Of a DNA stretch of 64,000 bases, positions 1-64,000 are shown one piece after another. The translations under genes and the position numbers were made by a program. The DNA comes from Streptomyces physcomitrii (lineage in GTDB: Bacteria > Actinomycetota > Actinomycetes > Streptomycetales > Streptomycetaceae), in the NCBI RefSeq assembly GCF_012273655.1, contig NZ_JAAWWP010000001.1, positions 682,001-746,000 of the forward strand. Reading direction: 5' to 3'. Every line of letters starts with the position of its first letter. Position 1 is the stretch's first letter. The notes beneath the pieces are model-generated. The model searched no databases and was not told the origin of the DNA. It worked only from the letters and a program-made list of their open reading frames with translations.

Positions 1-788
1 CCTTCTCGCTCCAGCACCGCTTCCTCACCTCCTCCCCGGCGCTCCAACAGGGCATCGGCAAGCTGAAGATGGCGCTCGAACTCGACGCCACCGAGGTGCT
101 CGACTCGCTGTGCCTGCAGATCCAGCACCTGATCCGGCACACCCCGATGCCCGACTCCGTCACCCGCCAGATCATCCAGGCCTTCCCCGCCCCGCTCGCC
201 GCGGGCAGCCGCCTGGTGGTCCGCTCCTCGTCCAACGCCGAGGACCTCCCCGGCTTCTCCGCCGCCGGCGTCTACGACTCCGTCACCACGGTCCGCGGCA
301 CCGAGGAACTCCTCGACGCCGTACGCCAGGTGTGGGCCTCGCTGCTCTCCCCGCGCAGCGTGCGGCTGCGCCACCAGGTCGGCATCTCCCTGGACGACAC
401 GTACATGGGCGTCATCGTCCAGGAGTACGTGCCCGCGGCCCTCGGCGGCGTCCTGGTGACCTGCAACCCCACCCGGCGCGAGGACTTCCGCAACGTCTAC
501 CTCAACTGCTCCCCGGGCTCGCCCGAACAGGTCGTCGAGGGAGCGGTGCTGCCGCAGCAGTACCTCTACAACACGGTCGAGGGCGGCGGGCGCACGGTCG
601 CCCTCGGCTCCTGGAGCGAGGGCCTGCCGGCCGGCACCCGCGCCCGCCTCGCGGACCTGTCCCTCACCGGGCGGCTGCTCCAGTCCCACTTCAGCGCGCC
701 CGAGGTGGACCAGCCGCTGGACATCGAATGGCTGCTCACCGACGAGGGGGACTTCCGCCTGGTTCAGATCCGCCCCTACGCGCTGTGA
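1..788 (+). CDS. PEP synthase/PPDK N-terminal-type ATP-grasp protein (5' truncated by window)
   Basis: The frame is open from base 3, so the start lies upstream of the window. The visible ~261 residues match the ATP/AMP-binding half of pyruvate phosphate dikinase and PEP synthase. They include RSSSNAEDLPGFSAAG, an ATP-grasp signature, a VQEYVPAALGGVLVT stretch, and the usual end IEWLLTDEGDFRLVQIRPY. The protein stops there, so the phosphohistidine and PEP-binding domains of full-length enzymes are absent. It is either a standalone ATP-grasp subunit or an atypical kinase. Its stop overlaps the GTG start of the downstream transporter (GTGA), which implies co-translation. Family assignment is firm; the substrate is not known. 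Confidence 0.8.
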   Translation, partial: FSLQHRFLTSSPALQQGIGKLKMALELDATEVLDSLCLQIQHLIRHTPMPDSVTRQIIQAFPAPLAAGSRLVVRSSSNAEDLPGFSAAGVYDSVTTVRGTEELLDAVRQVWASLLSPRSVRLRHQVGISLDDTYMGVIVQEYVPAALGGVLVTCNPTRREDFRNVYLNCSPGSPEQVVEGAVLPQQYLYNTVEGGGRTVALGSWSEGLPAGTRARLADLSLTGRLLQSHFSAPEVDQPLDIEWLLTDEGDFRLVQIRPYAL

Positions 789-2281
789 GGGCCCGCCTGC
801 CGCTCCCGCGCTCCGCCGCGCGCCCGACGGCCACCACCCTGACCGACACCGCCCGCCGCATCATCCGGCTCAACTACGGCTTCCAGCTCCTCTTCAACCT
901 GCTGTGGTGGATGCCGGTCTTCTACGCCTACCAGAAGGCGGCGGGCCTCTCCGACGGCCAGATCTTCGGCATCCAGAGCATCTACTACGTCGCCTTCTGC
1001 CTCTTCGAGATCCCCACCGGGCTGATCGCCGACCGCATCGGCACCCGCAACTGCCTGCGCGCCGGAGCCGTCGTCATGACGGCGGCCAACCTCGCCCCCG
1101 TCTTCAGCCCCTCCTACACCGGCTTCCTCGTCCACTTCCTCGCCATCGCCGCGGGCCGCTCCCTCACCTCGGGCGCGGCGAGCGCGTACCTGTACGACGG
1201 TCTGCGCGCCGAGAAGTGCGACGAGCACTACCTGAAGGCCGAGGGCACCGCCCGCGCCCTCGGCCTCGCGGCCAAGGTCCTGTGCTGGCCCTTCGTCGGC
1301 CCCCTGATGGCCCTCGCCCACGCGGCCCCCTACGTCCTGAGCGCCGCCAGCGCCGCGGGCTCACTGGCCTGCGCGATCGCGCTGCCGCGGCTGGCCGGGC
1401 CGACGGGGGAGCCGGGCTCCGCGGGAAGTGGCCGTACGGTCAAGTCGGCGTCCGGCAAGGGGAGTTCGGGCGCCGGAGCCCGTGCCGGCGGCGGAAAGGC
1501 GGGTGCCCGGCCCGGGCGGGGCGCCTTCCTGCGGGATGCCGGTACGGCGCTGCGCTGTGTCGCCCGCTCGCCGTGGCTGGCCCTGGTGATGGTGCAGGGC
1601 GTGGCCGTCTTCACGCTCTCCCGGATCTGCCAGGTCAACCTCTTCCAGCCGATCCTGCTCGACCACGGCATCGCCGAGTCCTCGCACGGCGGGGTGCTCG
1701 CCGCCATGACGGTCGCCGAGGCGGTGGGTTCCGCACGCCCTCAGTGGCTGAGCCGCCGTCTCACCCCGGTGGCCTGGGTCTCGATCCTCAGCCTCGCGCT
1801 CGCGGCCACCCTGGCGGGCATCATCCTCGGCGGCCCCTGGACGGTCATCGCCCTGCTCTGCCTGTTCGCCGCCGCCACCGGCTTCGCCTACCCCGTCCAG
1901 CGCAAACTGGTCAACGACGCCGTACCCGCCGACGCCCCCCGCGCCACCCTCCTGTCGGTCGAGTCGATCGTGGACCGCGCGGTCTGCGCCCTGGCAGCCA
2001 TCGCGGTCGGCGCCTACCTCTCCGCCGGCCACCTCGACGCCCTCCTGTGGCACAGCGCCCTGGCGACGGCGGTCCTCCTCGGCGCCTTCCAACTGGTGCT
2101 GCGCAGCGGGGTGTTGAAACGACACCTGGAGGAGAACGGGGGAGGCCCGGAGAGCGCGAAGGCAGGGGTCAGCGCCCAGGCCATGGATGTGGATATGGAC
2201 GACGTACGGCCTGAGGCTGACGTACAGCCGGAGGCCGACGCGGAGTCGGGAGCCGACGCGCAGTCGAAGGCCGGCGTATAG
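785..2281 (+). CDS. MFS transporter
   Basis: A 498-residue polytopic membrane protein. The GTG at 785 was chosen because it overlaps the upstream TGA by 4 nt and gives a short basic N-terminus ahead of the first membrane helix (GFQLLFNLLWWMPVFYAY). The segment FCLFEIPTGLIADRIGTRNCL, a DRxGxR-type loop between helices 2 and 3, is the major facilitator signature. A hydrophilic Gly/Ala/Lys-rich loop (about residues 205-250) separates the two six-helix halves. The C-terminal ~40 residues are an acidic tail with repeated EAD/PEAD motifs. Coupling to the ATP-grasp gene suggests that a product or substrate of that enzyme is exported, but this is inference. Confidence 0.85.
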   Translation: MRARLPLPRSAARPTATTLTDTARRIIRLNYGFQLLFNLLWWMPVFYAYQKAAGLSDGQIFGIQSIYYVAFCLFEIPTGLIADRIGTRNCLRAGAVVMTAANLAPVFSPSYTGFLVHFLAIAAGRSLTSGAASAYLYDGLRAEKCDEHYLKAEGTARALGLAAKVLCWPFVGPLMALAHAAPYVLSAASAAGSLACAIALPRLAGPTGEPGSAGSGRTVKSASGKGSSGAGARAGGGKAGARPGRGAFLRDAGTALRCVARSPWLALVMVQGVAVFTLSRICQVNLFQPILLDHGIAESSHGGVLAAMTVAEAVGSARPQWLSRRLTPVAWVSILSLALAATLAGIILGGPWTVIALLCLFAAATGFAYPVQRKLVNDAVPADAPRATLLSVESIVDRAVCALAAIAVGAYLSAGHLDALLWHSALATAVLLGAFQLVLRSGVLKRHLEENGGGPESAKAGVSAQAMDVDMDDVRPEADVQPEADAESGADAQSKAGV

Positions 2282-2441
2282 AGACCCGCCCGCACCTTGA
2301 TCTCATCTCCAGGGGATCCATGGGGTCCATGGGAGTCCACGGGGGCTATGGGAGTCCATGGGTGCGGGCGTACGGAGGGCGCGGGTCGTGAGGGCGACCC
2401 GCGTCCTTCCGCGTCAACGGGAGCTGAGCAAAGCAACTCCC

Positions 2442-3131
2442 TCAGCGGGGGAGCTGAGCCAGCAACTCGATGACGCGGGCCGGGAGATAGGCGGGCCGGG
2501 AGGGCTGCCCGACCTGGTAGGCCACATAGCCGAGGGCGGCGGCGGCCTCGGTCTCCTCGACCGTCTCGGCCTCGTAGACGAGGCGGCAGCCGCCGGAGTT
2601 CGCCTTGGCCCGCTCCCAGAGCACGGGCGCCGGCTTGCGCTCCGCCTCGGTACGCGGGGTCAGGATCCGGTCCCCGAAGTCGGCCCAGGCGAAGGGCGCC
2701 GAACCCTTCCAGGTCGAGTCGACCTCCTTCTTCAGGACCGCCGCCCGCTCGGCGTCCGTCGAACCCCACTCGGAGGGCACATTGGTGATCAGCCCGACCT
2801 TGATGTGCCGCTCCCGCAACTCGCGCAGGTACTCCGCGGCCCCGGGCAGATAACTCGTACTGTCGTCCTCGCCCGTGTGGACAAGCGTCTCGCCCAGGTC
2901 GAAGTACACCACCGCACACCCTCGCGCGGCCTCAGCGGCCCGCGCCCCGGCGACGGCTCCCTGCGTCCGTTCCTGTGCCTGTTCCCGGGCCTGCTTCTGT
3001 CCTTGCCCCTGCGCCTGTGTCCCGGTGGCCGGAACCGCCGCGCTCGCCGTCGCGGCCAGCGCGGTCGACGCCACTGCGGCACCCAGTGCGAGGCCCATAC
3101 GGAGGAAGCCCCTGGAAGCGGATCTGTTCAT
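2442..3131 (-). CDS. Exported HAD-superfamily-like protein
   Basis: A 229-residue protein. ATG at 3131 was chosen because it begins a classical signal peptide: a basic start (MNRSASRGF), the hydrophobic run MGLALGAAVASTALAA, then an Ala-x-Ala region. An upstream in-frame ATG (3203) would place 24 residues before the signal. After a Gln/Gly-rich linker comes VVYFDLGETLVHT, aligned with HAD motif I (DxDxT/V). The second Asp is Gly here and Glu follows, so classical phosphatase chemistry is doubtful although the Asp nucleophile is present. Later segments (LRERHIKVGLITNVPSEWG, then KPAPVLWERA) resemble HAD motifs II and III. It probably works outside the membrane; its substrate is unknown. Confidence 0.65.
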   Translation of the reverse strand: MNRSASRGFLRMGLALGAAVASTALAATASAAVPATGTQAQGQGQKQAREQAQERTQGAVAGARAAEAARGCAVVYFDLGETLVHTGEDDSTSYLPGAAEYLRELRERHIKVGLITNVPSEWGSTDAERAAVLKKEVDSTWKGSAPFAWADFGDRILTPRTEAERKPAPVLWERAKANSGGCRLVYEAETVEETEAAAALGYVAYQVGQPSRPAYLPARVIELLAQLPR

Positions 3132-3154
3132 GGCGTCGGCGCCCTTCTCCTCGA

Positions 3155-3180
3155 CGCACCGTATGGTGCGAACATGTTCG
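3155..3180. promoter_or_regulatory. Overlapping inverted repeats upstream of the exported HAD gene
   Basis: Two perfect inverted repeats adjoin: CGCACC-GTAT-GGTGCG (3155-3170) and the 12-bp palindrome CGAACATGTTCG (3169-3180). They lie 24-49 bp upstream of the minus-strand start at 3131, a normal place for an operator. The palindrome resembles a LexA half-site pair (GAAC/GTTC), but the spacer is 2 bp rather than 4, so I do not call it an SOS box. Confidence 0.35.
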
Positions 3181-3499
3181 GTGCATGACACATCACCACG
3201 CAAAAACCTCCCACGTGGCCTCGATGCGCCCGGAAGATCTGTCTCCCCGTCACCGCTCTACGCCGCTCTACCCCTCAACACCACAGGTCACTCCGATCCC
3301 CGGGGAACCCGCACATTTCGCGCGGTCGGGGGAGGAGGGGCGGACGTGGCACGGCTCGGCGCGGCGAAGTCCCGCAGGGGCGTGGGTCGTTGGCGCTCCC
3401 GGCGACGAACCGGATAGACCAGATGGAGGGGAAACGGCACTAGAGGAAGGGATGTTGGAGGCAGGCAGGCAGGCAGGCTGGGTCAGGTCAGGGGCCGGG

Positions 3500-3910
3500 T
3501 CAGGAAAGACCGGCCCACTCCGCTTCCCCCGCGTCGTAGCCGCCCTCGGGGGTGAGGAGCCGCTTGACCACCTCGACGAGCTCGCTCGGCTCGAAGGGCT
3601 TGGGTACGAAGGCGTCGATCCCGAACTTCAGATCGCGCTCGACCTCGTACCGGGTACAGGAGGTGACCATCGCGATCGGCAGCTTCCTGGTCCGCGGATC
3701 CGCGTGCAGGCAGGCGGCCGTACTGATCCCGTCCAGCCGGGGCATCACCACATCCAGGGTGACGACATCGGGCCGTACCTCATGCACGACCTCCAGGCAT
3801 TCGGCACCGTCGGACGCGGTCACGACCTCGAAGCCCTCCAGCTCGAGGTTGACCCTGATCAACTGCCGGATCACCTTGTTGTCATCGACAACAAGCACCC
3901 GACCGGACAC
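3500..3910 (-). CDS. Single-domain response regulator (receiver only)
   Basis: A 136-residue CheY-like receiver. GTG at 3910 places the receiver right at the N-terminus (VSGRVLVVDDN). A start 21 codons upstream is possible but adds only a basic, uncharacteristic leader. The acidic pair D9-D10, phospho-acceptor D53 (VTLDVVMPRLDG), T83 (MVTSCTR) and K104 (FVPKPFEP) are all present. No output domain follows; the protein ends in a short acidic tail. It must act through a protein partner or as a phosphate shuttle. No histidine kinase gene is adjacent. Confidence 0.85.
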   Translation of the reverse strand: MSGRVLVVDDNKVIRQLIRVNLELEGFEVVTASDGAECLEVVHEVRPDVVTLDVVMPRLDGISTAACLHADPRTRKLPIAMVTSCTRYEVERDLKFGIDAFVPKPFEPSELVEVVKRLLTPEGGYDAGEAEWAGLS

Positions 3911-4129
3911 GCCTGGCACACATCGAGAGTAGGACGGGCCCCCTCCCCGCGTCCGGGTTTTCCCTTTTTCCACCCGCGAGGGTGCCCCCGACCCCTACGG
4001 CCCCCCTCCACCCCACCCGCTCCGTCGACCCCCGCCCACACCCGCCTCCCCGCCCCACAAAACCCGTTCCTGAGGACCCCCGCGAAGCTGGTAGTGTTCT
4101 ACCCGTCGCCACGCAGAAGCGCAGGCCAC

Positions 4130-4201
4130 GCCCCCGTAGCTCAGGGGATAGAGCAACGGCCTCCGGAGCCGTGTGCGCAGGTTCGAATCCTGCCGGGGGC
4201 A
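4130..4201 (+). tRNA. tRNA-Arg (anticodon CCG)
   Basis: A 72-nt cloverleaf. The acceptor stem GCCCCCG/CGGGGGC is perfect, the D arm contains GCTCAGGGGATAGAGC, the anticodon loop is CTCCGGA (anticodon CCG, reads CGG), and the T loop is GTTCGAATC. The discriminator base is A and CCA is not encoded. From base 4161 (anticodon loop) to its end it doubles as the attachment core for the integrated elements to the right, so the 3' half present now was supplied by the incoming element. A possible -10 box TAGTGT lies at 4092-4097. Confidence 0.95.
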
Positions 4202-4203
4202 CT
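4161..4203. repeat. attL core of the AICE (43-bp direct repeat, copy 1)
   Basis: Starts CTCCGGAGCC in the anticodon loop of tRNA-Arg and ends GGGGGCACT just past the tRNA. The identical 43 bp recur at 22852-22894, and a copy with two C-to-T changes recurs at 26166-26208. Confidence 0.92.
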
Positions 4204-4256
4204 CGCCAGACAGCCAGTAAGAATCACGCGCTGAGCTGGGCGGATGCCGACATGAG

Positions 4257-4289
4257 AGAGCGGGAGTCAGTCTCACTGATTCCCGCTCT
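4257..4289 (+). terminator. Hairpin 54 bp inside attL, likely tRNA terminator
   Basis: AGAGCGGGAGTCAG and CTGATTCCCGCTCT form a 14-bp stem with one G-T-type mismatch around the loop TCTCA, followed by TTTCTCGTT. A homologous hairpin occupies the same position in element 2 (22946-22978). Since the original tRNA terminator was displaced by integration, the element probably supplies this one. Confidence 0.65.
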
Positions 4290-4310
4290 TTCTCGTTGTC
4301 TCTCACTGTT

Positions 4311-4330
4311 CGCGACGCACCTCCGACACA
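4311..4330 (+). repeat. Candidate integrase arm-type site, left end of AICE
   Basis: CGCGACGCACCTCCGACACA lies 107 bp inside the attL core. A copy with one difference lies 75 bp inside attR (22757-22776). Arm-site function is inferred from position and repetition. Confidence 0.5.
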
Positions 4331-4421
4331 GGCTCGACTCCGTCTGAGGGAGACGTGAGCTGCCCACTGTCCGTCTGTCCGTGCCTTCGTGTAGCGTCCG
4401 AGGGCCGGTTGAGGGTAGGGG

Positions 4422-5018
4422 GTGCCGGTGATCGACTTCACTGTTCAAGCGAATGGACAGGACTACTTCCTCGCGCCTGGCAGGTACCAGGTCGACGGTG
4501 ACGAAGCCCGTGCACTGCTGGTCGACAGCGAGCGCTTCACAGGCTCTACGACTCGCGAGCAGATCTGGAACGGCTTCGAGCTCTACATGGGGCACTTCTT
4601 CCGCCTGGATGAGCACTTCAGTGAGACGCTGAAGGGGGAGTCGCTCGTGCACTGCGTGTGGCTCGGAGGCAGCTTCGTCAGCTCTCGACTCAATCCCAGG
4701 AACGCTGATCTCACCGTCTTCGTCAACGATGCAGCCGCGCAAGCGATCAAGGGAAAGCCTCGGTCGGGGTGGATGACCAAGGCGTTCACACGGATACACA
4801 CTGAGAGGGAGTACCTGCTCTCAGCTCTTGAGGTGCGCTACCACCCCATCAGCTCCGTTTTTGACCTTGACGTGCTTGAGCATCCACAGCTTGAGTACTT
4901 GCGTCAGCGCGGAGCATGGGATGACTGGTGGCAGCGTTGCAGACCTGCCGGCCAGAAGGATGCGCCTACGCTGGAGAGTGCAGTTCCCAAGCGAGGCTAC
5001 TTGGAGGTGACGCTGTGA
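4422..5018 (+). CDS. Nucleotidyltransferase-fold-like protein (DUF6932-like)
   Basis: 198 residues from GTG 4422 (a second in-frame GTG lies at 4428). The segment VWLGGSFVSSRLNPRNADLTVF resembles the GSF(V/A)-S/T...P-x-D-x-D core of minimal nucleotidyltransferases and of DUF6932 proteins, preceded by the LAPGRYQ..DE element typical of that family. The D-x-D is imperfect here (A-D-L-T), so catalysis is uncertain. The downstream partner starts 4 nt before this gene ends (GTGA). G+C is clearly lower than in the flanking conjugation genes, which suggests separate acquisition. A cargo role, defence or toxin-antitoxin-like, is inferred from the two-gene layout and its position between attL and int. 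Confidence 0.5.
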   Translation: MPVIDFTVQANGQDYFLAPGRYQVDGDEARALLVDSERFTGSTTREQIWNGFELYMGHFFRLDEHFSETLKGESLVHCVWLGGSFVSSRLNPRNADLTVFVNDAAAQAIKGKPRSGWMTKAFTRIHTEREYLLSALEVRYHPISSVFDLDVLEHPQLEYLRQRGAWDDWWQRCRPAGQKDAPTLESAVPKRGYLEVTL

Positions 5019-6013
5019 CCACGAGTTGGCGGCGGCGCGTCTTGGAGAGTCATCGCGCCGACTTGGACCAGTGGCTTGAGCACGAGGACTCCGCAGAGCA
5101 GGACGAAGACACTGTCGACTCGGAGCAACGAGCCGAATGGCTGTCTTCCGTGCAGCGGTGGGACCCGAAAGCCCGCCTCCGTGAGGAACTAACCATCCGG
5201 CTAACTGGAGACGAGGCGGGCAGGGGCGGCCTCAGGTTTTCCGTTGGCAACGCCCTGCTTAAGCCCCTCCAAGACGGAGTCACAGCATCGACTGACGAAG
5301 ATGTGGAGCTTGAACTCGTCGGCATCTCGTCAGGCAGTACCGTCCTACATGTGCGCCCTGCAACGAGAAAAGCACACTCCGAAGAGGAATTGACGGATGG
5401 CGGGGATCCAACAGAAGACAACAATGCCGAGGTAGCAGAACAGGCTATCAGCGTATTGTTTGACGCTGTAAAAACGGTCGAGGCTAGAGAAGATGTCACC
5501 GAGTGGACGCCTATGCTCTCCAGTCTTTCAAAGCTGGTGAGCGCGCTTGACCGCTTCGATCTAGCCGTGCAGTTGCGCTGGTTCTCAGGCGATGGCTCTG
5601 TCCACAGCTCAGCCCTCACCGAAACAGGCAAGCAGTACGTCCGCGAGCTTCGGAAAACACATGCTGAAGCATTCGCACGCGTACGACGCAACATCTCAGG
5701 GCGCGTCACTGAAATGAAGCTTTCAGGTGTGGCCGTGATCAAGCCGCCATCCAGCCCAGCCGTAGCATTGAAGTTTGAGCCCGGCCAGATCACCGAGGTT
5801 CCGTGGAAATTGGGCGACGACGTTCATCTAGTCGTTGAGGAACGCCGCAGACTCACCCGTGACGGAGGGCGAACTGTAACTGAGTACGTTTTCCTGGGTA
5901 CGCATGGGGATAACGACGAGATGGAACTGTTCTATCCGCAGGATGTTTTCCCCCTTGACGCCCCAATCCGTCTCCGGCGCGAGATCGAACCGGGAGAACA
6001 GGAAACTGAATAG
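5015..6013 (+). CDS. Partner of the nucleotidyltransferase-like protein, unknown function
   Basis: 332 residues from GTG 5015, which overlaps the preceding stop (GTGA). I recognise no catalytic domain. Visible features are an acidic N-terminus (about 20-45), a beta-rich section with the element ELVGISSGSTVLHV (about 110), an acidic linker (EEELTDGGDPTEDNNAE), a helical middle (VAEQAISVLFDAVKTVEAR; LSSLSKLVSALDRFDL), and a beta-rich C-terminus (VALKFEPGQITEVPWKL; VTEYVFLG). No membrane segments or signal peptide. The fixed tandem with a degenerate nucleotidyltransferase suggests a complex or toxin/neutraliser pair; this is inference. Confidence 0.5.
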   Translation: MTTSWRRRVLESHRADLDQWLEHEDSAEQDEDTVDSEQRAEWLSSVQRWDPKARLREELTIRLTGDEAGRGGLRFSVGNALLKPLQDGVTASTDEDVELELVGISSGSTVLHVRPATRKAHSEEELTDGGDPTEDNNAEVAEQAISVLFDAVKTVEAREDVTEWTPMLSSLSKLVSALDRFDLAVQLRWFSGDGSVHSSALTETGKQYVRELRKTHAEAFARVRRNISGRVTEMKLSGVAVIKPPSSPAVALKFEPGQITEVPWKLGDDVHLVVEERRRLTRDGGRTVTEYVFLGTHGDNDEMELFYPQDVFPLDAPIRLRREIEPGEQETE

Positions 6014-6022
6014 CAGAGGCAT

Positions 6023-6057
6023 CAGCGGGCCGTCAGAAAAAACCTGACGGCCCGCTG
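6023..6057. terminator. Bidirectional terminator between convergent cargo and integrase genes
   Basis: CAGCGGGCCGTCAG / CTGACGGCCCGCTG is a perfect 14-bp stem around the 7-nt A-rich loop AAAAAAC. It lies between the stop of the plus-strand cargo pair (6013) and the stop of int (6062). Confidence 0.85.
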
Positions 6058-6061
6058 TCAT

Positions 6062-7519
6062 TCAATCTCCCTCTTCTTGCATGGCGAGTTCAATCCTCAC
6101 GTTCGAAAGTTCCTCGTGCCCGTCAACGCAGCCGTGGTACCGGCGATGGATCACTTCCGGGGAGTTTCCGACCCGGCGGGCAACCTCTGCGATAGGCACC
6201 CCAGCGTTCAGCCAGCGCGTGATGCAGGCGTGCCGCAGGTCATACGGGCGTCCGGCCAACAGCGAATCGACACGCTCCGGCGGGAGCGCGTACTTCCGCG
6301 CTTCCTCCCACACCCGCCAGTAGGTGGATGAGCCGACCACTCCTCCGCGCTCATTGCCGAACACGCGCCGCTCCTTCGCTGTCCCGAACTCATTCAGGTG
6401 CGCCCGGAGGATCGCAACCAGGGTGGGCGGGATGGGGACCGGGCGGTCGGTAGATGCTTCGCGCCCCTTCAAGCCCCGGCGGTCGTGTCGCTCTCCAGAG
6501 TCGGTCCACTGCTTGCCTGAGACGGGGCGTGTCTCCCGCAACGTCAGTGTGCCCCAGCCATTCTCTGGCAGGTGGCAGTCAGACAGTCGTAGTCCGACCG
6601 CCTCAGCGGGCCGGAGTCCCGCGTAGTACAGGACCGCGTAGAAGGCCACCAGGCGCCGCCCACGGCAGCGATCCCAGGAACCGACGTAGGAGACGGACGT
6701 GAGCAACTGCCGAGCCTGTACGGCGTTCACCAGGACGCGCGGGTCTACCACGTCGTTGGAGCCGACGCGCTTCCGGCGGGTCCGCTGAAGCGGGTTCTCT
6801 GGGAGCTTCCCCGTGGCCACTGCGTGTTCGAGAGCGGCGTTCAGGGCGCGACGGCGCCGCTTGTACGTGTCGCCCGCAGCGGGGGTGCCGTCCAGCTTGT
6901 AGCTGACGCGGTACAGCACACCCTCGAACACCTCAGCGTCGGAGACATCGCCCAACGGCCGGTCGGCCGTCGTGATCCAGTCATACGCGGCCTTGAGTTC
7001 GGCCGGCGGATCCTCCCCCTCGTTCGCGGGCACTATTCCCCACCGGAAGGCCAACCGAAGGAACTCATCCTCGGGGGCGCCGTCCCCGCGCTTCACCATG
7101 GCGAGCGTCACGGCCGCGAGACCATCAGCCATGCCCTCACGACTCTTGGCCGCACTCGTGCGCCACCGCCCGGCCACGTACTTCCGGCAGAACTCGAACC
7201 ACCTCAACGGCGGTTCAGCGTCCGCCGCCTCGGCGGCTTCGGCAGCTGCGCGCACCTCGGACTCAGGCAGCCCCGATTCGATCTCGAACGCTTCACCACG
7301 CCGGTTCATGGCCTGCCACAACTCAGACCGACGGCTCTCCGCAAGAGCCGACGTGGTGAACGTGTCTCCGTGCACTTGCCCTGCGACCACCCACCGGAGG
7401 CGCCACGGGCGGGACTTACGGCCTGTCTTCGACACCTTCCACAGCTTGACGTCGAAGGAGTAGCCCGGCCGGGCTGACCCGCGAGGGCGCCCGGCAGGGG
7501 TGTCGTTCTCGGTGCTCAC
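6062..7519 (-). CDS. int: Tyrosine site-specific integrase
   Basis: 485 residues from GTG 7519, chosen because it overlaps the excisionase stop (GTGA). The N-terminal ~110 residues are an arm/AP2-like region (RPWRLRWVVAGQ), followed by a core-binding domain and a C-terminal catalytic domain. Catalytic residues visible are R303 (YYAGLRPAEAVGL), R429-H430 in YDLRHACITRWL (first His of the usual HxxR replaced by Tyr, as I recall for this AICE family), and Y461 (PEVIHRRYHGC). It should recombine the element attP with the 3' end of tRNA-Arg(CCG). It is the last gene of the long minus-strand operon. A C-terminal fragment of a close relative survives at 24811-24951. Confidence 0.95.
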   Translation of the reverse strand: MSTENDTPAGRPRGSARPGYSFDVKLWKVSKTGRKSRPWRLRWVVAGQVHGDTFTTSALAESRRSELWQAMNRRGEAFEIESGLPESEVRAAAEAAEAADAEPPLRWFEFCRKYVAGRWRTSAAKSREGMADGLAAVTLAMVKRGDGAPEDEFLRLAFRWGIVPANEGEDPPAELKAAYDWITTADRPLGDVSDAEVFEGVLYRVSYKLDGTPAAGDTYKRRRRALNAALEHAVATGKLPENPLQRTRRKRVGSNDVVDPRVLVNAVQARQLLTSVSYVGSWDRCRGRRLVAFYAVLYYAGLRPAEAVGLRLSDCHLPENGWGTLTLRETRPVSGKQWTDSGERHDRRGLKGREASTDRPVPIPPTLVAILRAHLNEFGTAKERRVFGNERGGVVGSSTYWRVWEEARKYALPPERVDSLLAGRPYDLRHACITRWLNAGVPIAEVARRVGNSPEVIHRRYHGCVDGHEELSNVRIELAMQEEGD

Positions 7520-7710
7520 GCAGCGTCCTCCCGCTCCGCAAGCCAACGCTCGTATTCCGACCGCCGGATCCGCACGTCGCCGTTCGGGAGCTTGATCGAG
7601 CGGGGCCCCTTCCCGAGCTGGCGCCACCGGTAGAAGGTCGACGGGGCAACCTTCAGATCATCGATGATCTCCTTGACGGTCATCTTTTCGTCCCGCGTAC
7701 GGGCGCTCAT
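7516..7710 (-). CDS. xis: Excisionase, MerR/Xis-type helix-turn-helix
   Basis: 64 residues. The segment VKEIIDDLKVAPSTFYRWRQ followed by IRRSEYERWLAER is the helix_turn_helix_17 form of AICE excisionases: a winged helix whose end carries a basic anchoring helix. ATG at 7710 overlaps the upstream stop (ATGA), and its stop overlaps int (GTGA). It should bend the att arms and direct Int towards excision. The coupled xis-int order means both are made from the transfer/replication transcript. Confidence 0.88.
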   Translation of the reverse strand: MSARTRDEKMTVKEIIDDLKVAPSTFYRWRQLGKGPRSIKLPNGDVRIRRSEYERWLAEREDAA

Positions 7711-8864
7711 CCCGCCATCCCTTCGGCTTCGTCCGCACCGGACAGGCCGGACAGCTCCAGTTCCGACTGTCCGGGGTGTTCGTGCTGGTCAGAGGGGGTA
7801 ACCGGACAGCCGGACAGTGCGGACACCTCTTGGGCGCCCTCTGTCCGGGTCCCGGTGTCCGGGTAGTACCGGCCGCCGGGGTCCTTGGTGAGCTGTCCGG
7901 CGTCGGCCATGCGGTTGCAAGTGCGGCGGATCGTGTCCAGGTCGACGTTCGGTAGTTCGCCCGCCATGTCCTTCGGCTTGGCGCCGGGGTGGGCGCGGAC
8001 GTAACGCAGGATCGTGGCGCGGGTGTCGCTGACGGTGTGGTCGGTGACCGGTCCGTCCAACAGGTGCCAGGCGCCGGAGGCGGGTTGGAAGCTGAGGGCG
8101 TACTCGGCTTCGTCGACATCGCGGCCGGTGACGTGCAGGATGCCGTCCGCCTGTCCGCGGGCGCGCTTCAGTACGAGCGTTGCGTCCGCGGCTCCGGCGA
8201 TTCCGTTGGTGCCGGAGACCTCGGTGAGGAAGTCCTCGGAGCCTGCCTTGCGGACGTGGTGCACGAGGACGACAGCAACGCCGTAGTGGTCGGCGAGCCG
8301 TTTGGCGTAGCCGACGGCGACATAGTCCGCGTTGTATGCCGACACCCCTTGCGGCGCGTTCCCGCGCATCTTGGCGAACACGTCGATGACGACCATGCGC
8401 GCGTCGGGGTTGCGCTCCAACCACTGGGCAATGGCCTCCATGCCGCCCTGGGGGAAGGGCGGGCATTCGGTGACCAGGGTGAGCCCGGCGGGGGCTGGCT
8501 GTCCGCCCAAGAGCTTGCCCATGCGGGTCTGGAGACGGCGCGGGGTGTCTTCGAGCGCGAGGTAAAGCACGGGTCCGCCCTGTACGGGCACGGAGTCGAA
8601 CGCCGTGCCTCCGGCCGCGACCGACAGGCCCAGTCCGAGGGAGAGCCAGGACTTGCCGACCTTGGGGGGTCCGGCGAGCACGCTGACGCCTTCGGCGAGG
8701 ATGCCGGGCACGGCCCATTTCGGCTCGGGGAAGTGGGCGGCCATGAGCTGATCAGCCGTCCATGCGGTCCGGGGGCGCTCTCGCTTGGGCGGCGCCGGGC
8801 GTGCTGGCTCGGAGTCGCTGGGCACGGAGTACAGGTGCAGGGGCGGGATGGGGTTAGTGCTCAT
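7707..8864 (-). CDS. RepA-like AAA ATPase (RecA/DnaB-fold helicase), AICE replication
   Basis: 385 residues. After a Pro-rich leader, Walker A GPPKVGKS is at 65-72 and Walker B-like RMVVIDVFAKM at about 155. The segment VVLVHHVRKAGSEDFL..VSGTNGIAGAADATL is typical of AAA_25 RepA-type plasmid helicases. The C-terminal ~110 residues contain a predicted winged helix (ATILRYVRAHPGAKPKDMAGEL) and an acidic tail. The start overlaps the stop of the primase-polymerase gene (ATGA). Together the two would replicate the excised circle, the prim-pol type of AICE replication rather than RepSA rolling-circle. Confidence 0.85.
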   Translation of the reverse strand: MSTNPIPPLHLYSVPSDSEPARPAPPKRERPRTAWTADQLMAAHFPEPKWAVPGILAEGVSVLAGPPKVGKSWLSLGLGLSVAAGGTAFDSVPVQGGPVLYLALEDTPRRLQTRMGKLLGGQPAPAGLTLVTECPPFPQGGMEAIAQWLERNPDARMVVIDVFAKMRGNAPQGVSAYNADYVAVGYAKRLADHYGVAVVLVHHVRKAGSEDFLTEVSGTNGIAGAADATLVLKRARGQADGILHVTGRDVDEAEYALSFQPASGAWHLLDGPVTDHTVSDTRATILRYVRAHPGAKPKDMAGELPNVDLDTIRRTCNRMADAGQLTKDPGGRYYPDTGTRTEGAQEVSALSGCPVTPSDQHEHPGQSELELSGLSGADEAEGMAG

Positions 8865-9760
8865 GCTGCGACCGTCCGGGGGCGTCGTGCCCCGGCTCGC
8901 AGGCCGGAGGCGATGGTGCGCTGTGCCTCACGCTCGCCCTGGCCGACACGAAGCCCGGCGGACAGGAGCCAGCCAGTCACGTCCGCCTCGCTCAGCTCTC
9001 CCCCGGCTACGAGCTGGCCGAGGGCGACGGACGCGAGGTAGAGGCTGGTGTTGTGCTCGTTCTCACCGGAGTTGGTGACGCGGGCCAACTCGCCGTTGAC
9101 TGCGGCGTTCAGGAACGCCGTGCGCCTCCCGTCTCCTCCGAGGGCGACCGTGACCGGTCGCTGCGGAGGCAGCGGCGCCGGGCGCAGCAGTTCGGCGAGC
9201 CAGCCCGGCAGCGGCGCCACAGGAACGTTGTGGACGACCTTGTAGGGGTGCCCGTTGAAAGTGCTGCCCGCGCCGACGACAAGTCCGCCAACAGCACGCG
9301 TGTCGACCTTCCAGCCCAGCCCGCGGGCGCTGTCCCCGGCGGTGTTGCGCAGGGGCTCACCCTCGGGTGCGGCGAAGTACATGTGCGTGCCGCCGCTCCA
9401 TGTGCGGACCGTGTAGGTGTTGCCGGGGAACGGCTGACCGTGGCGCGCGCAGAGCACGGCGAGCACGTCGGCGCCCTCGGTGACCGCGTGCGCGGCCCAG
9501 TCCGCCGACGGAGTGTCGTCGGGGTGCTTGGGCCTGTCCAGGTCGATGACAACCAGGCCGGAAGGGCCGGTGGCGATACCAACGTTGTAGGGGGCATGCG
9601 TCCAACAGCGGGTGATGCGGTCCGGGTCGGTGGTGGCGCGCTGTTCCCACGCGGTGATGGCGGGGCGCTTGTCTCCAGGCCGGAGGGGGAAGACGTGCCA
9701 GTCGCGCGACGCTGCGTCAAGCGCAGCGGCGAGCTGGGCAGAGCCGTCCGGGTACGGCAT
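8861..9760 (-). CDS. Bifunctional DNA primase/polymerase (archaeo-eukaryotic primase fold)
   Basis: 299 residues from ATG 9760, with AGGAG 8 bp upstream. The prim-pol signature is complete: substrate loop FPLRPGDKRPAI (24-35), metal-binding D-L-D at 73-75 in VVIDLDRPKHP, SGGTHMYF at 122-129, and VDTRAVGGLVVGAGS (about 152-166). The C-terminal ~90 residues are helical and likely contact DNA or the helicase. It should prime and extend at the element origin. It directly precedes the RepA-like helicase with a 4-nt overlap, and is preceded by a 33-bp hairpin leader that recurs at the head of the operon (17400-17432). Confidence 0.9.
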   Translation of the reverse strand: MPYPDGSAQLAAALDAASRDWHVFPLRPGDKRPAITAWEQRATTDPDRITRCWTHAPYNVGIATGPSGLVVIDLDRPKHPDDTPSADWAAHAVTEGADVLAVLCARHGQPFPGNTYTVRTWSGGTHMYFAAPEGEPLRNTAGDSARGLGWKVDTRAVGGLVVGAGSTFNGHPYKVVHNVPVAPLPGWLAELLRPAPLPPQRPVTVALGGDGRRTAFLNAAVNGELARVTNSGENEHNTSLYLASVALGQLVAGGELSEADVTGWLLSAGLRVGQGEREAQRTIASGLRAGARRPRTVAA

Positions 9761-9804
9761 GCTGGGGATCTCCTGTTCTGTCTTCGGATGGGCAGGGAGA
9801 ACCG

Positions 9805-9837
9805 CGGCGGCGGGCGACCTTGCTGGGGAGTCCCGCC
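9805..9837 (-). repeat. 33-bp leader repeat with hairpin, copy A (upstream of prim-pol)
   Basis: On the minus strand it forms a GGCGGG/CCCGCC-type stem with a conserved loop containing CCCCAGCAAGG. It is identical over 33 bp to 17400-17432, and the flanking GATGGG-CAGGGAGA is also shared. Both copies lie 40-80 bp upstream of a minus-strand start codon (9760 and 17363). It could be a cis RNA regulator or attenuator, or a protein-binding site. Confidence 0.6.
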
Positions 9838-9849
9838 GCCGCGGCGTTG

Positions 9850-10239
9850 CTACTCGGAGCCGATGTCGTAGCCGAGCGGTCCGAGGGCGCTGTGCGCGCG
9901 GTCCAAGCGGTCGGTGAGGGTCTGTGCGATCAGCACGGCGGAGGCAAGGCCGGAGCGGGCTTCGGCAAGGTGGTCATCCGGCGCACCGTGGTCCGCCGTA
10001 ACCGCCCCGGTCTTGGCGAGCGCCCCCAGGAAGCGGGAGATCTGCTCGAAGCTCTGCGGCAGACGCTGGGTGAGCTGTGCGAGTGAGGCAACCAACGTGT
10101 ACGCGTCGCTGGGGTAGTTCAGCTCTCCCTTGGCGTTCTGGGTGGCGTGGTTGAGGCTGCGGATCGCATCCGCGGCCTGGTTCGCCAGGTCCTGGAGGTG
10201 CGCGTTCGTCATGGTCGGCCTCTCGGTTCGGGGCGTCAT
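9850..10239 (-). CDS. Small helical AICE protein, unknown function
   Basis: 129 residues from ATG 10239, supported by GAAGGAG 6 bp upstream and an ATGA overlap with the stop of the preceding gene. An ATG nine codons later (10212) is a weaker alternative. It is soluble and mainly helical (LANQAADAIRSLNHATQ; LVASLAQLTQRLPQSFEQISRFLGAL; LASAVLIAQTLTDRLDRAHSAL), with no catalytic motif I recognise. Its place directly upstream of prim-pol suggests a replication or regulatory accessory. Confidence 0.6.
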   Translation of the reverse strand: MTPRTERPTMTNAHLQDLANQAADAIRSLNHATQNAKGELNYPSDAYTLVASLAQLTQRLPQSFEQISRFLGALAKTGAVTADHGAPDDHLAEARSGLASAVLIAQTLTDRLDRAHSALGPLGYDIGSE

Positions 10240-11021
10240 GCTGCGTCTCCTTCGGGGGTGTCGCCACCGAGTGGCGGTTGGTGCCACGGCGGCAGACTGT
10301 TCAGGGTGCGAGTGCGCCAGTTGAGGGCGTAGGGCTGGCAGTTGGCGCAGTTCTTGTGCGGGTGGCCGGGCAGGGGCGGTTTGCGGCGTGCGTCGTAGGA
10401 CCAGGCGAGGGAGTCAGCCGATGCGAGGCTGTGTCCGCAGCTGCGCAAGCCGAGGGTCTTGAAACCGAAGCCGTGCAGCCGCAGCCCCTGCGCAGCGAGG
10501 GTCGTGACGATCGCGGCGGCTTCCCCGGTGGCCTGGCGACGGCACACGGAGCCGAGTCCGACGACGGGTTCGGCAGCCAGGTCGACACCGGCCCGTTCGT
10601 AGGCGTCGACGCAGGCAAGGTAGTCGTCCAGCTCCCAGCCTTGGAGGACGGGAATGATGGGCAGGTCTGGGGCCGCGCTGCGCAGGTGAAGGAAGTTGTC
10701 GATCGTGCGCCGCTGGTGTTCGCTCACGCTCAGGCCGGTCAGGCCGGTTATCCAGGGCTCACACATCCAGTCCATCGGAGCGGCCCAGGCCATGCGGCCG
10801 ATCTCGTCACGGAAGCGGCGGACCGCGGCGAGATAGGTGCTGGCGGTGGTCCGCCACTTGCCGTGCATGGACAGTTCGGTGAACCCGCCCGAGTCCAGGG
10901 CCCACGGCGCTATGGCTCGCGGCAGCGTGCGGCGGGTCGCGAGACGGCGGTAGGAGACGAACAGCGGCACATTCGCGGTGCCCAGCCAATGCGGTTGATG
11001 AGTACCGAGGAAGAACCTCAC
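10236..11021 (-). CDS. DpdA/tRNA-guanine transglycosylase-like protein
   Basis: 261 residues from GTG 11021, which overlaps the upstream stop (GTGA). TGT-type landmarks visible are ALDSGGFTEL (41-50; DSGGF is the TGT base-binding motif with its catalytic Asp), APMDWMCE (81-88), VLQGW (125-129), VVGLGSVCRR (153-162), LHGFGFK (182-188) and a C-terminal CANC (225-228) that may bind zinc. The protein is shorter than tRNA-modifying TGTs (~370 aa) and closer to DpdA-like proteins, known or proposed to insert 7-deazaguanines into DNA. No preQ0-synthesis genes or dpdB/C partners are visible here, so it would rely on host precursor or act differently. Confidence 0.65.
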   Translation of the reverse strand: MRFFLGTHQPHWLGTANVPLFVSYRRLATRRTLPRAIAPWALDSGGFTELSMHGKWRTTASTYLAAVRRFRDEIGRMAWAAPMDWMCEPWITGLTGLSVSEHQRRTIDNFLHLRSAAPDLPIIPVLQGWELDDYLACVDAYERAGVDLAAEPVVGLGSVCRRQATGEAAAIVTTLAAQGLRLHGFGFKTLGLRSCGHSLASADSLAWSYDARRKPPLPGHPHKNCANCQPYALNWRTRTLNSLPPWHQPPLGGDTPEGDAA

Positions 11022-11626
11022 CGGGCCTGCCTTTCCTCGACGGCGGGCAGCTGTGGGAGCCCCGCCCGGTTGAGCGCCTGCGGGTCGAAGCCGGGCAGCG
11101 CAGCGCGGGTGACAAGGGCCTGTGCGAGCTGTTCGGCGTAGGCGGCACCGGTGCGGGCCACCTCGATCTGTGTGGTGGCACGGAGGGTTTCGACGCGTTC
11201 GATGTGGGCGCGTTCCTCGCGGCGATCGGTCACGTGCCGCTCGTACGCCACGCGCTCCCGCCGGTCGGTGCGCCAGTACCGGGCGGCGAGCCCGTAGGCA
11301 ACAGCGGTCGTGAGCGCCCACAGCAGCAGCGGCAGGGACAGCCCGTCGGCGTATCCGGCGACCCCGGCCAGGGCGAGCCCGCCGGAGGCGGCGAACGCAG
11401 TCCCGGCGAGCACGCCGTCACCGGAGCGACCGAGGGAGGCGCAGGCGCCGGCCGCAGCGGCTCCGAGGGACAGCACGGTCATGAGCACGGCGTTGCCGAG
11501 GGAGTGTTCGGCGCCGTTGACGTTCCAGATACGGGCCAAGATGAGCACGGTGGACGTGGCGACGGCGGGCGCCGCCTTGGGCGCGATGATGCCGAGCCAG
11601 TGCCGGGCGATGATCTGTTCGTTCAT
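11018..11626 (-). CDS. AICE membrane protein with coiled C-terminus
   Basis: 202 residues from ATG 11626, with GAGGAG 7 bp upstream; longer in-frame starts run through the two neighbouring genes. The N-terminal 115 residues hold about four hydrophobic helices (VATSTVLILARIWN; NAVLMTVLSLGAAAAGACASL; GTAFAASGGLALAGVAGYADG; LPLLLWALTTAVAYGLAA). A long charged helix follows (YWRTDRRERVAYERHVTDRR...) with a cytoplasmic tail. The position among spd-like genes suggests a role in plasmid spread between hyphal compartments. No catalytic motif seen. Confidence 0.6.
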   Translation of the reverse strand: MNEQIIARHWLGIIAPKAAPAVATSTVLILARIWNVNGAEHSLGNAVLMTVLSLGAAAAGACASLGRSGDGVLAGTAFAASGGLALAGVAGYADGLSLPLLLWALTTAVAYGLAARYWRTDRRERVAYERHVTDRREERAHIERVETLRATTQIEVARTGAAYAEQLAQALVTRAALPGFDPQALNRAGLPQLPAVEERQAR

Positions 11627-11637
11627 GGCCGGACTCC

Positions 11638-11826
11638 TCAGAGACTCTGGATGGCGTCGATGACGGCGGCGGTGAGTTCGTTGATGGGGCCGGATGCGCC
11701 GGTGGAGGCGAGGAAGAAGCCGAAGGCGGCGGCGGTGAACGCGGAGCCGTAGCCGAGGGACTTGGAGCGCAGCAGGAAGAACAGAACGAGTCCGAACAGA
11801 GCCACGAGCGAGACGGTGACAGCCAC
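11638..11826 (-). CDS. Small SpdC/SpdD-like hydrophobic protein
   Basis: 62 residues from GTG 11826, supported by AGGAGG 6 bp upstream. It contains two membrane helices (VTVSLVALFGLVLFFLL and YGSAFTAAAFGFFLASTG) and a short C-terminal helix (INELTAAVIDAIQSL). Very small hydrophobic proteins of this kind (spd genes) accompany traB in Streptomyces plasmids and influence pock size. The assignment rests on size, topology and context. Confidence 0.6.
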   Translation of the reverse strand: MAVTVSLVALFGLVLFFLLRSKSLGYGSAFTAAAFGFFLASTGASGPINELTAAVIDAIQSL

Positions 11827-11861
11827 GGGCGGAACCTCCTTCGAGTGGTGCGTACGGGTGG

Positions 11862-12113
11862 TCAGTTGGTGCCTTCGCGGTAGATCCGCTGGGCACGGTT
11901 GAAGAGCCACCGCCCGGCGCGTATGCGCTTGCCGGTGGCCTTGCAGCGGCGGCAGCTCTTGCCGCGCTTGGGGCGTCCCTTGCGGTCAGTGGTGGTGGCG
12001 AAGCCGAAGCCGTTGCACGTGCGGCAGGTGCCGAACGGGCTGGCCGCACACAGAGCGCTGTAACCGAGCGTGACGAGCATCAGGCAGGCGACAGCAAGGG
12101 CGATGAGGGTCAT
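11862..12113 (-). CDS. Membrane-anchored DnaJ-type zinc-finger protein
   Basis: 83 residues. An N-terminal membrane helix (LIALAVACLMLVTLGYSALCA) is followed by CRTCNGFGF and CRRCKATGK, two CxxCxGxG-type zinc-binding repeats as in the DnaJ cysteine-rich domain. The C-terminus is basic (RAGRWLFNRAQRIYR). It starts the group of small membrane genes downstream of traB and the candidate clt repeats. Role in transfer is inferred. Confidence 0.65.
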   Translation of the reverse strand: MTLIALAVACLMLVTLGYSALCAASPFGTCRTCNGFGFATTTDRKGRPKRGKSCRRCKATGKRIRAGRWLFNRAQRIYREGTN

Positions 12114-12154
12114 CGGGGGCCCTTTCTCGGGGTTTCCGGGGTTTTCGCAGGTGG

Positions 12155-12241
12155 GGTGCTATCCGCTAGATGGCAGATCAGGTGCTATGCGGGGTGCTAG
12201 CGGGGGTGCTACCGGTAGCAGGTGAGCCCGCTACCGGTAGC
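12155..12241. repeat. GGTGCTA iterons and GCTACCGGTAGC palindromes: candidate clt (transfer locus)
   Basis: GGTGCTA occurs at 12155, 12181, 12193 and 12205 (the last three exactly 12 bp apart). The palindrome GCTACCGGTAGC occurs at 12208-12219 and 12230-12241. The cluster lies immediately 3' of traB (stop at 12254). In pSVH1 and pIJ101 the clt site, made of short direct repeats read by the TraB winged helix, lies at or near the 3' end of the tra gene. An origin of replication is the alternative. Confidence 0.6.
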
Positions 12242-12253
12242 TGTCCGGCGGGG

Positions 12254-14509
12254 CTAGGCGGCACCCCGGTTTTCGTCACGCTCCGCAATTGCCTTCGTGA
12301 CGTCATCGCGGACGATGCCGCGGCGCGTGGTGCGCTCGCCGTCGTCGGTCGTCCCAGCCACGCCGGTGGTCTTGATGCCATGCGGCTTGAGCGCGCTGGT
12401 GACGTTCTCGCCCTTCCAGCCGCCGTAGACCTCCGGCCGCAGCTCCGTGAGCCGGGCGGCGATCCGCTCGTTCCATACGCGCTTCTCCGACGGCGGCACG
12501 ACCGCGGCCACGTCGGCAAGCAGGTCGTACGACGGTCCCGACGTGCTGTCCGTGTCTTCCCCGAGGGCATGCCCGGACAGGGTGCCTTCGGCCTTGCGCA
12601 GGGCGAGCGCGCGCTGAGCGATGGCGTTGGTGGCCGGGTCGTCCAGGTAGGCGGTGCGCACCACCACCGGGAGCGCGGTGGCGCCGGCGAGGTAGCCGTT
12701 ACCGGCGTCGATCTCCGGACGGAACGACGTGGCGCGCACGCCGTTCTTGTACGCGCTCGTACCGAGGATCATGTCGTTCTCGACCTGTCCGGCGACCTTG
12801 AGAGCAAAGCGGATGGAGACGTTGCCGCTGATGCCCGTCGGAAGCGAGTCCTTGTCGGGCCGCTGCGTGGCCAGCACGAGGATTACACCCAGGGCACGAC
12901 CGAGCTTGATGATGAACTCCGCATCGTCACCAGCCTGTTTGCCGTACTTGGGGTGGGCGAACAGGTTCTGGCACTCGTCGAACACACCGACCAGCGGCCA
13001 CAGCTTCAGCGAGCGCTTGTCAGCGATGGCGCGGGTGACGCGCTTGTCCGGGCACAGATCCCGCGGCAGCTTCTTGATAGCCGCGGCACGGCGCATGACT
13101 TCCTCGCGCAGCAACTTCAGGGAGTCGGCCGCGTACCGGATCGAGTCGTCGTCGATGCCGGAGACGAACCGGTGGCTGACGCATTCGAGGGAGTCCAGGT
13201 CGCCGGTTCCCTTGTTCTCGTGCAGCCACAGTTCCACGCTCGGGTCAAGCGCGGCGCCGCAGGCCAGCACGCGCACGGAGGCGGTCTTGCCCTGGCCGGG
13301 CAGCGAGCCGACCAGGATGTTGTGCTGGATCATCGGTACGGACTGGGCACGGCCGCGCGGGTCGATGCCGAACGGGACGCGCTTGAAAATGTCGTGCTTG
13401 CGGACGTTGGCGAGCGCCCACTTCACGGTGCCGGTCTTGGACAGGTCCCGGTCACCGACCCACAGGATGAGCCGTCCCTCGTGCTCGTTGGGGTCGGCGT
13501 CCGGCCACACGCAGCCCAGCGGGCGGCGCAGGCCGGAGGCGAGCCGGGCACGCCGGTCGGCCACGTCTGCGACGGTCACGCCCAACGGCAGGTCGATGTC
13601 AGCGCGCCAGCCCGGCCCCTCACGGGTGATGGGGGCGACGAACCGGATGCCGTCCTGTCCCTTGGCGACCGCCGATGCAATCTGCCCGATGCCGATGGAC
13701 GCCATGGCCTTGACCACGATGTCGCTGGTGAGCTTCTGCACCTCGGTCTTGATGACCGCGCGGGTAGCCAGCGGCGCATCCGCCGGCGCCCTCAGCCAGC
13801 CCAGCGTCAGCACGGTGACCGCAGCGGCGATGACCTGTGTCATCAGCTCCGCCCCGAACACCAGGAACAGGCCCACGACCAGGGCGAACAGTCCGCCAAG
13901 GAACGTGAGGAGCATCCGCAGGCGTACCCGGCGGTCCCGCTGCCGAGACAGCTTCAGGTACAGCTCGGAGTTCTCGCGGCGCGCCTCTGCCTGCCGCAGC
14001 GGCTCGCCCTCCGCGTCGACCGCCCAACGGCCGACCCTGCCCAAGGCGTTGACCAGGCCGCTCGGGGAGCGCCAGATGAGCTTGGGCACGTACAGGAACG
14101 GCACGCGGACCGCGTGGAAGGCGATGGTGTGCCAGACGTGCCCGGCCAGCCAGCCCATCGCGTCCTTGAACTCCGCGCCCGACTTCATCCACACCGGGAT
14201 GATGTCCAGCCGCTTGGAGTCGCGGATGCGGTCGATCAGACCGGGGCCCGACCGAGTCGGCGCCGGACGGTCGACCAGAGCCGGGCCGGAGTCGTCCGAC
14301 TCCCCCGTCTCCGAGTCGGCCGACTCGGTCGGCTTCGGGTCGCCCGACCGGTCGGGCGCGGAGTCGGGCGACGCGTCGGGGGTGCCGTCGGCCGACTCAG
14401 TACGGGCCGACCGCGCCTTGTCCAGGTCGACCACGTCGCCCTTGGAGTCGGCGCCCATCTCGGCTTCGAGCCTGTTGAACAGTTCGTTGTCGTCGTCGGG
14501 GTGTTTCAC
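12254..14509 (-). CDS. traB: TraB-type FtsK/SpoIIIE DNA translocase for conjugal transfer
   Basis: 751 residues from GTG 14509 with GAAGGA upstream. Order: acidic N-terminus rich in ES/DS (about 30-80); amphipathic region; two membrane helices (about 199-238); motor domain with Walker A GSLPGQGKT (401-409), Walker B LVGVFDECQ (506-514) and LATQRPD (546-552); then a C-terminal ~110-residue DNA-recognition region. It should pump double-stranded plasmid DNA between mycelia as a hexamer. A strong hairpin (14534-14579) sits in its leader and candidate recognition repeats lie just past its 3' end. Confidence 0.93.
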   Translation of the reverse strand: MKHPDDDNELFNRLEAEMGADSKGDVVDLDKARSARTESADGTPDASPDSAPDRSGDPKPTESADSETGESDDSGPALVDRPAPTRSGPGLIDRIRDSKRLDIIPVWMKSGAEFKDAMGWLAGHVWHTIAFHAVRVPFLYVPKLIWRSPSGLVNALGRVGRWAVDAEGEPLRQAEARRENSELYLKLSRQRDRRVRLRMLLTFLGGLFALVVGLFLVFGAELMTQVIAAAVTVLTLGWLRAPADAPLATRAVIKTEVQKLTSDIVVKAMASIGIGQIASAVAKGQDGIRFVAPITREGPGWRADIDLPLGVTVADVADRRARLASGLRRPLGCVWPDADPNEHEGRLILWVGDRDLSKTGTVKWALANVRKHDIFKRVPFGIDPRGRAQSVPMIQHNILVGSLPGQGKTASVRVLACGAALDPSVELWLHENKGTGDLDSLECVSHRFVSGIDDDSIRYAADSLKLLREEVMRRAAAIKKLPRDLCPDKRVTRAIADKRSLKLWPLVGVFDECQNLFAHPKYGKQAGDDAEFIIKLGRALGVILVLATQRPDKDSLPTGISGNVSIRFALKVAGQVENDMILGTSAYKNGVRATSFRPEIDAGNGYLAGATALPVVVRTAYLDDPATNAIAQRALALRKAEGTLSGHALGEDTDSTSGPSYDLLADVAAVVPPSEKRVWNERIAARLTELRPEVYGGWKGENVTSALKPHGIKTTGVAGTTDDGERTTRRGIVRDDVTKAIAERDENRGAA

Positions 14510-14533
14510 TTGGGTTCCTTCTCTCGGGAGGGA

Positions 14534-14579
14534 TACGGGGCCCGGCCGCTGCTTTGGTCGGTTGAGACCGGGCCCCGTA
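14534..14579 (-). terminator. Strong hairpin between the zinc-binding gene and traB
   Basis: TACGGGGCCCGG (14534-14545) pairs perfectly with CCGGGCCCCGTA (14568-14579). It lies after the stop of the 14590 gene and 25 bp before traB. It may attenuate read-through into traB or end the upstream operon segment. Confidence 0.7.
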
Positions 14580-14589
14580 CGAACGTGGG

Positions 14590-14973
14590 TTAGGCGGCGC
14601 GCTGGTCTTCGGGGTAGGCGCAGGGGACGCACACCCCAAGCGAGGTCGGGATGCAGTAGCTGTAGGTCAACCGGCACTGCGGGCAGGTGCGGCGGGCGAG
14701 CATCGCCAGAGCGAGCGCGCCCCACTTGCGCGAGGTCATCGGCCGGACCGGCTTCGCACAGTCGATGCGGTAGAGGTAGGCGACCTGAACGCCGGACTTG
14801 CGGCCCCCGTGGCGGCGCATCACCTGCGCGGCGACCGGCTGCCCGCCCGGCCGAAGCCCCTTCTCACGCAGCTGGCGGCGGGTGGCATAGCCGTCCGGGG
14901 CGAACCGCCACGGGAACGTGGGGATGCCGAACCGGGTCCCGTCCGGGTCGAAGCACTTGGCGTACGTCGACAT
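14590..14973 (-). CDS. RRQRL-motif zinc-binding AICE protein
   Basis: 127 residues. YATRRQLREKGLRPGGQ (about 29-45) is the RRQ(R)L-type motif that names a family conserved in Streptomyces AICEs. CPQC and CVPC near the C-terminus (about 97-118) form a likely zinc knuckle. Its ATG shares one base with the stop of the upstream GGDEF gene (TGATG). Biochemical role is unknown; it always travels with transfer genes as far as I recall. Confidence 0.65.
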   Translation of the reverse strand: MSTYAKCFDPDGTRFGIPTFPWRFAPDGYATRRQLREKGLRPGGQPVAAQVMRRHGGRKSGVQVAYLYRIDCAKPVRPMTSRKWGALALAMLARRTCPQCRLTYSYCIPTSLGVCVPCAYPEDQRAA

Positions 14974-15623
14974 CAGGCAGCCACCCCTACGACCGGAGCG
15001 TCCGAGCGGGCGCCGGTACGGCCTGCGCGCCGTCCGGTGACGGTGGCGAACAGCCGACCCAGCCCCGCACGGCGGGTACCGGCGCGAGCCTGCTTGGCCG
15101 CGTACATCGCCTCATCCGCACGACGCAGCAGCGCGGACAGGTCGTCATCGGGGAAGTCGGCGGCACGCACCCAGCCGAGAGCGACCGTGGTGTGTACGTC
15201 GGGGTCCTGGCCGTCGACCGGGCGAGCGAGCACGCCGTGCAGCACGGCGAGCATGTCTCCAGCGGTGCCGTGGTCGTCGATCAGGACGGCAGCGAACTCA
15301 TCGCCCCCGAGCCGCCCGGCCACCCCGGACCGGCCGACGTGGTGGGCGAGCCGGTCCGCTGTCGCCTTCAACAGCCCGTCCCCGGCCGCGTGCCCGAAGG
15401 TGTCGTTGATCTGCTTGAACTTGTCGACGTCGGCGAGCACCACCACCGCGCGCGGGTCCCTCAACAGGGCGGTGGCGCGGCGAGTGAATCCCTCGCGCGT
15501 CCGGAGCCCGGTCAGCGGGTCACGACGGGCGACGTTCAGGCGCCGCCGCAGCCACAACGTGTGGGCCGTCCAGCCGGAGGCGACCGGAGCCGCCGCGGCC
15601 AGCATGGTCATCAGGGTGTTCAT
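14973..15623 (-). CDS. GGDEF-domain protein (putative diguanylate cyclase)
   Basis: 216 residues. An N-terminal hydrophobic helix (about 5-25) probably anchors it. A full GGDEF domain follows: RDPLTGLRTREGF (34-46), VVLADVDKFKQINDTFGH (61-78), RLGGDEF (104-110). The inhibitory I-site RxxD five residues upstream is absent (RSGV), so feedback inhibition is not expected. A C-terminal basic tail follows. It would make c-di-GMP, which in Streptomyces controls BldD and the onset of sporulation, so the element may influence host development. Its ATG at 15623 overlaps the DUF2637 stop (ATGA). Confidence 0.85.
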   Translation of the reverse strand: MNTLMTMLAAAAPVASGWTAHTLWLRRRLNVARRDPLTGLRTREGFTRRATALLRDPRAVVVLADVDKFKQINDTFGHAAGDGLLKATADRLAHHVGRSGVAGRLGGDEFAAVLIDDHGTAGDMLAVLHGVLARPVDGQDPDVHTTVALGWVRAADFPDDDLSALLRRADEAMYAAKQARAGTRRAGLGRLFATVTGRRAGRTGARSDAPVVGVAA

Positions 15624-16621
15624 GCCGCCGCCCCCTCGGTGCCCTCGTCGGTGCCTTCGTCGTCGCCGTCGACGGAGTGCAGGCGGCGCCCCTCGGCCCG
15701 CTCGTTCAGCAGCAGGTCACGCAGGACACGGGAGTTCGCGGCAGAGCAGTGCAGTGTGGTGCGGATTGCTTCCGCGTTGATCGCGTCGTCCGTCCAGTCC
15801 GCCGTAGCATCGCGTGCCTCGGTGAGCAGTTCGGCCGGGGTCCGCGGCGCCTTCGTTGCCTTGCCCTTGGTGCTGGCCGGGCGCTTGCGCGGCGGCTTCG
15901 GCGCCTCCGGCTTCGACTTCGGCGTCTCCGTCGGCGGCACAGGCGGAACGTCCTCGCCCGCCGGGGCAAGCTCACCCAGCTTCAGTAGCACGCGTTCCGG
16001 GCGCGGAGTCTTCGACCGCCACCGCCGACCGTGCTCCTCACGCAGCCGGGCACGGGCCAACTGCCGCTCACGCTCTCGCTTCAGCGCCTCGGAGTAGGAC
16101 GTGATCTCCCACAGCGTCATCCGCCGCCACAGACCGAACGTCGACAGCGGGGCCAGCATCCACCGGGAGAACCGCACCTTCTCCATCCGCCGGCCGGTCG
16201 CAGCGCCGATCCGCACGGCGTAGATGTGCGCACCGATCTCGGAGAACACCACCCACAGCAAGGGCATCGTGCCGTGTGCCACCTTGGCCCACAGCGACTC
16301 CCCAGCGGCGACGTTCAGCCCGCACGTGATCAGCGTCAGCGCCCAGGGCACGAACCGCACCCACGCAAGCGCCATGTCCATCCGGATCAACAGCAGGTTG
16401 GCCACGGTGAACACCGGAATGGCCACGTCGATACCGACCGGCAACATCCACGGCTCACCGAACCCCCACCGCGCCGCAGCAGAGGAGACCGCGTCGAACG
16501 AGGCAATCAGGCCCAGGGCCCCGACCCCCGCCGCGGCGAGCGCGCCAAGTCCGGCAAGCCCCATCTCCGGGCGCGTCAGCGGCGGCACCGCCGGACGCTC
16601 GATGCTCTGCGTCGTCGTCAT
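15620..16621 (-). CDS. DUF2637 membrane protein (SpdB-like)
   Basis: 333 residues. The N-terminal half has four to five membrane helices (LAGLGALAAAGVGALGLIASF; WMLPVGIDVAIPVFTVANLLLI; FVPWALTLITCGLNVAAG; TMPLLWVVFSEIGAHIYAV), matching the DUF2637 family of Streptomyces plasmids. A charged helix (ALKRERERQLARARLREEHG), a Pro/Lys-rich linker and a C-terminal domain that may be a small winged helix follow. Likely a spread or channel protein working with TraB. It overlaps both neighbours by 4 nt. Confidence 0.8.
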   Translation of the reverse strand: MTTTQSIERPAVPPLTRPEMGLAGLGALAAAGVGALGLIASFDAVSSAAARWGFGEPWMLPVGIDVAIPVFTVANLLLIRMDMALAWVRFVPWALTLITCGLNVAAGESLWAKVAHGTMPLLWVVFSEIGAHIYAVRIGAATGRRMEKVRFSRWMLAPLSTFGLWRRMTLWEITSYSEALKRERERQLARARLREEHGRRWRSKTPRPERVLLKLGELAPAGEDVPPVPPTETPKSKPEAPKPPRKRPASTKGKATKAPRTPAELLTEARDATADWTDDAINAEAIRTTLHCSAANSRVLRDLLLNERAEGRRLHSVDGDDEGTDEGTEGAAA

Positions 16622-17067
16622 GCCGCACCTCCGGCCACGATCAGGGCCGCGAGGATGAGCAGCGCGCCACCTGCGCAGATGAGGTCAACCGCACGGCGCA
16701 GGCCCTTGAACTTGGCCATCGCGAGGCGGGAAAGACCCGCGATGTCCGCGCTGAGACGGTCCTCACGCAGCTGAGTGGTGATCTCCTCAGCCGTGAGCGT
16801 CGCCCACAACGGGAAGCCGTGCCGACCGCGCAGGTTCGGGCGCACCGACCGCAGCAGCAGACCCGCCGCAGCGACCAACAGCGCCATGCCCGCGCCACCC
16901 ACCACACAGGAAGCGGTGTTCAGCGGCATGTCCTTGGCGACCGTCCAAGCCCCGGCCACCACCGCGCCGACGAACGCCAGCAACAGAGCGGTCTTGTTGT
17001 CGGTCCGCGCGATCTCGGCCTTCACCTCAGCGTGCGCGGTCGTCAGCTTCGTCTCCAGGGCGCTCAT
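16618..17067 (-). CDS. DUF5706/PycTM-like membrane protein
   Basis: 149 residues. An N-terminal amphipathic helix ends in EIARTDNKTALLLAFVGAVVAGAW, the E-x-R-x-D-x-K helix running into the first membrane segment that marks DUF5706 proteins. Two more segments follow (ASCVVGGAGMALLVAAAGLLL; AVDLICAGGALLILAALIVA). The family includes the Pycsar effector PycTM, which disrupts membranes on sensing cyclic pyrimidine nucleotides, but Streptomyces plasmid members are usually annotated as transfer proteins. No Pycsar cyclase is seen nearby, so a transfer or entry-exclusion function is at least as likely. Confidence 0.7.
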   Translation of the reverse strand: MSALETKLTTAHAEVKAEIARTDNKTALLLAFVGAVVAGAWTVAKDMPLNTASCVVGGAGMALLVAAAGLLLRSVRPNLRGRHGFPLWATLTAEEITTQLREDRLSADIAGLSRLAMAKFKGLRRAVDLICAGGALLILAALIVAGGAA

Positions 17068-17363
17068 GCCGCAGCCCCCTTCCGGGAGAGCCGACGGAAC
17101 CCCGCTGGACGCGCCAGGGGGACGACGTTGAACAGCTCCGGTGCGTGCGCCTCGATCACCTCAGCGGCGATGCGGGCCACGTCGTCCGGCAGGTTGCGGT
17201 ACTCGGGGTCGGCCAAGATGTCGCGCGCCGCGTCCATCCGAGCCGCGCGCTCCATCTCGCTCTCACCCTCCACCCCGAGCCACAGCTCAACCGGGGTACC
17301 GAGGGCCAGTTCCGCGAAGTCCTCAGCGGATACGGCCTGTTGACTGCCGATGTACGTACGCAT
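17064..17363 (-). CDS. First gene of the AICE operon, small protein of unknown function
   Basis: 99 residues from ATG 17363, supported by AGGAG 7 bp upstream. Soluble, mixed alpha/beta, with SAEDFAELALGTPVELWLG and a helix ARMDAARDILADPEYRNLPDDVARIAAEVIEAHAPELF, then a short basic end. No motif recognised. It heads the minus-strand operon and is followed by DUF5706 with an ATGA overlap. Its leader carries the second copy of the 33-bp hairpin. Confidence 0.6.
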   Translation of the reverse strand: MRTYIGSQQAVSAEDFAELALGTPVELWLGVEGESEMERAARMDAARDILADPEYRNLPDDVARIAAEVIEAHAPELFNVVPLARPAGFRRLSRKGAAA

Positions 17364-17399
17364 GGACGTTCTCCTGAATCGATGGGACAGGGAGAGGTC

Positions 17400-17432
17400 C
17401 GGCGGCGGGCGACCTTGCTGGGGAGTCCCGCC
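17400..17432 (-). repeat. 33-bp leader repeat with hairpin, copy B (head of operon)
   Basis: Identical over 33 bp to 9805-9837. It lies 37-69 bp upstream of the start at 17363. On the transcript it would fold into a GC stem with a conserved loop ahead of the ribosome-binding site. Confidence 0.6.
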
Positions 17433-17435
17433 ACC

Positions 17436-17491
17436 GAACATGTGCGCGGCGGTACACGTCCTCCGAGATAGAGAACATGTATCACGTGTTC
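17436..17491. promoter_or_regulatory. Divergent control region with GAACATGT repeats
   Basis: GAACATGT occurs at 17436-17443 and 17473-17480, the latter inside the imperfect inverted repeat GAACATGTATCACGTGTTC (17473-17491). This lies between the minus-strand transfer operon and the plus-strand XRE/Nudix genes. It is the best candidate operator for the element's repressor (the tandem-wHTH GntR or the XRE protein). The gap up to the XRE start (17682) holds no other gene. Confidence 0.45.
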
Positions 17492-17681
17492 CTCATCGTG
17501 CAGTGAGAGGTTCGCTGCGTCAAGCCCTTCGACTGTTGACGTTCCGCGAGCCCCTCGCGCTCGATGTACCTACAGAGTGGCTGCGATGACAGCGACGCTC
17601 GACTTCGCACCTGTACGACTCGGGTCGTCCTTGGCTAGCGTGAAGTCGTACCAAGTCGTCCCGAGTGAGCGGAGGTTGGAC

Positions 17682-18449
17682 GTGGCGAACGAGCGACTGC
17701 GTGGCGCCATAGTCGACCTGGGCCTGACCCTTGACGAGGTCGCTGAACGGCTCGGTGTCGCGGCCAAGACGGTCGAACGCTGGATCAATGACCCAGACCG
17801 CAAGCCGTATCGGCGCTTCCAGTACGCGACCGCCTCACTTCTGAAGTGCGAAGTCTCGTACCTCTGGCCGGACGAACGAACGTCGGCCGAAGTGACCGCC
17901 ACTGGCAACGCGGAGTTGGTGAGGCTGTATCCGCACCGGTCCGTCGTGATGCAGACCCTTTGGACGAACCTGTACTCCAAAGCGACCCGGCAGTTTGACC
18001 TACTGGTGTACTCGGGGTTCTGGCTCACCGAGGACGCGATGTTTCACCGCATCGTGAAAGAGAAGTCGGCTGACAGAGTCCCCATCCGCTTCATGTTGGG
18101 AGAGCCAGAGTCGCCGGCCGTGGCCGTACGGGGCGACGACGAAGGGATCGGCGCCGCGATGGCGGGCAAGATTCGCAACGCCCTCATCAACTACGGCCCG
18201 CTCTTTGGCCTCCCCGGTGTCGAGTTCCGCTTGCACGGCACCACTCTCTACAACTCGATCTACCGGGCCGATGACGAGTTGCTGGCGAACGGCCACCTCT
18301 ACGGGGTCGGCGCCTACATGGCTCCCGTGCTCCATCTGCAACGCGTGCCCGGCGGTGAACTCTTCGACGCCTACGCTGAGAGCGTTGAAAAGGTGTGGCA
18401 GTCGGCCCGTCCGATCTCGTCACCCGACGATTGGGAAGGCACACACTGA
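17682..18449 (+). CDS. XRE-family regulator with a PLD-like C-terminal region
   Basis: 255 residues from GTG 17682, chosen for GGAGG 7 bp upstream; the longer open frame begins at 17577. The N-terminus is a helix-turn-helix (LGLTLDEVAERLGVAAKTVERWINDPDR, about 11-40). The C-terminal ~170 residues (VYSGFWLTED; VPIRFMLGEP; LPGVEFRLHGTTLYNSIYRADDELLANGHLYG) resemble a degenerate phospholipase-D/nuclease fold used as a sensor or dimer domain. Its stop overlaps the Nudix start (TGATG), so the two are co-made. Divergent to the transfer operon, it likely regulates it. Confidence 0.75.
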   Translation: MANERLRGAIVDLGLTLDEVAERLGVAAKTVERWINDPDRKPYRRFQYATASLLKCEVSYLWPDERTSAEVTATGNAELVRLYPHRSVVMQTLWTNLYSKATRQFDLLVYSGFWLTEDAMFHRIVKEKSADRVPIRFMLGEPESPAVAVRGDDEGIGAAMAGKIRNALINYGPLFGLPGVEFRLHGTTLYNSIYRADDELLANGHLYGVGAYMAPVLHLQRVPGGELFDAYAESVEKVWQSARPISSPDDWEGTH

Positions 18450-18922
18450 TGAGCCGCATTGACTACTTCCGCGACCCGAACGCGCCTAAGGCAAATTCGG
18501 TGGTCCCCTCGGTGACGGCAGTTGTCCGCGACAATGCGGGGAAACTGTTGCTCATCCACAAGACCGACAATGGTCTTTGGGCTCTGCCCGGTGGTGGCCA
18601 CGATATTGGCGAGCGCATCGCGGACACGGTTGTTCGTGAGGTCCGGGAAGAGACCGGTATCGACGTCGAAGTAGACAACGTCGTCGGGCTCTACACGGAC
18701 CCCGAGCACGTTTTGGCGTACGACGACGGCGAAGTCCGTCAACAGTTCTCTATCTGCTTCCGGGCCCACTCGGTCGGCGGTTCCCTGCGCACAAGTAGTG
18801 AATCGAAAGAGGTCCGCTGGGTTGACCCAGCGGACCTTGACGGGCTGGATATCCACCCTTCGATGATGCTGCGCATCCGGCACGGTCTCGATGACGCGCG
18901 GCGGGAACCCTACATCGGCTGA
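18449..18922 (+). CDS. Nudix hydrolase (Pif-like)
   Basis: 157 residues from ATG 18449, which shares a base with the preceding stop. A complete Nudix box GX5EX7REVREETGI is present (about residues 47-70: GHDIGERIADTVVREVREETGI). The context, an AICE control block beside a GntR-type repressor, matches pSAM2, whose Nudix protein Pif confers immunity against redundant transfer. Pif-like exclusion is therefore the leading idea. The 3' ends of this gene and the opposing HD-domain gene overlap by 13 bp. Confidence 0.85.
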   Translation: MSRIDYFRDPNAPKANSVVPSVTAVVRDNAGKLLLIHKTDNGLWALPGGGHDIGERIADTVVREVREETGIDVEVDNVVGLYTDPEHVLAYDDGEVRQQFSICFRAHSVGGSLRTSSESKEVRWVDPADLDGLDIHPSMMLRIRHGLDDARREPYIG

Positions 18923-19479
18923 CCACCGACCGAAACATCCGCCATCCGCTCCCCGACACGCTTCGATGCTGCGTGGATCTCGGGGGCCGCGCGTTGGATG
19001 AACCGCCCGACGATGGTGTCCGGGCCGTACCTTTGCACGATCTCATCCAGTCGTGCGGCCGGCGTTGTCTGCGTCCCGTCCGGCGTCGTCGTCATGTCGC
19101 AGTAGAGCAAGGCGTCGACCAGGTCGGGGCGCTCTAGCTCGAACTCGCTCTCAAGTTCCCGACGGAGCCCGCGTTCCTCCGCTTCGAGCAAGGCACAGGA
19201 GTGATGCGCCACAAGACGAACAACCCGTTCGTCCGCGCCTTCCTGATCTCTGAGGAACCGCGCGCCGTCCAAGGGGTGGAAGCCCGTAGCAGCAATGGCT
19301 GGCGAGTAGCCGATGTCATGCAGCACGGCAGCGGCCTCCAACAGCTGCGCGTCGTCCCCCAGGATGGGGCTCAGGGAGCGAGCACACTTGGCGACCCCGA
19401 GTGAGTGCGCCCACCGGCGCGGGAGCGGCTCGGAAAGCAGCGATTCAGAGAGCGTGTATGCCCACTCAGTCAGTCCCAT
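18910..19479 (-). CDS. HD-domain phosphohydrolase
   Basis: 189 residues from ATG 19479. HD signature: H25 (RRWAHSLGVA), H54-D55 (AAVLHDIGYSP), H68 (GFHPLDGARFL) and VRLVAHHSC (about 86-94), with a downstream Asp in LLYCDMTTTPDG. Such proteins hydrolyse nucleotides or cyclic nucleotides. Placed between the Nudix gene and the GntR regulator, it may act on a nucleotide signal of the element, possibly one linked to the GGDEF protein; this link is speculative. An upstream start at 19524 would add 15 uncharacteristic residues. Confidence 0.8.
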   Translation of the reverse strand: MGLTEWAYTLSESLLSEPLPRRWAHSLGVAKCARSLSPILGDDAQLLEAAAVLHDIGYSPAIAATGFHPLDGARFLRDQEGADERVVRLVAHHSCALLEAEERGLRRELESEFELERPDLVDALLYCDMTTTPDGTQTTPAARLDEIVQRYGPDTIVGRFIQRAAPEIHAASKRVGERMADVSVGGQPM

Positions 19480-19490
19480 GGCGGCTAAGC

Positions 19491-19937
19491 CTACGACCGG
19501 GCGACGTGAGTCGGGAGTGCACACACGGTTCGTCCCTTGCCGTGCACGGTGGCAAGCACCCCGTTCCCCTCCATCTGGGCAAGAACCCGACGCACGGCAG
19601 TCCGGGACGCTCCGAACCGCTCACACAGCTTCGCTTCGGACGGGTACGCGTCACCGATCGAGAGGGAGTCCTCTTGGATCACGTCCGTCATGCGTTCCGC
19701 GAGCGACCGGCGGTCGCCTCCCCGGACCACGCGCCATCCGATACCGGGAGCGGACTCGACAACCCCATCACCTTCGAGAACCTTGAGCGCGCGACGGATC
19801 GTGTTCCGGGAGACTCGGTGCGTGTCCATCAGCTCTGCTTCCGACGGCAGCGCCTCCCTGTCCCCTTCGGCCTGAATCTCGTTTCGCAGCGTCTCCGCAA
19901 TGACCAGGTAGGTTCCGCGCGGACTGGCCTCCGGCAC
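19491..19937 (-). CDS. Tandem winged-helix GntR-type repressor (KorSA-like)
   Basis: 148 residues from GTG 19937, chosen for AGAGGAG 5 bp upstream; ATG starts at 19961 and 19952 lie before that site. The protein consists of two consecutive GntR winged helices and no effector domain: LPSEAELMDTHRVSRNTIRRALKVLEGDGVV (about 30-60) and YPSEAKLCERFGASRTAVRRVLAQMEGNGVL (about 98-128). pSAM2 KorSA is a GntR-family repressor of pra. TTGACA at 19968-19973 (minus strand) may be its -35. The likely target is the 17.4-17.5 kb region or its own promoter. Confidence 0.82.
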   Translation of the reverse strand: MPEASPRGTYLVIAETLRNEIQAEGDREALPSEAELMDTHRVSRNTIRRALKVLEGDGVVESAPGIGWRVVRGGDRRSLAERMTDVIQEDSLSIGDAYPSEAKLCERFGASRTAVRRVLAQMEGNGVLATVHGKGRTVCALPTHVARS

Positions 19938-20109
19938 TTCGGCTCCTCTCATTCCACTCATGGCCCGCTGTCAAGAGTGCCACTGGGCCATGAAGTGCGT
20001 CTTCGGACAGGAGTGTCCCACGTGTCCGGCTGTCCGGTTAGGGCTCTCACCTGCGTAAATGGACCGGACAGCTCGAAGCGCCGCTGTCCGAGCTGTCTGG
20101 TCACAGCCC

Positions 20110-20136
20110 GGCTGTAACACCCGGGGTGTTACAGCC
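20110..20136. promoter_or_regulatory. Perfect 27-nt palindrome upstream of the GntR-type gene
   Basis: GGCTGTAACACCC-G-GGGTGTTACAGCC: 13-bp arms around one central base. It sits in the 320-bp gap between the GntR start and the NTPase stop. With almost no loop it is a poor terminator and a good operator candidate, though a cruciform or bidirectional terminator is possible. Nothing else gene-like was seen in 19938-20258. G+C drops sharply to the right of about 20230. Confidence 0.55.
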
Positions 20137-20258
20137 GTCGGCGGAGCCGACCTCCCGGTGGGCGTAGGAGCCGGAGGCGACTTCCGATCTAATCTGCCAC
20201 GCCAGAAGGCAAGGAGCCGCAAAGCCTCCGCCGCGTCGACAGCAACACCAGATACGTT

Positions 20259-22661
20259 CTATTCTTCAAAGAGAAGAAGCTGGCCACCAGATCCATTTTT
20301 GCGATCACTCAGGTACATGCGCCATATTTCCGCGCTTTCGAGTCGACCTTCACTCGCGAACGCTTCCCCGACCACCCTCAAATCGGCGATTGGGCATTCA
20401 TCGAGCGCCTCCTTGAAGGCGCCGCCCAACTCATCTTCAATCAGGCTTTCTAGCGCGTCTAGAGATATGATCTGCGACGAATCCGGGAGGCCCGTAACCG
20501 AGCTATGGAAAGCTTTCACAGACTCAATCATTGCGCGTACAAGCCGAAGCAGGTCAACCCCCAGCACTGCACATTGGCAGGCGATACACATCCTGACAGA
20601 CAAGCAGGCTTGCGCAAAATTCAGGAGCCTGTCCGGAGACTCAAGATAGCGCTTCTTAATACGTCCAGCGTCTTTGCCCTGCTTAAAGGAATAGGCTAGC
20701 CCAGGGTGACTCGAAACTGAGGCTACCGAGACGCAGCTCATGAATTGTGGATCATCAAGAGAGATTCGATCTTGCAGCTCATGCCAGATGATGTCCGGCA
20801 CATCGCTCACTTCCGAGAAAAATTTACGTTCTGTGGGATCTTGCTCCCCACCTGCCGACTGCTGCTGGGCATAGTCAACGAGATAGTCGAACACGCGGTA
20901 CCTGTCTTCTTCACCGTACGGCTCAAGACATGAACTAGCTCCTTCAACTTCTTCCGTCGCCCACACGAAAGCCGCATCTACATCCTCGGCTCTAACTCGA
21001 CGGCGAAGACGAGGGTCCACATAATGTCCGTAGGTCGCCCTAAGCCAATCACCTGGAACAGGGGCCAAATATCCGGCACGCCGAAAATCAACTGCTGCGG
21101 ATACCAGAGCGGCGCCTACTTCGTTACCGCCGTGTTTCCCGCTTAGCCAACGCTCCACTGCCGATGGGCCAGCCGCAATGTACTCGGCAAAACCAGCCTC
21201 ACCAGCCCGGTCGAGAGCATCAGCAATTCGGGGATCTTCGCGCAAGAGTGCTGCCCGCATGCGCTCGCTTCTATCAAGATTCCTTTCCACTCGGAGCACG
21301 GTTGCAATAGCCAGCGTCTTTCGGGCGGTCGGGTCAGACCTAGCGGAAGTGTAAAGTGCGGCCTTAGCCTGAGAACGCATCGTAGCCAATACAGCCGCAC
21401 TACGGTGTGCACAAAGAGAACGAACTAGCCCCGCATCCACCCCTCCTTTCCCCATGAACTGTTCCAGATCATCAAGCCAAACAATACTGTTACTGAAATC
21501 ATGCCCCGAGGTCAGGAGATCACGAAGAGCTTGGCCACTACTAGGCACTACGACAGCTTTCCATCCAAGCACTTCCGCATTTCGCCTGAGTCCTTCATAA
21601 CCAGTTCGCGACTTGCCGGCCGCAGAATTACCCTCAATTACAACGAATCCTCCCCGAGAGAGAGCTTCGTCGAGTTCAGTGTCCACACTTCGCGACACAT
21701 AACGGGGCAGATCCTTCCAATCAGTTCGCCGAGTGGGAAGGTGAACTCCCAAATCAGCAATCGGATCGTAAGCGCCTGGGGGGCGAATTTCAATCGTTCC
21801 CGACCCAACTACTAACGGTGCTGCATCAGCTTGCTTCCTAGCATATTCCTCCGAGATCAACTCACGGACCTCATCAGCGGCAATGTAGCGTGCATTAAAT
21901 TTGCGCAGATCTTCGGCTTGTACGCACGCCTTCACCGTGGCACCAAGGTGGCGCGGCGTCGCAGTTCTTGATTCTGGAAGTTCAATACCTGCCCTAGCCA
22001 CTCTGGCCAAGACTGCCAGGTAGCACGCTTCGGCGTACCAAGGCTTTCGCCCGGACCCGACAAGGTATGCCTCCATCTTCCTCACGCCTACATCGGTGAT
22101 CTCGTTACGTCGAGGCAATGGATGCTGCGGGATGTGCAGATCGGCGATAAAGTCTTGAGCATCGACCTTATCAATCTTGAGAGACTTACTCAGCCGGGTA
22201 GAAGCCTGCTCTTTGGCAGTTTCACTTCCTCGGCACGCTTCCCAGAGAATCTTTGAAGGGCCACTGAGTCCTGCATTGCTTACGAAAGCGACCGATGCCC
22301 GCCGATCAGCATGCTCCCAAGCCGAATATAGATCGGCTAGCACCGAGTCCTTGGCCAGTGAACTCCAAGTCCATCCTGCATCAGAGGCATGGTGAGGCTC
22401 TCTATGCTTGATAGAGATCAGTTCAGGCTTGTCGTGCTTAGGTATTAGCACGACGTCCGTTGAATGCTCAACGAGGACACCCTCCAGGTCGCCCCGCAGG
22501 TGATCCAGGATGAGACTAACGATGCATTCATCCTGGTACTCAAAGCGGGCCCGGGTTGCAGGGGCTGAATTCCTCTTGTCTTCAGGTAACGCCGAGGTGA
22601 GCCTGGTGTAAGTCGTGCCCAGGGAAGCCCCGGCTGCCTCTTCGCTTCTCCCGCTTACCAT
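20259..22661 (-). CDS. Nuclease-like/STAND-like NTPase, candidate anti-phage protein
   Basis: About 800 residues from ATG 22661; an open extension to 22775 would run through the attR arm repeat, so the shorter form is preferred although its ribosome-binding site is weak. The N-terminus (RFEYQDECIVSLIL, 39-52; HSTDVVLI, 66-73; ELISIKHRE, 80-88) resembles the Cap4/DUF4297 restriction-nuclease fold, with Asp69 and Lys85 where the PD-(D/E)xK residues belong but Ser in place of the middle acid or Gln. A P-loop NTPase follows: Walker A GNSAAGKS (344-351), Walker B SIVWLDDLE (392-400). The C-terminal ~300 residues are helical. This nuclease-NTPase-sensor layout is that of Avs/STAND defence proteins. 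G+C is well below that of the conjugation genes. Function is inferred. Confidence 0.65.
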   Translation of the reverse strand: MVSGRSEEAAGASLGTTYTRLTSALPEDKRNSAPATRARFEYQDECIVSLILDHLRGDLEGVLVEHSTDVVLIPKHDKPELISIKHREPHHASDAGWTWSSLAKDSVLADLYSAWEHADRRASVAFVSNAGLSGPSKILWEACRGSETAKEQASTRLSKSLKIDKVDAQDFIADLHIPQHPLPRRNEITDVGVRKMEAYLVGSGRKPWYAEACYLAVLARVARAGIELPESRTATPRHLGATVKACVQAEDLRKFNARYIAADEVRELISEEYARKQADAAPLVVGSGTIEIRPPGAYDPIADLGVHLPTRRTDWKDLPRYVSRSVDTELDEALSRGGFVVIEGNSAAGKSRTGYEGLRRNAEVLGWKAVVVPSSGQALRDLLTSGHDFSNSIVWLDDLEQFMGKGGVDAGLVRSLCAHRSAAVLATMRSQAKAALYTSARSDPTARKTLAIATVLRVERNLDRSERMRAALLREDPRIADALDRAGEAGFAEYIAAGPSAVERWLSGKHGGNEVGAALVSAAVDFRRAGYLAPVPGDWLRATYGHYVDPRLRRRVRAEDVDAAFVWATEEVEGASSCLEPYGEEDRYRVFDYLVDYAQQQSAGGEQDPTERKFFSEVSDVPDIIWHELQDRISLDDPQFMSCVSVASVSSHPGLAYSFKQGKDAGRIKKRYLESPDRLLNFAQACLSVRMCIACQCAVLGVDLLRLVRAMIESVKAFHSSVTGLPDSSQIISLDALESLIEDELGGAFKEALDECPIADLRVVGEAFASEGRLESAEIWRMYLSDRKNGSGGQLLLFEE

Positions 22662-22756
22662 ATGGACGATGGTAGGCGAACTGCCCCTCGCTGGCATGCA
22701 ACATGCAAACGGCCACGCACCCGTCGGCTCCGCAACGTGTCGCCAATCGCTGGCTG

Positions 22757-22776
22757 CGCGACACACCTCCGACACA
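22757..22776 (+). repeat. Candidate integrase arm-type site, right end of AICE
   Basis: CGCGACACACCTCCGACACA, 19/20 identical to 4311-4330 and in the same orientation, 75 bp inside the attR core. Confidence 0.5.
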
Positions 22777-22851
22777 ACAAGTCCTACGGCGGCGCTCTGG
22801 TCGCGCTCCCCCGCTGGTCAGAGGCTCTATCAGGCTTGAACGGCACAATCT

Positions 22852-22894
22852 CTCCGGAGCCGTGTGCGCAGGTTCGAATCCTGCCGGGGGCACT
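22852..22894. repeat. Central att core: attR of the AICE and attL of the relic element
   Basis: 43 bp identical to 4161-4203. Only the tRNA 3' part is present (anticodon loop, T arm, acceptor), preceded by unrelated sequence, so it cannot make a tRNA. Confidence 0.92.
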
Positions 22895-22945
22895 TCGCAG
22901 GAACAGCGTGATCAACCCGCTGAACTGCTGAAGTGCCAGACATCA

Positions 22946-22978
22946 AGAGTCGGATCCAGTCTCGCTGGGTCCGACTCT
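22946..22978 (+). terminator. attL-side hairpin of the relic element
   Basis: AGAGTCGGATCCAG / CTGGGTCCGACTCT around loop TCTCG, then TTTGTCGTTG. Homologous in position and loop to 4257-4289, with compensating stem changes. Confidence 0.6.
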
Positions 22979-23000
22979 TTGTCGTTGCTGCGCACCGATC

Positions 23001-23023
23001 GCGATAGACCTGCGATAGAGATC
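23001..23023 (+). repeat. Candidate arm-type sites, left end of relic element
   Basis: Two tandem copies, GCGATAGACCT then GCGATAGAGATC. The second motif recurs at 26084-26095 next to the right core. The sequence differs from the arm repeats of the intact AICE. Confidence 0.5.
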
Positions 23024-23176
23024 GGGACGGCCGCTGGCAACCCGGTTCGCTGCTCGGCCGACCGAGGACGTCTGAAGCAAGCGAGACACGAAAGCATCCC
23101 CTTGCACAAGTCCGTTGCCAACGGTGAATCGCACGCCATACCATTCTTTTCCTGGCAACCTGGGCGGGGGCGGAGT

Positions 23177-24754
23177 ATGAACTTTGGGCTGGACGCGAAG
23201 AAGGCCGCCGAGATTTGCCGGACTGAAATGTACGGGGATTGGTACCGGGATCCGTGGGCGTGGCCGGAGCTGAACTGGATAACCAGCCGACCCGACGATT
23301 TCCCTTGGGCTGAGATTGTCCAAAGAGACGGATCTTTCAGAACGCGCAGGGACCCATGGTTCGAGCCGATCATTGTGCCCAAGAGTCGCCTTGGCGTACG
23401 CCCCGCCGTCGTAATGTCACTCGACTGCAAAATTGCCTACGCCGCAGCGGTGCATCTAGTGGCAGGAAAGTTGCATGCTGATCTGCCGAACTGGGTTCAC
23501 GGCTGGAGACTTCGCAACGGTCCAGACCTGGTGAATAACGGCAACGAATGGAAAGACTATATGTCTTTCTTCGAAAACCGTGAACAGAGCTCAGCGTTTG
23601 CCCTGGGAACCGACATCACATCATTCTTCGCCTCCATCAGCGTAGATAGGATGGCGAGCATCGTCTACGACGACGCGGGAAAGAATGCCGGATCCCAGCT
23701 CATAGAGCATATCCTCCACAAGCATGACCAAATGTCGTCACGGAGCGGACTCCCTCAGCGCAGTTGGCCATCCGCAATCCTCGCCAACCGCTACATGACG
23801 CCGCTGGATGACTCGATCTCAAAGAGGCTCGGACGAGGGGTTCTGACTGGCGCAGTCAGATGGATGGATGACATATACGTCACCGGCGAAGAAGAGCAAC
23901 TCTACCGATTCTTCTTGGACTTCCAAGGGCGAGTACGGGAGCTAGGCCTGGAGGCGAATGCCTCCAAGAGTAACCTCGCTCCTATCAAGGATATACAGCA
24001 AGACGTCTTGCTTGATGCCCTCAAAGAGCTTCCCGTTCCCATGAAGCGTCGACTTATCCTGAACGGATTCGGTTCCGACGTTAAGGCAACTCCAGTTGAA
24101 GAAGTTGACCTCACCGAACTAAAAAGTATCGAGTCGGCCGCCCTTATTAACCCCCACCTGCTACCGAGCACTTCGATCAATCGAGTGCTTGTAACCTTGC
24201 GAAAGCATAATCACTATGCCAGCTTTGAAGAATGGCTGCTGGCAGCTGTCCGGCTATCGCATGTCGCTGACAGGCTCGGGAGATATTTCCGGGACGCAAT
24301 AAAGGAAGATCGAGACCTTCTGGACAAGTACTGCGCTTGGCTGAGCAGTTTCCATGAAGCTCCATGGTCAGCGATTCCCTGGGCCTCTGCACAATTCGCA
24401 CTGGCTGTCCCCGGAGTAAAGAACCGGGAGTTCATTCACCTCATGCAGGACTGGCTCGAAAACAGCACTGACATCCATCAAATTTCCGTCGCAGCCCAGC
24501 GATTGTCACGCCTCGACCCGTCGGCGTGCAAGGACATCATCCGCACTCGAACAGACTCCGAGGCTCGCCCGATATTTCAACGCATCTACGGCCTCGCGCT
24601 TCTATCTGCCCGAGATGACAAGCAGCTCGTCCGGCGCCTCCTCGGAGAGGATGCCCGCAACGTGTTGTCAGCTCAGTACCTCGAAGCAACCAAATATGCG
24701 ATACCGAAAGTTGCTGAAGACTACGACTGGGTCTCCTCCGCGCCCGATCTCTAG
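23177..24754 (+). CDS. Standalone reverse transcriptase, Abi/UG (DRT-like) type
   Basis: 525 residues from ATG 23177, with GGCGGAG just upstream. RT landmarks: VPKSRLGVRPAVVMSLD (67-83), first catalytic Asp in ALGTDITSFFASIS (D146), SGLPQRSWPSAILANRYMTPLD (190-211), the catalytic pair VRWMDDIYV (D231-D232), and LGLEANASKSNL (256-267). Residues 270-525 have no maturase, endonuclease or integrase domain and look helical, as in Abi and UG/DRT defence RTs. Oddities: Trp where YxDD has Tyr, and Arg where GLPQG has Gly. It lies alone between attL of the relic and a terminator, at low G+C. Anti-phage function is inferred from family architecture and context. Confidence 0.82.
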   Translation: MNFGLDAKKAAEICRTEMYGDWYRDPWAWPELNWITSRPDDFPWAEIVQRDGSFRTRRDPWFEPIIVPKSRLGVRPAVVMSLDCKIAYAAAVHLVAGKLHADLPNWVHGWRLRNGPDLVNNGNEWKDYMSFFENREQSSAFALGTDITSFFASISVDRMASIVYDDAGKNAGSQLIEHILHKHDQMSSRSGLPQRSWPSAILANRYMTPLDDSISKRLGRGVLTGAVRWMDDIYVTGEEEQLYRFFLDFQGRVRELGLEANASKSNLAPIKDIQQDVLLDALKELPVPMKRRLILNGFGSDVKATPVEEVDLTELKSIESAALINPHLLPSTSINRVLVTLRKHNHYASFEEWLLAAVRLSHVADRLGRYFRDAIKEDRDLLDKYCAWLSSFHEAPWSAIPWASAQFALAVPGVKNREFIHLMQDWLENSTDIHQISVAAQRLSRLDPSACKDIIRTRTDSEARPIFQRIYGLALLSARDDKQLVRRLLGEDARNVLSAQYLEATKYAIPKVAEDYDWVSSAPDL

Positions 24755-24760
24755 AAAACA

Positions 24761-24791
24761 GCCGCAGGGCCGGTGTCACCAGCCCTGCGGC
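24761..24791 (+). terminator. Terminator of the reverse transcriptase gene
   Basis: GCCGCAGGGC / GCCCTGCGGC, a perfect 10-bp stem with an 11-nt loop, starting 7 bp after the RT stop. It also faces the convergent integrase remnant. Confidence 0.75.
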
Positions 24792-24810
24792 ATGCAGCAC
24801 CACCAGCCAA

Positions 24811-24951
24811 CTACGGCCAATCCAACTCTCGCTCGATCTTCTTGTTCATGACCTCCTCTTGGTCGTAGATACACCCCTCGTAGACGCGGTGGATCACTTC
24901 GGGCGAGTTGCCGACCCGACAGGCGACCTCTGCCGGCTGCACGCGGATAGG
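24811..24951 (-). pseudogene. Integrase C-terminal remnant
   Basis: Reading from about 24951 down to the TAG at 24811 gives ~46 codons including PAEVACRVGNSPEVIHRVYEGC. This aligns with IAEVARRVGNSPEVIHRRYHGC of the intact integrase, including the catalytic Tyr. The frame is closed by TGA at 24952-24954, and no further integrase sequence was recognised upstream. It marks the former int gene of the second element, in the same orientation and order as in the intact AICE. Confidence 0.85.
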
Positions 24952-25075
24952 TCACTAGGCAGCATGGACAAGCGTAGAACTCGTCGTCCGGGAACTCACC
25001 GCCAAGCCCAAGCCGTTCGAGTACCTCCCTGAGTTTGGGTGCACCCTCATCGAACCAACGTAATCGCTTTTCCAT
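24952..25075 (-). pseudogene. 5' fragment of an unidentified gene fused out of frame to the integrase remnant
   Basis: ATG 25075 opens a plausible coding start: MEKRLRWFDEGAPKLREVL, then EFYACPCCL with a CxxC pair. After about 40 codons it runs, in a different frame, into the integrase tail. This looks like a deletion junction near 24950 that joined the first part of one gene to the last part of int. The gene of origin is not recognised; ACPCCL hints at a zinc-binding protein. Confidence 0.5.
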
Positions 25076-25151
25076 GACGCTTCATTTACCGAACCTAACC
25101 GTTCATGGCGATCCCTGCTTTATCTCATGAAGAAACCCGAGCTCTCCATGA

Positions 25152-25310
25152 CTACGGCTTCTTGGAATTCCCGCCATTTCGTCCTATCATAGACCGCATA
25201 AGTTTAAGTAATTCTAGACCATTTTCATGGAGTAGAGTAACCAATGCACCAACGGCTGAAGCTCCTGCAAGAGCCGCGGTAATCAGGGTGGTCATGAGTT
25301 CGGCGTCCAT
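25152..25310 (-). CDS. 52-residue single-pass membrane protein
   Basis: ATG 25310 shares a base with the TAA of the upstream gene (TAATG). The product begins MDAELMTTLITAALAGASAV, has one hydrophobic helix (about 6-27), then a charged helix (LLHENGLELLKLMRSMIGR) and a Lys-rich end. Small size, coupling and topology suggest it works with the preceding four-helix protein. No homologue recognised. Confidence 0.55.
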   Translation of the reverse strand: MDAELMTTLITAALAGASAVGALVTLLHENGLELLKLMRSMIGRNGGNSKKP

Positions 25311-25873
25311 TACTCTGGCCCCCGCTCGCTGAGGTAAGTCGTGAACCCGGCACTTAGCAGTGTGGTGATAAGCAAGATGAACGAATTTCGACCCAGCACC
25401 GCTGGGTCAATATTTTTATCGTCTGCACCGGCGGCAAGGAAGGTTGCGAACAGCAAGACAGCAACATTCCAAAGCGTCCAAAAGAGAGGAACACTTTTAG
25501 CTCGCATGTGTGCCTGCGCGATCGCCGAAGCCGCGAGACCCATACATACGATGTACAAGTCGGCTCGGGCGCAAAACTCGAAGAACCCCGGAGCCTGATG
25601 ATTCTTCAGGGAAGTCTCTTGAACTAGTTGCGCAATTGGCGGAAGAATCGCAAAAACAACTGCGCACATGAACCATGTGCCGAGCTTCTGTAAAGGCGTA
25701 TGCTCAGGCTCGGAGGCACTCCCCGGCACTGGCTGGGCGCTACCGGCACCAGAACTTCCATCTTGATGCGGAATGGTGGGATTAGTTGCATTTGCCCCTT
25801 GGTGTGAGGCGGGTGGAGGTGGAGTGGACAACTCGTCGAGTCCTCGATTCAGCGCTTCTTCGTCGACATCCAT
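25310..25873 (-). CDS. Membrane protein with a disordered N-terminus, unknown function
   Basis: 187 residues from ATG 25873. The first ~60 are acidic then Pro/Ser/Gly-rich. Four hydrophobic helices follow: TWFMCAVVFAILPPIAQLV, ADLYIVCMGLAASAIAQAH, LFWTLWNVAVLLFATFLAAG, FILLITTLLSAGFTTYL. There are no known catalytic residues. It is translationally coupled to the 52-residue gene. Lower G+C than neighbours and location in the relic element suggest cargo. A membrane-acting defence effector is one possibility, without direct evidence. Confidence 0.55.
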   Translation of the reverse strand: MDVDEEALNRGLDELSTPPPPASHQGANATNPTIPHQDGSSGAGSAQPVPGSASEPEHTPLQKLGTWFMCAVVFAILPPIAQLVQETSLKNHQAPGFFEFCARADLYIVCMGLAASAIAQAHMRAKSVPLFWTLWNVAVLLFATFLAAGADDKNIDPAVLGRNSFILLITTLLSAGFTTYLSERGPE

Positions 25874-26083
25874 CTTTTACCGCAACCAGGTTGCCCTCGT
25901 CTCAACTTCAAGAAAGACGGATGAGGGGGCGCCGCTCCCGTACACGCCCTCCCCGCGCTTCAGGGTGCCCCTAGCCACGGTCTGCCGGGTTCAGTGTCGC
26001 GTCACGCAGAGTACTCCGGGCAGGTCTTCATGGGAGCAGGATGCTGCAACAGTGCCCCGCACTGAGCAAGTTGCGCATGATAC

Positions 26084-26095
26084 GCGATAGAGATC
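26084..26095 (+). repeat. Candidate arm-type site, right end of relic element
   Basis: GCGATAGAGATC, same as 23012-23023, 70 bp before the third att core. The rest of 25874-26165 holds no gene that I can support. Confidence 0.45.
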
Positions 26096-26165
26096 AGGTG
26101 GTGAATCAGCCACTTGCGACGTACTGCCTGGTCATTGCCACTTTAGAAGATTCTCTTGGTGTGCC

Positions 26166-26208
26166 CTCCGGAGCTGTGTGTGCAGGTTCGAATCCTGCCG
26201 GGGGCACT
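26166..26208. repeat. Third att core (attR of the relic element)
   Basis: Matches the 43-bp core with two C-to-T changes (positions 10 and 16 of the repeat). It probably carries the 3' end of the original, pre-integration tRNA-Arg gene or of an older insertion. Confidence 0.88.
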
Positions 26209-26224
26209 TCGTACGAGGTGCCAT

Positions 26225-26264
26225 AACGCCCCGCCGTCAGGGATTTCCCTGAATGCGGGGCGTT
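26225..26264 (+). terminator. Hairpin after the third att core, probably the displaced tRNA terminator
   Basis: AACGCCCCGC / GCGGGGCGTT with an inner CAGGGA/TCCCTG stem, 17 bp past the core. It is unrelated to the hairpins inside the two elements, as expected for the chromosome's own tRNA terminator. Confidence 0.65.
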
Positions 26265-26632
26265 TGCGCGTGCGCAGTCGAACATGGCTCGGACCCGCTG
26301 ATTGTCAGTGATCACGGGCGACGACCTGGAGTTGGTCTACCCACTCTGCGGCCGGGATGGCTTAATCCTTCTCTGCGTCTTCAAGGCGGCTCGCTACGCC
26401 GGTCGCGCGGCTGGAGTGAACGCCGTGGTGGGGAAGAAGCCCGCTGTGCTGGGGCGGTCGGCTCCACGGCTCTAGCCGCCTCCCCAGTTCGGGTCTCGCG
26501 TCGAGCAAGATCAGGGGCCATTTGGGCCAGCAGATGGGTGTGGATGCGCGTGCTGGAAGCCAGGACGACAGGGTCGCCGCTGCGCCCGGGCGGGCAGTAG
26601 CACTCGGAGCCCTGTCCATCCCCACCTGGCTA
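26265..26632. other. Gap without a supportable gene
   Basis: Short open frames exist on both strands but none shows a ribosome-binding site or a recognisable domain. It may contain decayed sequence at the old right boundary. Confidence 0.4.
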
Positions 26633-27433
26633 TCAGGGGCCCCGCTTGAAGAGCTCAAAGACGGGAAGATAGCGCGTGCAATTGCTGCCGAAAAGGACCA
26701 TGAGGATCAATACGGCCCAAGCGGTTCCTGCCGTAACTGTCGCGATGTCTGGAAGGCCAAGGGAGGCCAGCCCGACGAAGCTTCCGGCGATCAGGACAAC
26801 TGCGGCTGCTACCCGGAGTACCTCTCGGTCGCGAACCGGCTTCATGCCCTCCAGTAATGGCTTGGGGAGAAGTGCTCCGGTGTGGCCGTTCACGTGCTGC
26901 TCAGCGATCGTCACAGCCAAGCCGGCAATCTCGCTGAGCGCTTCCGCATGGGGACTGTGATCGAGGGCAGCCTCCACTTCGCGCAACTTGGCCACCACCT
27001 GGCCCGCGTATACCCGCACTTCTCGCCGACGGTGAGAAAGGAAGGCGACGACTCCCGAGCGGCGATGCGCCCGCATCACGGCCCCTTCAAGACGGCGCAG
27101 CACGATCCCAACCGCGAACAGCTTCTCCGCACGCCGGGCGTGGTCGGCCTCATATGCTTCCGTACAGGCGCGAATCGTTGCCTTGCATTCCAAGGTGGCC
27201 TGGTTGCGGATGAATGGAACACTCGCGCCTCTCGTCTTCACACACAGCTTCATGAGCAACGCAACCGAGATTGTCCAGGCAAGCAACCAGAACCAATGCT
27301 GGTCCTGATCGCGGTAGAAAACCAGCACGATCGCGAAGTACGCGACCACAACGTAAGCGAGCGTGCTCGCAGCAGGCATGAATATGACGCACGGGGCTTC
27401 CGCTGCGGACGCATGCCGTAGAGCAAGCTTCAT
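26633..27433 (-). CDS. Membrane protein of unknown function
   Basis: 266 residues from ATG 27433 (weak ribosome-binding site). There are two helices near the N-terminus (STLAYVVVAYFAIVLVFY; WFWLLAWTISVALLMKL), a ~130-residue cytoplasmic helical section rich in Arg/Ala/Glu, and two helices near the C-terminus (LRVAAAVVLIAGSFVGLASLG; TAGTAWAVLILMVLFG). No motif recognised. It is the first plausible gene beyond the tandem elements. Confidence 0.55.
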   Translation of the reverse strand: MKLALRHASAAEAPCVIFMPAASTLAYVVVAYFAIVLVFYRDQDQHWFWLLAWTISVALLMKLCVKTRGASVPFIRNQATLECKATIRACTEAYEADHARRAEKLFAVGIVLRRLEGAVMRAHRRSGVVAFLSHRRREVRVYAGQVVAKLREVEAALDHSPHAEALSEIAGLAVTIAEQHVNGHTGALLPKPLLEGMKPVRDREVLRVAAAVVLIAGSFVGLASLGLPDIATVTAGTAWAVLILMVLFGSNCTRYLPVFELFKRGP

Positions 27434-27821
27434 TCGCGGTGGAATGGGCCACTATCCGTAGCCGAGCCGATCAAGGTCAGAACGGAGTTCAGCTATCGCT
27501 TCGTCGCCCCGCGCCGCGCGCGCCGGCGCCACCCCGCCGGTAACGATTTGTGGAGACTCATGGCCGCGAGCATGCCACTAGGCACCGACAACGGTGCTTG
27601 ACACTGGTGCCGGGCATACGGCTCTCCAGTCGGGCAGGCACTGCCCCGCGTCAAGGTGGAGTCGGGCACCGAACAAGCGGCGAAAGCGGCAGCGGAGTCC
27701 CTCAAAGATGCCGGGCTGCACGGGCACAAGTACTCCGCCGCACTGTCCGGGCTGCGGCGCCGGGGCGCCGGTCCCGGCTGTGCGGCGGCCTACTCGAAGG
27801 ATGGGCTCGGTGGACTTGAGG
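27434..27821. other. Gap with a possible gene remnant on the plus strand
   Basis: From about 27603 one plus-strand frame reads LPRVKVESGTEQAAKAAAE...GLHGHKYSAALSGLRRRG with coding-like composition, but it follows a TGA and lacks a start. It could be the 3' part of a lost gene. I do not assign it a function. Confidence 0.3.
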
Positions 27822-28142
27822 CTATGCCGCGTCAGTCGAGGCGCCGTCATCGCCGCCCGGGCGGTTCTCGTTTCGGGCCATCTCCACGGTGAGGCCAGCC
27901 GTCAGCAAAAGGGCGAGAAGAGACGCGGCGTCCGGGCGGATGGCACCGAGGCGGACTATCCCGTCGCCTCGCACATTCACACCGGCCTTGAGGGCAGGGA
28001 AGTCGGCGCTGAGTCCCAGGGCCATGAGCTGCTCAGCCAGCGCGTCCGTGCTCTGTCGCGCGGCAGACCAGCCGCGTACGTACGGCACCGCCGGGTCCGA
28101 AATCTCCGCTTGAGGCATGCACACGCCTTGCGCGTCCGTCAT
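27822..28142 (-). CDS. Small hypothetical protein
   Basis: 106 residues from ATG 28142. Soluble, with ALAEQLMALGLSADFPALKAGVNVRGDGIVRLGAIRPDAASLLALLL, which echoes the upstream protein (GLDREFPYLRADLNAFGYGVIELGRVSPETAERLAELL). The two are therefore related tandem proteins, coupled by an ATGA overlap. No function known. Similar small pairs occur near XRE-family regulators in Streptomyces, as here. Confidence 0.6.
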   Translation of the reverse strand: MTDAQGVCMPQAEISDPAVPYVRGWSAARQSTDALAEQLMALGLSADFPALKAGVNVRGDGIVRLGAIRPDAASLLALLLTAGLTVEMARNENRPGGDDGASTDAA

Positions 28143-28384
28143 CCCCTCTTCTCCATCTGCTCGGACGAAGCCGCGCAGTCCATAGGGGACAGCGCGAGCC
28201 TCAGCAGCTCGGCCAAGCGCTCGGCCGTTTCCGGGGACACGCGGCCGAGTTCGATGACGCCGTAGCCGAAGGCATTCAGATCCGCGCGCAGGTACGGGAA
28301 TTCCCTGTCCAACCCAGCGGCGGTGAGAACGTCTCGTAGAGCGACGACCGCGTCTCGCGCCTCGTACCACTCACGACTGTCCAG
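28139..28384 (-). CDS. Small hypothetical protein, start uncertain (CTG or lost ATG)
   Basis: 81 residues. The coding frame is clear (WYEARDAVVALRDVLTAAGLD, then FGYGVIELGRVSPETAERLAEL) and ends in TGA overlapping the next ATG. An in-frame TGA lies six bases before the CTG at 28384, and no ATG, GTG or TTG lies between that stop and the conserved region, so CTG (product LDSREWYEA...) seems to start it. It is paralogous to the downstream protein. Role unknown. Confidence 0.5.
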   Translation of the reverse strand: MDSREWYEARDAVVALRDVLTAAGLDREFPYLRADLNAFGYGVIELGRVSPETAERLAELLRLALSPMDCAASSEQMEKRG

Positions 28385-28424
28385 CGGCGATCAGCTCGCG
28401 GAGTCGTGCCGGTCGCGGTGCTGT

Positions 28425-28943
28425 TCAGCAGCCACCGGAGAGCTCCCTGCCGTACTGGTCCGCGCGGACGATCAGCGAGTGTGCCGCGACGAACATGGCT
28501 GCCAGCGCGGCGGTCCGAGCCGGGCTCCAGTCCGAGTGCCCTACGGGGGCCCGCAGCCATTCGTAGCGGTCGCCGCTCAGCGCGATCGGGCCGGGCACGA
28601 CGATGTTGCCGCCGATGCCGAGGTACTTGTACGCGAGACAACCGTTGCCGGCATCCTCGGGCAGCATGCGCGCGAATCGCTGCTCCGATTTCGCGGGCAG
28701 GAGGAAGCCGACCTGTCGCGAGGCGTGGTCGACCATGACCGGCCCGAGAGGCAGCCGCCGACGGTCGAGCTGATCGAAGGTCTCCAGGCCGACACGTTCG
28801 TCCAGAACCACCGCGTCGAAGTGTTCCCCCGTCGGCAGGACGCACGGTCGCCGAGGATCGTCCGCCCATACGGCCTTGCACTTCTCCGGCTCGTCCGCCG
28901 CAGCAGCGAGCCAGTCAATGCCGCGTCGTGTCGTCCTCTGCAC
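28425..28943 (-). CDS. Hypothetical protein with prim-pol-like N-terminal resemblance
   Basis: 172 residues from GTG 28943 with GAGGTGAG upstream. The stretch RRPCVLPTGEHFDAVVLDERVGLETFDQL...LGPVMVDHASRQVGFLLP resembles a family of short Streptomyces proteins annotated as prim-pol-like. The D-x-D and GGxH motifs of active primase-polymerases are not present, so enzyme activity is unlikely. It leads the three-gene minus operon 28943-27822, divergent from the XRE regulator. Confidence 0.5.
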   Translation of the reverse strand: MQRTTRRGIDWLAAAADEPEKCKAVWADDPRRPCVLPTGEHFDAVVLDERVGLETFDQLDRRRLPLGPVMVDHASRQVGFLLPAKSEQRFARMLPEDAGNGCLAYKYLGIGGNIVVPGPIALSGDRYEWLRAPVGHSDWSPARTAALAAMFVAAHSLIVRADQYGRELSGGC

Positions 28944-29174
28944 GTCATCTCACCTCGGTCGGTCTGTCCGACGGCACATCCGCCGCCTTGTGCGACAAGC
29001 CTCATACGCACACCCCTGAGCTGGGGAGATGACGAAAGGTGACGGGGAACGATCCGTCACCTCGACCTGCGTCATCCCCCGTCACCCCCGACTTCGCCAC
29101 CTGCGCCGGTGATGCCTTGACTTCGCAGCGTGACGCGGTGAACGGTGGACCGGAACACGGCAAGGGGGGCACCG

Positions 29175-30557
29175 GTGACGAGTGAGGTACAGCCGAGAGC
29201 CGTACTCGTGCAGGCCGCCCGCAAAGGCCGCGGGTGGAGTCAGTCACGGTTGGTGAGCGAACTCCGGCGCCTGGCGGCCCATCGTGGTCAGGCACTCCCG
29301 AGCGACACGAACGTGAAGCGCCGAGTGGCGAGTTGGGAGAACGGGCACAGCAGCCCCGATGAGTTCTACGGCACGCTGCTCTGCGAAGCGCTGGACGTGA
29401 CCGCCGCGCAGCTCGGGTTGATCAGCCCCACCACACAGGACGGTCACCTGCTGGAGACGCGCTATCCGCCGAGCCCGGAGAGCGCGATCAGCGCGGTGGA
29501 CCAGCTGTGGCGCGCCGACCTCAACGGGTACGAACCGCTGCTCCTCTCGGAGACTTCCGCCGCCGCTTGGAGCGAGGCGTCCTTGCGCTGGCTGGTGGCG
29601 CCCGAGCCCGCGTTCCCCGCCGAGCCGGTCGATGGACGCGTGCGCGTAGGGCTCTCAGATGTGGCCACGGTGAAGACGACGAGCGAGATGTTCGCCACCC
29701 TGGACGACCGCTTCGGAGGTGAGCACGCCCGGCACGCAGTGATCCACTACCTCAGCCGTGATGTGGCACCGCTGCTCAAGGGCCAGTACAAGGAGTCCGT
29801 AGGACGAGCCCTGTTCTCAACGGTCGCTGAGGCGACGCTCCTCGCGGGCTGGATGGCGTACGACTCCTGTCATCACGGCCTCGCGCAGCGGTACTTCCTC
29901 CAGGCGCTGCGGCTCGCCCAGGACGGCGACGACCGCCGACTCGCGGGCAGCATCCTGTCCGCCATGAGCCACCAGGCCACGTTCCTCGGGAAGTACACCG
30001 AGGCCGCCACGCTCGCCCGAGCGGCGCGGATGGGCATCTCGGGGGTGGCCACTCCGACATTGATGGCCCAGTTCCACGCCATGGAGGCCCGCGCGCTGGC
30101 TCGAACCGGCGACCGGCAGGCATGCGAAACGGCGCTCGCGGAGGCAGCGAGCGCGCTGGAGCGCCGGAACGACACTCACGAGCCCGAGTGGATCACGTAC
30201 TTCGACGAGGCGGAGCTGGCGGCCGAGGCCGCGCACTGCTTCCGTGATGTCAACAGCGCCCGCCGGGCCGTCGCCAATGCCGAGAACGCCATGAGCGGCA
30301 GCCATGTGCGGAGCGACTTCTTCGCGACCATGGTGCTGGCGGACGCGCACCTTCGCGCGGGCGATGCGGAAGAGGCCTGCCGCGTGGCACTGGACGCGCT
30401 CGACCTCGGCGAACAGCTCGAATCCGCGCGCTGCGTCAGCTATCTCGCGGAGTTCCGGCAGCATCTCGGATCGGTCGGTGAGACGGCCTTCGTCCGCGAC
30501 TTCCACGACGAGGCCGCCGACCACAGGTTGTGGATCGCTGCCGGGCGTGCAGCGTGA
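29175..30557 (+). CDS. XRE-family regulator with TPR-like C-terminus
   Basis: 460 residues from GTG 29175, preceded by AAGGGGGG. The N-terminal ~80 residues contain a lambda-repressor-like helix-turn-helix (WSQSRLVSELRRLA; NVKRRVASWENGHSSPDEFYGTLL). The remainder is helical repeats of the TPR type (LFSTVAEATLLAGWMAYDSCHHGLAQRYFLQALRLAQ; LARAARMGISG; MLADAHLRAGDAEEACRVALDAL). Such Streptomyces proteins usually repress or activate the divergent small genes (here 28943-27822), often in response to a peptide or ligand. Specific target inferred only. Confidence 0.8.
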   Translation: MTSEVQPRAVLVQAARKGRGWSQSRLVSELRRLAAHRGQALPSDTNVKRRVASWENGHSSPDEFYGTLLCEALDVTAAQLGLISPTTQDGHLLETRYPPSPESAISAVDQLWRADLNGYEPLLLSETSAAAWSEASLRWLVAPEPAFPAEPVDGRVRVGLSDVATVKTTSEMFATLDDRFGGEHARHAVIHYLSRDVAPLLKGQYKESVGRALFSTVAEATLLAGWMAYDSCHHGLAQRYFLQALRLAQDGDDRRLAGSILSAMSHQATFLGKYTEAATLARAARMGISGVATPTLMAQFHAMEARALARTGDRQACETALAEAASALERRNDTHEPEWITYFDEAELAAEAAHCFRDVNSARRAVANAENAMSGSHVRSDFFATMVLADAHLRAGDAEEACRVALDALDLGEQLESARCVSYLAEFRQHLGSVGETAFVRDFHDEAADHRLWIAAGRAA

Positions 30558-30564
30558 GGAAGCG

Positions 30565-31491
30565 TCAGAACGGTTGCCAGTCCCGTCGGCTGCCGTCCGC
30601 CCGGATCGTGTCGACCCGACGTGCGAACTCCTCTGCGGACTTGCCACTCGTCGCGACCTGCTGGCCGAGCCAGAGCATCATCATGAGTTCGCGGACATCG
30701 GCCAGGACCGGGTAGCCGGGCCAGTTCACCAGATCGAATCCGTAGTGGCGGACGAACGACTCGTACTCGGCGCTGGTGTGCCAGCCGAAGCGGTCGTAGT
30801 AGAGCGCGGTGAGTACGAGATCCCATTCGCGCGGAGCGAGGGCGAAGCCGTCCAGGTCGATGAGGACGGCCTGGCCGTCGCAGCCGCGGAGTAGGTTCCC
30901 GATGTTCGCGTCTCCATGGATCATTCCGAAGGGCAGCACGAATTCCAGCCGGTGGTACTCCTTGTCGAGCTGCCTGGCCCGCTCCTCCAGGAACGTGCGG
31001 TCCTCCTCCCGGACGCCGTCCAGCCGGCCGAGCGAATCCCGCACTTCCGCGAACGGGTCGAAGTGCGGCAGGCCCAGCGCCTTCGGCTCCTCCAACCGGT
31101 GCAGCCGCTTCAGCAAGTCCGCGAGCTCGTCCAGCCGCCCGTACGCGATCTCGTCCTGAGCGCTCCGCCAGTATGTGACGACCCGGCCGCCGATGAATGC
31201 CGGCTGCTCCACCCCCGGCACGACGCGGGTCGCGGGGAAGTTCTCCGACTCCAACCAGTGTGCGACACCGACGGTGCGCCGCATCTCCTCCAGCACTTCC
31301 GGATCACGGGCGATGCGGACGATCACCGGGGACGACGCGAGCCGGTACACGGCGTTCGATCCGAGCCGCAGCAGCTCCGCCCCCGCCGGGTCGAGGCTCA
31401 CGGCTTCGCACGCTTCGCGGAAGACGGCGTCCGCGCTTTCCTCGGTGAGGTCCGTCGCTCCGTTCCGCGATGTGCCGTCGCCCGAGATCAT
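30565..31491 (-). CDS. Aminoglycoside phosphotransferase (APH)-family kinase
   Basis: 308 residues from ATG 31491; longer frames upstream look like composition artefacts. Kinase landmarks: GSNAVYRLASSPVIVRIAR (ATP-binding loop with Arg in place of the usual Lys), Brenner motif MIHGDANIGNLL (catalytic Asp), and LIDLDGFALAPREWDL (metal-binding Asp). The family phosphorylates aminoglycosides, choline, homoserine and other small alcohols. The genomic context gives no substrate, and a true resistance role should not be assumed. It converges with the XRE gene 8 bp away. Confidence 0.8.
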   Translation of the reverse strand: MISGDGTSRNGATDLTEESADAVFREACEAVSLDPAGAELLRLGSNAVYRLASSPVIVRIARDPEVLEEMRRTVGVAHWLESENFPATRVVPGVEQPAFIGGRVVTYWRSAQDEIAYGRLDELADLLKRLHRLEEPKALGLPHFDPFAEVRDSLGRLDGVREEDRTFLEERARQLDKEYHRLEFVLPFGMIHGDANIGNLLRGCDGQAVLIDLDGFALAPREWDLVLTALYYDRFGWHTSAEYESFVRHYGFDLVNWPGYPVLADVRELMMMLWLGQQVATSGKSAEEFARRVDTIRADGSRRDWQPF

Positions 31492-32204
31492 GCGATCGAC
31501 GCTACCGCCTGGCTTCCGGGGCCGACAGGAGGTCCGCGGTAGGAGGGGCGTGATGATCTCGGCCTGCGGCGGCAAGGATGCTCCGTCTCCGCTGGTCAGA
31601 CGCCGGGTGCTGGAGAGCAGGCGCGTTCGGCCGCGACCGTGTCGGCGAAGTTGATGCCGGTGGACGACCGGTTCGCCCTGGTGTCGCTGAGTTCCGAGTA
31701 CGCCGACAGCCCTCACGGGGCGCTTGCTCGCCCACCGGCACTCCGCCGCTGCCCCCTAGTCCGCCCGCACGGCTGCCGGCAACCCGGTGCCCGTGCGGGC
31801 GTTCTGGTCGGCGGGATCGACGGGACCGGTGTCGAGGTTGATTACGTGCTACGTGCACCATGTCGTCAAACGGCCCTATTTCCTGGGTAGTTGCCCGTAT
31901 TGCTCCGAGGGTGCGGGGGGCGGATCTTTGGCGTGGGTCGGATCGGACGTGTCCCAGCGTCTCTCGGGTGCGGTCCGGTGGTGGCCCCGGGGGGTGGCGA
32001 AGGCGACGGCTTTCGGTGCCGACCGAAGGGCCGGCCCTGTCCGGTGGCCCGCGCTTCCCGGTTCCGTACGGCGGTTCGGCCCGTGGGGAATTCGCCTCCT
32101 CATGTCTTCCCACGGGCCTTACCGCGCTCGTCCGCGGGCTTTCCGTCCCGTCCGCCCGTTTCTCTGCGCCCCTTCCTCTCCGACCACTTCCTCAAGGAGA
32201 AGCC
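31492..32204. other. Long gap upstream of the secreted protease
   Basis: No supportable gene. Frames across it have no ribosome-binding site and no recognised domain. It may contain remnants and the protease promoter; AAGGAG at 32194-32199 is the protease ribosome-binding site. Confidence 0.5.
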
Positions 32205-33809
32205 ATGGAGTCAGACGCTCGCCATATCCGGCGCCTGTTCGCCCTCGGTGTCAGTGCCGCTCTGCTCGTCGGAGCCGCCGGGGCCGCCGGCGCGGTCTCG
32301 CCGGAACCGTCCGGGGGCCAGGGCCGGATCGTCGGCGCCGACCGGCCCGGAGCCGTCGAGGGCTCCTACCTGGTCACGCTCAAGGACAGCGTCGCCCGGG
32401 CCGACATCCCCGCCTCGGCGAGAACCCTGGCCGAGAGACACGACGGGGACCTGCGCTTCACGTACACCGCCGCCCTGCGCGGCTTCGCGGTGAACATGGC
32501 GGAGGCCGAGGCGAAGAAGCTGGCCGCCGACCCCTCGGTGGCCCGGGTGGAGGCCGACGCGGCGGCGTACGCGGTCGACACCCAGCAGAATCCGCCCTCC
32601 TGGGGTCTGGACCGCATCGACCAGCGCGATCTGCCGGGGGACAAGGCGTACACGTACTCCGGTACCGCCTCCGATGTCACCGCCTATGTGGTGGACTCCG
32701 GGGTCCGGATGAGCCACCGGGACTTCGGCGGCCGGGCGGTCAGCGGCTACGACTTCATCGACGACGACTCGAACGCCTCCGACTGCGCCGGGCACGGCAC
32801 CCACGTCGCCGGTACGGTCGGCGGCGGTTCCTACGGTGTGGCCAAGGGCGTGAAGCTGGTCAGCGTCCGGGTGCTCAACTGCGAGGGCACCTCCGGCGAG
32901 ACCTGGGCGCCGGTGCTCGCGGGCATCGACTGGGTCACCAAGAACGCCAAGAAGCCCTCGGTGGCCAATATGAGCATCGGTGGCGGCAAGACCCAGTCCG
33001 TCAACGACGCCGTCAATTCCTCCATAGCCTCCGGGGTCACCTGGGTGGTCGCGGCCGGGAACAACAACGCCGACGCCTGCTCGTACTCGCCGGGCTCGAC
33101 GCCGAACGCCATCACCGTCGGCGCCACCAACAGCGCGGACGCCCGGGCCACCGGCTGGTCCAACGGCCAGGGCTCCAACTACGGCTCCTGCCTGGACATC
33201 TTCGCCCCCGGCGACAAGATCGTGTCCTCCTCGTCCACGAGCGACACCGGCTCCCTGTCGATGAACGGCACCTCGATGGCGACCCCGCACGTCGCCGGAG
33301 CCGCCGCCCTGCTGCTCTCCGCCAACCCGAGCTGGACCCCGGCCCAGGTCCGCGAGAAGCTGGTCGGCGGTGCCACGCCGGACAAGGTCACCGACCCGCG
33401 GGCCGGTTCCCCCAACCGCCTGCTCTTCACCGGTGCCGGGGGCGACACCCCGCCGCCCTCGGGAGACGGCCGGTTCGAGAACACCGACGACTACCCGATC
33501 CGCGACAACAGCACCGTCGAGTCACCGATCACGGTCACCGGTGTCGCCGGAAAGGCCCCGGCCGCGCTCGCGGTCACCATGGACCTGCGGCACTCCTTCC
33601 GCGGTGACCTGCGGGTCGAACTGGTCGCCCCCGACGGAGGTGTCTTCCTCCTGAAGAACTACGACCAGTACGACTCCGCCGCCGATGTCCGGAGCACCGT
33701 CTCGGTGAAGGCCGACCAGAAGACCGCCAACGGCACCTGGAAGCTGCGGGTGACCGACAACTGGGTCAACGACACGGGCTACATCAACGCCTGGTCCCTC
33801 AAGTTCTGA
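32205..33809 (+). CDS. Secreted subtilisin-like (S8) serine protease with P-domain
   Basis: 534 residues from ATG 32205 with AAGGAG upstream. Order: signal peptide (1-30, LFALGVSAALLVGAAGAAGA), inhibitor_I9 propeptide (about 54-124), S8 catalytic domain with D164 (VVDSG), H197 (GHGTHVAG) and S357 (GTSMATPH), a Pro/Gly linker (about 420), then a C-terminal proprotein-convertase P-domain (FRGDLRVELVAPDGG...WKLRVTDNW). It is exported and self-processed, and probably digests extracellular protein. Triad intact. Confidence 0.95.
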   Translation: MESDARHIRRLFALGVSAALLVGAAGAAGAVSPEPSGGQGRIVGADRPGAVEGSYLVTLKDSVARADIPASARTLAERHDGDLRFTYTAALRGFAVNMAEAEAKKLAADPSVARVEADAAAYAVDTQQNPPSWGLDRIDQRDLPGDKAYTYSGTASDVTAYVVDSGVRMSHRDFGGRAVSGYDFIDDDSNASDCAGHGTHVAGTVGGGSYGVAKGVKLVSVRVLNCEGTSGETWAPVLAGIDWVTKNAKKPSVANMSIGGGKTQSVNDAVNSSIASGVTWVVAAGNNNADACSYSPGSTPNAITVGATNSADARATGWSNGQGSNYGSCLDIFAPGDKIVSSSSTSDTGSLSMNGTSMATPHVAGAAALLLSANPSWTPAQVREKLVGGATPDKVTDPRAGSPNRLLFTGAGGDTPPPSGDGRFENTDDYPIRDNSTVESPITVTGVAGKAPAALAVTMDLRHSFRGDLRVELVAPDGGVFLLKNYDQYDSAADVRSTVSVKADQKTANGTWKLRVTDNWVNDTGYINAWSLKF

Positions 33810-33853
33810 CCGGCTGACCGGCTGACCGGCTGACCGGCTGACCGGCTGACCGG
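33806..33853 (+). repeat. Six tandem copies of CTGACCGG containing the protease stop codon
   Basis: Six perfect 8-bp units. The protease TGA (33807-33809) is in the first unit. Because 8 is not a multiple of 3, slippage shifts the frame, but the repeated TGA triplets provide stops in the shifted frames. Confidence 0.9.
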
Positions 33854-33913
33854 CGCCCCGGCTCACCGGCTTCGGGCTCCTGCTCCCGCCCCGTCCGTGT
33901 CCGAGCTGTCCGT

Positions 33914-33948
33914 AGCGGCCCCGGCGGGATCTTCCCGGCGGGGCCGCT
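33914..33948 (+). terminator. Terminator after the protease
   Basis: AGCGGCCCCGGCGGG / CCCGGCGGGGCCGCT, a 15-bp stem with one mismatch and a short loop (ATCTT). Confidence 0.7.
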
Positions 33949-34021
33949 GCCCATGAGCCGGGCCGATGCGTCTCACAAGGGGCCGGTGTACGGGAACTGC
34001 GGCACCGCCGAGGGCGAAGCC

Positions 34022-34648
34022 TCACGGCTGCCGCGTGGTCCCCAGGATCGTCCCCATCTCCGCCACCGCGTCCAGCACCCCCACCAGCGCCTCGGGCTGG
34101 GCGACCCCCCGCCGCAGCACCGTGTTGCGCAGCCCCTGGTGGATCACCGTGAGGTGGCCGTCGCCGGCCCACAGCGTGCCCCGGGAGGCGGCAGCCGCCT
34201 CCTCCAGTGCGGCGGTGGACGGCTCGTCGAGGCCGAGTGAACCGGCGAGGGCGCGGGCCCAGCGGCGGGAGCCGAGGCGTGGACCGCGGGAGGAATCCGG
34301 GGCTTCGACGCCCGCCGGTATGCCGACCGTCACCGCGAGGAGGTACTCGGCCTCCGGGTCGTCCTCGCTGTACTCGACCAGGGCGATCCAGCCGCCCTCG
34401 TACGCTCCGTGCCGGGCGAGGCGTACCAGTCGGGCCCGGTCGCGCAGGGCGGCGGGCAGGACGGCGGTGGGGTCGGGGAGGTCGTGCGGGGTGCCGCCGC
34501 GGGTGCGTACCCAGTGGTCGAAGGCGGCGCGGCCGGTGTCCACCGCGGCCTGTTCACGTGCGCCGTGCACCGCGAATTCGTGGACCGCGACGACCGCGCC
34601 CACGGCCATCAGCGCCAGCCCGAGATAGCCCACGGCGTCCCAGGACAT
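34022..34648 (-). CDS. Membrane-anchored hypothetical protein
   Basis: 208 residues from ATG 34648. One N-terminal membrane helix (VGYLGLALMAVGAVVAVHEFAV) is followed by a soluble alpha/beta domain (IALVEYSEDDPEAEYLLAVTVGIP; GTLWAGDGHLTVIHQGLRNTVLR). No catalytic residues recognised. It is divergent from nrtL, across a 32-bp repeat. The family appears to be conserved in Streptomyces next to nrtL-lysA, but its role is unknown. Confidence 0.65.
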   Translation of the reverse strand: MSWDAVGYLGLALMAVGAVVAVHEFAVHGAREQAAVDTGRAAFDHWVRTRGGTPHDLPDPTAVLPAALRDRARLVRLARHGAYEGGWIALVEYSEDDPEAEYLLAVTVGIPAGVEAPDSSRGPRLGSRRWARALAGSLGLDEPSTAALEEAAAASRGTLWAGDGHLTVIHQGLRNTVLRRGVAQPEALVGVLDAVAEMGTILGTTRQP

Positions 34649-34669
34649 CGGTCCCCCTCTCCGGGAGCG

Positions 34670-34753
34670 CCCGCCCAGGGAGCCCCCGTAACCCGGGAAC
34701 ACCCGCCCAGGGAGCCCCCGCAACCCGGGAACACCCGCCCGGTGAGCCCCGTA
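34670..34753. repeat. 32-bp tandem repeat, 2 full copies plus a partial one
   Basis: Copies start at 34670 and 34702 (CCCGCCCAGGGAGCCCCCG..AACCCGGGAACA, one base apart in sequence), with a degraded third from 34734. It lies in the shared 5' region of the divergent pair. Confidence 0.85.
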
Positions 34754-34826
34754 CCGTCCTGGTCCCCGCCCGCCTGTGACCCGAACCACCCCGATACTCG
34801 TTTCCCCCGACCCCACCCTCCTCGCC

Positions 34827-34832
34827 TAGGCT
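34827..34832 (+). promoter_or_regulatory. -10 box placing the nrtL transcription start at its GTG (leaderless)
   Basis: TAGGCT ends 6 bp before GTG 34839, so a transcript starting 7 nt after the box begins at the start codon itself. There is no purine-rich ribosome-binding site. No good -35 hexamer is visible. Confidence 0.5.
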
Positions 34833-34838
34833 TCCTCC

Positions 34839-35981
34839 GTGACCCCCGCTGATCTCTCGCACGCGCTCTCGGAAGCCGTGCGGTCCGCTGTCGCGGCGGG
34901 GGAGCTGAGGGTGGCCGTGCCGGAGCGGATCGTGGTCGAGCGGGCGCGGCCGGGCGGGGCCGGGAGCTACGCCAGCAATGTCGCCCTGCGGCTGGCCGGG
35001 CCCGCGGGGCAGCCGCCGGAGGCGGTGGCGCGGGTGCTGCGGCGCCGGGTGCTCGGGCTGCGGGTGCCCGGGGTCGCCGATGTCGAGGTCACCGGGCCCG
35101 GATTCCTGAGCTTCACCCTGGACGGGGACGGCCGGGCCGCTCTCGTACGGGAGATCCTCGCGCGGGGGGCGGCAGCCTACGGGCACCTTCCCGCCCCCCG
35201 GGCCGTGCCGTCCGCCTCCGCCCCCCGCACGCTCCACTTCCCCGACGAGCCCCGCGCGGCCGTGGTCGCCGACGCCGTGCGGCGGGTGCTGCTCTCCCAG
35301 GGCGTCCCCGTGCGGCTCGGCTGTGCCGCGGAGGCGGAGCCCGGGTGGGTCGGGTACCTCGGGGTGCGGGTGGACGCGTACGGGGTGCCGGAGGGTGCGG
35401 CGGGGCGGACGGTGGTGCGGCCGGTGCCCGCGCCCCGGGGGTTCGATCCGAACGCGCTCGGGCGGGACGCCGCCCGGTGGGCGCTGCTGCGGCCGCCCGC
35501 GCACGAGCGGCCGCGGCTCGGTACCGAGGAGGGGCCGGGGCTTGTGCCGCTGCTCGCGCAGCGGGAGGGGAATCCGCTCTTCCGGGTGCGGTACGCGCAT
35601 GCCCGCAGCCGGGCCCTGGTCCGCAACGCCCGGGATCTCGGCTTCGCCGCCGAGGCCGGTGAGCTGTACGAGAATCGGCGGCCGGAGCAGCCGGAGGACC
35701 CCGGAACCCGCGCCGCCGACCGGCTGCTCGGCGCCCTCGCCGCCTACCCCGCCCTGCTCTCCGCCCTGACCACCGACTACGCTCCCGATCGCCTGTGCCG
35801 GCACCTCGTCGTCACCGCTGACGCGTTCTTCCGGTTCCATGACGCCATCCGCGTCCTGCCGCTCGGCCCCGAGAAACCCTCGGCCGCCCACCGCGCCCGG
35901 CTCGCACTCGCCGAAGCCGCCGGGACGGTGCTCGCGGGCGGCCTGTCCCTCCTCGGCATCGACGCACCCGAACATCTGTGA
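34839..35981 (+). CDS. nrtL: ArgS-related anticodon-binding protein NrtL
   Basis: 380 residues from GTG 34839. It resembles arginyl-tRNA synthetase without its catalytic core: an N-terminal ArgS additional-domain-like part (YASNVALRLAGPAGQPPEAVARVL; GPGFLSFTL) and a C-terminal DALR anticodon-binding domain (RFRVRYAHARSRALVRNA; YPALLSALTTDYAPDRLCRHLVVTADAFFRFHDAIRVLP). No HIGH or KMSKS motif is present. It sits before lysA, its usual Streptomyces location as I recall. It may bind tRNA-Arg or regulate Arg/Lys metabolism; the function is not established. Confidence 0.85.
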   Translation: MTPADLSHALSEAVRSAVAAGELRVAVPERIVVERARPGGAGSYASNVALRLAGPAGQPPEAVARVLRRRVLGLRVPGVADVEVTGPGFLSFTLDGDGRAALVREILARGAAAYGHLPAPRAVPSASAPRTLHFPDEPRAAVVADAVRRVLLSQGVPVRLGCAAEAEPGWVGYLGVRVDAYGVPEGAAGRTVVRPVPAPRGFDPNALGRDAARWALLRPPAHERPRLGTEEGPGLVPLLAQREGNPLFRVRYAHARSRALVRNARDLGFAAEAGELYENRRPEQPEDPGTRAADRLLGALAAYPALLSALTTDYAPDRLCRHLVVTADAFFRFHDAIRVLPLGPEKPSAAHRARLALAEAAGTVLAGGLSLLGIDAPEHL

Positions 35982-36112
35982 AGGCCACGGACCACGGTGA
36001 CCACCATGACCCTTCCCATCACCACGGGCACGACGGCGTGCGCGAGGGGCACGGGGTCCGCCCGCAGGACCGTCCGCGGCCGGACGACGACGACACCTAG
36101 AGAGCGCACGAC

Positions 36113-37504
36113 ATGAGCCGTTCCGCACACCCCGCCGGACCCCGCCACGCGGACGTACTGCCCGAGGGGCACTACTCGGGGCCCCCGGCCGACCTCAACG
36201 CCCTGGACGCCAAGGTCTGGTCGCGCACCGTCAGCCGGAACGAGGACGGGGCGGTGACCGTCGGCGGGATCGATGTCGCCACGCTCGCCGAGGAGTTCGG
36301 CACCCCGGGCTACTTCCTGGACGAGGCGGACTTCCGCGCCCGCTGCCGCGACTGGCGGGAGGCCTTCGGGCCCGGCGCCGACGTCTTCTACGCCGGGAAG
36401 GCCTTCCTCTCCCGGGCCGTGGTGCGCTGGCTGCACGAGGAGGGGCTCAACCTCGACGTCTGCTCCGCCGGGGAGCTGGCCACCGCGCTGTCGGTGGGGA
36501 TGCCCGCCGAGCGGATCGCCTACCACGGCAACAACAAGAGCGTGGCGGAGATCGAGCGGGCCATCGAGGCCGGGGTGGGGCGGATCGTGCTCGACTCCTT
36601 CCAGGAGATCGTGCGGGTCGCGCATGTGGCGGAGCGGCTCGGCAAGCGGCAGCCGGTGCAGATCCGGGTGACGGTCGGCGTCGAGGCGCACACCCACGAG
36701 TTCATCGCCACCGCGCACGAGGACCAGAAGTTCGGCATCGCGCTCGCCGGGGGAGAGGCCGCGGAGGCGGTGCGGCGCGCGCTCAAGCTGGACGGGCTCG
36801 AACTCGTCGGCATCCACAGCCACATCGGCTCGCAGATCTTCGACATGGCCGGCTTCGAGGTCTCCGCGCGGCGGGTGGTGGGCCTGCTCGCCGAGGTCCG
36901 CGACGAGCACGGCGTCGAGCTGCCGGAGATCGACCTCGGCGGCGGCCTCGGCATCGCGTACACCTCCGAGGACGATCCGAGCGAGCCGCACCAGATCGCC
37001 AAGTCGCTGCACGAGATCGTCGGCCGCGAGTGCGAGGCCGCGGGCCTGCGCACCCCGCGCATCTCGGTGGAGCCCGGGCGCGCGATCGTCGGCCCGACCG
37101 CCTTCACGCTGTACGAGGTGGGCACGCTCAAGCCGCTGGAGGGGCTGCGGACGTACGTCTCGGTGGACGGCGGGATGTCGGACAACATCAGGACCGCGCT
37201 CTACGACGCCGAGTACAGCGTGGCGCTCGTCTCGCGGACCTCCGAGGCGGAGCCGATGCTCGTCCGCGTGGTGGGCAAGCACTGTGAGAGCGGCGACATC
37301 GTGGTACGCGACGCCTTCCTGCCCGCGGACCTCGCGCCGGGGGACCTGATCGCGGTCCCGGCGACCGGCGCGTACTGCCGCTCGATGGCGAGCAACTACA
37401 ACCACGCGCTCAGGCCGCCCGTGGTGGCGGTCGCGGACGGCGGGGCCCGGGTGATCGTCCGGCGGGAGACGGAGGAAGATCTCCTGCGGCTCGATGTCGG
37501 ATAG
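36113..37504 (+). CDS. lysA: Diaminopimelate decarboxylase
   Basis: 463 residues from ATG 36113. PLP-dependent fold-type III enzyme of lysine biosynthesis converting meso-DAP to lysine. Visible: PLP lysine in VFYAGKAFLS (about 93), HSHIGSQIFD, GGGLGIAY, EPGRAIVGPTAFTLYEVG, and a late C-terminal substrate loop YCRSMASNYN. Length is normal. It heads the lysA-hom-thrC-thrB run, so lysine and threonine branches of the aspartate family are grouped. Confidence 0.97.
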   Translation: MSRSAHPAGPRHADVLPEGHYSGPPADLNALDAKVWSRTVSRNEDGAVTVGGIDVATLAEEFGTPGYFLDEADFRARCRDWREAFGPGADVFYAGKAFLSRAVVRWLHEEGLNLDVCSAGELATALSVGMPAERIAYHGNNKSVAEIERAIEAGVGRIVLDSFQEIVRVAHVAERLGKRQPVQIRVTVGVEAHTHEFIATAHEDQKFGIALAGGEAAEAVRRALKLDGLELVGIHSHIGSQIFDMAGFEVSARRVVGLLAEVRDEHGVELPEIDLGGGLGIAYTSEDDPSEPHQIAKSLHEIVGRECEAAGLRTPRISVEPGRAIVGPTAFTLYEVGTLKPLEGLRTYVSVDGGMSDNIRTALYDAEYSVALVSRTSEAEPMLVRVVGKHCESGDIVVRDAFLPADLAPGDLIAVPATGAYCRSMASNYNHALRPPVVAVADGGARVIVRRETEEDLLRLDVG

Positions 37505-37638
37505 ATGAAATAGATGTCTCACGATCCGGACGTGGCATAGAAAGTCCCGTCCGGTGCGTGAGACTGGAGCGCACCCCGGGTGTACGGAACCGCTGTGCGC
37601 CCCGGTACAGGCAAGGGTCGAGGAAAGGCACAGGTCGG

Positions 37639-38958
37639 ATGATGCGTACGCGTCCGCTGAAGGTGGCGCTGCTGGGCTGCGGGGTCGTCGGCTCTGAGGT
37701 GGCGCGCATCATGACGGCGCACGCCGAGGACCTGGCCGCGCGCATCGGCGCGCCCGTGGAGCTGGCCGGAGTCGCCGTCCGCAGACCCGGCAAGGTGCGC
37801 GAGGGCATCGACCCGGCGCTGATCACCACCGACCCCACCGCCCTGGTCAAGCGCGGCGACATCGACGTGGTGGTCGAGGTCATCGGCGGCATCGAGCCCG
37901 CCCGCGGACTGATCACCGAGGCCTTCGCGCACGGCGCCTCGGTCGTCTCCGCCAACAAGGCGCTGCTCGCCAAGGACGGCGCCGCCCTGCACGCCGCCGC
38001 CGCGCGGTACGGGCGCGACCTGTACTACGAGGCCGCCGTCGCCGGCGCCATCCCGCTGATCCGCCCGCTGCGCGAATCGCTCGCCGGGGACAAGGTCAAC
38101 CGGGTCCTCGGCATCGTCAACGGCACCACCAACTTCATCCTCGACAAGATGGACACCACCGGCGCCGGGTACCAGGAGGCGCTCGACGAGGCCACCGCGC
38201 TCGGGTACGCGGAGGCCGACCCCACCGCCGACGTGGAGGGCTTCGACGCCGCCGCCAAGGCCGCGATCCTCGCCGGTATCGCCTTCCACACCCGGGTCCG
38301 GCTCGACGACGTCTACCGCGAGGGGATGACCGAGGTCACCTCCGCGGACTTCGCCTCCGCCCGGGCGATGGGCTGCACCATCAAGCTGCTCGCCATCTGC
38401 GAGCGGGCCGCGGACGGCGGTTCGGTCACCGCCCGGGTGCACCCGGCGATGCTGCCGCTGAGCCACCCCCTCGCCTCGGTCCGCGAGGCCTACAACGCCG
38501 TCTTCGTGGAGTCCGAGGCGGCCGGGCGGCTGATGTTCTACGGGCCCGGCGCGGGCGGTTCGCCGACCGCCTCCGCCGTGCTCGGCGACCTCGTGGCGGT
38601 ATGCCGCAACAAGCTCGGCGAGGCAACGGGGCCCGGCGAGTCCGCGTACACGAATCTGCCCGTCTCCGCGATGGGCGAGGTCGTGACGCGGTACCACATC
38701 AGTCTTGACGTGGCCGACAAGCCGGGCGTGCTCGCCCAGGTCGCGACGGTCTTCGCGGAGCACGGCGTGTCCATCGACACGGTGCGTCAGCAGAGCCGCC
38801 CCGACTTCCAGGACACGGCAAGCGACGGGGGCGAGGCCTCTCTCGTCGTCGTCACTCATCGCGCGCCCGACGCGGCCCTCAGCGGCACCGTCGAGGCGCT
38901 CAGGGGCCTGGACACGGTGCGCGGTGTCGCCAGCATCATGCGGGTTGAAGGAGAGTAA
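37639..38958 (+). CDS. hom: Homoserine dehydrogenase
   Basis: 439 residues; tandem ATGs at 37639 and 37642, start uncertain by one codon. N-terminal NAD(P) motif GCGVVGSEVARI, catalytic region YYEAAVAGAIPLIRPL with NGTTNFILDKM, and a C-terminal ACT domain (ISLDVADKPGVLAQVATVFAEHGVSIDTV), which usually binds threonine for feedback inhibition. It reduces aspartate semialdehyde to homoserine. thrC follows 6 bp after the stop. Confidence 0.97.
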   Translation: MMRTRPLKVALLGCGVVGSEVARIMTAHAEDLAARIGAPVELAGVAVRRPGKVREGIDPALITTDPTALVKRGDIDVVVEVIGGIEPARGLITEAFAHGASVVSANKALLAKDGAALHAAAARYGRDLYYEAAVAGAIPLIRPLRESLAGDKVNRVLGIVNGTTNFILDKMDTTGAGYQEALDEATALGYAEADPTADVEGFDAAAKAAILAGIAFHTRVRLDDVYREGMTEVTSADFASARAMGCTIKLLAICERAADGGSVTARVHPAMLPLSHPLASVREAYNAVFVESEAAGRLMFYGPGAGGSPTASAVLGDLVAVCRNKLGEATGPGESAYTNLPVSAMGEVVTRYHISLDVADKPGVLAQVATVFAEHGVSIDTVRQQSRPDFQDTASDGGEASLVVVTHRAPDAALSGTVEALRGLDTVRGVASIMRVEGE

Positions 38959-38964
38959 CCAGCA

Positions 38965-40023
38965 ATGACCCACCAGTGGCGCGGAATCATCGAGGAATAC
39001 CGGGACCGGCTGCCCGTCTCGGACACCACCGAGGTCGTCACCCTCCGCGAGGGCGGCACGCCCCTCGTACCCGCGCAGGTGCTCTCCGAGCGCACGGGCT
39101 GCGAGGTCCATCTCAAGGTCGAGGGCGCCAACCCGACCGGGTCCTTCAAGGACCGCGGGATGACGATGGCCATCACCCGCGCCAAGGAGGAGGGCGCCAA
39201 GGCGGTCATCTGCGCCTCCACCGGCAACACCTCGGCTTCGGCCGCCGCCTACGCGGTGCGCGCGGGCATGGTCAGCGCGGTGCTCGTGCCGCAGGGCAAG
39301 ATCGCGCTCGGCAAGATGGGCCAGGCCCTCGTGCACGGCGCCAAGATCCTCCAGGTGGACGGGAATTTCGACGACTGCCTGACGCTGGCCCGCGCGCTCT
39401 CCGAGAACTACCCGGTGGCGCTGGTGAATTCGGTCAACCCGGTACGCATCGAGGGCCAGAAGACGGCCGCCTTCGAGATCGTGGACGCCCTCGGCGAGGC
39501 GCCGGACCTGCATGTGCTGCCGGTCGGCAACGCCGGGAACATCACCGCGTACTGGAAGGGGTACCGCGAGTACGCGGCCGACGGGGTCTCCTCGCGCACC
39601 CCGCGCATGTGGGGCTTCCAGGCCTCGGGTTCGGCGCCGATCGTGCGCGGCGAGGTGGTCAAGGACCCCTCGACGATCGCGACCGCGATCCGGATCGGCA
39701 ACCCGGCCTCCTGGAAGTTCGCGCTCGCCGCGCAGGAGGAGTCGGGCGGCTTCATCGACGAGGTGACGGACCGTGAGATCCTGCGCGCCTACCGGCTGTT
39801 GGCCTCCCAGGAGGGCGTCTTCGTCGAGCCCGCCTCGGCCGCCTCGGTCGCCGGTCTGCTGAAGTCGGCGGAGCTCGGCAAGGTCGACCGCGGCCAGCGC
39901 ATCGTCTGCACCGTGACCGGCAACGGGCTCAAGGACCCGGACTGGGCGGTGGCGGGCGCGCCGCAGCCGGTGACGGTACCGGTGGACGCCGCCACCGCGG
40001 CGGAGCGCCTCGGCCTCGCCTGA
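38965..40023 (+). CDS. thrC: Threonine synthase
   Basis: 352 residues from ATG 38965, with GGAGAG upstream at the end of hom. PLP lysine in [14 protein letters not shown], phosphate loop [11 protein letters not shown], and a C-terminal serine/glycine-rich cofactor site ([15 protein letters not shown]). It converts O-phosphohomoserine to threonine. It is the short actinobacterial/plant-like subclass rather than the longer E. coli form. Confidence 0.97.
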
Positions 40024-40333
40024 GCGGTTTCCGGCCGCGCCGCCGCACCGTCCGCGGCCGGCCGGACACCGGCGCGAGCGGGCGGAAGACCGGAAAGAGT
40101 ACGGGGGGTGCACGTGCCCGTGGCGACACGCATCGTGCGCCTCCTGTGCGCCCTATGTCGCCGACCAGGCAACCTTCGATAGGCTGTACCGAACCCGCCA
40201 CGCTGCATGTGCCGCAGCTGCCGCCTGGGTCGCGGCCCCGGGTTCCCCATGCCGAGAACAAGCCTCGTCGAGCAAGCCTGGAACCTTGCACACACCTCGC
40301 ACACACCCGCCGTTCAAGGAGAGTCATCGAGCG
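40024..40333. promoter_or_regulatory. thrC-thrB intergenic region with a possible -10 box
   Basis: A 310-bp gap without a gene. TAGGCT at 40180-40185 could be the -10 of a separate thrB promoter; no convincing -35. AAGGAGAG ahead of 40334 is the thrB ribosome-binding site. Confidence 0.35.
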
Positions 40334-41251
40334 ATGGCCGGTCCTGCGTTCCGCGCCGCCGCCGTCCGCGTGCGCGTCCCCGCCACCAGCGCCAACCTCG
40401 GCCCCGGTTTCGACAGCCTCGGGCTGTCCCTCGGGCTGTACGACGACGTCGTGGTCCGGGTCGCCGACTCCGGGCTGCACATCGACATCGCGGGCGAGGG
40501 CAGCGAGAGCCTGCCGCGCGACGAGGACCACCTGCTCGTACGGTCCCTGCGCACCGCCTTCGACCTGCTCGGCGGGCAGCCCCGCGGCCTGGAGGTGGTC
40601 TGCGCCAACCGCATCCCGCACGGGCGCGGACTCGGCTCCTCCTCCGCCGCCATCTGCGCGGGCATCGTCGCCGCGCGGGCGGTGGCCATCGGCGGCGACG
40701 CCCGGCTCGACGACGCCGCGCTGCTCGAACTCGCCACCGAGATCGAGGGGCACCCGGACAATGTCGCCGCCTGCCTGCTCGGCGGGTTCACGCTCTCCTG
40801 GCTGGACGGCGGCGCGGCCCGCGCGATCCGGATGGAACCCGCCGCCTCGCTCGTCCCGGTGGTTTTCGTACCCGGCAAGCCGGTGCTCACCGAGACCGCC
40901 CGGGGGCTGCTGCCGCGCACCGTCCCGCACGTCGACGCGGCCGCCAACGCGGGCCGTGCCGCACTGCTCGTCGAGGCCCTCACCCGGCGCCCCGAACTCC
41001 TGCTCCCCGCCACCCTGGACCGGCTGCACCAGGACTACCGCGCGCCCGCGATGCCGGAGAGCGCGGCCCTGGTCGAGCGGCTGCGCGGCGACGGGGTGCC
41101 CGCGGTGATCTCCGGTGCCGGACCGACGGTGCTCGCCCTGGTGGACGAGTCCGCGGCGGACAAGGTGGCCACGCTCGCGGGTGAGGGCTGGGCCGCGAAC
41201 CGGCTCGCCCTGGACGGCACGGGAGCGAGCGTGCTGCCGCTTGCGCCCTGA
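40334..41251 (+). CDS. thrB: Homoserine kinase
   Basis: 305 residues from ATG 40334, with AAGGAG upstream; an in-frame upstream ATG lacks such a site. GHMP kinase: VRVPATSANLGPGFDSLGL (start motif 1), IPHGRGLGSSSAAICAG (phosphate-binding motif 2), and ISGAGPTVLAL (motif 3). It phosphorylates homoserine to feed threonine synthase. Confidence 0.97.
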   Translation: MAGPAFRAAAVRVRVPATSANLGPGFDSLGLSLGLYDDVVVRVADSGLHIDIAGEGSESLPRDEDHLLVRSLRTAFDLLGGQPRGLEVVCANRIPHGRGLGSSSAAICAGIVAARAVAIGGDARLDDAALLELATEIEGHPDNVAACLLGGFTLSWLDGGAARAIRMEPAASLVPVVFVPGKPVLTETARGLLPRTVPHVDAAANAGRAALLVEALTRRPELLLPATLDRLHQDYRAPAMPESAALVERLRGDGVPAVISGAGPTVLALVDESAADKVATLAGEGWAANRLALDGTGASVLPLAP

Positions 41252-41637
41252 TACACGATTGCCGGAAAGCGAGAGGGGGAATATTTGTTGGATCCGGTAG
41301 TGTTAACCTCAAGTCTGCACCCGACCCCACCATGGCCCTACCATGGACAAGGTGCTTCGTGTCCCCCTTCGGGACAGCCAATTTTCCGGGAGCCTCCCAA
41401 CCTGCTCGGCGCACAGCGCTGAGAGGTGCCGAGCACGCTCCGGAACGGCGTGACCGAGCCGCGTGACTTCCAGAAATCCGTGGCACGGCTCGGGGAATCG
41501 CCATCACCCGTTGTTTCTTCCGCCGCTTCGGCGGGACCACCGCCCCGGCACGGTCCGAAAAGCAAGGGCCATTGCCGGACAGCACAACCGGTCGCCGAGC
41601 CAGACAGGCCGACGTCCGCTCCAGGGAAGGACCCTTC
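41252..41637 (+). promoter_or_regulatory. Long rho leader
   Basis: 386 bp between thrB and the rho GTG, with no convincing gene. A -10-like TAGTGT lies at 41298-41303. Several small hairpins occur (for example GTCCC-CCTTC-GGGAC near 41360). rho genes are commonly autoregulated by attenuation in a long leader, and this leader would fit; that is inference. Confidence 0.4.
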
Positions 41638-43656
41638 GTGAGCGACACCACCGATCTGATGGGCGTGACTGACGGCAGCGTCGATTCTGCCGCCACGCCC
41701 GCCACGGACGCCTCCGCCGCGCCTGCCTCCGGCGCTGCGGCCGGCACGCGGCGCCGTCGCGGCACCGGCCTCGAGGGCATGGTGCTGGCCGAACTGCAGC
41801 AGGTCGCCTCCGGCCTCGGGATCAGGGGCACGGCGCGGATGCGCAAGAGCCAGCTGATCGAGGTCATCAAGGAGGCGCAGGCGGGGGGCGGCTCCCAGGC
41901 CGAGGGCGCCGCGGCGAAGAGCACCGACGCCGAGACCAAGCCCAAGCGCCGCACCACCTCCCGGGCCCGTACCGGCGATTCCGCCGAGGGCGCCAAGGCC
42001 GAGCAGAGCGCTCCGGCCGCCACGACGGAGGCTCCGGCGAAGTCCGGCTCGCAGATCGAGATCCCCGGCCAGGGCGCCGGAGACGAGCCGCAGGGCACCT
42101 CCCGCCGCCGCGCCGAGCGCGCCGCGGACACCGCCGAGGGCAAGACGGACGCCAAGGCCGCCGACGCCAAGGGCGAGTCCAAGGGCGAGAGCCGGCAGGA
42201 CGCCGGCCAGGCCGAGCACAAGGGCGACGGGGACCAGGGCGGCGAGGGCCGCCAGGGCCGCCGGGAGCGCCGTGAGCGCGGTGGCCGCGACCGGGACGGC
42301 CGCGACCGCGACCGCCGCGGCGGCAAGGACGACCAGCAGGCCCAGGGCGGCGGCGGTCAGCAGCAGCGCCAGCAGGGCGGCGGCGGCAACCGCGGCAAGG
42401 ACGACGACTTCGACGACGACGGCGGTGGCCGCCGCGGGCGCCGGGGCCGCTACCGCGACCGCCGGGGCCGCCGCGGACGCGACGAGGTCAGCGAGCCGCA
42501 GGTCTCCGAGGACGATGTGCTGATCCCGGTCGCGGGCATCCTCGACATCCTCGACAACTACGCGTTCATCCGGACCTCGGGCTACCTGCCCGGCCCCAAC
42601 GACGTGTACGTCTCGCTCGCCCAGGTCCGCAAGAACGGCCTGCGCAAGGGCGACCACGTCACCGGCGCGGTGCGCCAGCCCAAGGACGGCGAGCGCCGCG
42701 AGAAGTTCAACGCCCTGGTGCGCCTGGACTCGGTGAACGGCATGGCGCCCGAACACGGCCGCGGGCGGCCGGAGTTCAACAAGCTCACCCCGCTGTACCC
42801 GCAGGACCGGCTCCGCCTGGAGACCGACCCCGGGGTGCTGACGACCCGCATCATCGACCTGGTCTCGCCCATCGGCAAGGGCCAGCGCGGTCTGATCGTG
42901 GCCCCGCCGAAGACCGGCAAGACCATGATCATGCAGGCGATCGCCAACGCCATCACGCACAACAGCCCCGAGTGCCACCTGATGGTCGTCCTCGTCGACG
43001 AGCGTCCGGAAGAGGTCACCGACATGCAGCGGTCGGTGAAGGGCGAGGTCATCTCCTCGACCTTCGACCGCCCCGCCGAGGACCACACCACGGTCGCGGA
43101 GCTGGCCATCGAGCGCGCCAAGCGCCTGGTGGAGCTGGGCCACGACGTGGTCGTCCTGCTCGACTCCATCACCCGCCTCGGCCGCGCGTACAACCTCGCG
43201 GCCCCGGCCTCCGGGCGCATCCTGTCCGGTGGTGTCGACTCGACCGCGCTCTACCCGCCGAAGCGGTTCTTCGGCGCGGCGCGCAACATCGAGGACGGCG
43301 GCTCGCTGACCATCCTGGCCACCGCGCTGGTCGACACCGGCTCGCGGATGGACGAGGTGATCTTCGAGGAGTTCAAGGGCACCGGCAACATGGAGCTCAA
43401 GCTCGACCGGAAGCTCTCGGACAAGCGCATCTTCCCGGCGGTGGACGTCGACGCGTCCAGCACCCGCAAGGAGGAGATCCTGCTCGGCAGCGACGAGCTG
43501 GGCATCGTCTGGAAGCTGCGCCGGGTGCTGCACGCCCTCGACCAGCAGCAGGCGATCGAGCTGCTTCTGGACAAGATGAAGCAGACGAAGTCCAACGCGG
43601 AGTTCCTGCTCCAGATCCAGAAGACGACGCCGACCCCGGGCAACGGCAACGACTGA
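41638..43656 (+). CDS. rho: Transcription termination factor Rho
   Basis: 672 residues from GTG 41638 (GGGAAGGA upstream). Rho N-terminal SAP-like helices ([20 protein letters not shown]) are followed by a very long low-complexity insertion (about 100-285: Lys/Ala/Asp-rich, then Arg/Gly/Asp-rich with [13 protein letters not shown]). The RNA-binding cold-shock domain ([26 protein letters not shown]) and the hexameric ATPase with Walker A APPKTGKT, Walker [17 protein letters not shown] and the R-loop come next. The insertion is typical of actinobacterial Rho and adds RNA binding. E. coli Rho has only 419 residues. Confidence 0.97.
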
Positions 43657-43697
43657 GCCCCGCCCGGCAGTCGGCCCCGCAGTGCCGGTACGTCCGA

Positions 43698-43740
43698 GAG
43701 GCCGCCCCCGTCACGCAGCGCGCGTGGCGGGGGCGGCCTC
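43698..43740 (+). terminator. rho terminator
   Basis: GAGGCCGCCCCCG / CGGGGGCGGCCTC, a 13-bp perfect stem extended by CACGC/GCGTG pairing inside. Confidence 0.8.
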
Positions 43741-43802
43741 GTCCGCGTACGGCGGTGCGCGCACGGCGGTCCGCAGGACTCCCTACCGGGACGGCGGCGC
43801 GG

Positions 43803-44786
43803 TCAGGGCGCCGCGGGGGAGAGGTGCAGCCGCCGGTAGTCGCTGGGCGCGAGGCCGTGGGCGTCCCGGAAGGCGCGGCTGAAGGCGGCCGGGTGGCTGA
43901 AGCCCCAGCGGGTCGCCAACTCGTGGATGGGCAGGTGGACCCGGGCCGGGTCGGCCAGTTCGCGGGCGGACCGGTCGAGCCGCTGGTCGCGGATCCAGGC
44001 GCGTACCGTCAGGCCGTTGTCCTGGTAGAGGCGGTAGAGGTAGCGGGTGGAGATGTGGTGGGCGGCGGCCACGGTGTCCGCGGTGAGCCAGGGGTCGTGC
44101 AGATTGCGGCGGATGAAGTCCTGGGTGCGCAGGAAGAGGGTGCGCCGGTGGCTCTCGGGCGGGATGCTGCGCTCGGCGTCGAGGTGGTGGGCGAGCACCG
44201 CGGCGAACATGTCGGCCACCACGGTGCCGAGCCGTGCGCGGTCGGCGGGGCGGTAGGTGTCCGACTCCTCGGCGAGCCGCAGCAGCAGCTGCCCGAAGAG
44301 CGCGCCCACCCCCTCCCCGGTGGGCAGCGGCCGGGCGAGCAGGGTGTCCACGCTGTGCGCCGGTATCGGCACCAGCCGCCGCGGTACGTAGAACTTCGTG
44401 ACCGAGACCAGCCCGCCCTGGGCGCGCGCCGAGGAGACGAAGGGCAGCGAGGTGGTGCCCACCACCACGGTGCCCGGGCCGAAGGAGACCGTGCCGGCGC
44501 GGCCCAGGTCCAGGTGGCCGGTGCCCTGCTGGGGCAGGCACAGCTCGTACATCTCCGGGTCGGAGGCGCCGATGTGGCGGCGGGTGCGGCGGGCGGCGAT
44601 GGTGGGGCAGGTGGTGGTCAGGGCCTTGACGGGGCCGAGCAGGAAGCCGCGCAGGCTGCACTCGAACTCCTCCACGTGCTCGGAGGACAGATCGGTGGGC
44701 ACCGTGCTGTCGAGTGCCAGGGTGCGCCAGTGCTCGAAGCGCTCGGGTCCGGCCAGCTCCTCGCCGCGGAAGTCCAGATCGCTCAT
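43803..44786 (-). CDS. AraC-family transcriptional regulator (paralogue 1)
   Basis: 327 residues from ATG 44786. The N-terminal ~200 residues are an AraC-binding-like cupin domain (FEHWRTLALD; YELCLPQQGTGHLDLG; PRRLVPIPAHSVDTLLARPLPTGEGVGALF). The C-terminal ~110 residues are the double helix-turn-helix (LTADTVAAAHHISTRYLYRLYQ and IHELATRWGFSHPAAFSRAFRDAHG). It is closely similar along its length to the next gene upstream, which indicates tandem duplication. Ligand and targets unknown. Confidence 0.9.
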   Translation of the reverse strand: MSDLDFRGEELAGPERFEHWRTLALDSTVPTDLSSEHVEEFECSLRGFLLGPVKALTTTCPTIAARRTRRHIGASDPEMYELCLPQQGTGHLDLGRAGTVSFGPGTVVVGTTSLPFVSSARAQGGLVSVTKFYVPRRLVPIPAHSVDTLLARPLPTGEGVGALFGQLLLRLAEESDTYRPADRARLGTVVADMFAAVLAHHLDAERSIPPESHRRTLFLRTQDFIRRNLHDPWLTADTVAAAHHISTRYLYRLYQDNGLTVRAWIRDQRLDRSARELADPARVHLPIHELATRWGFSHPAAFSRAFRDAHGLAPSDYRRLHLSPAAP

Positions 44787-44959
44787 CGTCCCCCACCTCC
44801 TGAGGTACCTGAGAGGGCCGCTCGGCCTCCCACGGTCCTCCCACCCGTCCGTTCGGGCACCGTCTACTCAACCGCCTTTTGATAAGTGTTTGTTCAACGC
44901 CCTGACCCAGTTGTGTCCCAGGGCGGTTCCGCGCGCGGGTGTGCGGTCGCCGGGTTCCC

Positions 44960-45940
44960 TCAGCCCACCAGCCGCAGCCGGTGGTGGGCGCGGTACTCGC
45001 TCGGCGAGCTGCCGTAGGCCGCGCGGAAGGCGCGGCTGAAGGCGGCCGGGTGGCTGAAGCCCCAGCGGGCCGCGAGTTCGCTGATCGGGGTGTGCCGCTG
45101 CTTGGGGTCGGTGAGGTCCCGTACGCAGCGCTCCAGGCGCTCGGTGCGGATCCAGCCGCCGACGGTCAACTCGTGGTCCTGGAACAGGCGGTGGAGGTAG
45201 CGGGTGGAGATGTGGTGGGCGGCGGCGACCGTCTCCGGGGAGAGCGAGGGGTCGCCGAGGTTGCGCCGGACGAAGTCCTGGATCTGCAGGAACAGGGTGC
45301 GGCTGCGGCTCTCCGGGGGCAGCCGCCGCTCCTCGTCGGTGTGGTGGGCGAGCAGGGCGACCGAGAGGTTCAGGAGCACCGTGCCGAGCCGGGGGCCGTC
45401 CGCGGGGCCGTACGCCGAGCTGTCCGCGAGCAGCCCGGTGACGAACTGGGTGAACAGGGCGCCGATCCCGCTGTCCGCGGGCAGCGGCCGGGCGAGCAGG
45501 CTGTCGGCCGCGGGCGCGGGCACCGAGAGCAGGCTGCGCGGCAGATAGATCTTGGCGACCCGGGCCGGGCCGCGGGCCGCGCGCACCCCCGTCTCGAAGG
45601 GGTGCGAGGTGCTGGAGAGCACCAGCGCCCCCGCGGTGTGCTCGGTGGTGACGCCCTCCTGCGCCACATAGGAGCGGCCCTGCAGCGGCAGGGTCAGCTC
45701 GTACAGCTCCGGGTCCGAGCGCCGGATCAGGGCGGCGGTGCGGAAGGACCACAGGGAGGGGCTGGTGACCTCGGAGACCTGGACCGGGCCGAGGGCGAGC
45801 AGTCGCAGATTCGCGGCGAAGCGCTCGGTGTCCTCCGCGCGCACCGTCACCGGCGCGGGCCGCTTCAGGGCCAGCTCCCGCCAGTGTGCGAAGCGCTCGG
45901 CCCCGGAAAGGTCGTCGCCCCGGAACTCCAACTCGATCAC
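44960..45940 (-). CDS. AraC-family transcriptional regulator (paralogue 2)
   Basis: 326 residues from ATG 45940. Same architecture as the downstream gene (SPETVAAAHHISTRYLHRLFQ; ISELAARWGFSHPAAFSRAFRAAYG). The DNA-reading helices are nearly identical between the two (AHHISTRYL; RWGFSHPAAFSRAFR), so both may bind related sites, while the sensor halves differ more. A 173-bp gap separates them; each may have its own promoter. Confidence 0.9.
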   Translation of the reverse strand: MIELEFRGDDLSGAERFAHWRELALKRPAPVTVRAEDTERFAANLRLLALGPVQVSEVTSPSLWSFRTAALIRRSDPELYELTLPLQGRSYVAQEGVTTEHTAGALVLSSTSHPFETGVRAARGPARVAKIYLPRSLLSVPAPAADSLLARPLPADSGIGALFTQFVTGLLADSSAYGPADGPRLGTVLLNLSVALLAHHTDEERRLPPESRSRTLFLQIQDFVRRNLGDPSLSPETVAAAHHISTRYLHRLFQDHELTVGGWIRTERLERCVRDLTDPKQRHTPISELAARWGFSHPAAFSRAFRAAYGSSPSEYRAHHRLRLVG

Positions 45941-46805
45941 GTTGCCCCCAATGGCTTGGCGCGCGCATCCTCGCCCGTGTGACGTGAGTCATTCAACTCG
46001 GCCCGGGCGAGCGGGCGTTCGCGGTGTGCTTGCGGTGTGCGACGGGCGGGCCACGCCCCCGGGTGGGGCGGGTGTGACCTGCGCCGCAGTTGCTGCGTGA
46101 AGGGTCTGTGTGCGCTTTGTGGTGACTGTGCTGGGCTGTGCCGGTACACGTACGCGCGTGCGCTCCCCGGTGGAGCCCGTGGGGGGCGGGGTGTGCGCGC
46201 AGCGTCAAGGATTCTGTGCGCTGTGGGCCAACGACAAGAGGACCGCAGAGGCGGAAGATGTCCTTCAGAGGTTGTTGCAGGGAGTGGACCGCACGGCGCG
46301 GTCCGCCAGTTCGTCACGGGGGACGGACCGCCACGGGGGAGCGGCCGCTCCCTGCGCAGCCCGCGGGATATCGGGGGATGGGTGCGTGTGCCTACGGCCA
46401 CGGGGGAGTCGTGGGCACACGCGCACGGCCCCGTACCCCGCCGCCCTGCCGCGCCCTCGCGTGCGTCCGCGCGCCCGCTCTCCGCAGTTCCGCGCGCGTA
46501 CCCCGCTTCCGTACGGGTAGCGGAATCACCCCTTCCGCGCGGCTGTCGTGCCGCTTCCGGAGACCTTCGCCACAGATTTCGGCCGCCCGCCGCCCCGTTC
46601 CTGTGATCATCGGGTCCTGGAAACGCGCAGGTGGGACCGGGGTTCGGCAACGATCCGATCACGTTTGGTGTTTCACCGGTCACGCGGCTTGCACAGAGCC
46701 CTGTGCAACCCTTCTGCGGGTCCCGCCGTCTACCGGTAGGACCGACGCCGTTGTCACAGGCCCTGAAGCAGGGGGTTGCCGACCGCAGGAGGACCGAGGA
46801 AGCAC
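45941..46805. other. 865-bp gap without a supportable gene
   Basis: Many overlapping frames on both strands have no ribosome-binding site or domain. It contains the inverted repeat at 46689-46708 and must hold the promoters of the divergent AraC and LCP genes. Confidence 0.5.
46689..46708. promoter_or_regulatory. Inverted repeat upstream of the LCP gene
   Basis: TTGCACAG-AGCC-CTGTGCAA: perfect 8-bp arms, 98 bp upstream of ATG 46806. Operator candidate; the binding protein is unknown. Confidence 0.4.
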
Positions 46806-47939
46806 ATGAGCGAGCCGCACACGCCCGATACCGGTACGCCCGGTCCGCGCCGCCGCACGAACACGAAGGGGCGGCGCCGCAAGCCCCAGAGCACCCGCCG
46901 CAAGGTGTTCCTCGGCACCGCGTGGACCGCCGCGGGTCTGGTCGTGCTCGGCGGCACCGGTGCCGGGTACCTGTACTTCAAGCTCGACGACAACATCACC
47001 GGCGTGGACATCGACAACCAGCTCAAGGGCGACGACCGCCCGGAGAACGTCGACAACGGCTCCCAGGACATCCTGGTGATGGGCTCCGACTCCCGCTCCG
47101 GCGCCAACGCCGAGTACGGCAGGGACCAGGGCGGCGCCCGCTCGGACACCGCGATGGTGGTGCACGTCTACGAGGGCCACCGGAAGGCCAGCGTGGTCTC
47201 CATCCCCCGGGACACCCTCATCAGCCGGCCCGACTGCGAGTCCAAGGACGGCGGCGGCACCACCCCGGCCGCCGAGCGGCAGATGTTCAACTCGGCCTAC
47301 GAGATCGGCGGCCCGGCCTGCGCCGTGAAGACCGTCGAGTCGCTGTCCGGCATCCGCATGGACCACTACCTGGAAGTCGACTTCACCGGCTTCAAGAAGC
47401 TGATCGACACCCTCGGCGGGGTCGGCATCACCACCAGCAAGCCGATCGACGACCCCAAGAGCCATCTGCGGCTCGACCCCGGCAGGCACCAGCTGAACGG
47501 CGAGCAGTCGCTCGGCCTGGTCCGCACCCGGCACGCGGTCGGCGACGGCAGCGACCTCGGCCGCATCCAGCTCCAGCAGGCCTTCATCAAGGCGCTGATC
47601 GCCCAGGTCAAGCAGGTCGACGTGTTCGGCAGCCCGAAGAAGATGTACGACCTCGCCGACACCGCCACCAGTGCGGTCACCACCGACTCCGGCCTCGACT
47701 CGGTACGGGACCTCTCCGGCTTCGCCCGCGGCCTGAGCGGCATCGGCGGCGGGGACATGAAGATGGTGACGCTGCCGGTCGAGTACGACCCCGCCGACCC
47801 GAACCGGGTCCTGCCCCAGGAGAAGGCGGACCGCAAGGTCTGGGCCGCCCTGCGCGAGGACCGGCCGATCCCCGCCTCCGCCACGAAGGACTCCGCCGGG
47901 GACAAGGGCTCCGCGGGCGGCGTCGTCGGCGCGGGCTGA
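46806..47939 (+). CDS. LytR-CpsA-Psr (LCP) family cell-wall ligase
   Basis: 377 residues from ATG 46806, with GGAGGACCGAGGAAG upstream. A basic cytoplasmic N-terminus ([10 protein letters not shown]) leads to one membrane helix ([17 protein letters not shown]), then the extracellular LCP domain: [32 protein letters not shown] (catalytic Arg/Asp cluster), [14 protein letters not shown] and [25 protein letters not shown] enzymes transfer teichoic acids or other glycopolymers from polyprenyl phosphate to peptidoglycan. The nearby GT4 transferase gene rfe could supply the lipid-linked precursor. Confidence 0.93.
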
Positions 47940-47949
47940 GCCGCCGGGG

Positions 47950-47979
47950 CGGGGCGCGTGGAGCGATTCGCGCGCCCCG
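47950..47979 (+). terminator. Hairpin after the LCP gene
   Basis: CGGGGCGCG / CGCGCCCCG, a 9-bp stem with a 12-nt loop, 11 bp past the stop. Confidence 0.6.
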
Positions 47980-48154
47980 TCGCCGGGCGCACGCCCCTCG
48001 CGCGGGCCCCTGCGACGGCGCGGGGAATACCGGGGGCCCCACCCCGGTTTTGGGAGATGCGGACAGTCCTGGCAGACTGACCCGTCGGTCCCGGTTCACG
48101 CCCCGCAATCCGCGCAGGCGACCCGGTGCCCTCCCGAGAACACAGGAGATTCCC

Positions 48155-48376
48155 TTGAAGCGCGAGATTCACCCCGAGTACGTCGAGACCCAGGTCAGCT
48201 GCACCTGCGGTGCGTCGTTCACCACTCGCAGCACCATCAACAGCGGCACCATCCGTGCCGAGGTCTGCTCCGAGTGCCACCCGTTCTACACGGGCAAGCA
48301 GAAGATCCTCGACACCGGTGGCCGCGTGGCCCGCTTCGAGGCCCGCTTCGGCAAGGCCGCCGGCTCCAAGAAGTAG
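48155..48376 (+). CDS. rpmE: 50S ribosomal protein L31 (zinc-binding form)
   Basis: 73 residues from TTG 48155, with ACAGGAGA upstream. C16, C18, C38 and C41 (VSCTCG and VCSEC) make it the zinc-containing C+ paralogue. Streptomyces usually keep a second, cysteine-free L31 elsewhere under Zur control; that copy is not in this window. The end FTGKQK.. region ([19 protein letters not shown]) is standard. Confidence 0.97.
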
Positions 48377-48387
48377 CGAGCCGACCG

Positions 48388-48434
48388 CGCCGGTCCACGG
48401 CCGCCCCTCGGGGCGCGCCTGGACCGGCGTTTTT
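48388..48434 (+). terminator. Rho-independent terminator of rpmE
   Basis: CGCCGGTCCA / TGGACCGGCG stem with an inner GC-rich hairpin, followed directly by TTTTT (48430-48434), unusual for this G+C-rich genome. Confidence 0.9.
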
Positions 48435-48567
48435 GCTCGGGACACCCGCACCGCGCGCGGCAGCCCCGCGACCGCGCGCAGCGGGCCCCGCGCAGGGCCG
48501 CGCACCCCCTTCGTACGTCCCCGGGCTCCGCGAGGAGACGGGGGCACCCCAACTCAGGAGCACCCAG

Positions 48568-49644
48568 ATGTTCGAGGCGGTCGAGGACCTCGTCGGCGAG
48601 CACGCCTCTTTGGAGAAGCGGCTCTCCGACCCCGCCGTGCACGCCGATCAGGCCAACGCGCGCAAGCTCAACAAGCGGTACGCGGAGCTGACCCCGATCG
48701 TCGCCGCGTACCGCTCCTGGAAGCAGACCGGCGAGGACATCGAGACCGCCCGCGAACTCGCCGCCGACGACCCCGACTTCGCCGCCGAGGTCAAGGAACT
48801 CGACCGGCACCGCGAGGAGCTGACCGAGAAGCTGCGGCTGCTCCTGGTGCCCCGGGACCCCAGCGACGACAAGGACGTCATCCTGGAGATCAAGGCCGGC
48901 GCGGGCGGCGACGAGTCCGCCCTCTTCGCCGGGGACCTGCTGCGGATGTATCTGCGCTACGCCGAGCGCGTCGGCTGGAAGACCGAGGTCATCGACTCCA
49001 CCGAGTCCGAGCTCGGCGGCTACAAGGACGTCCAGGTCGCCGTGAAGACCAAGGGCGGCCAGGGCGCCACCGAGCCCGGCCAGGGCGTCTGGGCCCGCCT
49101 GAAGTACGAGGGCGGGGTGCACCGCGTGCAGCGGGTGCCCTCCACCGAGTCGCAGGGCCGCATCCACACCTCCGCCGCCGGGGTGCTCGTCACCCCCGAG
49201 GCCGAGGAGATCGACGTCGAGATCCACGCCAACGACCTGCGGATCGACGTCTACCGCTCCTCCGGTCCCGGCGGCCAGTCCGTCAACACCACCGACTCCG
49301 CGGTGCGCATCACGCATCTGCCCACCGGGGTCGTCGCCTCCTGCCAGAACGAGAAGAGCCAGCTGCAGAACAAGGAGCAGGCGATGCGTATCCTGCGCTC
49401 CAGGCTGCTCGCCGCCGCGCAGGAGGAGGCCGAGAGCAAGGCCGCGGACGCCCGCCGCAGCCAGGTGCGCACGGTCGACCGCTCGGAGAAGATCCGTACG
49501 TACAACTACCCGGAGAACCGCATCTCCGACCACCGCGTCGGCTTCAAGGCGTACAACCTGGACCAGGTGCTCGACGGAGAACTGGACGCCGTGATCCAGG
49601 CCTGCGTCGACGCCGACGCGGCGGCGAAGCTCGCCGCCGCCTGA
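48568..49644 (+). CDS. prfA: Peptide chain release factor 1
   Basis: 358 residues from ATG 48568. Class I release factor: helical N-terminal domain, then the GGQ motif in [26 protein letters not shown]. The anticodon-like PxT tripeptide region is in the middle domain ([45 protein letters not shown]). It reads UAG/UAA. It is followed by prmC, which methylates its GGQ glutamine. Confidence 0.96.
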
Positions 49645-49722
49645 GGCGGCACCGGGCGCACCGCGGTCCACCGGCCGCCCCCGCGCCCACCCGGACAACA
49701 GCTCAGCCCCTGGAGGCCCAGC

Positions 49723-50604
49723 GTGCAGCAGTATTTCGGGGAGCGACCCCCAAGCCCCCGCAGCGTGCTGCTCGCGGAAGTCGCCCAGGCCACCCAGCGG
49801 CTGGCCGACGCCGGAGTGCCCTCCCCGCGCAATGACGCCGAGGAGCTCGCCGCCTTCGTGCACAGCGTCAAGCGGGGCGAGCTGCACCGGGTCCCGGACG
49901 CCGACTTCGACGCCCGCTACTGGGAGGCCGTCGCCCGCCGCGAGGCCCGCGAGCCCCTCCAGCACATCACCGGCCTCGCCTACTTCCGCTATCTGGAACT
50001 CCAGGTCGGCCCCGGGGTGTTCGTGCCCCGCCCGGAGACCGAGTCGGTGGTCGGCTGGGCGATAGACGCGGTACGCGCGATGGACGTCGTCGAGCCGCTC
50101 ATCGTCGACCTGTGCACCGGCTCCGGCGCGATCGCCCTCGCCATGGCCCAGGAGGTGCCCCGCTCCCGGGTGCACGCCGTGGAGCTGTCCGAGGAGGCGC
50201 TGGTGTGGACCCGCAGGAACGCCGAGGGCTCCCGGGTCAGCGTGCACAAGGGCGACGCCCTGTCCGCCCTGCCCGAACTCGGCGGCCAGGTCGACCTGGT
50301 GATCTCCAACCCGCCGTACATCCCGCTCACCGAGTGGGAGTACGTCGCCCCCGAGGCCCGCGACCACGACCCCCAACTCGCCCTGTTCTCCGGTGAGGAC
50401 GGGCTCGACACCATCCGCGGCATCGAACGCACCGCGCACCGGCTGCTGCGCCCCGGCGGCGTGGTCGTCGTCGAGCACGCCGACACCCAGGGGGGCCAGG
50501 TGCCGTGGATCTTCAACGAGGAATGCGGCTGGGCGGACGCCGCCGACCACCCCGACCTGAACAACCGGCCGCGTTTCGCGACGGCCCGCAAGGCACTGCC
50601 GTGA
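49723..50604 (+). CDS. prmC: Release-factor glutamine N5-methyltransferase
   Basis: 293 residues from GTG 49723 (GGAGG upstream). N-terminal helical release-factor-binding domain, then a SAM-dependent methyltransferase: VDLCTGSGAIALAMA (SAM loop) and VISNPPYIP (catalytic NPPY that holds the target Gln). Methylates RF1/RF2 at the GGQ glutamine. Partner of the upstream prfA. Confidence 0.96.
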   Translation: MQQYFGERPPSPRSVLLAEVAQATQRLADAGVPSPRNDAEELAAFVHSVKRGELHRVPDADFDARYWEAVARREAREPLQHITGLAYFRYLELQVGPGVFVPRPETESVVGWAIDAVRAMDVVEPLIVDLCTGSGAIALAMAQEVPRSRVHAVELSEEALVWTRRNAEGSRVSVHKGDALSALPELGGQVDLVISNPPYIPLTEWEYVAPEARDHDPQLALFSGEDGLDTIRGIERTAHRLLRPGGVVVVEHADTQGGQVPWIFNEECGWADAADHPDLNNRPRFATARKALP

Positions 50605-50689
50605 CGCTCCGGCGACCGCCCCGCGGCCGCCTTGGCCCCCCGCTCCCCGTGAGCAGCAGCAGGAACCCAACCGAGGAGGACAGGTAACG

Positions 50690-51337
50690 ATGGCTCGGCG
50701 ATACGACACCAATGACGCGACCGACCGGATCACCGGTCTGCGTGAGGCCGGGTCCGCCGTCCGCCGCGGCGAGCTGGTCGTGCTGCCCACGGACACCGTC
50801 TACGGCATCGGCGCCGACGCCTTCAGCTCGGAGGCCGTCAACGACCTGCTCGACGCCAAGGGCCGCGGCCGCAACATGCCCACCCCGGTGCTCATCGGCT
50901 CCCCGAACACCCTGCACGGCCTGGTCACCGACTTCTCCGAGATGGCCTGGGAACTCGTCGACGCCTTCTGGCCCGGCGCCCTGACCCTGGTCGCCAAGCA
51001 CCAGCCCTCGCTCCAGTGGGACCTCGGCGACACCCGCGGCACCGTCGCCATCCGGATGCCCCTGCACCCGGTCGCCATCGAACTCCTCACCGACGTCGGC
51101 CCGATGGCGGTCTCCTCCGCCAACCTCACCGGGCACCCGGCGCCCGAGGACTGCGACGCCGCCCAGCAGATGCTCGGCGACGCCGTCTCCGTCTACCTCG
51201 ACGGCGGCCCGACGCCCGGCATCGTCCCCTCCTCGATCGTGGACGTCACGGGCAAGGTGCCGGTCCTGCTGCGCGCCGGCGCCCTGCACGCCGAGGAGCT
51301 GCGCAAGGTGGTCCCCGACCTCGAGGTGGCCAATTGA
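50690..51337 (+). CDS. L-threonylcarbamoyladenylate synthase (Sua5/YciO/YrdC)
   Basis: 215 residues from ATG 50690, with GGAGGA upstream. YrdC fold: GELVVLPTDTVYGIGADAF, KGRGRNMPTPVLI, WPGALTLVAKH, VAIRMPLHP and AVSSANLTGHPAP. It makes threonylcarbamoyl-AMP from threonine, bicarbonate and ATP for tRNA t6A37. It lacks the C-terminal Sua5 domain, so it is of TsaC length. Its stop overlaps the next TTG start (TTGA). Confidence 0.93.
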   Translation: MARRYDTNDATDRITGLREAGSAVRRGELVVLPTDTVYGIGADAFSSEAVNDLLDAKGRGRNMPTPVLIGSPNTLHGLVTDFSEMAWELVDAFWPGALTLVAKHQPSLQWDLGDTRGTVAIRMPLHPVAIELLTDVGPMAVSSANLTGHPAPEDCDAAQQMLGDAVSVYLDGGPTPGIVPSSIVDVTGKVPVLLRAGALHAEELRKVVPDLEVAN

Positions 51338-52017
51338 CGGCCCCTGAGGGGCGTGGCATAGCGGGCGCCGCATACGGCGGCACCTTCCGGATCCTCCACG
51401 TCAGCACCGGCAACGTCTGCCGCTCGCCGATCACCGAGCGGCTGACCCGCCACGCCCTCGCCCACCGCCTGGGCCTGGCGGGCCCCGGCCTGCCCACCGG
51501 CGAGACGGGCCCCGTCGTCATCGGCGGCCTCCTGGTGGAGAGCGCCGGCACCTGGGGCCACGAGGGCGCGCCCATGGAGGCCAACGCGGAGGCCGTGCTC
51601 GCCGACTTCGGCGCCGACGCCGCGGGCTTCACCGGCCGCGAACTCCTCGACGACCACGTCATCCGGGCCGACCTGGTGCTCACCGCCACCCGCGACCACC
51701 GCGCCCAGGTGATCTCCATGGGCCACTCCGCCGGGCTGCGCACCTTCACCCTGAAGGAGTTCACCCGGCTGGTGCGCGCCATCGACCCGGCGACCCTGCC
51801 GGACCCCCTCGACGACGGCGTCGCCGAGCGCGCCCGCGCCCTGGTCCGTGCCGCCGCCGCCCTGCGCGGCTGGCTGCTCGCCCCCAGCGTGGAGGCCGAC
51901 GAGGTCTACGACCCCTACGGCGCCCCGCTGCCCTTCTTCCGCTCCGTCGGCGAGGAGATCCACCAGGCCCTCGACCCGGTGGTCACCGCCCTCACCGGCG
52001 TCCCGGCCCGCACCTGA
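51334..52017 (+). CDS. Low-molecular-weight protein-tyrosine-phosphatase-like protein, nucleophile Cys replaced by Ser
   Basis: 227 residues from TTG 51334, overlapping the preceding stop. The LMW-PTP P-loop normally reads C-x5-R (CTGNxCRS). Here it is S24-T-G-N-V-C-R30-S, so the catalytic Cys is Ser. The distal acid loop DPYGAPLPFF (usual DP) remains. The rest of the fold is present (GTWGHEGAPMEANA; ADLVLTATRDHRAQV). It may be a phosphotyrosine-binding pseudo-phosphatase, or use C29. The position between sua5 and glyA is the normal Streptomyces one. Confidence 0.85.
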   Translation: MTAPEGRGIAGAAYGGTFRILHVSTGNVCRSPITERLTRHALAHRLGLAGPGLPTGETGPVVIGGLLVESAGTWGHEGAPMEANAEAVLADFGADAAGFTGRELLDDHVIRADLVLTATRDHRAQVISMGHSAGLRTFTLKEFTRLVRAIDPATLPDPLDDGVAERARALVRAAAALRGWLLAPSVEADEVYDPYGAPLPFFRSVGEEIHQALDPVVTALTGVPART

Positions 52018-52102
52018 GAAGCCCCCGGCCCGGCTCCTGAGGGCGCGCCCCGCCCGTACGGGAGCCCGCCCCGGCCGCGCTCGGGAGTCCCGCGCCGCGG
52101 CC

Positions 52103-52189
52103 CGCGTCCGAGAGCACCGGCCGCCCGCGTCCGAGTGCGCCGGCCGTCCGTGTCCAAGAGCACCGGCCGTCCGTGTCCGAGAGCCCTCG
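52103..52189. repeat. 23-bp minisatellite, about 3.8 copies
   Basis: Units start at 52103, 52126, 52149 and 52172 (CG(C/T)GTCC(G/A)AG...CACCGGCCG(C/T)C), in the gap before glyA. No gene uses it. Confidence 0.8.
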
Positions 52190-52397
52190 CCCGCCCCGGG
52201 AAGGCCCCGTCCCGCCCCGAAGACCGGGTCTCCCGCCCCCGGCGCCCACACCGGGCGGACCGGCACCAGGCGTCCTACATTGGACACCCCAGTGCACACG
52301 GTCCCGCCACCGGGCCGACCGCCACCACGGCGCCCGCCGTATGACCCGGACCCGGCGGCGCGGACCGGCACCCCGCCGCAGAGGCCCGGAGCCGAAG

Positions 52398-53681
52398 ATG
52401 CCGGTCAGCCACGCCACCCCGCCGCAGTCCGCCGCCGGACCGGGAATCGAGGCCCTGCGCGGCCAGGACCCGGAGATGGCCGAGATCATCGGCGCGGAGA
52501 GCGCACGCCAGGCGAGCACCCTCCAGCTCATCGCCGCCGAGAACTTCGCCTCCCCGGCCGTCCTCGCCGCCCTCGGCTCCCCGCTGGTCAACAAGTACGC
52601 GGAGGGCTACCCCGGCGCCCGCCACCACGGCGGCTGCGAGATCGTCGACCTCGCCGAACGCACCGCCGCCGACCGCGCCCGGGCCCTGTTCGGCGCCGAG
52701 CACGCCAACGTCCAGCCGCACTCCGGCTCCTCCGCCGTGCTCGCCGCCTACGCGGCCCTGCTGCGCCCCGGCGACACCGTGCTGGCCATGGCGCTGCCCG
52801 CGGGCGGCCACCTCACCCACGGCTCGCCCGCGAACTTCTCCGGCCGCTGGTTCGACTTCGTCGGCTACGGCGTCGACCCGGAGTCCGGGCTGCTCGACAT
52901 GGACCAGGTGCGCGCCCTCGCCCGTACCCACCGCCCCAAGGCCCTGGTCTGCGGCTCCATCTCCTATCCCCGCCACCTCGACTACGCCGCCTTCCGCGAG
53001 ATCGCCGACGAGGTGGGCGCCCATCTGATCGCCGACGCCGCGCACCCGCTCGGACTCGTCGCGGGCCGGGTGGCGCCGAGCCCCGTCCCGTACGCCGACC
53101 TGGTCTGCGGGACCACCCACAAGGTGCTGCGCGGGCCCCGGGGCGGACTGCTGCTGTGCGGGGCGCAGTTCGCCGAGCGGGTCGACCGGGCCGTCTTCCC
53201 CTTCACCCAGGGCGGCGCCCAGATGAACTCCGTCGCCGCCAAGGCGGTCGCCTTCGGGGAGGCCGCCCGCCCCGAGTTCGCCTCCTACGCGCGGCAGGTG
53301 GTCGCCAACGCCCGCGCCCTCGCCGCCTGCCTGGCCGAGGAGGGGCTCACCGTGATCACCGGCGGCACCGACACCCACCTGGTCCTCGCCGACCCGGCAC
53401 CGCTCGGCATCGAGGGCCGCGCGGCCCGCACCCGGCTCGCCGCCGCCGGACTCGTGGTGGACACCTGCGCGCTGCCGCACCCCGAGACCCGCGGGCTGCG
53501 CCTCGGCACCGCCGCGCTGACCACCCAGGGCATGCGCGAGCCCGAGACGGCGCTGATCGGCCGGCTCTTCGCCGCCGTCCTGCGCGGCGAGCGGGACGCC
53601 CGCACCGCCCGCGAGGAGATCGGCGAACTCACCGCGTACTTCCCTCCGTACGGCGGCTCCCCGGCGGACGGCGGAGGCTGA
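52398..53681 (+). CDS. glyA: Serine hydroxymethyltransferase (second-paralogue type)
   Basis: 427 residues from ATG 52398, with CGGAG 6 bp upstream; an earlier in-frame ATG (52341) lacks one. PLP enzyme: LQLIAAENFASPAVLAALGSPLVNKYAEGYPG, HSGSSAVLAAY, DAAHPLGLVAGRVAP (His-Asp at the ring), and the PLP Lys in VCGTTHKVLRGPRGG. It interconverts serine and glycine with tetrahydrofolate. The lysine motif starts CGTTHK rather than the common TTTTHK, as expected for the SCO5364-like second GlyA. Its main role may differ from the housekeeping copy. Confidence 0.92.
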   Translation: MPVSHATPPQSAAGPGIEALRGQDPEMAEIIGAESARQASTLQLIAAENFASPAVLAALGSPLVNKYAEGYPGARHHGGCEIVDLAERTAADRARALFGAEHANVQPHSGSSAVLAAYAALLRPGDTVLAMALPAGGHLTHGSPANFSGRWFDFVGYGVDPESGLLDMDQVRALARTHRPKALVCGSISYPRHLDYAAFREIADEVGAHLIADAAHPLGLVAGRVAPSPVPYADLVCGTTHKVLRGPRGGLLLCGAQFAERVDRAVFPFTQGGAQMNSVAAKAVAFGEAARPEFASYARQVVANARALAACLAEEGLTVITGGTDTHLVLADPAPLGIEGRAARTRLAAAGLVVDTCALPHPETRGLRLGTAALTTQGMREPETALIGRLFAAVLRGERDARTAREEIGELTAYFPPYGGSPADGGG

Positions 53682-53948
53682 GGGAGCCGATCGTCCCCGG
53701 GACGGCACCGATTCCGGGGCGGTGCAACCATCCGGCGCCCCGGGGAGTCACAGTCACCGGGAGCAGCTGCCCTGCTCCCGCCTCCGCGGCCGGTGGCCGC
53801 CTCGTCGAGATGAGCGGGTCCGAAGTCATCTAGGGTGTGGGGCGAGGCGCGGCAGTCCGGAGGCGAACCGCATGGCCCTTCCGGCGGAGGGGCCCGGCAC
53901 TTCGGACTTGTCCGGCCAGGCCGGTCAGCGACATCTGTGGGGAAGCCC

Positions 53949-55376
53949 GTGCGTGAATACCTCCTTACGCTCTGCATCACGGCCGCGGTGACATATCTGC
54001 TCACCGGACCGGTGCGGAAGTTCGCGATCGTGGCCGGGGCGATGCCCGAGGTCAGGGCCCGCGACGTGCACAAGGAGCCCACGCCCCGGCTCGGCGGCAT
54101 CGCGATGTTCTTCGGCCTGTGCGCGGGCCTGCTCGTCGCCTCCCACCTCAGCAGCCTGAGCGAGGTCTTCGACCACTCCAACGAGCCGCGCGCCCTGCTC
54201 TCCGGGGCCGCGCTGATCTGGATCATCGGAGTCCTGGACGACAAGTTCGAGATCGACGCCCTGATCAAGCTCGGCGGCCAGATGATCGCCGCGGGCGTCA
54301 TGGTCATGCAGGGCCTGACCATCCTGTGGCTGCCGGTCCCCGGCGTCGGCTCGGTCTCCCTCACCCAGTGGCAGGGCACCCTGCTCACGGTCGCCCTGGT
54401 CGTGGTCACCATCAACGCCGTGAACTTCGTCGACGGCCTCGACGGCCTCGCCTCCGGCATGGTCTGCCTCGCCGCCGCCGCCTTCTTCATGTACGCCTAC
54501 CGGATCTGGTACGGCTACGGACTGGAGGCGGCCGCCCCCGCCACCCTCTTCTCCGCGATCCTGATGGGCATGTGCCTCGGCTTCCTGCCGCACAACATGC
54601 ACCCGGCGCGGATCTTCATGGGCGACTCGGGCTCGATGCTGATCGGCCTGGTGCTCGCCGCCGGGGCGATCTCCATCACCGGCCAGGTCGACCCCGACGC
54701 CATGAACCTCTTCTCCGGCTCCGAGCGCGCGACGGTCCACCAGACGGTGCCCGTCTACATCCCGCTGCTGCTGCCGCTGACGATCATCGCCATCCCCGCG
54801 GCCGACCTGATCCTCGCCATCGTGCGCCGCACCTGGCGCGGCCAGTCGCCGTTCGCGGCCGACCGCGGGCATCTGCACCACCGGTTGCTGCAGATCGGGC
54901 ACTCGCACAGCCGCGCGGTGCTGATCATGTACTTCTGGTCGGCCCTGATCGCCTTCGGCGCCCTCGCCTACTCGGTCAACTCGGCCTCGATGTGGATCGT
55001 CCTCGCCGTGGTCGCCCTGAGCTTCGTCGGCCTGGTCCTGCTCCTGCTGCCGCGCTTCCGCCCCCGCACCCCGCAGTGGGCGCAGGCCATGGTGCCGCCG
55101 CGCTACCGCGACGAGGAGCCCTCGCCGCAGGAGGACGGGGACCCCGCGGGGGAGGCGAAGGACTCAGCGGGCGACGACGCGGATAACAGTCCTGCATCGG
55201 CTGCCGGCCAAGGGGCCCTGCTGACCCGGGGGATGGGGGCCTCGGCCGCGAGCACCGCCGCCGAACCCCGCGAGGGCTCCACCGCCGGCAACGAGGTGGC
55301 CGGAGTGGGCCACCGCCCGCGCGGCGCCACCGCGGTGAGTGCCTGGGCCCGGCCCGCCGGTCGGCACAAGGACTGA
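53949..55376 (+). CDS. rfe: WecA/Rfe-type polyprenyl-phosphate N-acetylhexosamine-1-phosphate transferase
   Basis: 475 residues from GTG 53949 (GGGGAAG upstream). Ten or so membrane helices. Catalytic loops: HKEPTPRLGGIAMF (loop with KxPTPRxGG), GVLDDKFEID (DDxxD), INAVNFVDGLDGLASG (NAxNxxDGxDGLA), FMGDSGSMLIG, and ADRGHLHHRLL (HxHH). It starts a lipid-linked glycan by adding sugar phosphate to undecaprenyl phosphate. The C-terminal ~100 residues are a disordered acidic/Ala-rich tail not found in E. coli WecA. It precedes atpI as in other Streptomyces. Confidence 0.93.
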   Translation: MREYLLTLCITAAVTYLLTGPVRKFAIVAGAMPEVRARDVHKEPTPRLGGIAMFFGLCAGLLVASHLSSLSEVFDHSNEPRALLSGAALIWIIGVLDDKFEIDALIKLGGQMIAAGVMVMQGLTILWLPVPGVGSVSLTQWQGTLLTVALVVVTINAVNFVDGLDGLASGMVCLAAAAFFMYAYRIWYGYGLEAAAPATLFSAILMGMCLGFLPHNMHPARIFMGDSGSMLIGLVLAAGAISITGQVDPDAMNLFSGSERATVHQTVPVYIPLLLPLTIIAIPAADLILAIVRRTWRGQSPFAADRGHLHHRLLQIGHSHSRAVLIMYFWSALIAFGALAYSVNSASMWIVLAVVALSFVGLVLLLLPRFRPRTPQWAQAMVPPRYRDEEPSPQEDGDPAGEAKDSAGDDADNSPASAAGQGALLTRGMGASAASTAAEPREGSTAGNEVAGVGHRPRGATAVSAWARPAGRHKD

Positions 55377-55989
55377 GGGGCGCCCGGCCGTGCGCGGCAA
55401 CTCCGGGCCTCGTACGTCATTCTCCGCGGCACCAAATGCCCGCAAAGAAAAACGGGCCCGATCACGGGCGGCGGCCCCCGGCTCGTCGTTGCGGCCGCGA
55501 AGCGCACAGCGCCGGAGCGGTTGACTCCGCGGTGGCCGTGCGGCGGGCGCGGCTGTCAAGGGGCCGGGGGAGCGGGGGAGTCCGCCGCCGTGCGGCTGTC
55601 CGCTTCCGGCCGGGGCGGGTGGGGCGAGAGACCTCACATGTGGCGCGTGTGACTACCGGTGCACCGCGTGGACTCTGGCCGCCTGCAAGGAAATTGAGGA
55701 CGGGGCGGGGGCGGCGACCGTACCCTTCTGCATCCAAAAACGGGTCAATAGCACGCGATTCGACTCGCGGCGTGCACAGACGCGCAGCTTGCTTCTCATG
55801 TGTGACAGCAAGCACACTTTACAGGTAAAGACCTCATCAAATAGTTTGTGATACCGTTCACGAGACCCCGGGACAGAGCCGAAGGCCCGCTTCACGCGGG
55901 TCCCTTGACCCGAGATCTCTCTCGAAAAACCCGCACTACGCTCGTCCATGACGACACCCTGCCCCCTCCCAGTAAGCGGAGTTGCCGCC
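55377..55989 (+). promoter_or_regulatory. atp operon upstream region with a candidate promoter
   Basis: 613 bp without a gene, of lower G+C in its second half. TTTACA (55818-55823) and TAGTTT (55842-55847) are spaced 18 bp and could be the atp promoter, giving a leader of about 135 nt. Further hairpins near 55438-55480 may end rfe transcription. Confidence 0.4.
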
Positions 55990-56436
55990 ATGCCCTCCTC
56001 GTCGCTGAAAGACGCCCGGTCCCTGCTGCCCGCAGTGGTGCCCACCGCCGGTGCGGGGGTGATCGCCGCTGTCGTCGCTGCGGCCGTCGCCGGTGGGGAA
56101 GGCGCTCTGGGCGCGGCGGTCGCGGCGCTGATCGTGATCCTCTTCATGGGGCTCGGGCTCTTCGTCCTCCAGCGGACCGCGCGTTCACTGCCGCAGCTGT
56201 TCCAGATGATGGGGCTGCTGCTGTACGCGACGCAGATCCTGCTGCTGTTCGTCTTCCTGGCGGCGTTCAAGAACACCGAGCTGTTCCACCCCAAGTCCTT
56301 TGCGCTCACGCTCGTGGCGACCACCCTGACGTGGATCGCCGCCCAGACGCGTGCGCACCTGAAGGCCAAGATCCTTTACGTTGAACCCGAGCCCTCGCAG
56401 AGCAAGGAGTCCGAGAAGACGGGGTCTCTGTCGTGA
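55990..56436 (+). CDS. atpI: ATP synthase protein I
   Basis: 148 residues from ATG 55990, with CGGAG upstream. Four hydrophobic helices (VIAAVVAAAVAGGEGALGAAVAALIVILFMGLGLFVL; LLLYATQILLLFVFL; ALTLVATTLTWIAAQT) and a charged C-terminal tail. AtpI helps assemble the c-ring and has low sequence conservation; identification rests heavily on position directly upstream of atpB. Confidence 0.88.
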   Translation: MPSSSLKDARSLLPAVVPTAGAGVIAAVVAAAVAGGEGALGAAVAALIVILFMGLGLFVLQRTARSLPQLFQMMGLLLYATQILLLFVFLAAFKNTELFHPKSFALTLVATTLTWIAAQTRAHLKAKILYVEPEPSQSKESEKTGSLS

Positions 56437-56661
56437 GAAGTAGGGGCGGGATAAACGCGTGTTCGCGATCCTGCTATCGTCCGGTGCCAACTGCGGCACT
56501 GCGGGCGCGGGCATCCGAGCTGACGCCTGTCCCAGCGCGAGGCTCGATGGCCGTCCGCCGCCCCCACATCCGAAACACCAGTCCAGTGCCGAACCGCGGC
56601 TGTGCGCCGCGCCGACACAACGAGGTTGCCGTACCTATGCGCCACGCTGAAGGAGCCCGCG

Positions 56662-57781
<1,120 letters not shown>

Positions 57782-57823
57782 GACGAACCACGACGACCAG
57801 CCCCGTAGACGAAAGGCACTGAT

Positions 57824-58381
57824 GTGAACGCCCTGGTTCAGTTGGCGTCCGAGGCGGAGAAGGAGAACCCCCTCGTTCCGCCGTGGCCCGAGCTCGTCAT
57901 CGGCCTGATCGCCTTCGTCATCGTCTTCGGTTTCCTCGCGAAGAAGCTCCTCCCGAACATCAACAAGGTTCTGGAAGAGCGCCGGGAGGCGATCGAGGGC
58001 GGGATGGAGAAGGCCGAGGCCGCGAAGACCGAGGCCAACAGCGTCCTTGAGCAGTACAAGGCTCAGCTCGCCGAGGCCCGTCACGAGGCCGCGCGTCTGC
58101 GCCAGGAGGCGCAGGAGCAGGGCGCCGTGCTCATCGCCGAGATGCGTGCGGAAGGCCAGCGGCAGCGTGAGGAGATCATCGCCGCCGGTCACGCCCAGAT
58201 CGAGGCCGACCGCAAGGCCGCGGCGCAGACGCTGCGCCAGGACGTGGGCACGCTCGCCACGACCCTGGCCGGCAAGCTCGTCGGGGAGTCCCTGGAGGAC
58301 CACGCCCGGCAGAGCCGCACCATCGACCGTTTCCTCGACGGACTCGACGAGACCGCGTCGAAGGCCGAGGCCGCACGATGA
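57824..58381 (+). CDS. atpF: ATP synthase F0 subunit b
   Basis: 185 residues from GTG 57824. One membrane helix (PELVIGLIAFVIVFGFLAKKLLP) is followed by a long charged coiled coil (EERREAIEGGMEKAEAAKTEANSVLEQYKAQLAEARHEAARLRQEAQEQ...) and a C-terminal delta-binding section. It is the stator stalk. Its stop overlaps atpH (ATGA). Confidence 0.96.
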   Translation: MNALVQLASEAEKENPLVPPWPELVIGLIAFVIVFGFLAKKLLPNINKVLEERREAIEGGMEKAEAAKTEANSVLEQYKAQLAEARHEAARLRQEAQEQGAVLIAEMRAEGQRQREEIIAAGHAQIEADRKAAAQTLRQDVGTLATTLAGKLVGESLEDHARQSRTIDRFLDGLDETASKAEAAR

Positions 58382-59193
58382 ACGGCGCGAGCCGCGAGGC
58401 ACTGGCCGCCGCACGTGAGCGCCTCGACGCGCTGACGGACAACACGTCCGTCTCCGCGCAGCAGCTCGCCGGGGAACTGGCCGCCGTCACCGCGCTGCTC
58501 GACCGCGAGGTGTCGCTGCGTCGGGTCCTGACCGACCCGGCGCAGTCCGGGGACGCCAAGGCCGAGCTGGCCGGCCGCCTCTTCCGCGGCCAGGTGGGCG
58601 GGGAAGCCGCCGATCTGGTGACCGGGATGGTGCGCTCCCGCTGGTCGCGCTCGCGCGATCTGGTGGACGCGCTCGAGGTGCTGGCCACCGTCGCGGATCT
58701 CACCGCGGCGCAGCAGGCGGGCACGCTCGACGAGGTCGAGGACGAGCTGTTCCGCTTCGCGCGGATCGTCGGATCCTCCATGGAGCTGCGGGCCGCGCTG
58801 GTCAACCGCACCGCGACCGGCACCGCCAAGAGCGAGCTGCTGCGCAGCCTGCTCGGCGGCCGGGCCAAGGAGACGACCGAGCGTCTGGTCGGCCGCCTCG
58901 TGACCCACCCCCGGGGACGTAGCCTGGAGGCAGGTCTGATCGAGCTGTCCAGGCTCGCCGCGGAGCGCCGGGACCGTACGGTCGCCGTCGTGACCTCGGC
59001 GGTGCCGCTCAGCGACCAGCAGAAGCAGCGTCTGGGCAGGTCCCTGGCGCGCATCTACGGCCGTGAGATGCACCTCAACCTGGACGTGGACCCCGCGGTC
59101 CTCGGCGGGATCAGGGTGCAGGTCGGCGACGAGATCATCAACGGCAGCATCGCGGACCGCATCGAGGACGCGAGCCGCCGGGTGGCCGGCTGA
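58378..59193 (+). CDS. atpH: ATP synthase F1 subunit delta
   Basis: 271 residues, longer than the ~180-residue E. coli delta, as usual in Streptomyces. N-terminal helical bundle (REALAAARERLDALTDN onward), then the conserved C-terminal region VAVVTSAVPLSDQQKQRLGRSLARIYGREMHLNLDVDPAVLGGIRVQVGDEIINGSI. It joins the b stalk to the top of F1. ATGA overlap with atpF. Confidence 0.96.
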   Translation: MNGASREALAAARERLDALTDNTSVSAQQLAGELAAVTALLDREVSLRRVLTDPAQSGDAKAELAGRLFRGQVGGEAADLVTGMVRSRWSRSRDLVDALEVLATVADLTAAQQAGTLDEVEDELFRFARIVGSSMELRAALVNRTATGTAKSELLRSLLGGRAKETTERLVGRLVTHPRGRSLEAGLIELSRLAAERRDRTVAVVTSAVPLSDQQKQRLGRSLARIYGREMHLNLDVDPAVLGGIRVQVGDEIINGSIADRIEDASRRVAG

Positions 59194-59411
59194 CCGCCCT
59201 CGGGCGTCGCACGGCGCCCGGCGGGGAGCCGCACTCCGGTGCGGCAGCACCGGCCGTGACGCCGTGAACAGCAAGAAGAAGAGCAGGATCTACGGCCCGC
59301 GTTGGGTCGTGCAGTGAATGTTTCTGGGGGGCCTGCGGCCGAGCCGCAAGGTGGACAGCCCCAGACCCCATAAGAAACTTTCGGGCCCAACAAGGAGAGC
59401 AGGGAACCCAG

Positions 59412-61001
59412 ATGGCGGAGCTCACGATCCGGCCGGAGGAGATCCGGGACGCGCTGGAGAACTTTGTCCAGTCGTACAAGCCGGACGCGGCCTCGCGCGA
59501 GGAGGTCGGCACGGTCACCGTCGCAGGTGACGGCATCGCGAAGGTCGAGGGCCTGCCCTCGGCCATGGCCAACGAGCTGCTGAAGTTCGAGGACGGCACC
59601 CTCGGTCTCGCCCTCAACCTCGAGGAGCGCGAGATCGGTGCGGTCGTCCTCGGTGAGTTCAGCGGTATCGAGGAGGGCCAGCCGGTGCAGCGCACCGGAG
59701 AGGTCCTGTCCGTCGCGGTGGGCGAGGGTTACCTCGGCCGCGTCGTCGACCCGCTCGGCAACCCGATCGACGGCCTCGGCGAGATCGAGACGTCCGGCCG
59801 CCGCGCCCTCGAGCTGCAGGCCCCCACGGTCATGCAGCGCAAGTCGGTGCACGAGCCGATGGAGACCGGCTACAAGGCCGTCGACGCGATGACCCCGATC
59901 GGCCGCGGCCAGCGCCAGCTGATCATCGGTGACCGCCAGACCGGCAAGACCGCCCTGGCCGTCGACACGATCATCAACCAGCGCGACAACTGGCGCTCCG
60001 GCGACGTGAACAAGCAGGTCCGCTGCATCTACGTCGCCATCGGCCAGAAGGGCTCCACCATCGCCTCCGTGCGCGGTGCCCTGGAGGACGCCGGCGCCCT
60101 GGAGTACACCACCATCGTCGCCGCCCCGGCGTCCGACCCGGCGGGCTTCAAGTACCTGGCGCCCTACACCGGCTCGGCCATCGGCCAGCAGTGGATGTAC
60201 GAGGGCAAGCACGTCCTCATCATCTTCGACGACCTCTCCAAGCAGGCCGACGCCTACCGCGCCGTGTCCCTGCTGCTGCGCCGCCCGCCGGGGCGCGAGG
60301 CCTACCCGGGTGACGTCTTCTACCTGCACTCCCGCCTCCTGGAGCGCTGCGCGAAGCTCTCCGACGCGGAGGGCGCGGGCTCGATGACCGGTCTGCCGAT
60401 CGTCGAGACGAAGGCCAACGACGTCTCGGCGTTCATCCCGACCAACGTCATCTCCATCACCGACGGCCAGTGCTTCCTGGAGTCCGACCTCTTCAACGCC
60501 GGTCAGCGTCCGGCCCTGAACGTCGGTATCTCGGTCTCCCGCGTCGGTGGTTCGGCCCAGCACAAGGCCATGAAGCAGGTCTCCGGACGACTGCGCGTGG
60601 ACCTGGCCCAGTTCCGTGAGCTGGAGGCCTTCGCGGCCTTCGGTTCCGACCTGGACGCCGCCTCCAAGGCGCAGCTGGAGCGCGGTCAGCGCATGGTCGA
60701 GCTGCTGAAGCAGAACCAGTACCAGCCGATGGCCACCGAGGACCAGGTCGTCTCGGTGTGGGGCGGCACCACCGGCAAGATGGACGATGTGCCGGTCGCC
60801 GACATCCGCCGTTTCGAGCGCGAGCTGCTCGACTACCTGCACCGCAGCCACCAGGGCCTGATGACCTCCATCAAGGAGGGCGGCAAGCTCTCGGACGACA
60901 CCCTGCAGGCCGTGGCCGAGGCGATCGCGGACTTCAAGAAGCAGTTCGAGACCTCGGACGGGAAGCTGCTCGGCGAGGACGCCCCCGCCGCCGCCAAGTG
61001 A
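59412..61001 (+). CDS. atpA: ATP synthase F1 subunit alpha
   Basis: 529 residues from ATG 59412 (AGGAG upstream). P-loop [15 protein letters not shown], Arg finger region in [15 protein letters not shown], and the catalytic-interface segment [23 protein letters not shown]. Non-catalytic nucleotide-binding subunit. A 218-bp gap separates it from atpH and holds no gene I can support. Confidence 0.98.
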
Positions 61002-61022
61002 CGTAAGGAAGGGACCTGACTC

Positions 61023-61940
61023 ATGGGAGCCCAGCTCCGGGTCTACAAGCGTCGCATCCGATCCGTCACCGCGACCAAGAAGATCACGAAGGCGATGGAG
61101 ATGATCGCCGCCTCGCGCGTCGTCAAGGCGCAGCGCAAGGTGGCGGCCTCCACCCCCTACGCGAACGAGCTGACCCGCGCGGTCACGGCGGTCGGAACCG
61201 GCTCGAACACCGAACACCCGCTGACCACGGAGGCGAAGACGCCGACCCGGTCCGCAGTGCTGCTCCTGACGAGCGACCGCGGTCTGGCCGGTGCCTTCAA
61301 CTCCAACGCGATCAAGGCCGCCGAGCAGTTGACGGCGCGCCTGGAGGCCGCGGGCCGCGAGGTCGACACGTACATCGTCGGCCGTCGTGGAGTGGCCCAC
61401 TACAACTTCCGTGAGCGCAAGATCGCGGAGCAGTGGACCGGCTTCACCGACGAGCCCACGTACGCGGACGCCAAGCAGATCGCCGGTCCGCTGATCGAGG
61501 CCATCGAGACCGAGACGGCGGAGGGCGGCGTGGACGAACTCCACATCGTCTACACCGAGTTCGTCTCGATGATGACGCAGACGGCGGTCGACAGCCGCCT
61601 GCTGCCGCTCAGCCTCGACGAGGTGGCGGAGGAGTCGCCGGCCAAGGACCAGATCCTGCCGCTGTACGACTTCGAGCCGTCGGCGGAGGACGTCCTCGAC
61701 GCCCTCCTGCCGCGCTACGTCGAGAGCCGTATCTACAACGCGCTGCTCCAGTCGGCTGCCTCCAAGCACGCCGCCACCCGCCGCGCGATGAAGTCGGCGA
61801 CCGACAACGCGGGAGACCTGATCAACAGCCTCTCCCGTCTTGCCAACGCGGCCCGACAGGCCGAAATCACCCAGGAAATCAGCGAGATCGTCGGAGGCTC
61901 CGCAGCCCTCGCCGACGCGACCGCGGGGAGTGACAAGTAA
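61023..61940 (+). CDS. atpG: ATP synthase F1 subunit gamma
   Basis: 305 residues from ATG 61023. Terminal helices of the rotor shaft: [29 protein letters not shown] at the N-terminus and [46 protein letters not shown] at the C-terminus. The central Rossmann-like part has [14 protein letters not shown]. The TAA stop is followed immediately by the atpD GTG. Confidence 0.97.
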
Positions 61941-63392
<1,452 letters not shown>

Positions 63393-63546
63393 GCCGCCGA
63401 CCCGACGAGAGGGGCGGACGCCCTCCCCGCCGGTTCCGGGTTCGCCCGGTCCCGGCAGCGGGGCGGCGTCCGACCCTCTCGGCACGCCCATTAGAATTTG
63501 AACCAACACCCGGCACATCCGCCGGGTGGTGACCCGAGGAGCCATC

Positions 63547-63921
63547 TTGGCTGCTGAGCTGCACGTCGAGCTGGTCGCTGCCGACCGCCAGGTCTGGTCC
63601 GGCGAGGCCACCCTGGTCGTGGCGCGCACCACGTCCGGCGACATCGGCGTCATGCCCGGTCACCAGCCGCTGCTCGGTGTGCTGGAGTCGGGCCCGGTGA
63701 CCATTCGTACGAACGACGGGCAGACCGTCATCGCCGCGGTGCACGGCGGTTTCCTCTCGTTCGCGGACAACAAGCTGTCGCTGCTGGCCGAGATCGCCGA
63801 GCTGTCGGACGAGATCGATGTCCAGCGTGCCGAGCGGGCGCTCGAACGCGCGAAGGCCGAGGCGGACGCCTCTGCCGAGCGCCGTGCGGACGTCCGCCTG
63901 CGCGCGGTGGCGGTGCGCTGA
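63547..63921 (+). CDS. atpC: ATP synthase F1 subunit epsilon
   Basis: 124 residues from TTG 63547, chosen for GAGGAG 5 bp upstream. N-terminal beta sandwich (LHVELVAADRQVWSGEATLVVARTTSGDIGVMPGHQPLLGVLESG) and a C-terminal helical hairpin (EIDVQRAERALERAKAEADAS). The second helix is short, so inhibition of ATP hydrolysis by the extended form may be weak. Last gene of the operon. Confidence 0.96.
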   Translation: MAAELHVELVAADRQVWSGEATLVVARTTSGDIGVMPGHQPLLGVLESGPVTIRTNDGQTVIAAVHGGFLSFADNKLSLLAEIAELSDEIDVQRAERALERAKAEADASAERRADVRLRAVAVR

Positions 63922-63944
63922 AGCAGGCGCACCACCTGATGTGA

Positions 63945-63993
63945 CTCAGCCGCGGCCGGTTCCGGAGCCTCTCCGGAACCGGCCGCGGCTGAG
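63945..63993 (+). terminator. atp operon terminator
   Basis: A perfect 23-bp stem: CTCAGCCGCGGCCGG... (63945-63967) and its complement (63971-63993) around the 3-nt loop CCT, beginning 24 bp past the atpC stop. No T tract, as common in Streptomyces. Confidence 0.92.
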
Positions 63994-64000
63994 GTGGATG

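Follow-up and report, generated by a model that had tools for sequence, protein, structure and literature searches.

The window analysed here (64,000 nucleotides of the Streptomyces physcomitrii genome) encodes a reverse transcriptase (RT) of the UG33 group. Its gene is contained in a 3.3 kb interval bounded by tRNA-Arg 3′-end repeats, which adjoins an element that resembles an actinomycete integrative element of the AICE type (Table 1). The reading frame has no internal stops and remains open upstream as far as position 22703; the start was placed at the methionine of an MxFGLD motif common to the query and its nearest relatives among the matches listed. The open reading frame is not a chance one, since 115 further proteins matched its product at E ≤ 1e-3. 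Pfam RVT_1 spanned residues 68-268 (40.2 bits, cut-off 29.6), and the only other Pfam match, to DUF6626, was below cut-off; the search detected neither a maturase nor an integrase domain, nor the fused nitrilase or phosphohydrolase domain that characterises class 3 UG enzymes. The G+C content of the RT gene was below that of its own locus in 14 of 14 loci (0.553 vs 0.687 in the window).

Table 1. Features of the UG33 locus, in positions of the window.
Feature	Position	Strand	Remarks
Intact tRNA-Arg(CCG)	4130-4202	+	Probable att site of the array at the 3′ end (4161-4202)
AICE-like element	4203-22851		18.7 kb; integrase, Prim-Pol, AAA, FtsK-like, DUF2637, GntR, NUDIX, HD
AICE integrase	6062-7627	-	PF00589
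Cap4-type nuclease gene	20259-22775	-	AICE right end, divergent from RT; start provisional; weak nSTAND3 match
att repeat, left border of RT interval	22852-22893	+	42/42 identical to tRNA 3′ end
Element left end	22894-23023	+	Terminator-like hairpin; common to elements without RT
RT gene, UG33 group	23177-24754	+	525 aa; core ~60-285, helical C-terminal domain ~313-504
Integrase 3′ remnant	24811-24933	-	Convergent with RT; aligned part 24832-24933
att repeat, right border of RT interval	26166-26207	+	40/42 identical to tRNA 3′ end

The HMM search against UG, DRT and Abi class profiles that the sequence-only reading had suggested placed the RT in a defined group. PADLOC profile RT_UG33 (PDLC03772) matched residues 2-518, nearly the full length, with 594.8 bits, and the runners-up among the best 25 of 60 PADLOC matches were UG9_large (84.4 bits), UG23 (83.0) and UG32 (79.9). 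The Abi/UG layout recognised in that reading thus held, and the protein, for which it could name no UG class, is now assigned to UG33. All NCBIfam matches were far under their cut-offs, including Drt5 (44 of 550 bits) and Drt3a (42.5 of 200). A group II intron RT was rejected on a TIGR04416 match of 48.2 of 300 bits and the missing maturase domain; no intron RNA family was detected in the window at the Rfam gathering threshold. The retron St85 profile reached 28.5 of 235 bits in NCBIfam, the PADLOC comparison covering the best 25 of 60 matches.

At E ≤ 1e-3 the family comprised 116 proteins including the query, out of 7998 candidates scored. Alignment A1 held 50 of the 116 rows and alignment A2 held 106, omitting the partial or distant rows P0013, P0077, P0079, P0094, P0103 and P0112-P0116. 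Positions invariant in the 106-protein alignment included K69, R75, P76, D146, G191, Q194, R195, R228, W229, M230, D231, D232 and K264. Both motifs reported previously, WMDD (D231, D232) and GLPQR, are present; because their residues are invariant they represent the family norm, so that the description "altered core motifs" is right about the changes and wrong in so far as it makes them peculiar to this gene. Y23 was the sole tyrosine conserved above 90% in the same alignment (Y in 104 rows, F in one, a gap in one), and conserved serines also exist. Within the genus, one of 392 genomes carried UG33 at E ≤ 1e-40, namely the genome of the window. A scan of genome contigs with two peptide patterns yielded at least 12 UG33 loci, and the names they carry are ones we take to be actinobacterial. 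One distant match, excluded from the alignment, came from a Planctomycetota MAG. A 29% identical relative was found on five Mycobacterium intracellulare plasmids, in one of which a recombinase-family gene adjoins it on the opposite strand (L017, 7154-9518). In L010 (9995-11580) and L012 (9929-11510) the UG33 RT is split over two frames, which may reflect a frameshift, a pseudogene or a sequencing error. No match to the RT was found in phage records. Two viral-contig matches, L014 and L015, were dropped (22% identity over 113 residues); the 389-aa RT of L014 (4965-6134) has RWMDDI, and this motif is therefore not confined to UG33.

The surroundings of the RT gene point to a mobile element. The integrase remnant lies 56 bp past the RT stop codon on the opposite strand; in a search of a 1476-bp stretch it aligned with the AICE integrase at residues 480-513 (23 of 34 identical, E 2e-10). 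The RT is thus flanked by an att repeat on one side and by this convergent remnant on the other. Apart from the integrase fragment, the three other open reading frames tested in 24755-26633 had no Pfam match, and no complete integrase, tra or rep gene was found between the att repeats. A 187-aa open reading frame in the interval (25310-25873, minus strand; no Pfam match) shows hydrophobic stretches by eye. Overall, the RT carrier has the appearance of a mobile element that decayed next to a tRNA gene, and its content agrees with a cis-mobilizable or decayed AICE remnant. Among the tRNA-Arg loci of relatives, several of which hold elements of their own, there was no clean empty site, with at most ~110 bp matching beyond the third repeat, and the borders of the RT interval therefore rest on the repeats. 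In the neighbouring AICE, the FtsK-like match was below cut-off (21.3 bits, cut-off 24), and the corresponding slot between att site and integrase (4422-6013) contains two genes, one with a DUF6932 match (52.3 bits) and one of 361 aa that matched nothing in Pfam, possibly other cargo of the same slot. In many relatives, sequence like 34813-36463 adjoins the block of a regulator and tRNA-Arg (3576-4202) in opposite orientation, which makes it likely that an inversion took place with a breakpoint near 34.8 kb. The tRNA-Arg att sequence also occurs twice on the 20,952-bp Streptomyces plasmid NZ_CP109278.1 (hit H6, 62-116), which might represent an element of this type in its free state.

The RT probably arrived as cargo of an AICE that lost its transfer genes afterwards. 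Alternatively, the RT itself would be a silent or inactive leftover, a reading suggested by the fragmentary integrase next to it, by the frequent pseudogenisation of AICE cargo described in part of PMC9513070, and by the single UG33 genome in the genus. We consider it very improbable, given 525 amino acids without a stop and the retention of the family-invariant residues.

Similar arrangements were identified elsewhere. In L002 a tRNA-Arg(CCG) (1244-1316) is followed by the RT, an HNH gene and a convergent integrase which is 50% identical to that of the window and just under the Pfam cut-off (24.8 bits, cut-off 27.1). In L011 a tRNA-Gly and the RT are followed by a convergent integrase-like open reading frame, which may be decayed since its three integrase-domain matches were all partial and below cut-off. 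The left end recurs in other genomes of the genus: 29 such loci were read over 1.5 kb, and in 14 a relative of the window integrase faces the left end (a weak match in L068), with cargo of varying length between left end and integrase. Perfect 46-nt repeats enclose the RT in L013 (tRNA-Pro 3′ ends) and L005 (tRNA-Phe 3′ ends), and tRNA-Pro-like 3′-end repeats flank it in L003. In total, a tRNA gene or 3′-end repeat lay within 2.6 kb of the RT in five of 12 genome loci (binomial tail 4e-4 against an assumed 70 tRNA genes per 8 Mb, the distance having been picked after the data were seen). The nearest one was 5.6 kb away in L007, and the available DNA of the other six, some of them at contig ends, contained none.

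Several neighbours of the RT genes belong to defence-related families. The Cap4-type nuclease of the window scored 34.3 bits (cut-off 26.2); further neighbours are a SAVED protein (L003), LmuA (L004, 183 bits), an nSTAND1 protein (L007), an HNH protein with type IV restriction profiles (L013), the HNH protein of L002, and a gene with weak, sub-cut-off Cap4 and STAND matches (L010). The second gene in L004 and the neighbour in L009 had no match. As these neighbours were chosen by eye, their tally is not a rate. In an all-against-all comparison of mechanically picked neighbours within 6 kb (window and L002-L013, E ≤ 1e-4), nothing recurred besides the RT and one integrase pair, the HNH genes of L002 and L013 did not match each other, and an obligate partner gene was rejected on this ground. 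The neighbours thus back a defence setting, from which we infer a defence function of the RT itself. Alternatively, the RT may mainly serve its mobile element, e.g. by excluding competitors or stabilising the island, rather than act against phages. The att-integrase slot of the window and L002, and that of L011 with its partial integrase, would fit such a role, as would the five tRNA-proximal loci; against it stand the six loci whose available DNA shows no tRNA gene or repeat and the presence of LmuA, SAVED and other defence genes among the neighbours, and we regard it as improbable.

The structure model of the RT is confident and is helical from approximately residue 313 to 504, in agreement with the earlier description of a helical C-terminus in place of a maturase or integrase. 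It superposes on Abi/DRT structures over ~400-460 residues. Profile and superposition together bear out the layout of an Abi/UG defence RT that was read from the sequence; the defence activity that came with that reading is presumed from the setting. From the predicted fold, an RT-like part followed by a helical (alphaRep) domain, we read UG33 as a member of class 1 UG/Abi enzymes. According to the accessible text of PMC13174585, class 1 UG enzymes carry such a domain and those studied make untemplated DNA.

Some UG enzymes are described to work differently (PMC12632851, in part), and the RT might likewise be RNA-templated in the manner of DRT2, DRT9 or DRT10, with a cis-encoded ncRNA next to the gene. 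The 283 bp between att repeat and start codon leave room for one and include a strong hairpin. However, the hairpin belongs to the element: the first 164 positions of att repeat and upstream region match the AICE left end (75% over 171 columns), and matches to part of the 283 bp occur in 35 of 294 further genomes of the genus, none extending past position 130. These 35 fall within the 392 genomes screened for UG33 and all lack it. Folding of the full stretch gave z -1.45 (18 of 200 shuffles as good), the strong hairpin being in the shared part, and the remaining 161 bp (23016-23176) gave z +1.66 (191 of 200). No pair of 400-bp flanks on either side of the RT showed gene-strand similarity at E ≤ 0.05 in 14 loci, using family-based RT starts, a comparison of limited power because the loci are diverged. 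On both strands two inverted pairs appeared at E 0.043 (14 and 37 bp), which we took as chance. L003 and L013, with 57% identical RT proteins, had no obvious conserved flank block, and Rfam gave no match upstream of the RT at the gathering threshold. Moreover, DRT2 and DRT9 aligned with the RT model over just 241-252 residues in the rows listed. The suggestion that the ~190 bp upstream could hold an ncRNA thus finds no support, in view of an element end shared with genomes without UG33, poor folding and dissimilar flanks in these diverged loci, and a templating RNA appears distinctly unlikely. Protein priming fits the predicted fold better than an ncRNA-templated mode.

From the predicted fold we favour, as the likelier but by no means certain reading, that the UG33 RT acts as a lone, template-independent and self-primed DNA polymerase akin to AbiK, DRT4 and DRT6, which would abort phage infection. 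The analysis established profile membership, retention of the catalytic residues, a confident model and the superposition of most of that model on these enzymes. By analogy to its relatives, the helical domain would assemble the RT into trimers or hexamers and may stand in for a template. Synthesis would be primed from a hydroxyl group, the product would be protein-linked single-stranded DNA, and a phage trigger would let it accumulate until growth stops. The best candidate for the primer is Y23, located between model helices 7-20 and 30-37. In AbiK the priming residue is Tyr44 within loop 21-57, Tyr245 stacks on DNA, and Asp247 and Asp248 are catalytic, as given in part of PMC9508834. Arguing against Y23, its loop is short, confidently modelled and rigid in the model. 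The similarly numbered Tyr27 of AbiA makes no more than backbone contacts, priming there occurring from Tyr298/Tyr303, and DRT1 primes from Ser402 (PMC13275509, in part). The W of WMDD might stack on the nascent strand, since W229 holds the place of AbiK Tyr245 by motif and stacking may thus be kept in UG33. A bolder version, which we consider rather doubtful as a whole, would make UG33 one-protein DNA writers that start at Tyr23 in the GDWYRDPWGWPE motif, in which the invariant Arg of GLPQR fills the template site and gates nucleotide choice, giving a set product pattern instead of a random one, and which spread by occupying, as interchangeable defence genes, the att-integrase slot that AICEs of actinobacteria carry.

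UG33 exists as a profile, so the group itself is already known, and in the literature searched the profile is all that is known of it: the search for UG33 and reverse transcriptase returned no characterised member, and the name does not occur in the main text of the RT papers searched for it (including the accessible parts of PMC13174585 and PMC13314766). The present analysis adds evidence from the fold, motifs that hold across the family, a candidate priming residue, arguments against an ncRNA and the description of the att-integrase slot. UG33 thereby gains a confident predicted structure, a residue at which priming can be tested and a mobile setting, with its motif changes recognised as invariant family features. 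Related enzymes confer immunity by making non-genomic DNA, and UG33 offers a clean single-gene test of random versus patterned product. The slot is a place to seek further actinobacterial defence genes.

With regard to known systems, the RT belongs to the RT_UG33 group, from which no difference was found. Its best overall fold matches were DRT6 (PDB 9wy8), DRT4 (9vdo) and UG15 (9l9s), with ~450 residues aligned and an identity of 7-10%. The accessible parts of a review (PMC13213688) present DRT6 and DRT4 as single-gene systems; there and in part of PMC13314766, DRT4 makes random ssDNA protected by a phage protein, with DRT6 related to it. AbiK, Abi-P2 and AbiA share the RT-like and helical domains over 396-461 aligned residues. 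AbiK also has an aromatic residue ahead of the catalytic Asp pair, its Tyr245 corresponding to W229, whereas the priming residue differs among the three and the AbiK loop is far longer than that of the RT. Tandem AICEs are already in print (PMC3218068, in part), and the accreted AICE remnants at Streptomyces tRNA-Arg, as the accessible text of PMC9513070 presents them, likewise consist of stacked elements that carry tRNA-Arg repeats, together with a remnant that lacks traB; in comparison with these, the present remnant retains a UG RT.
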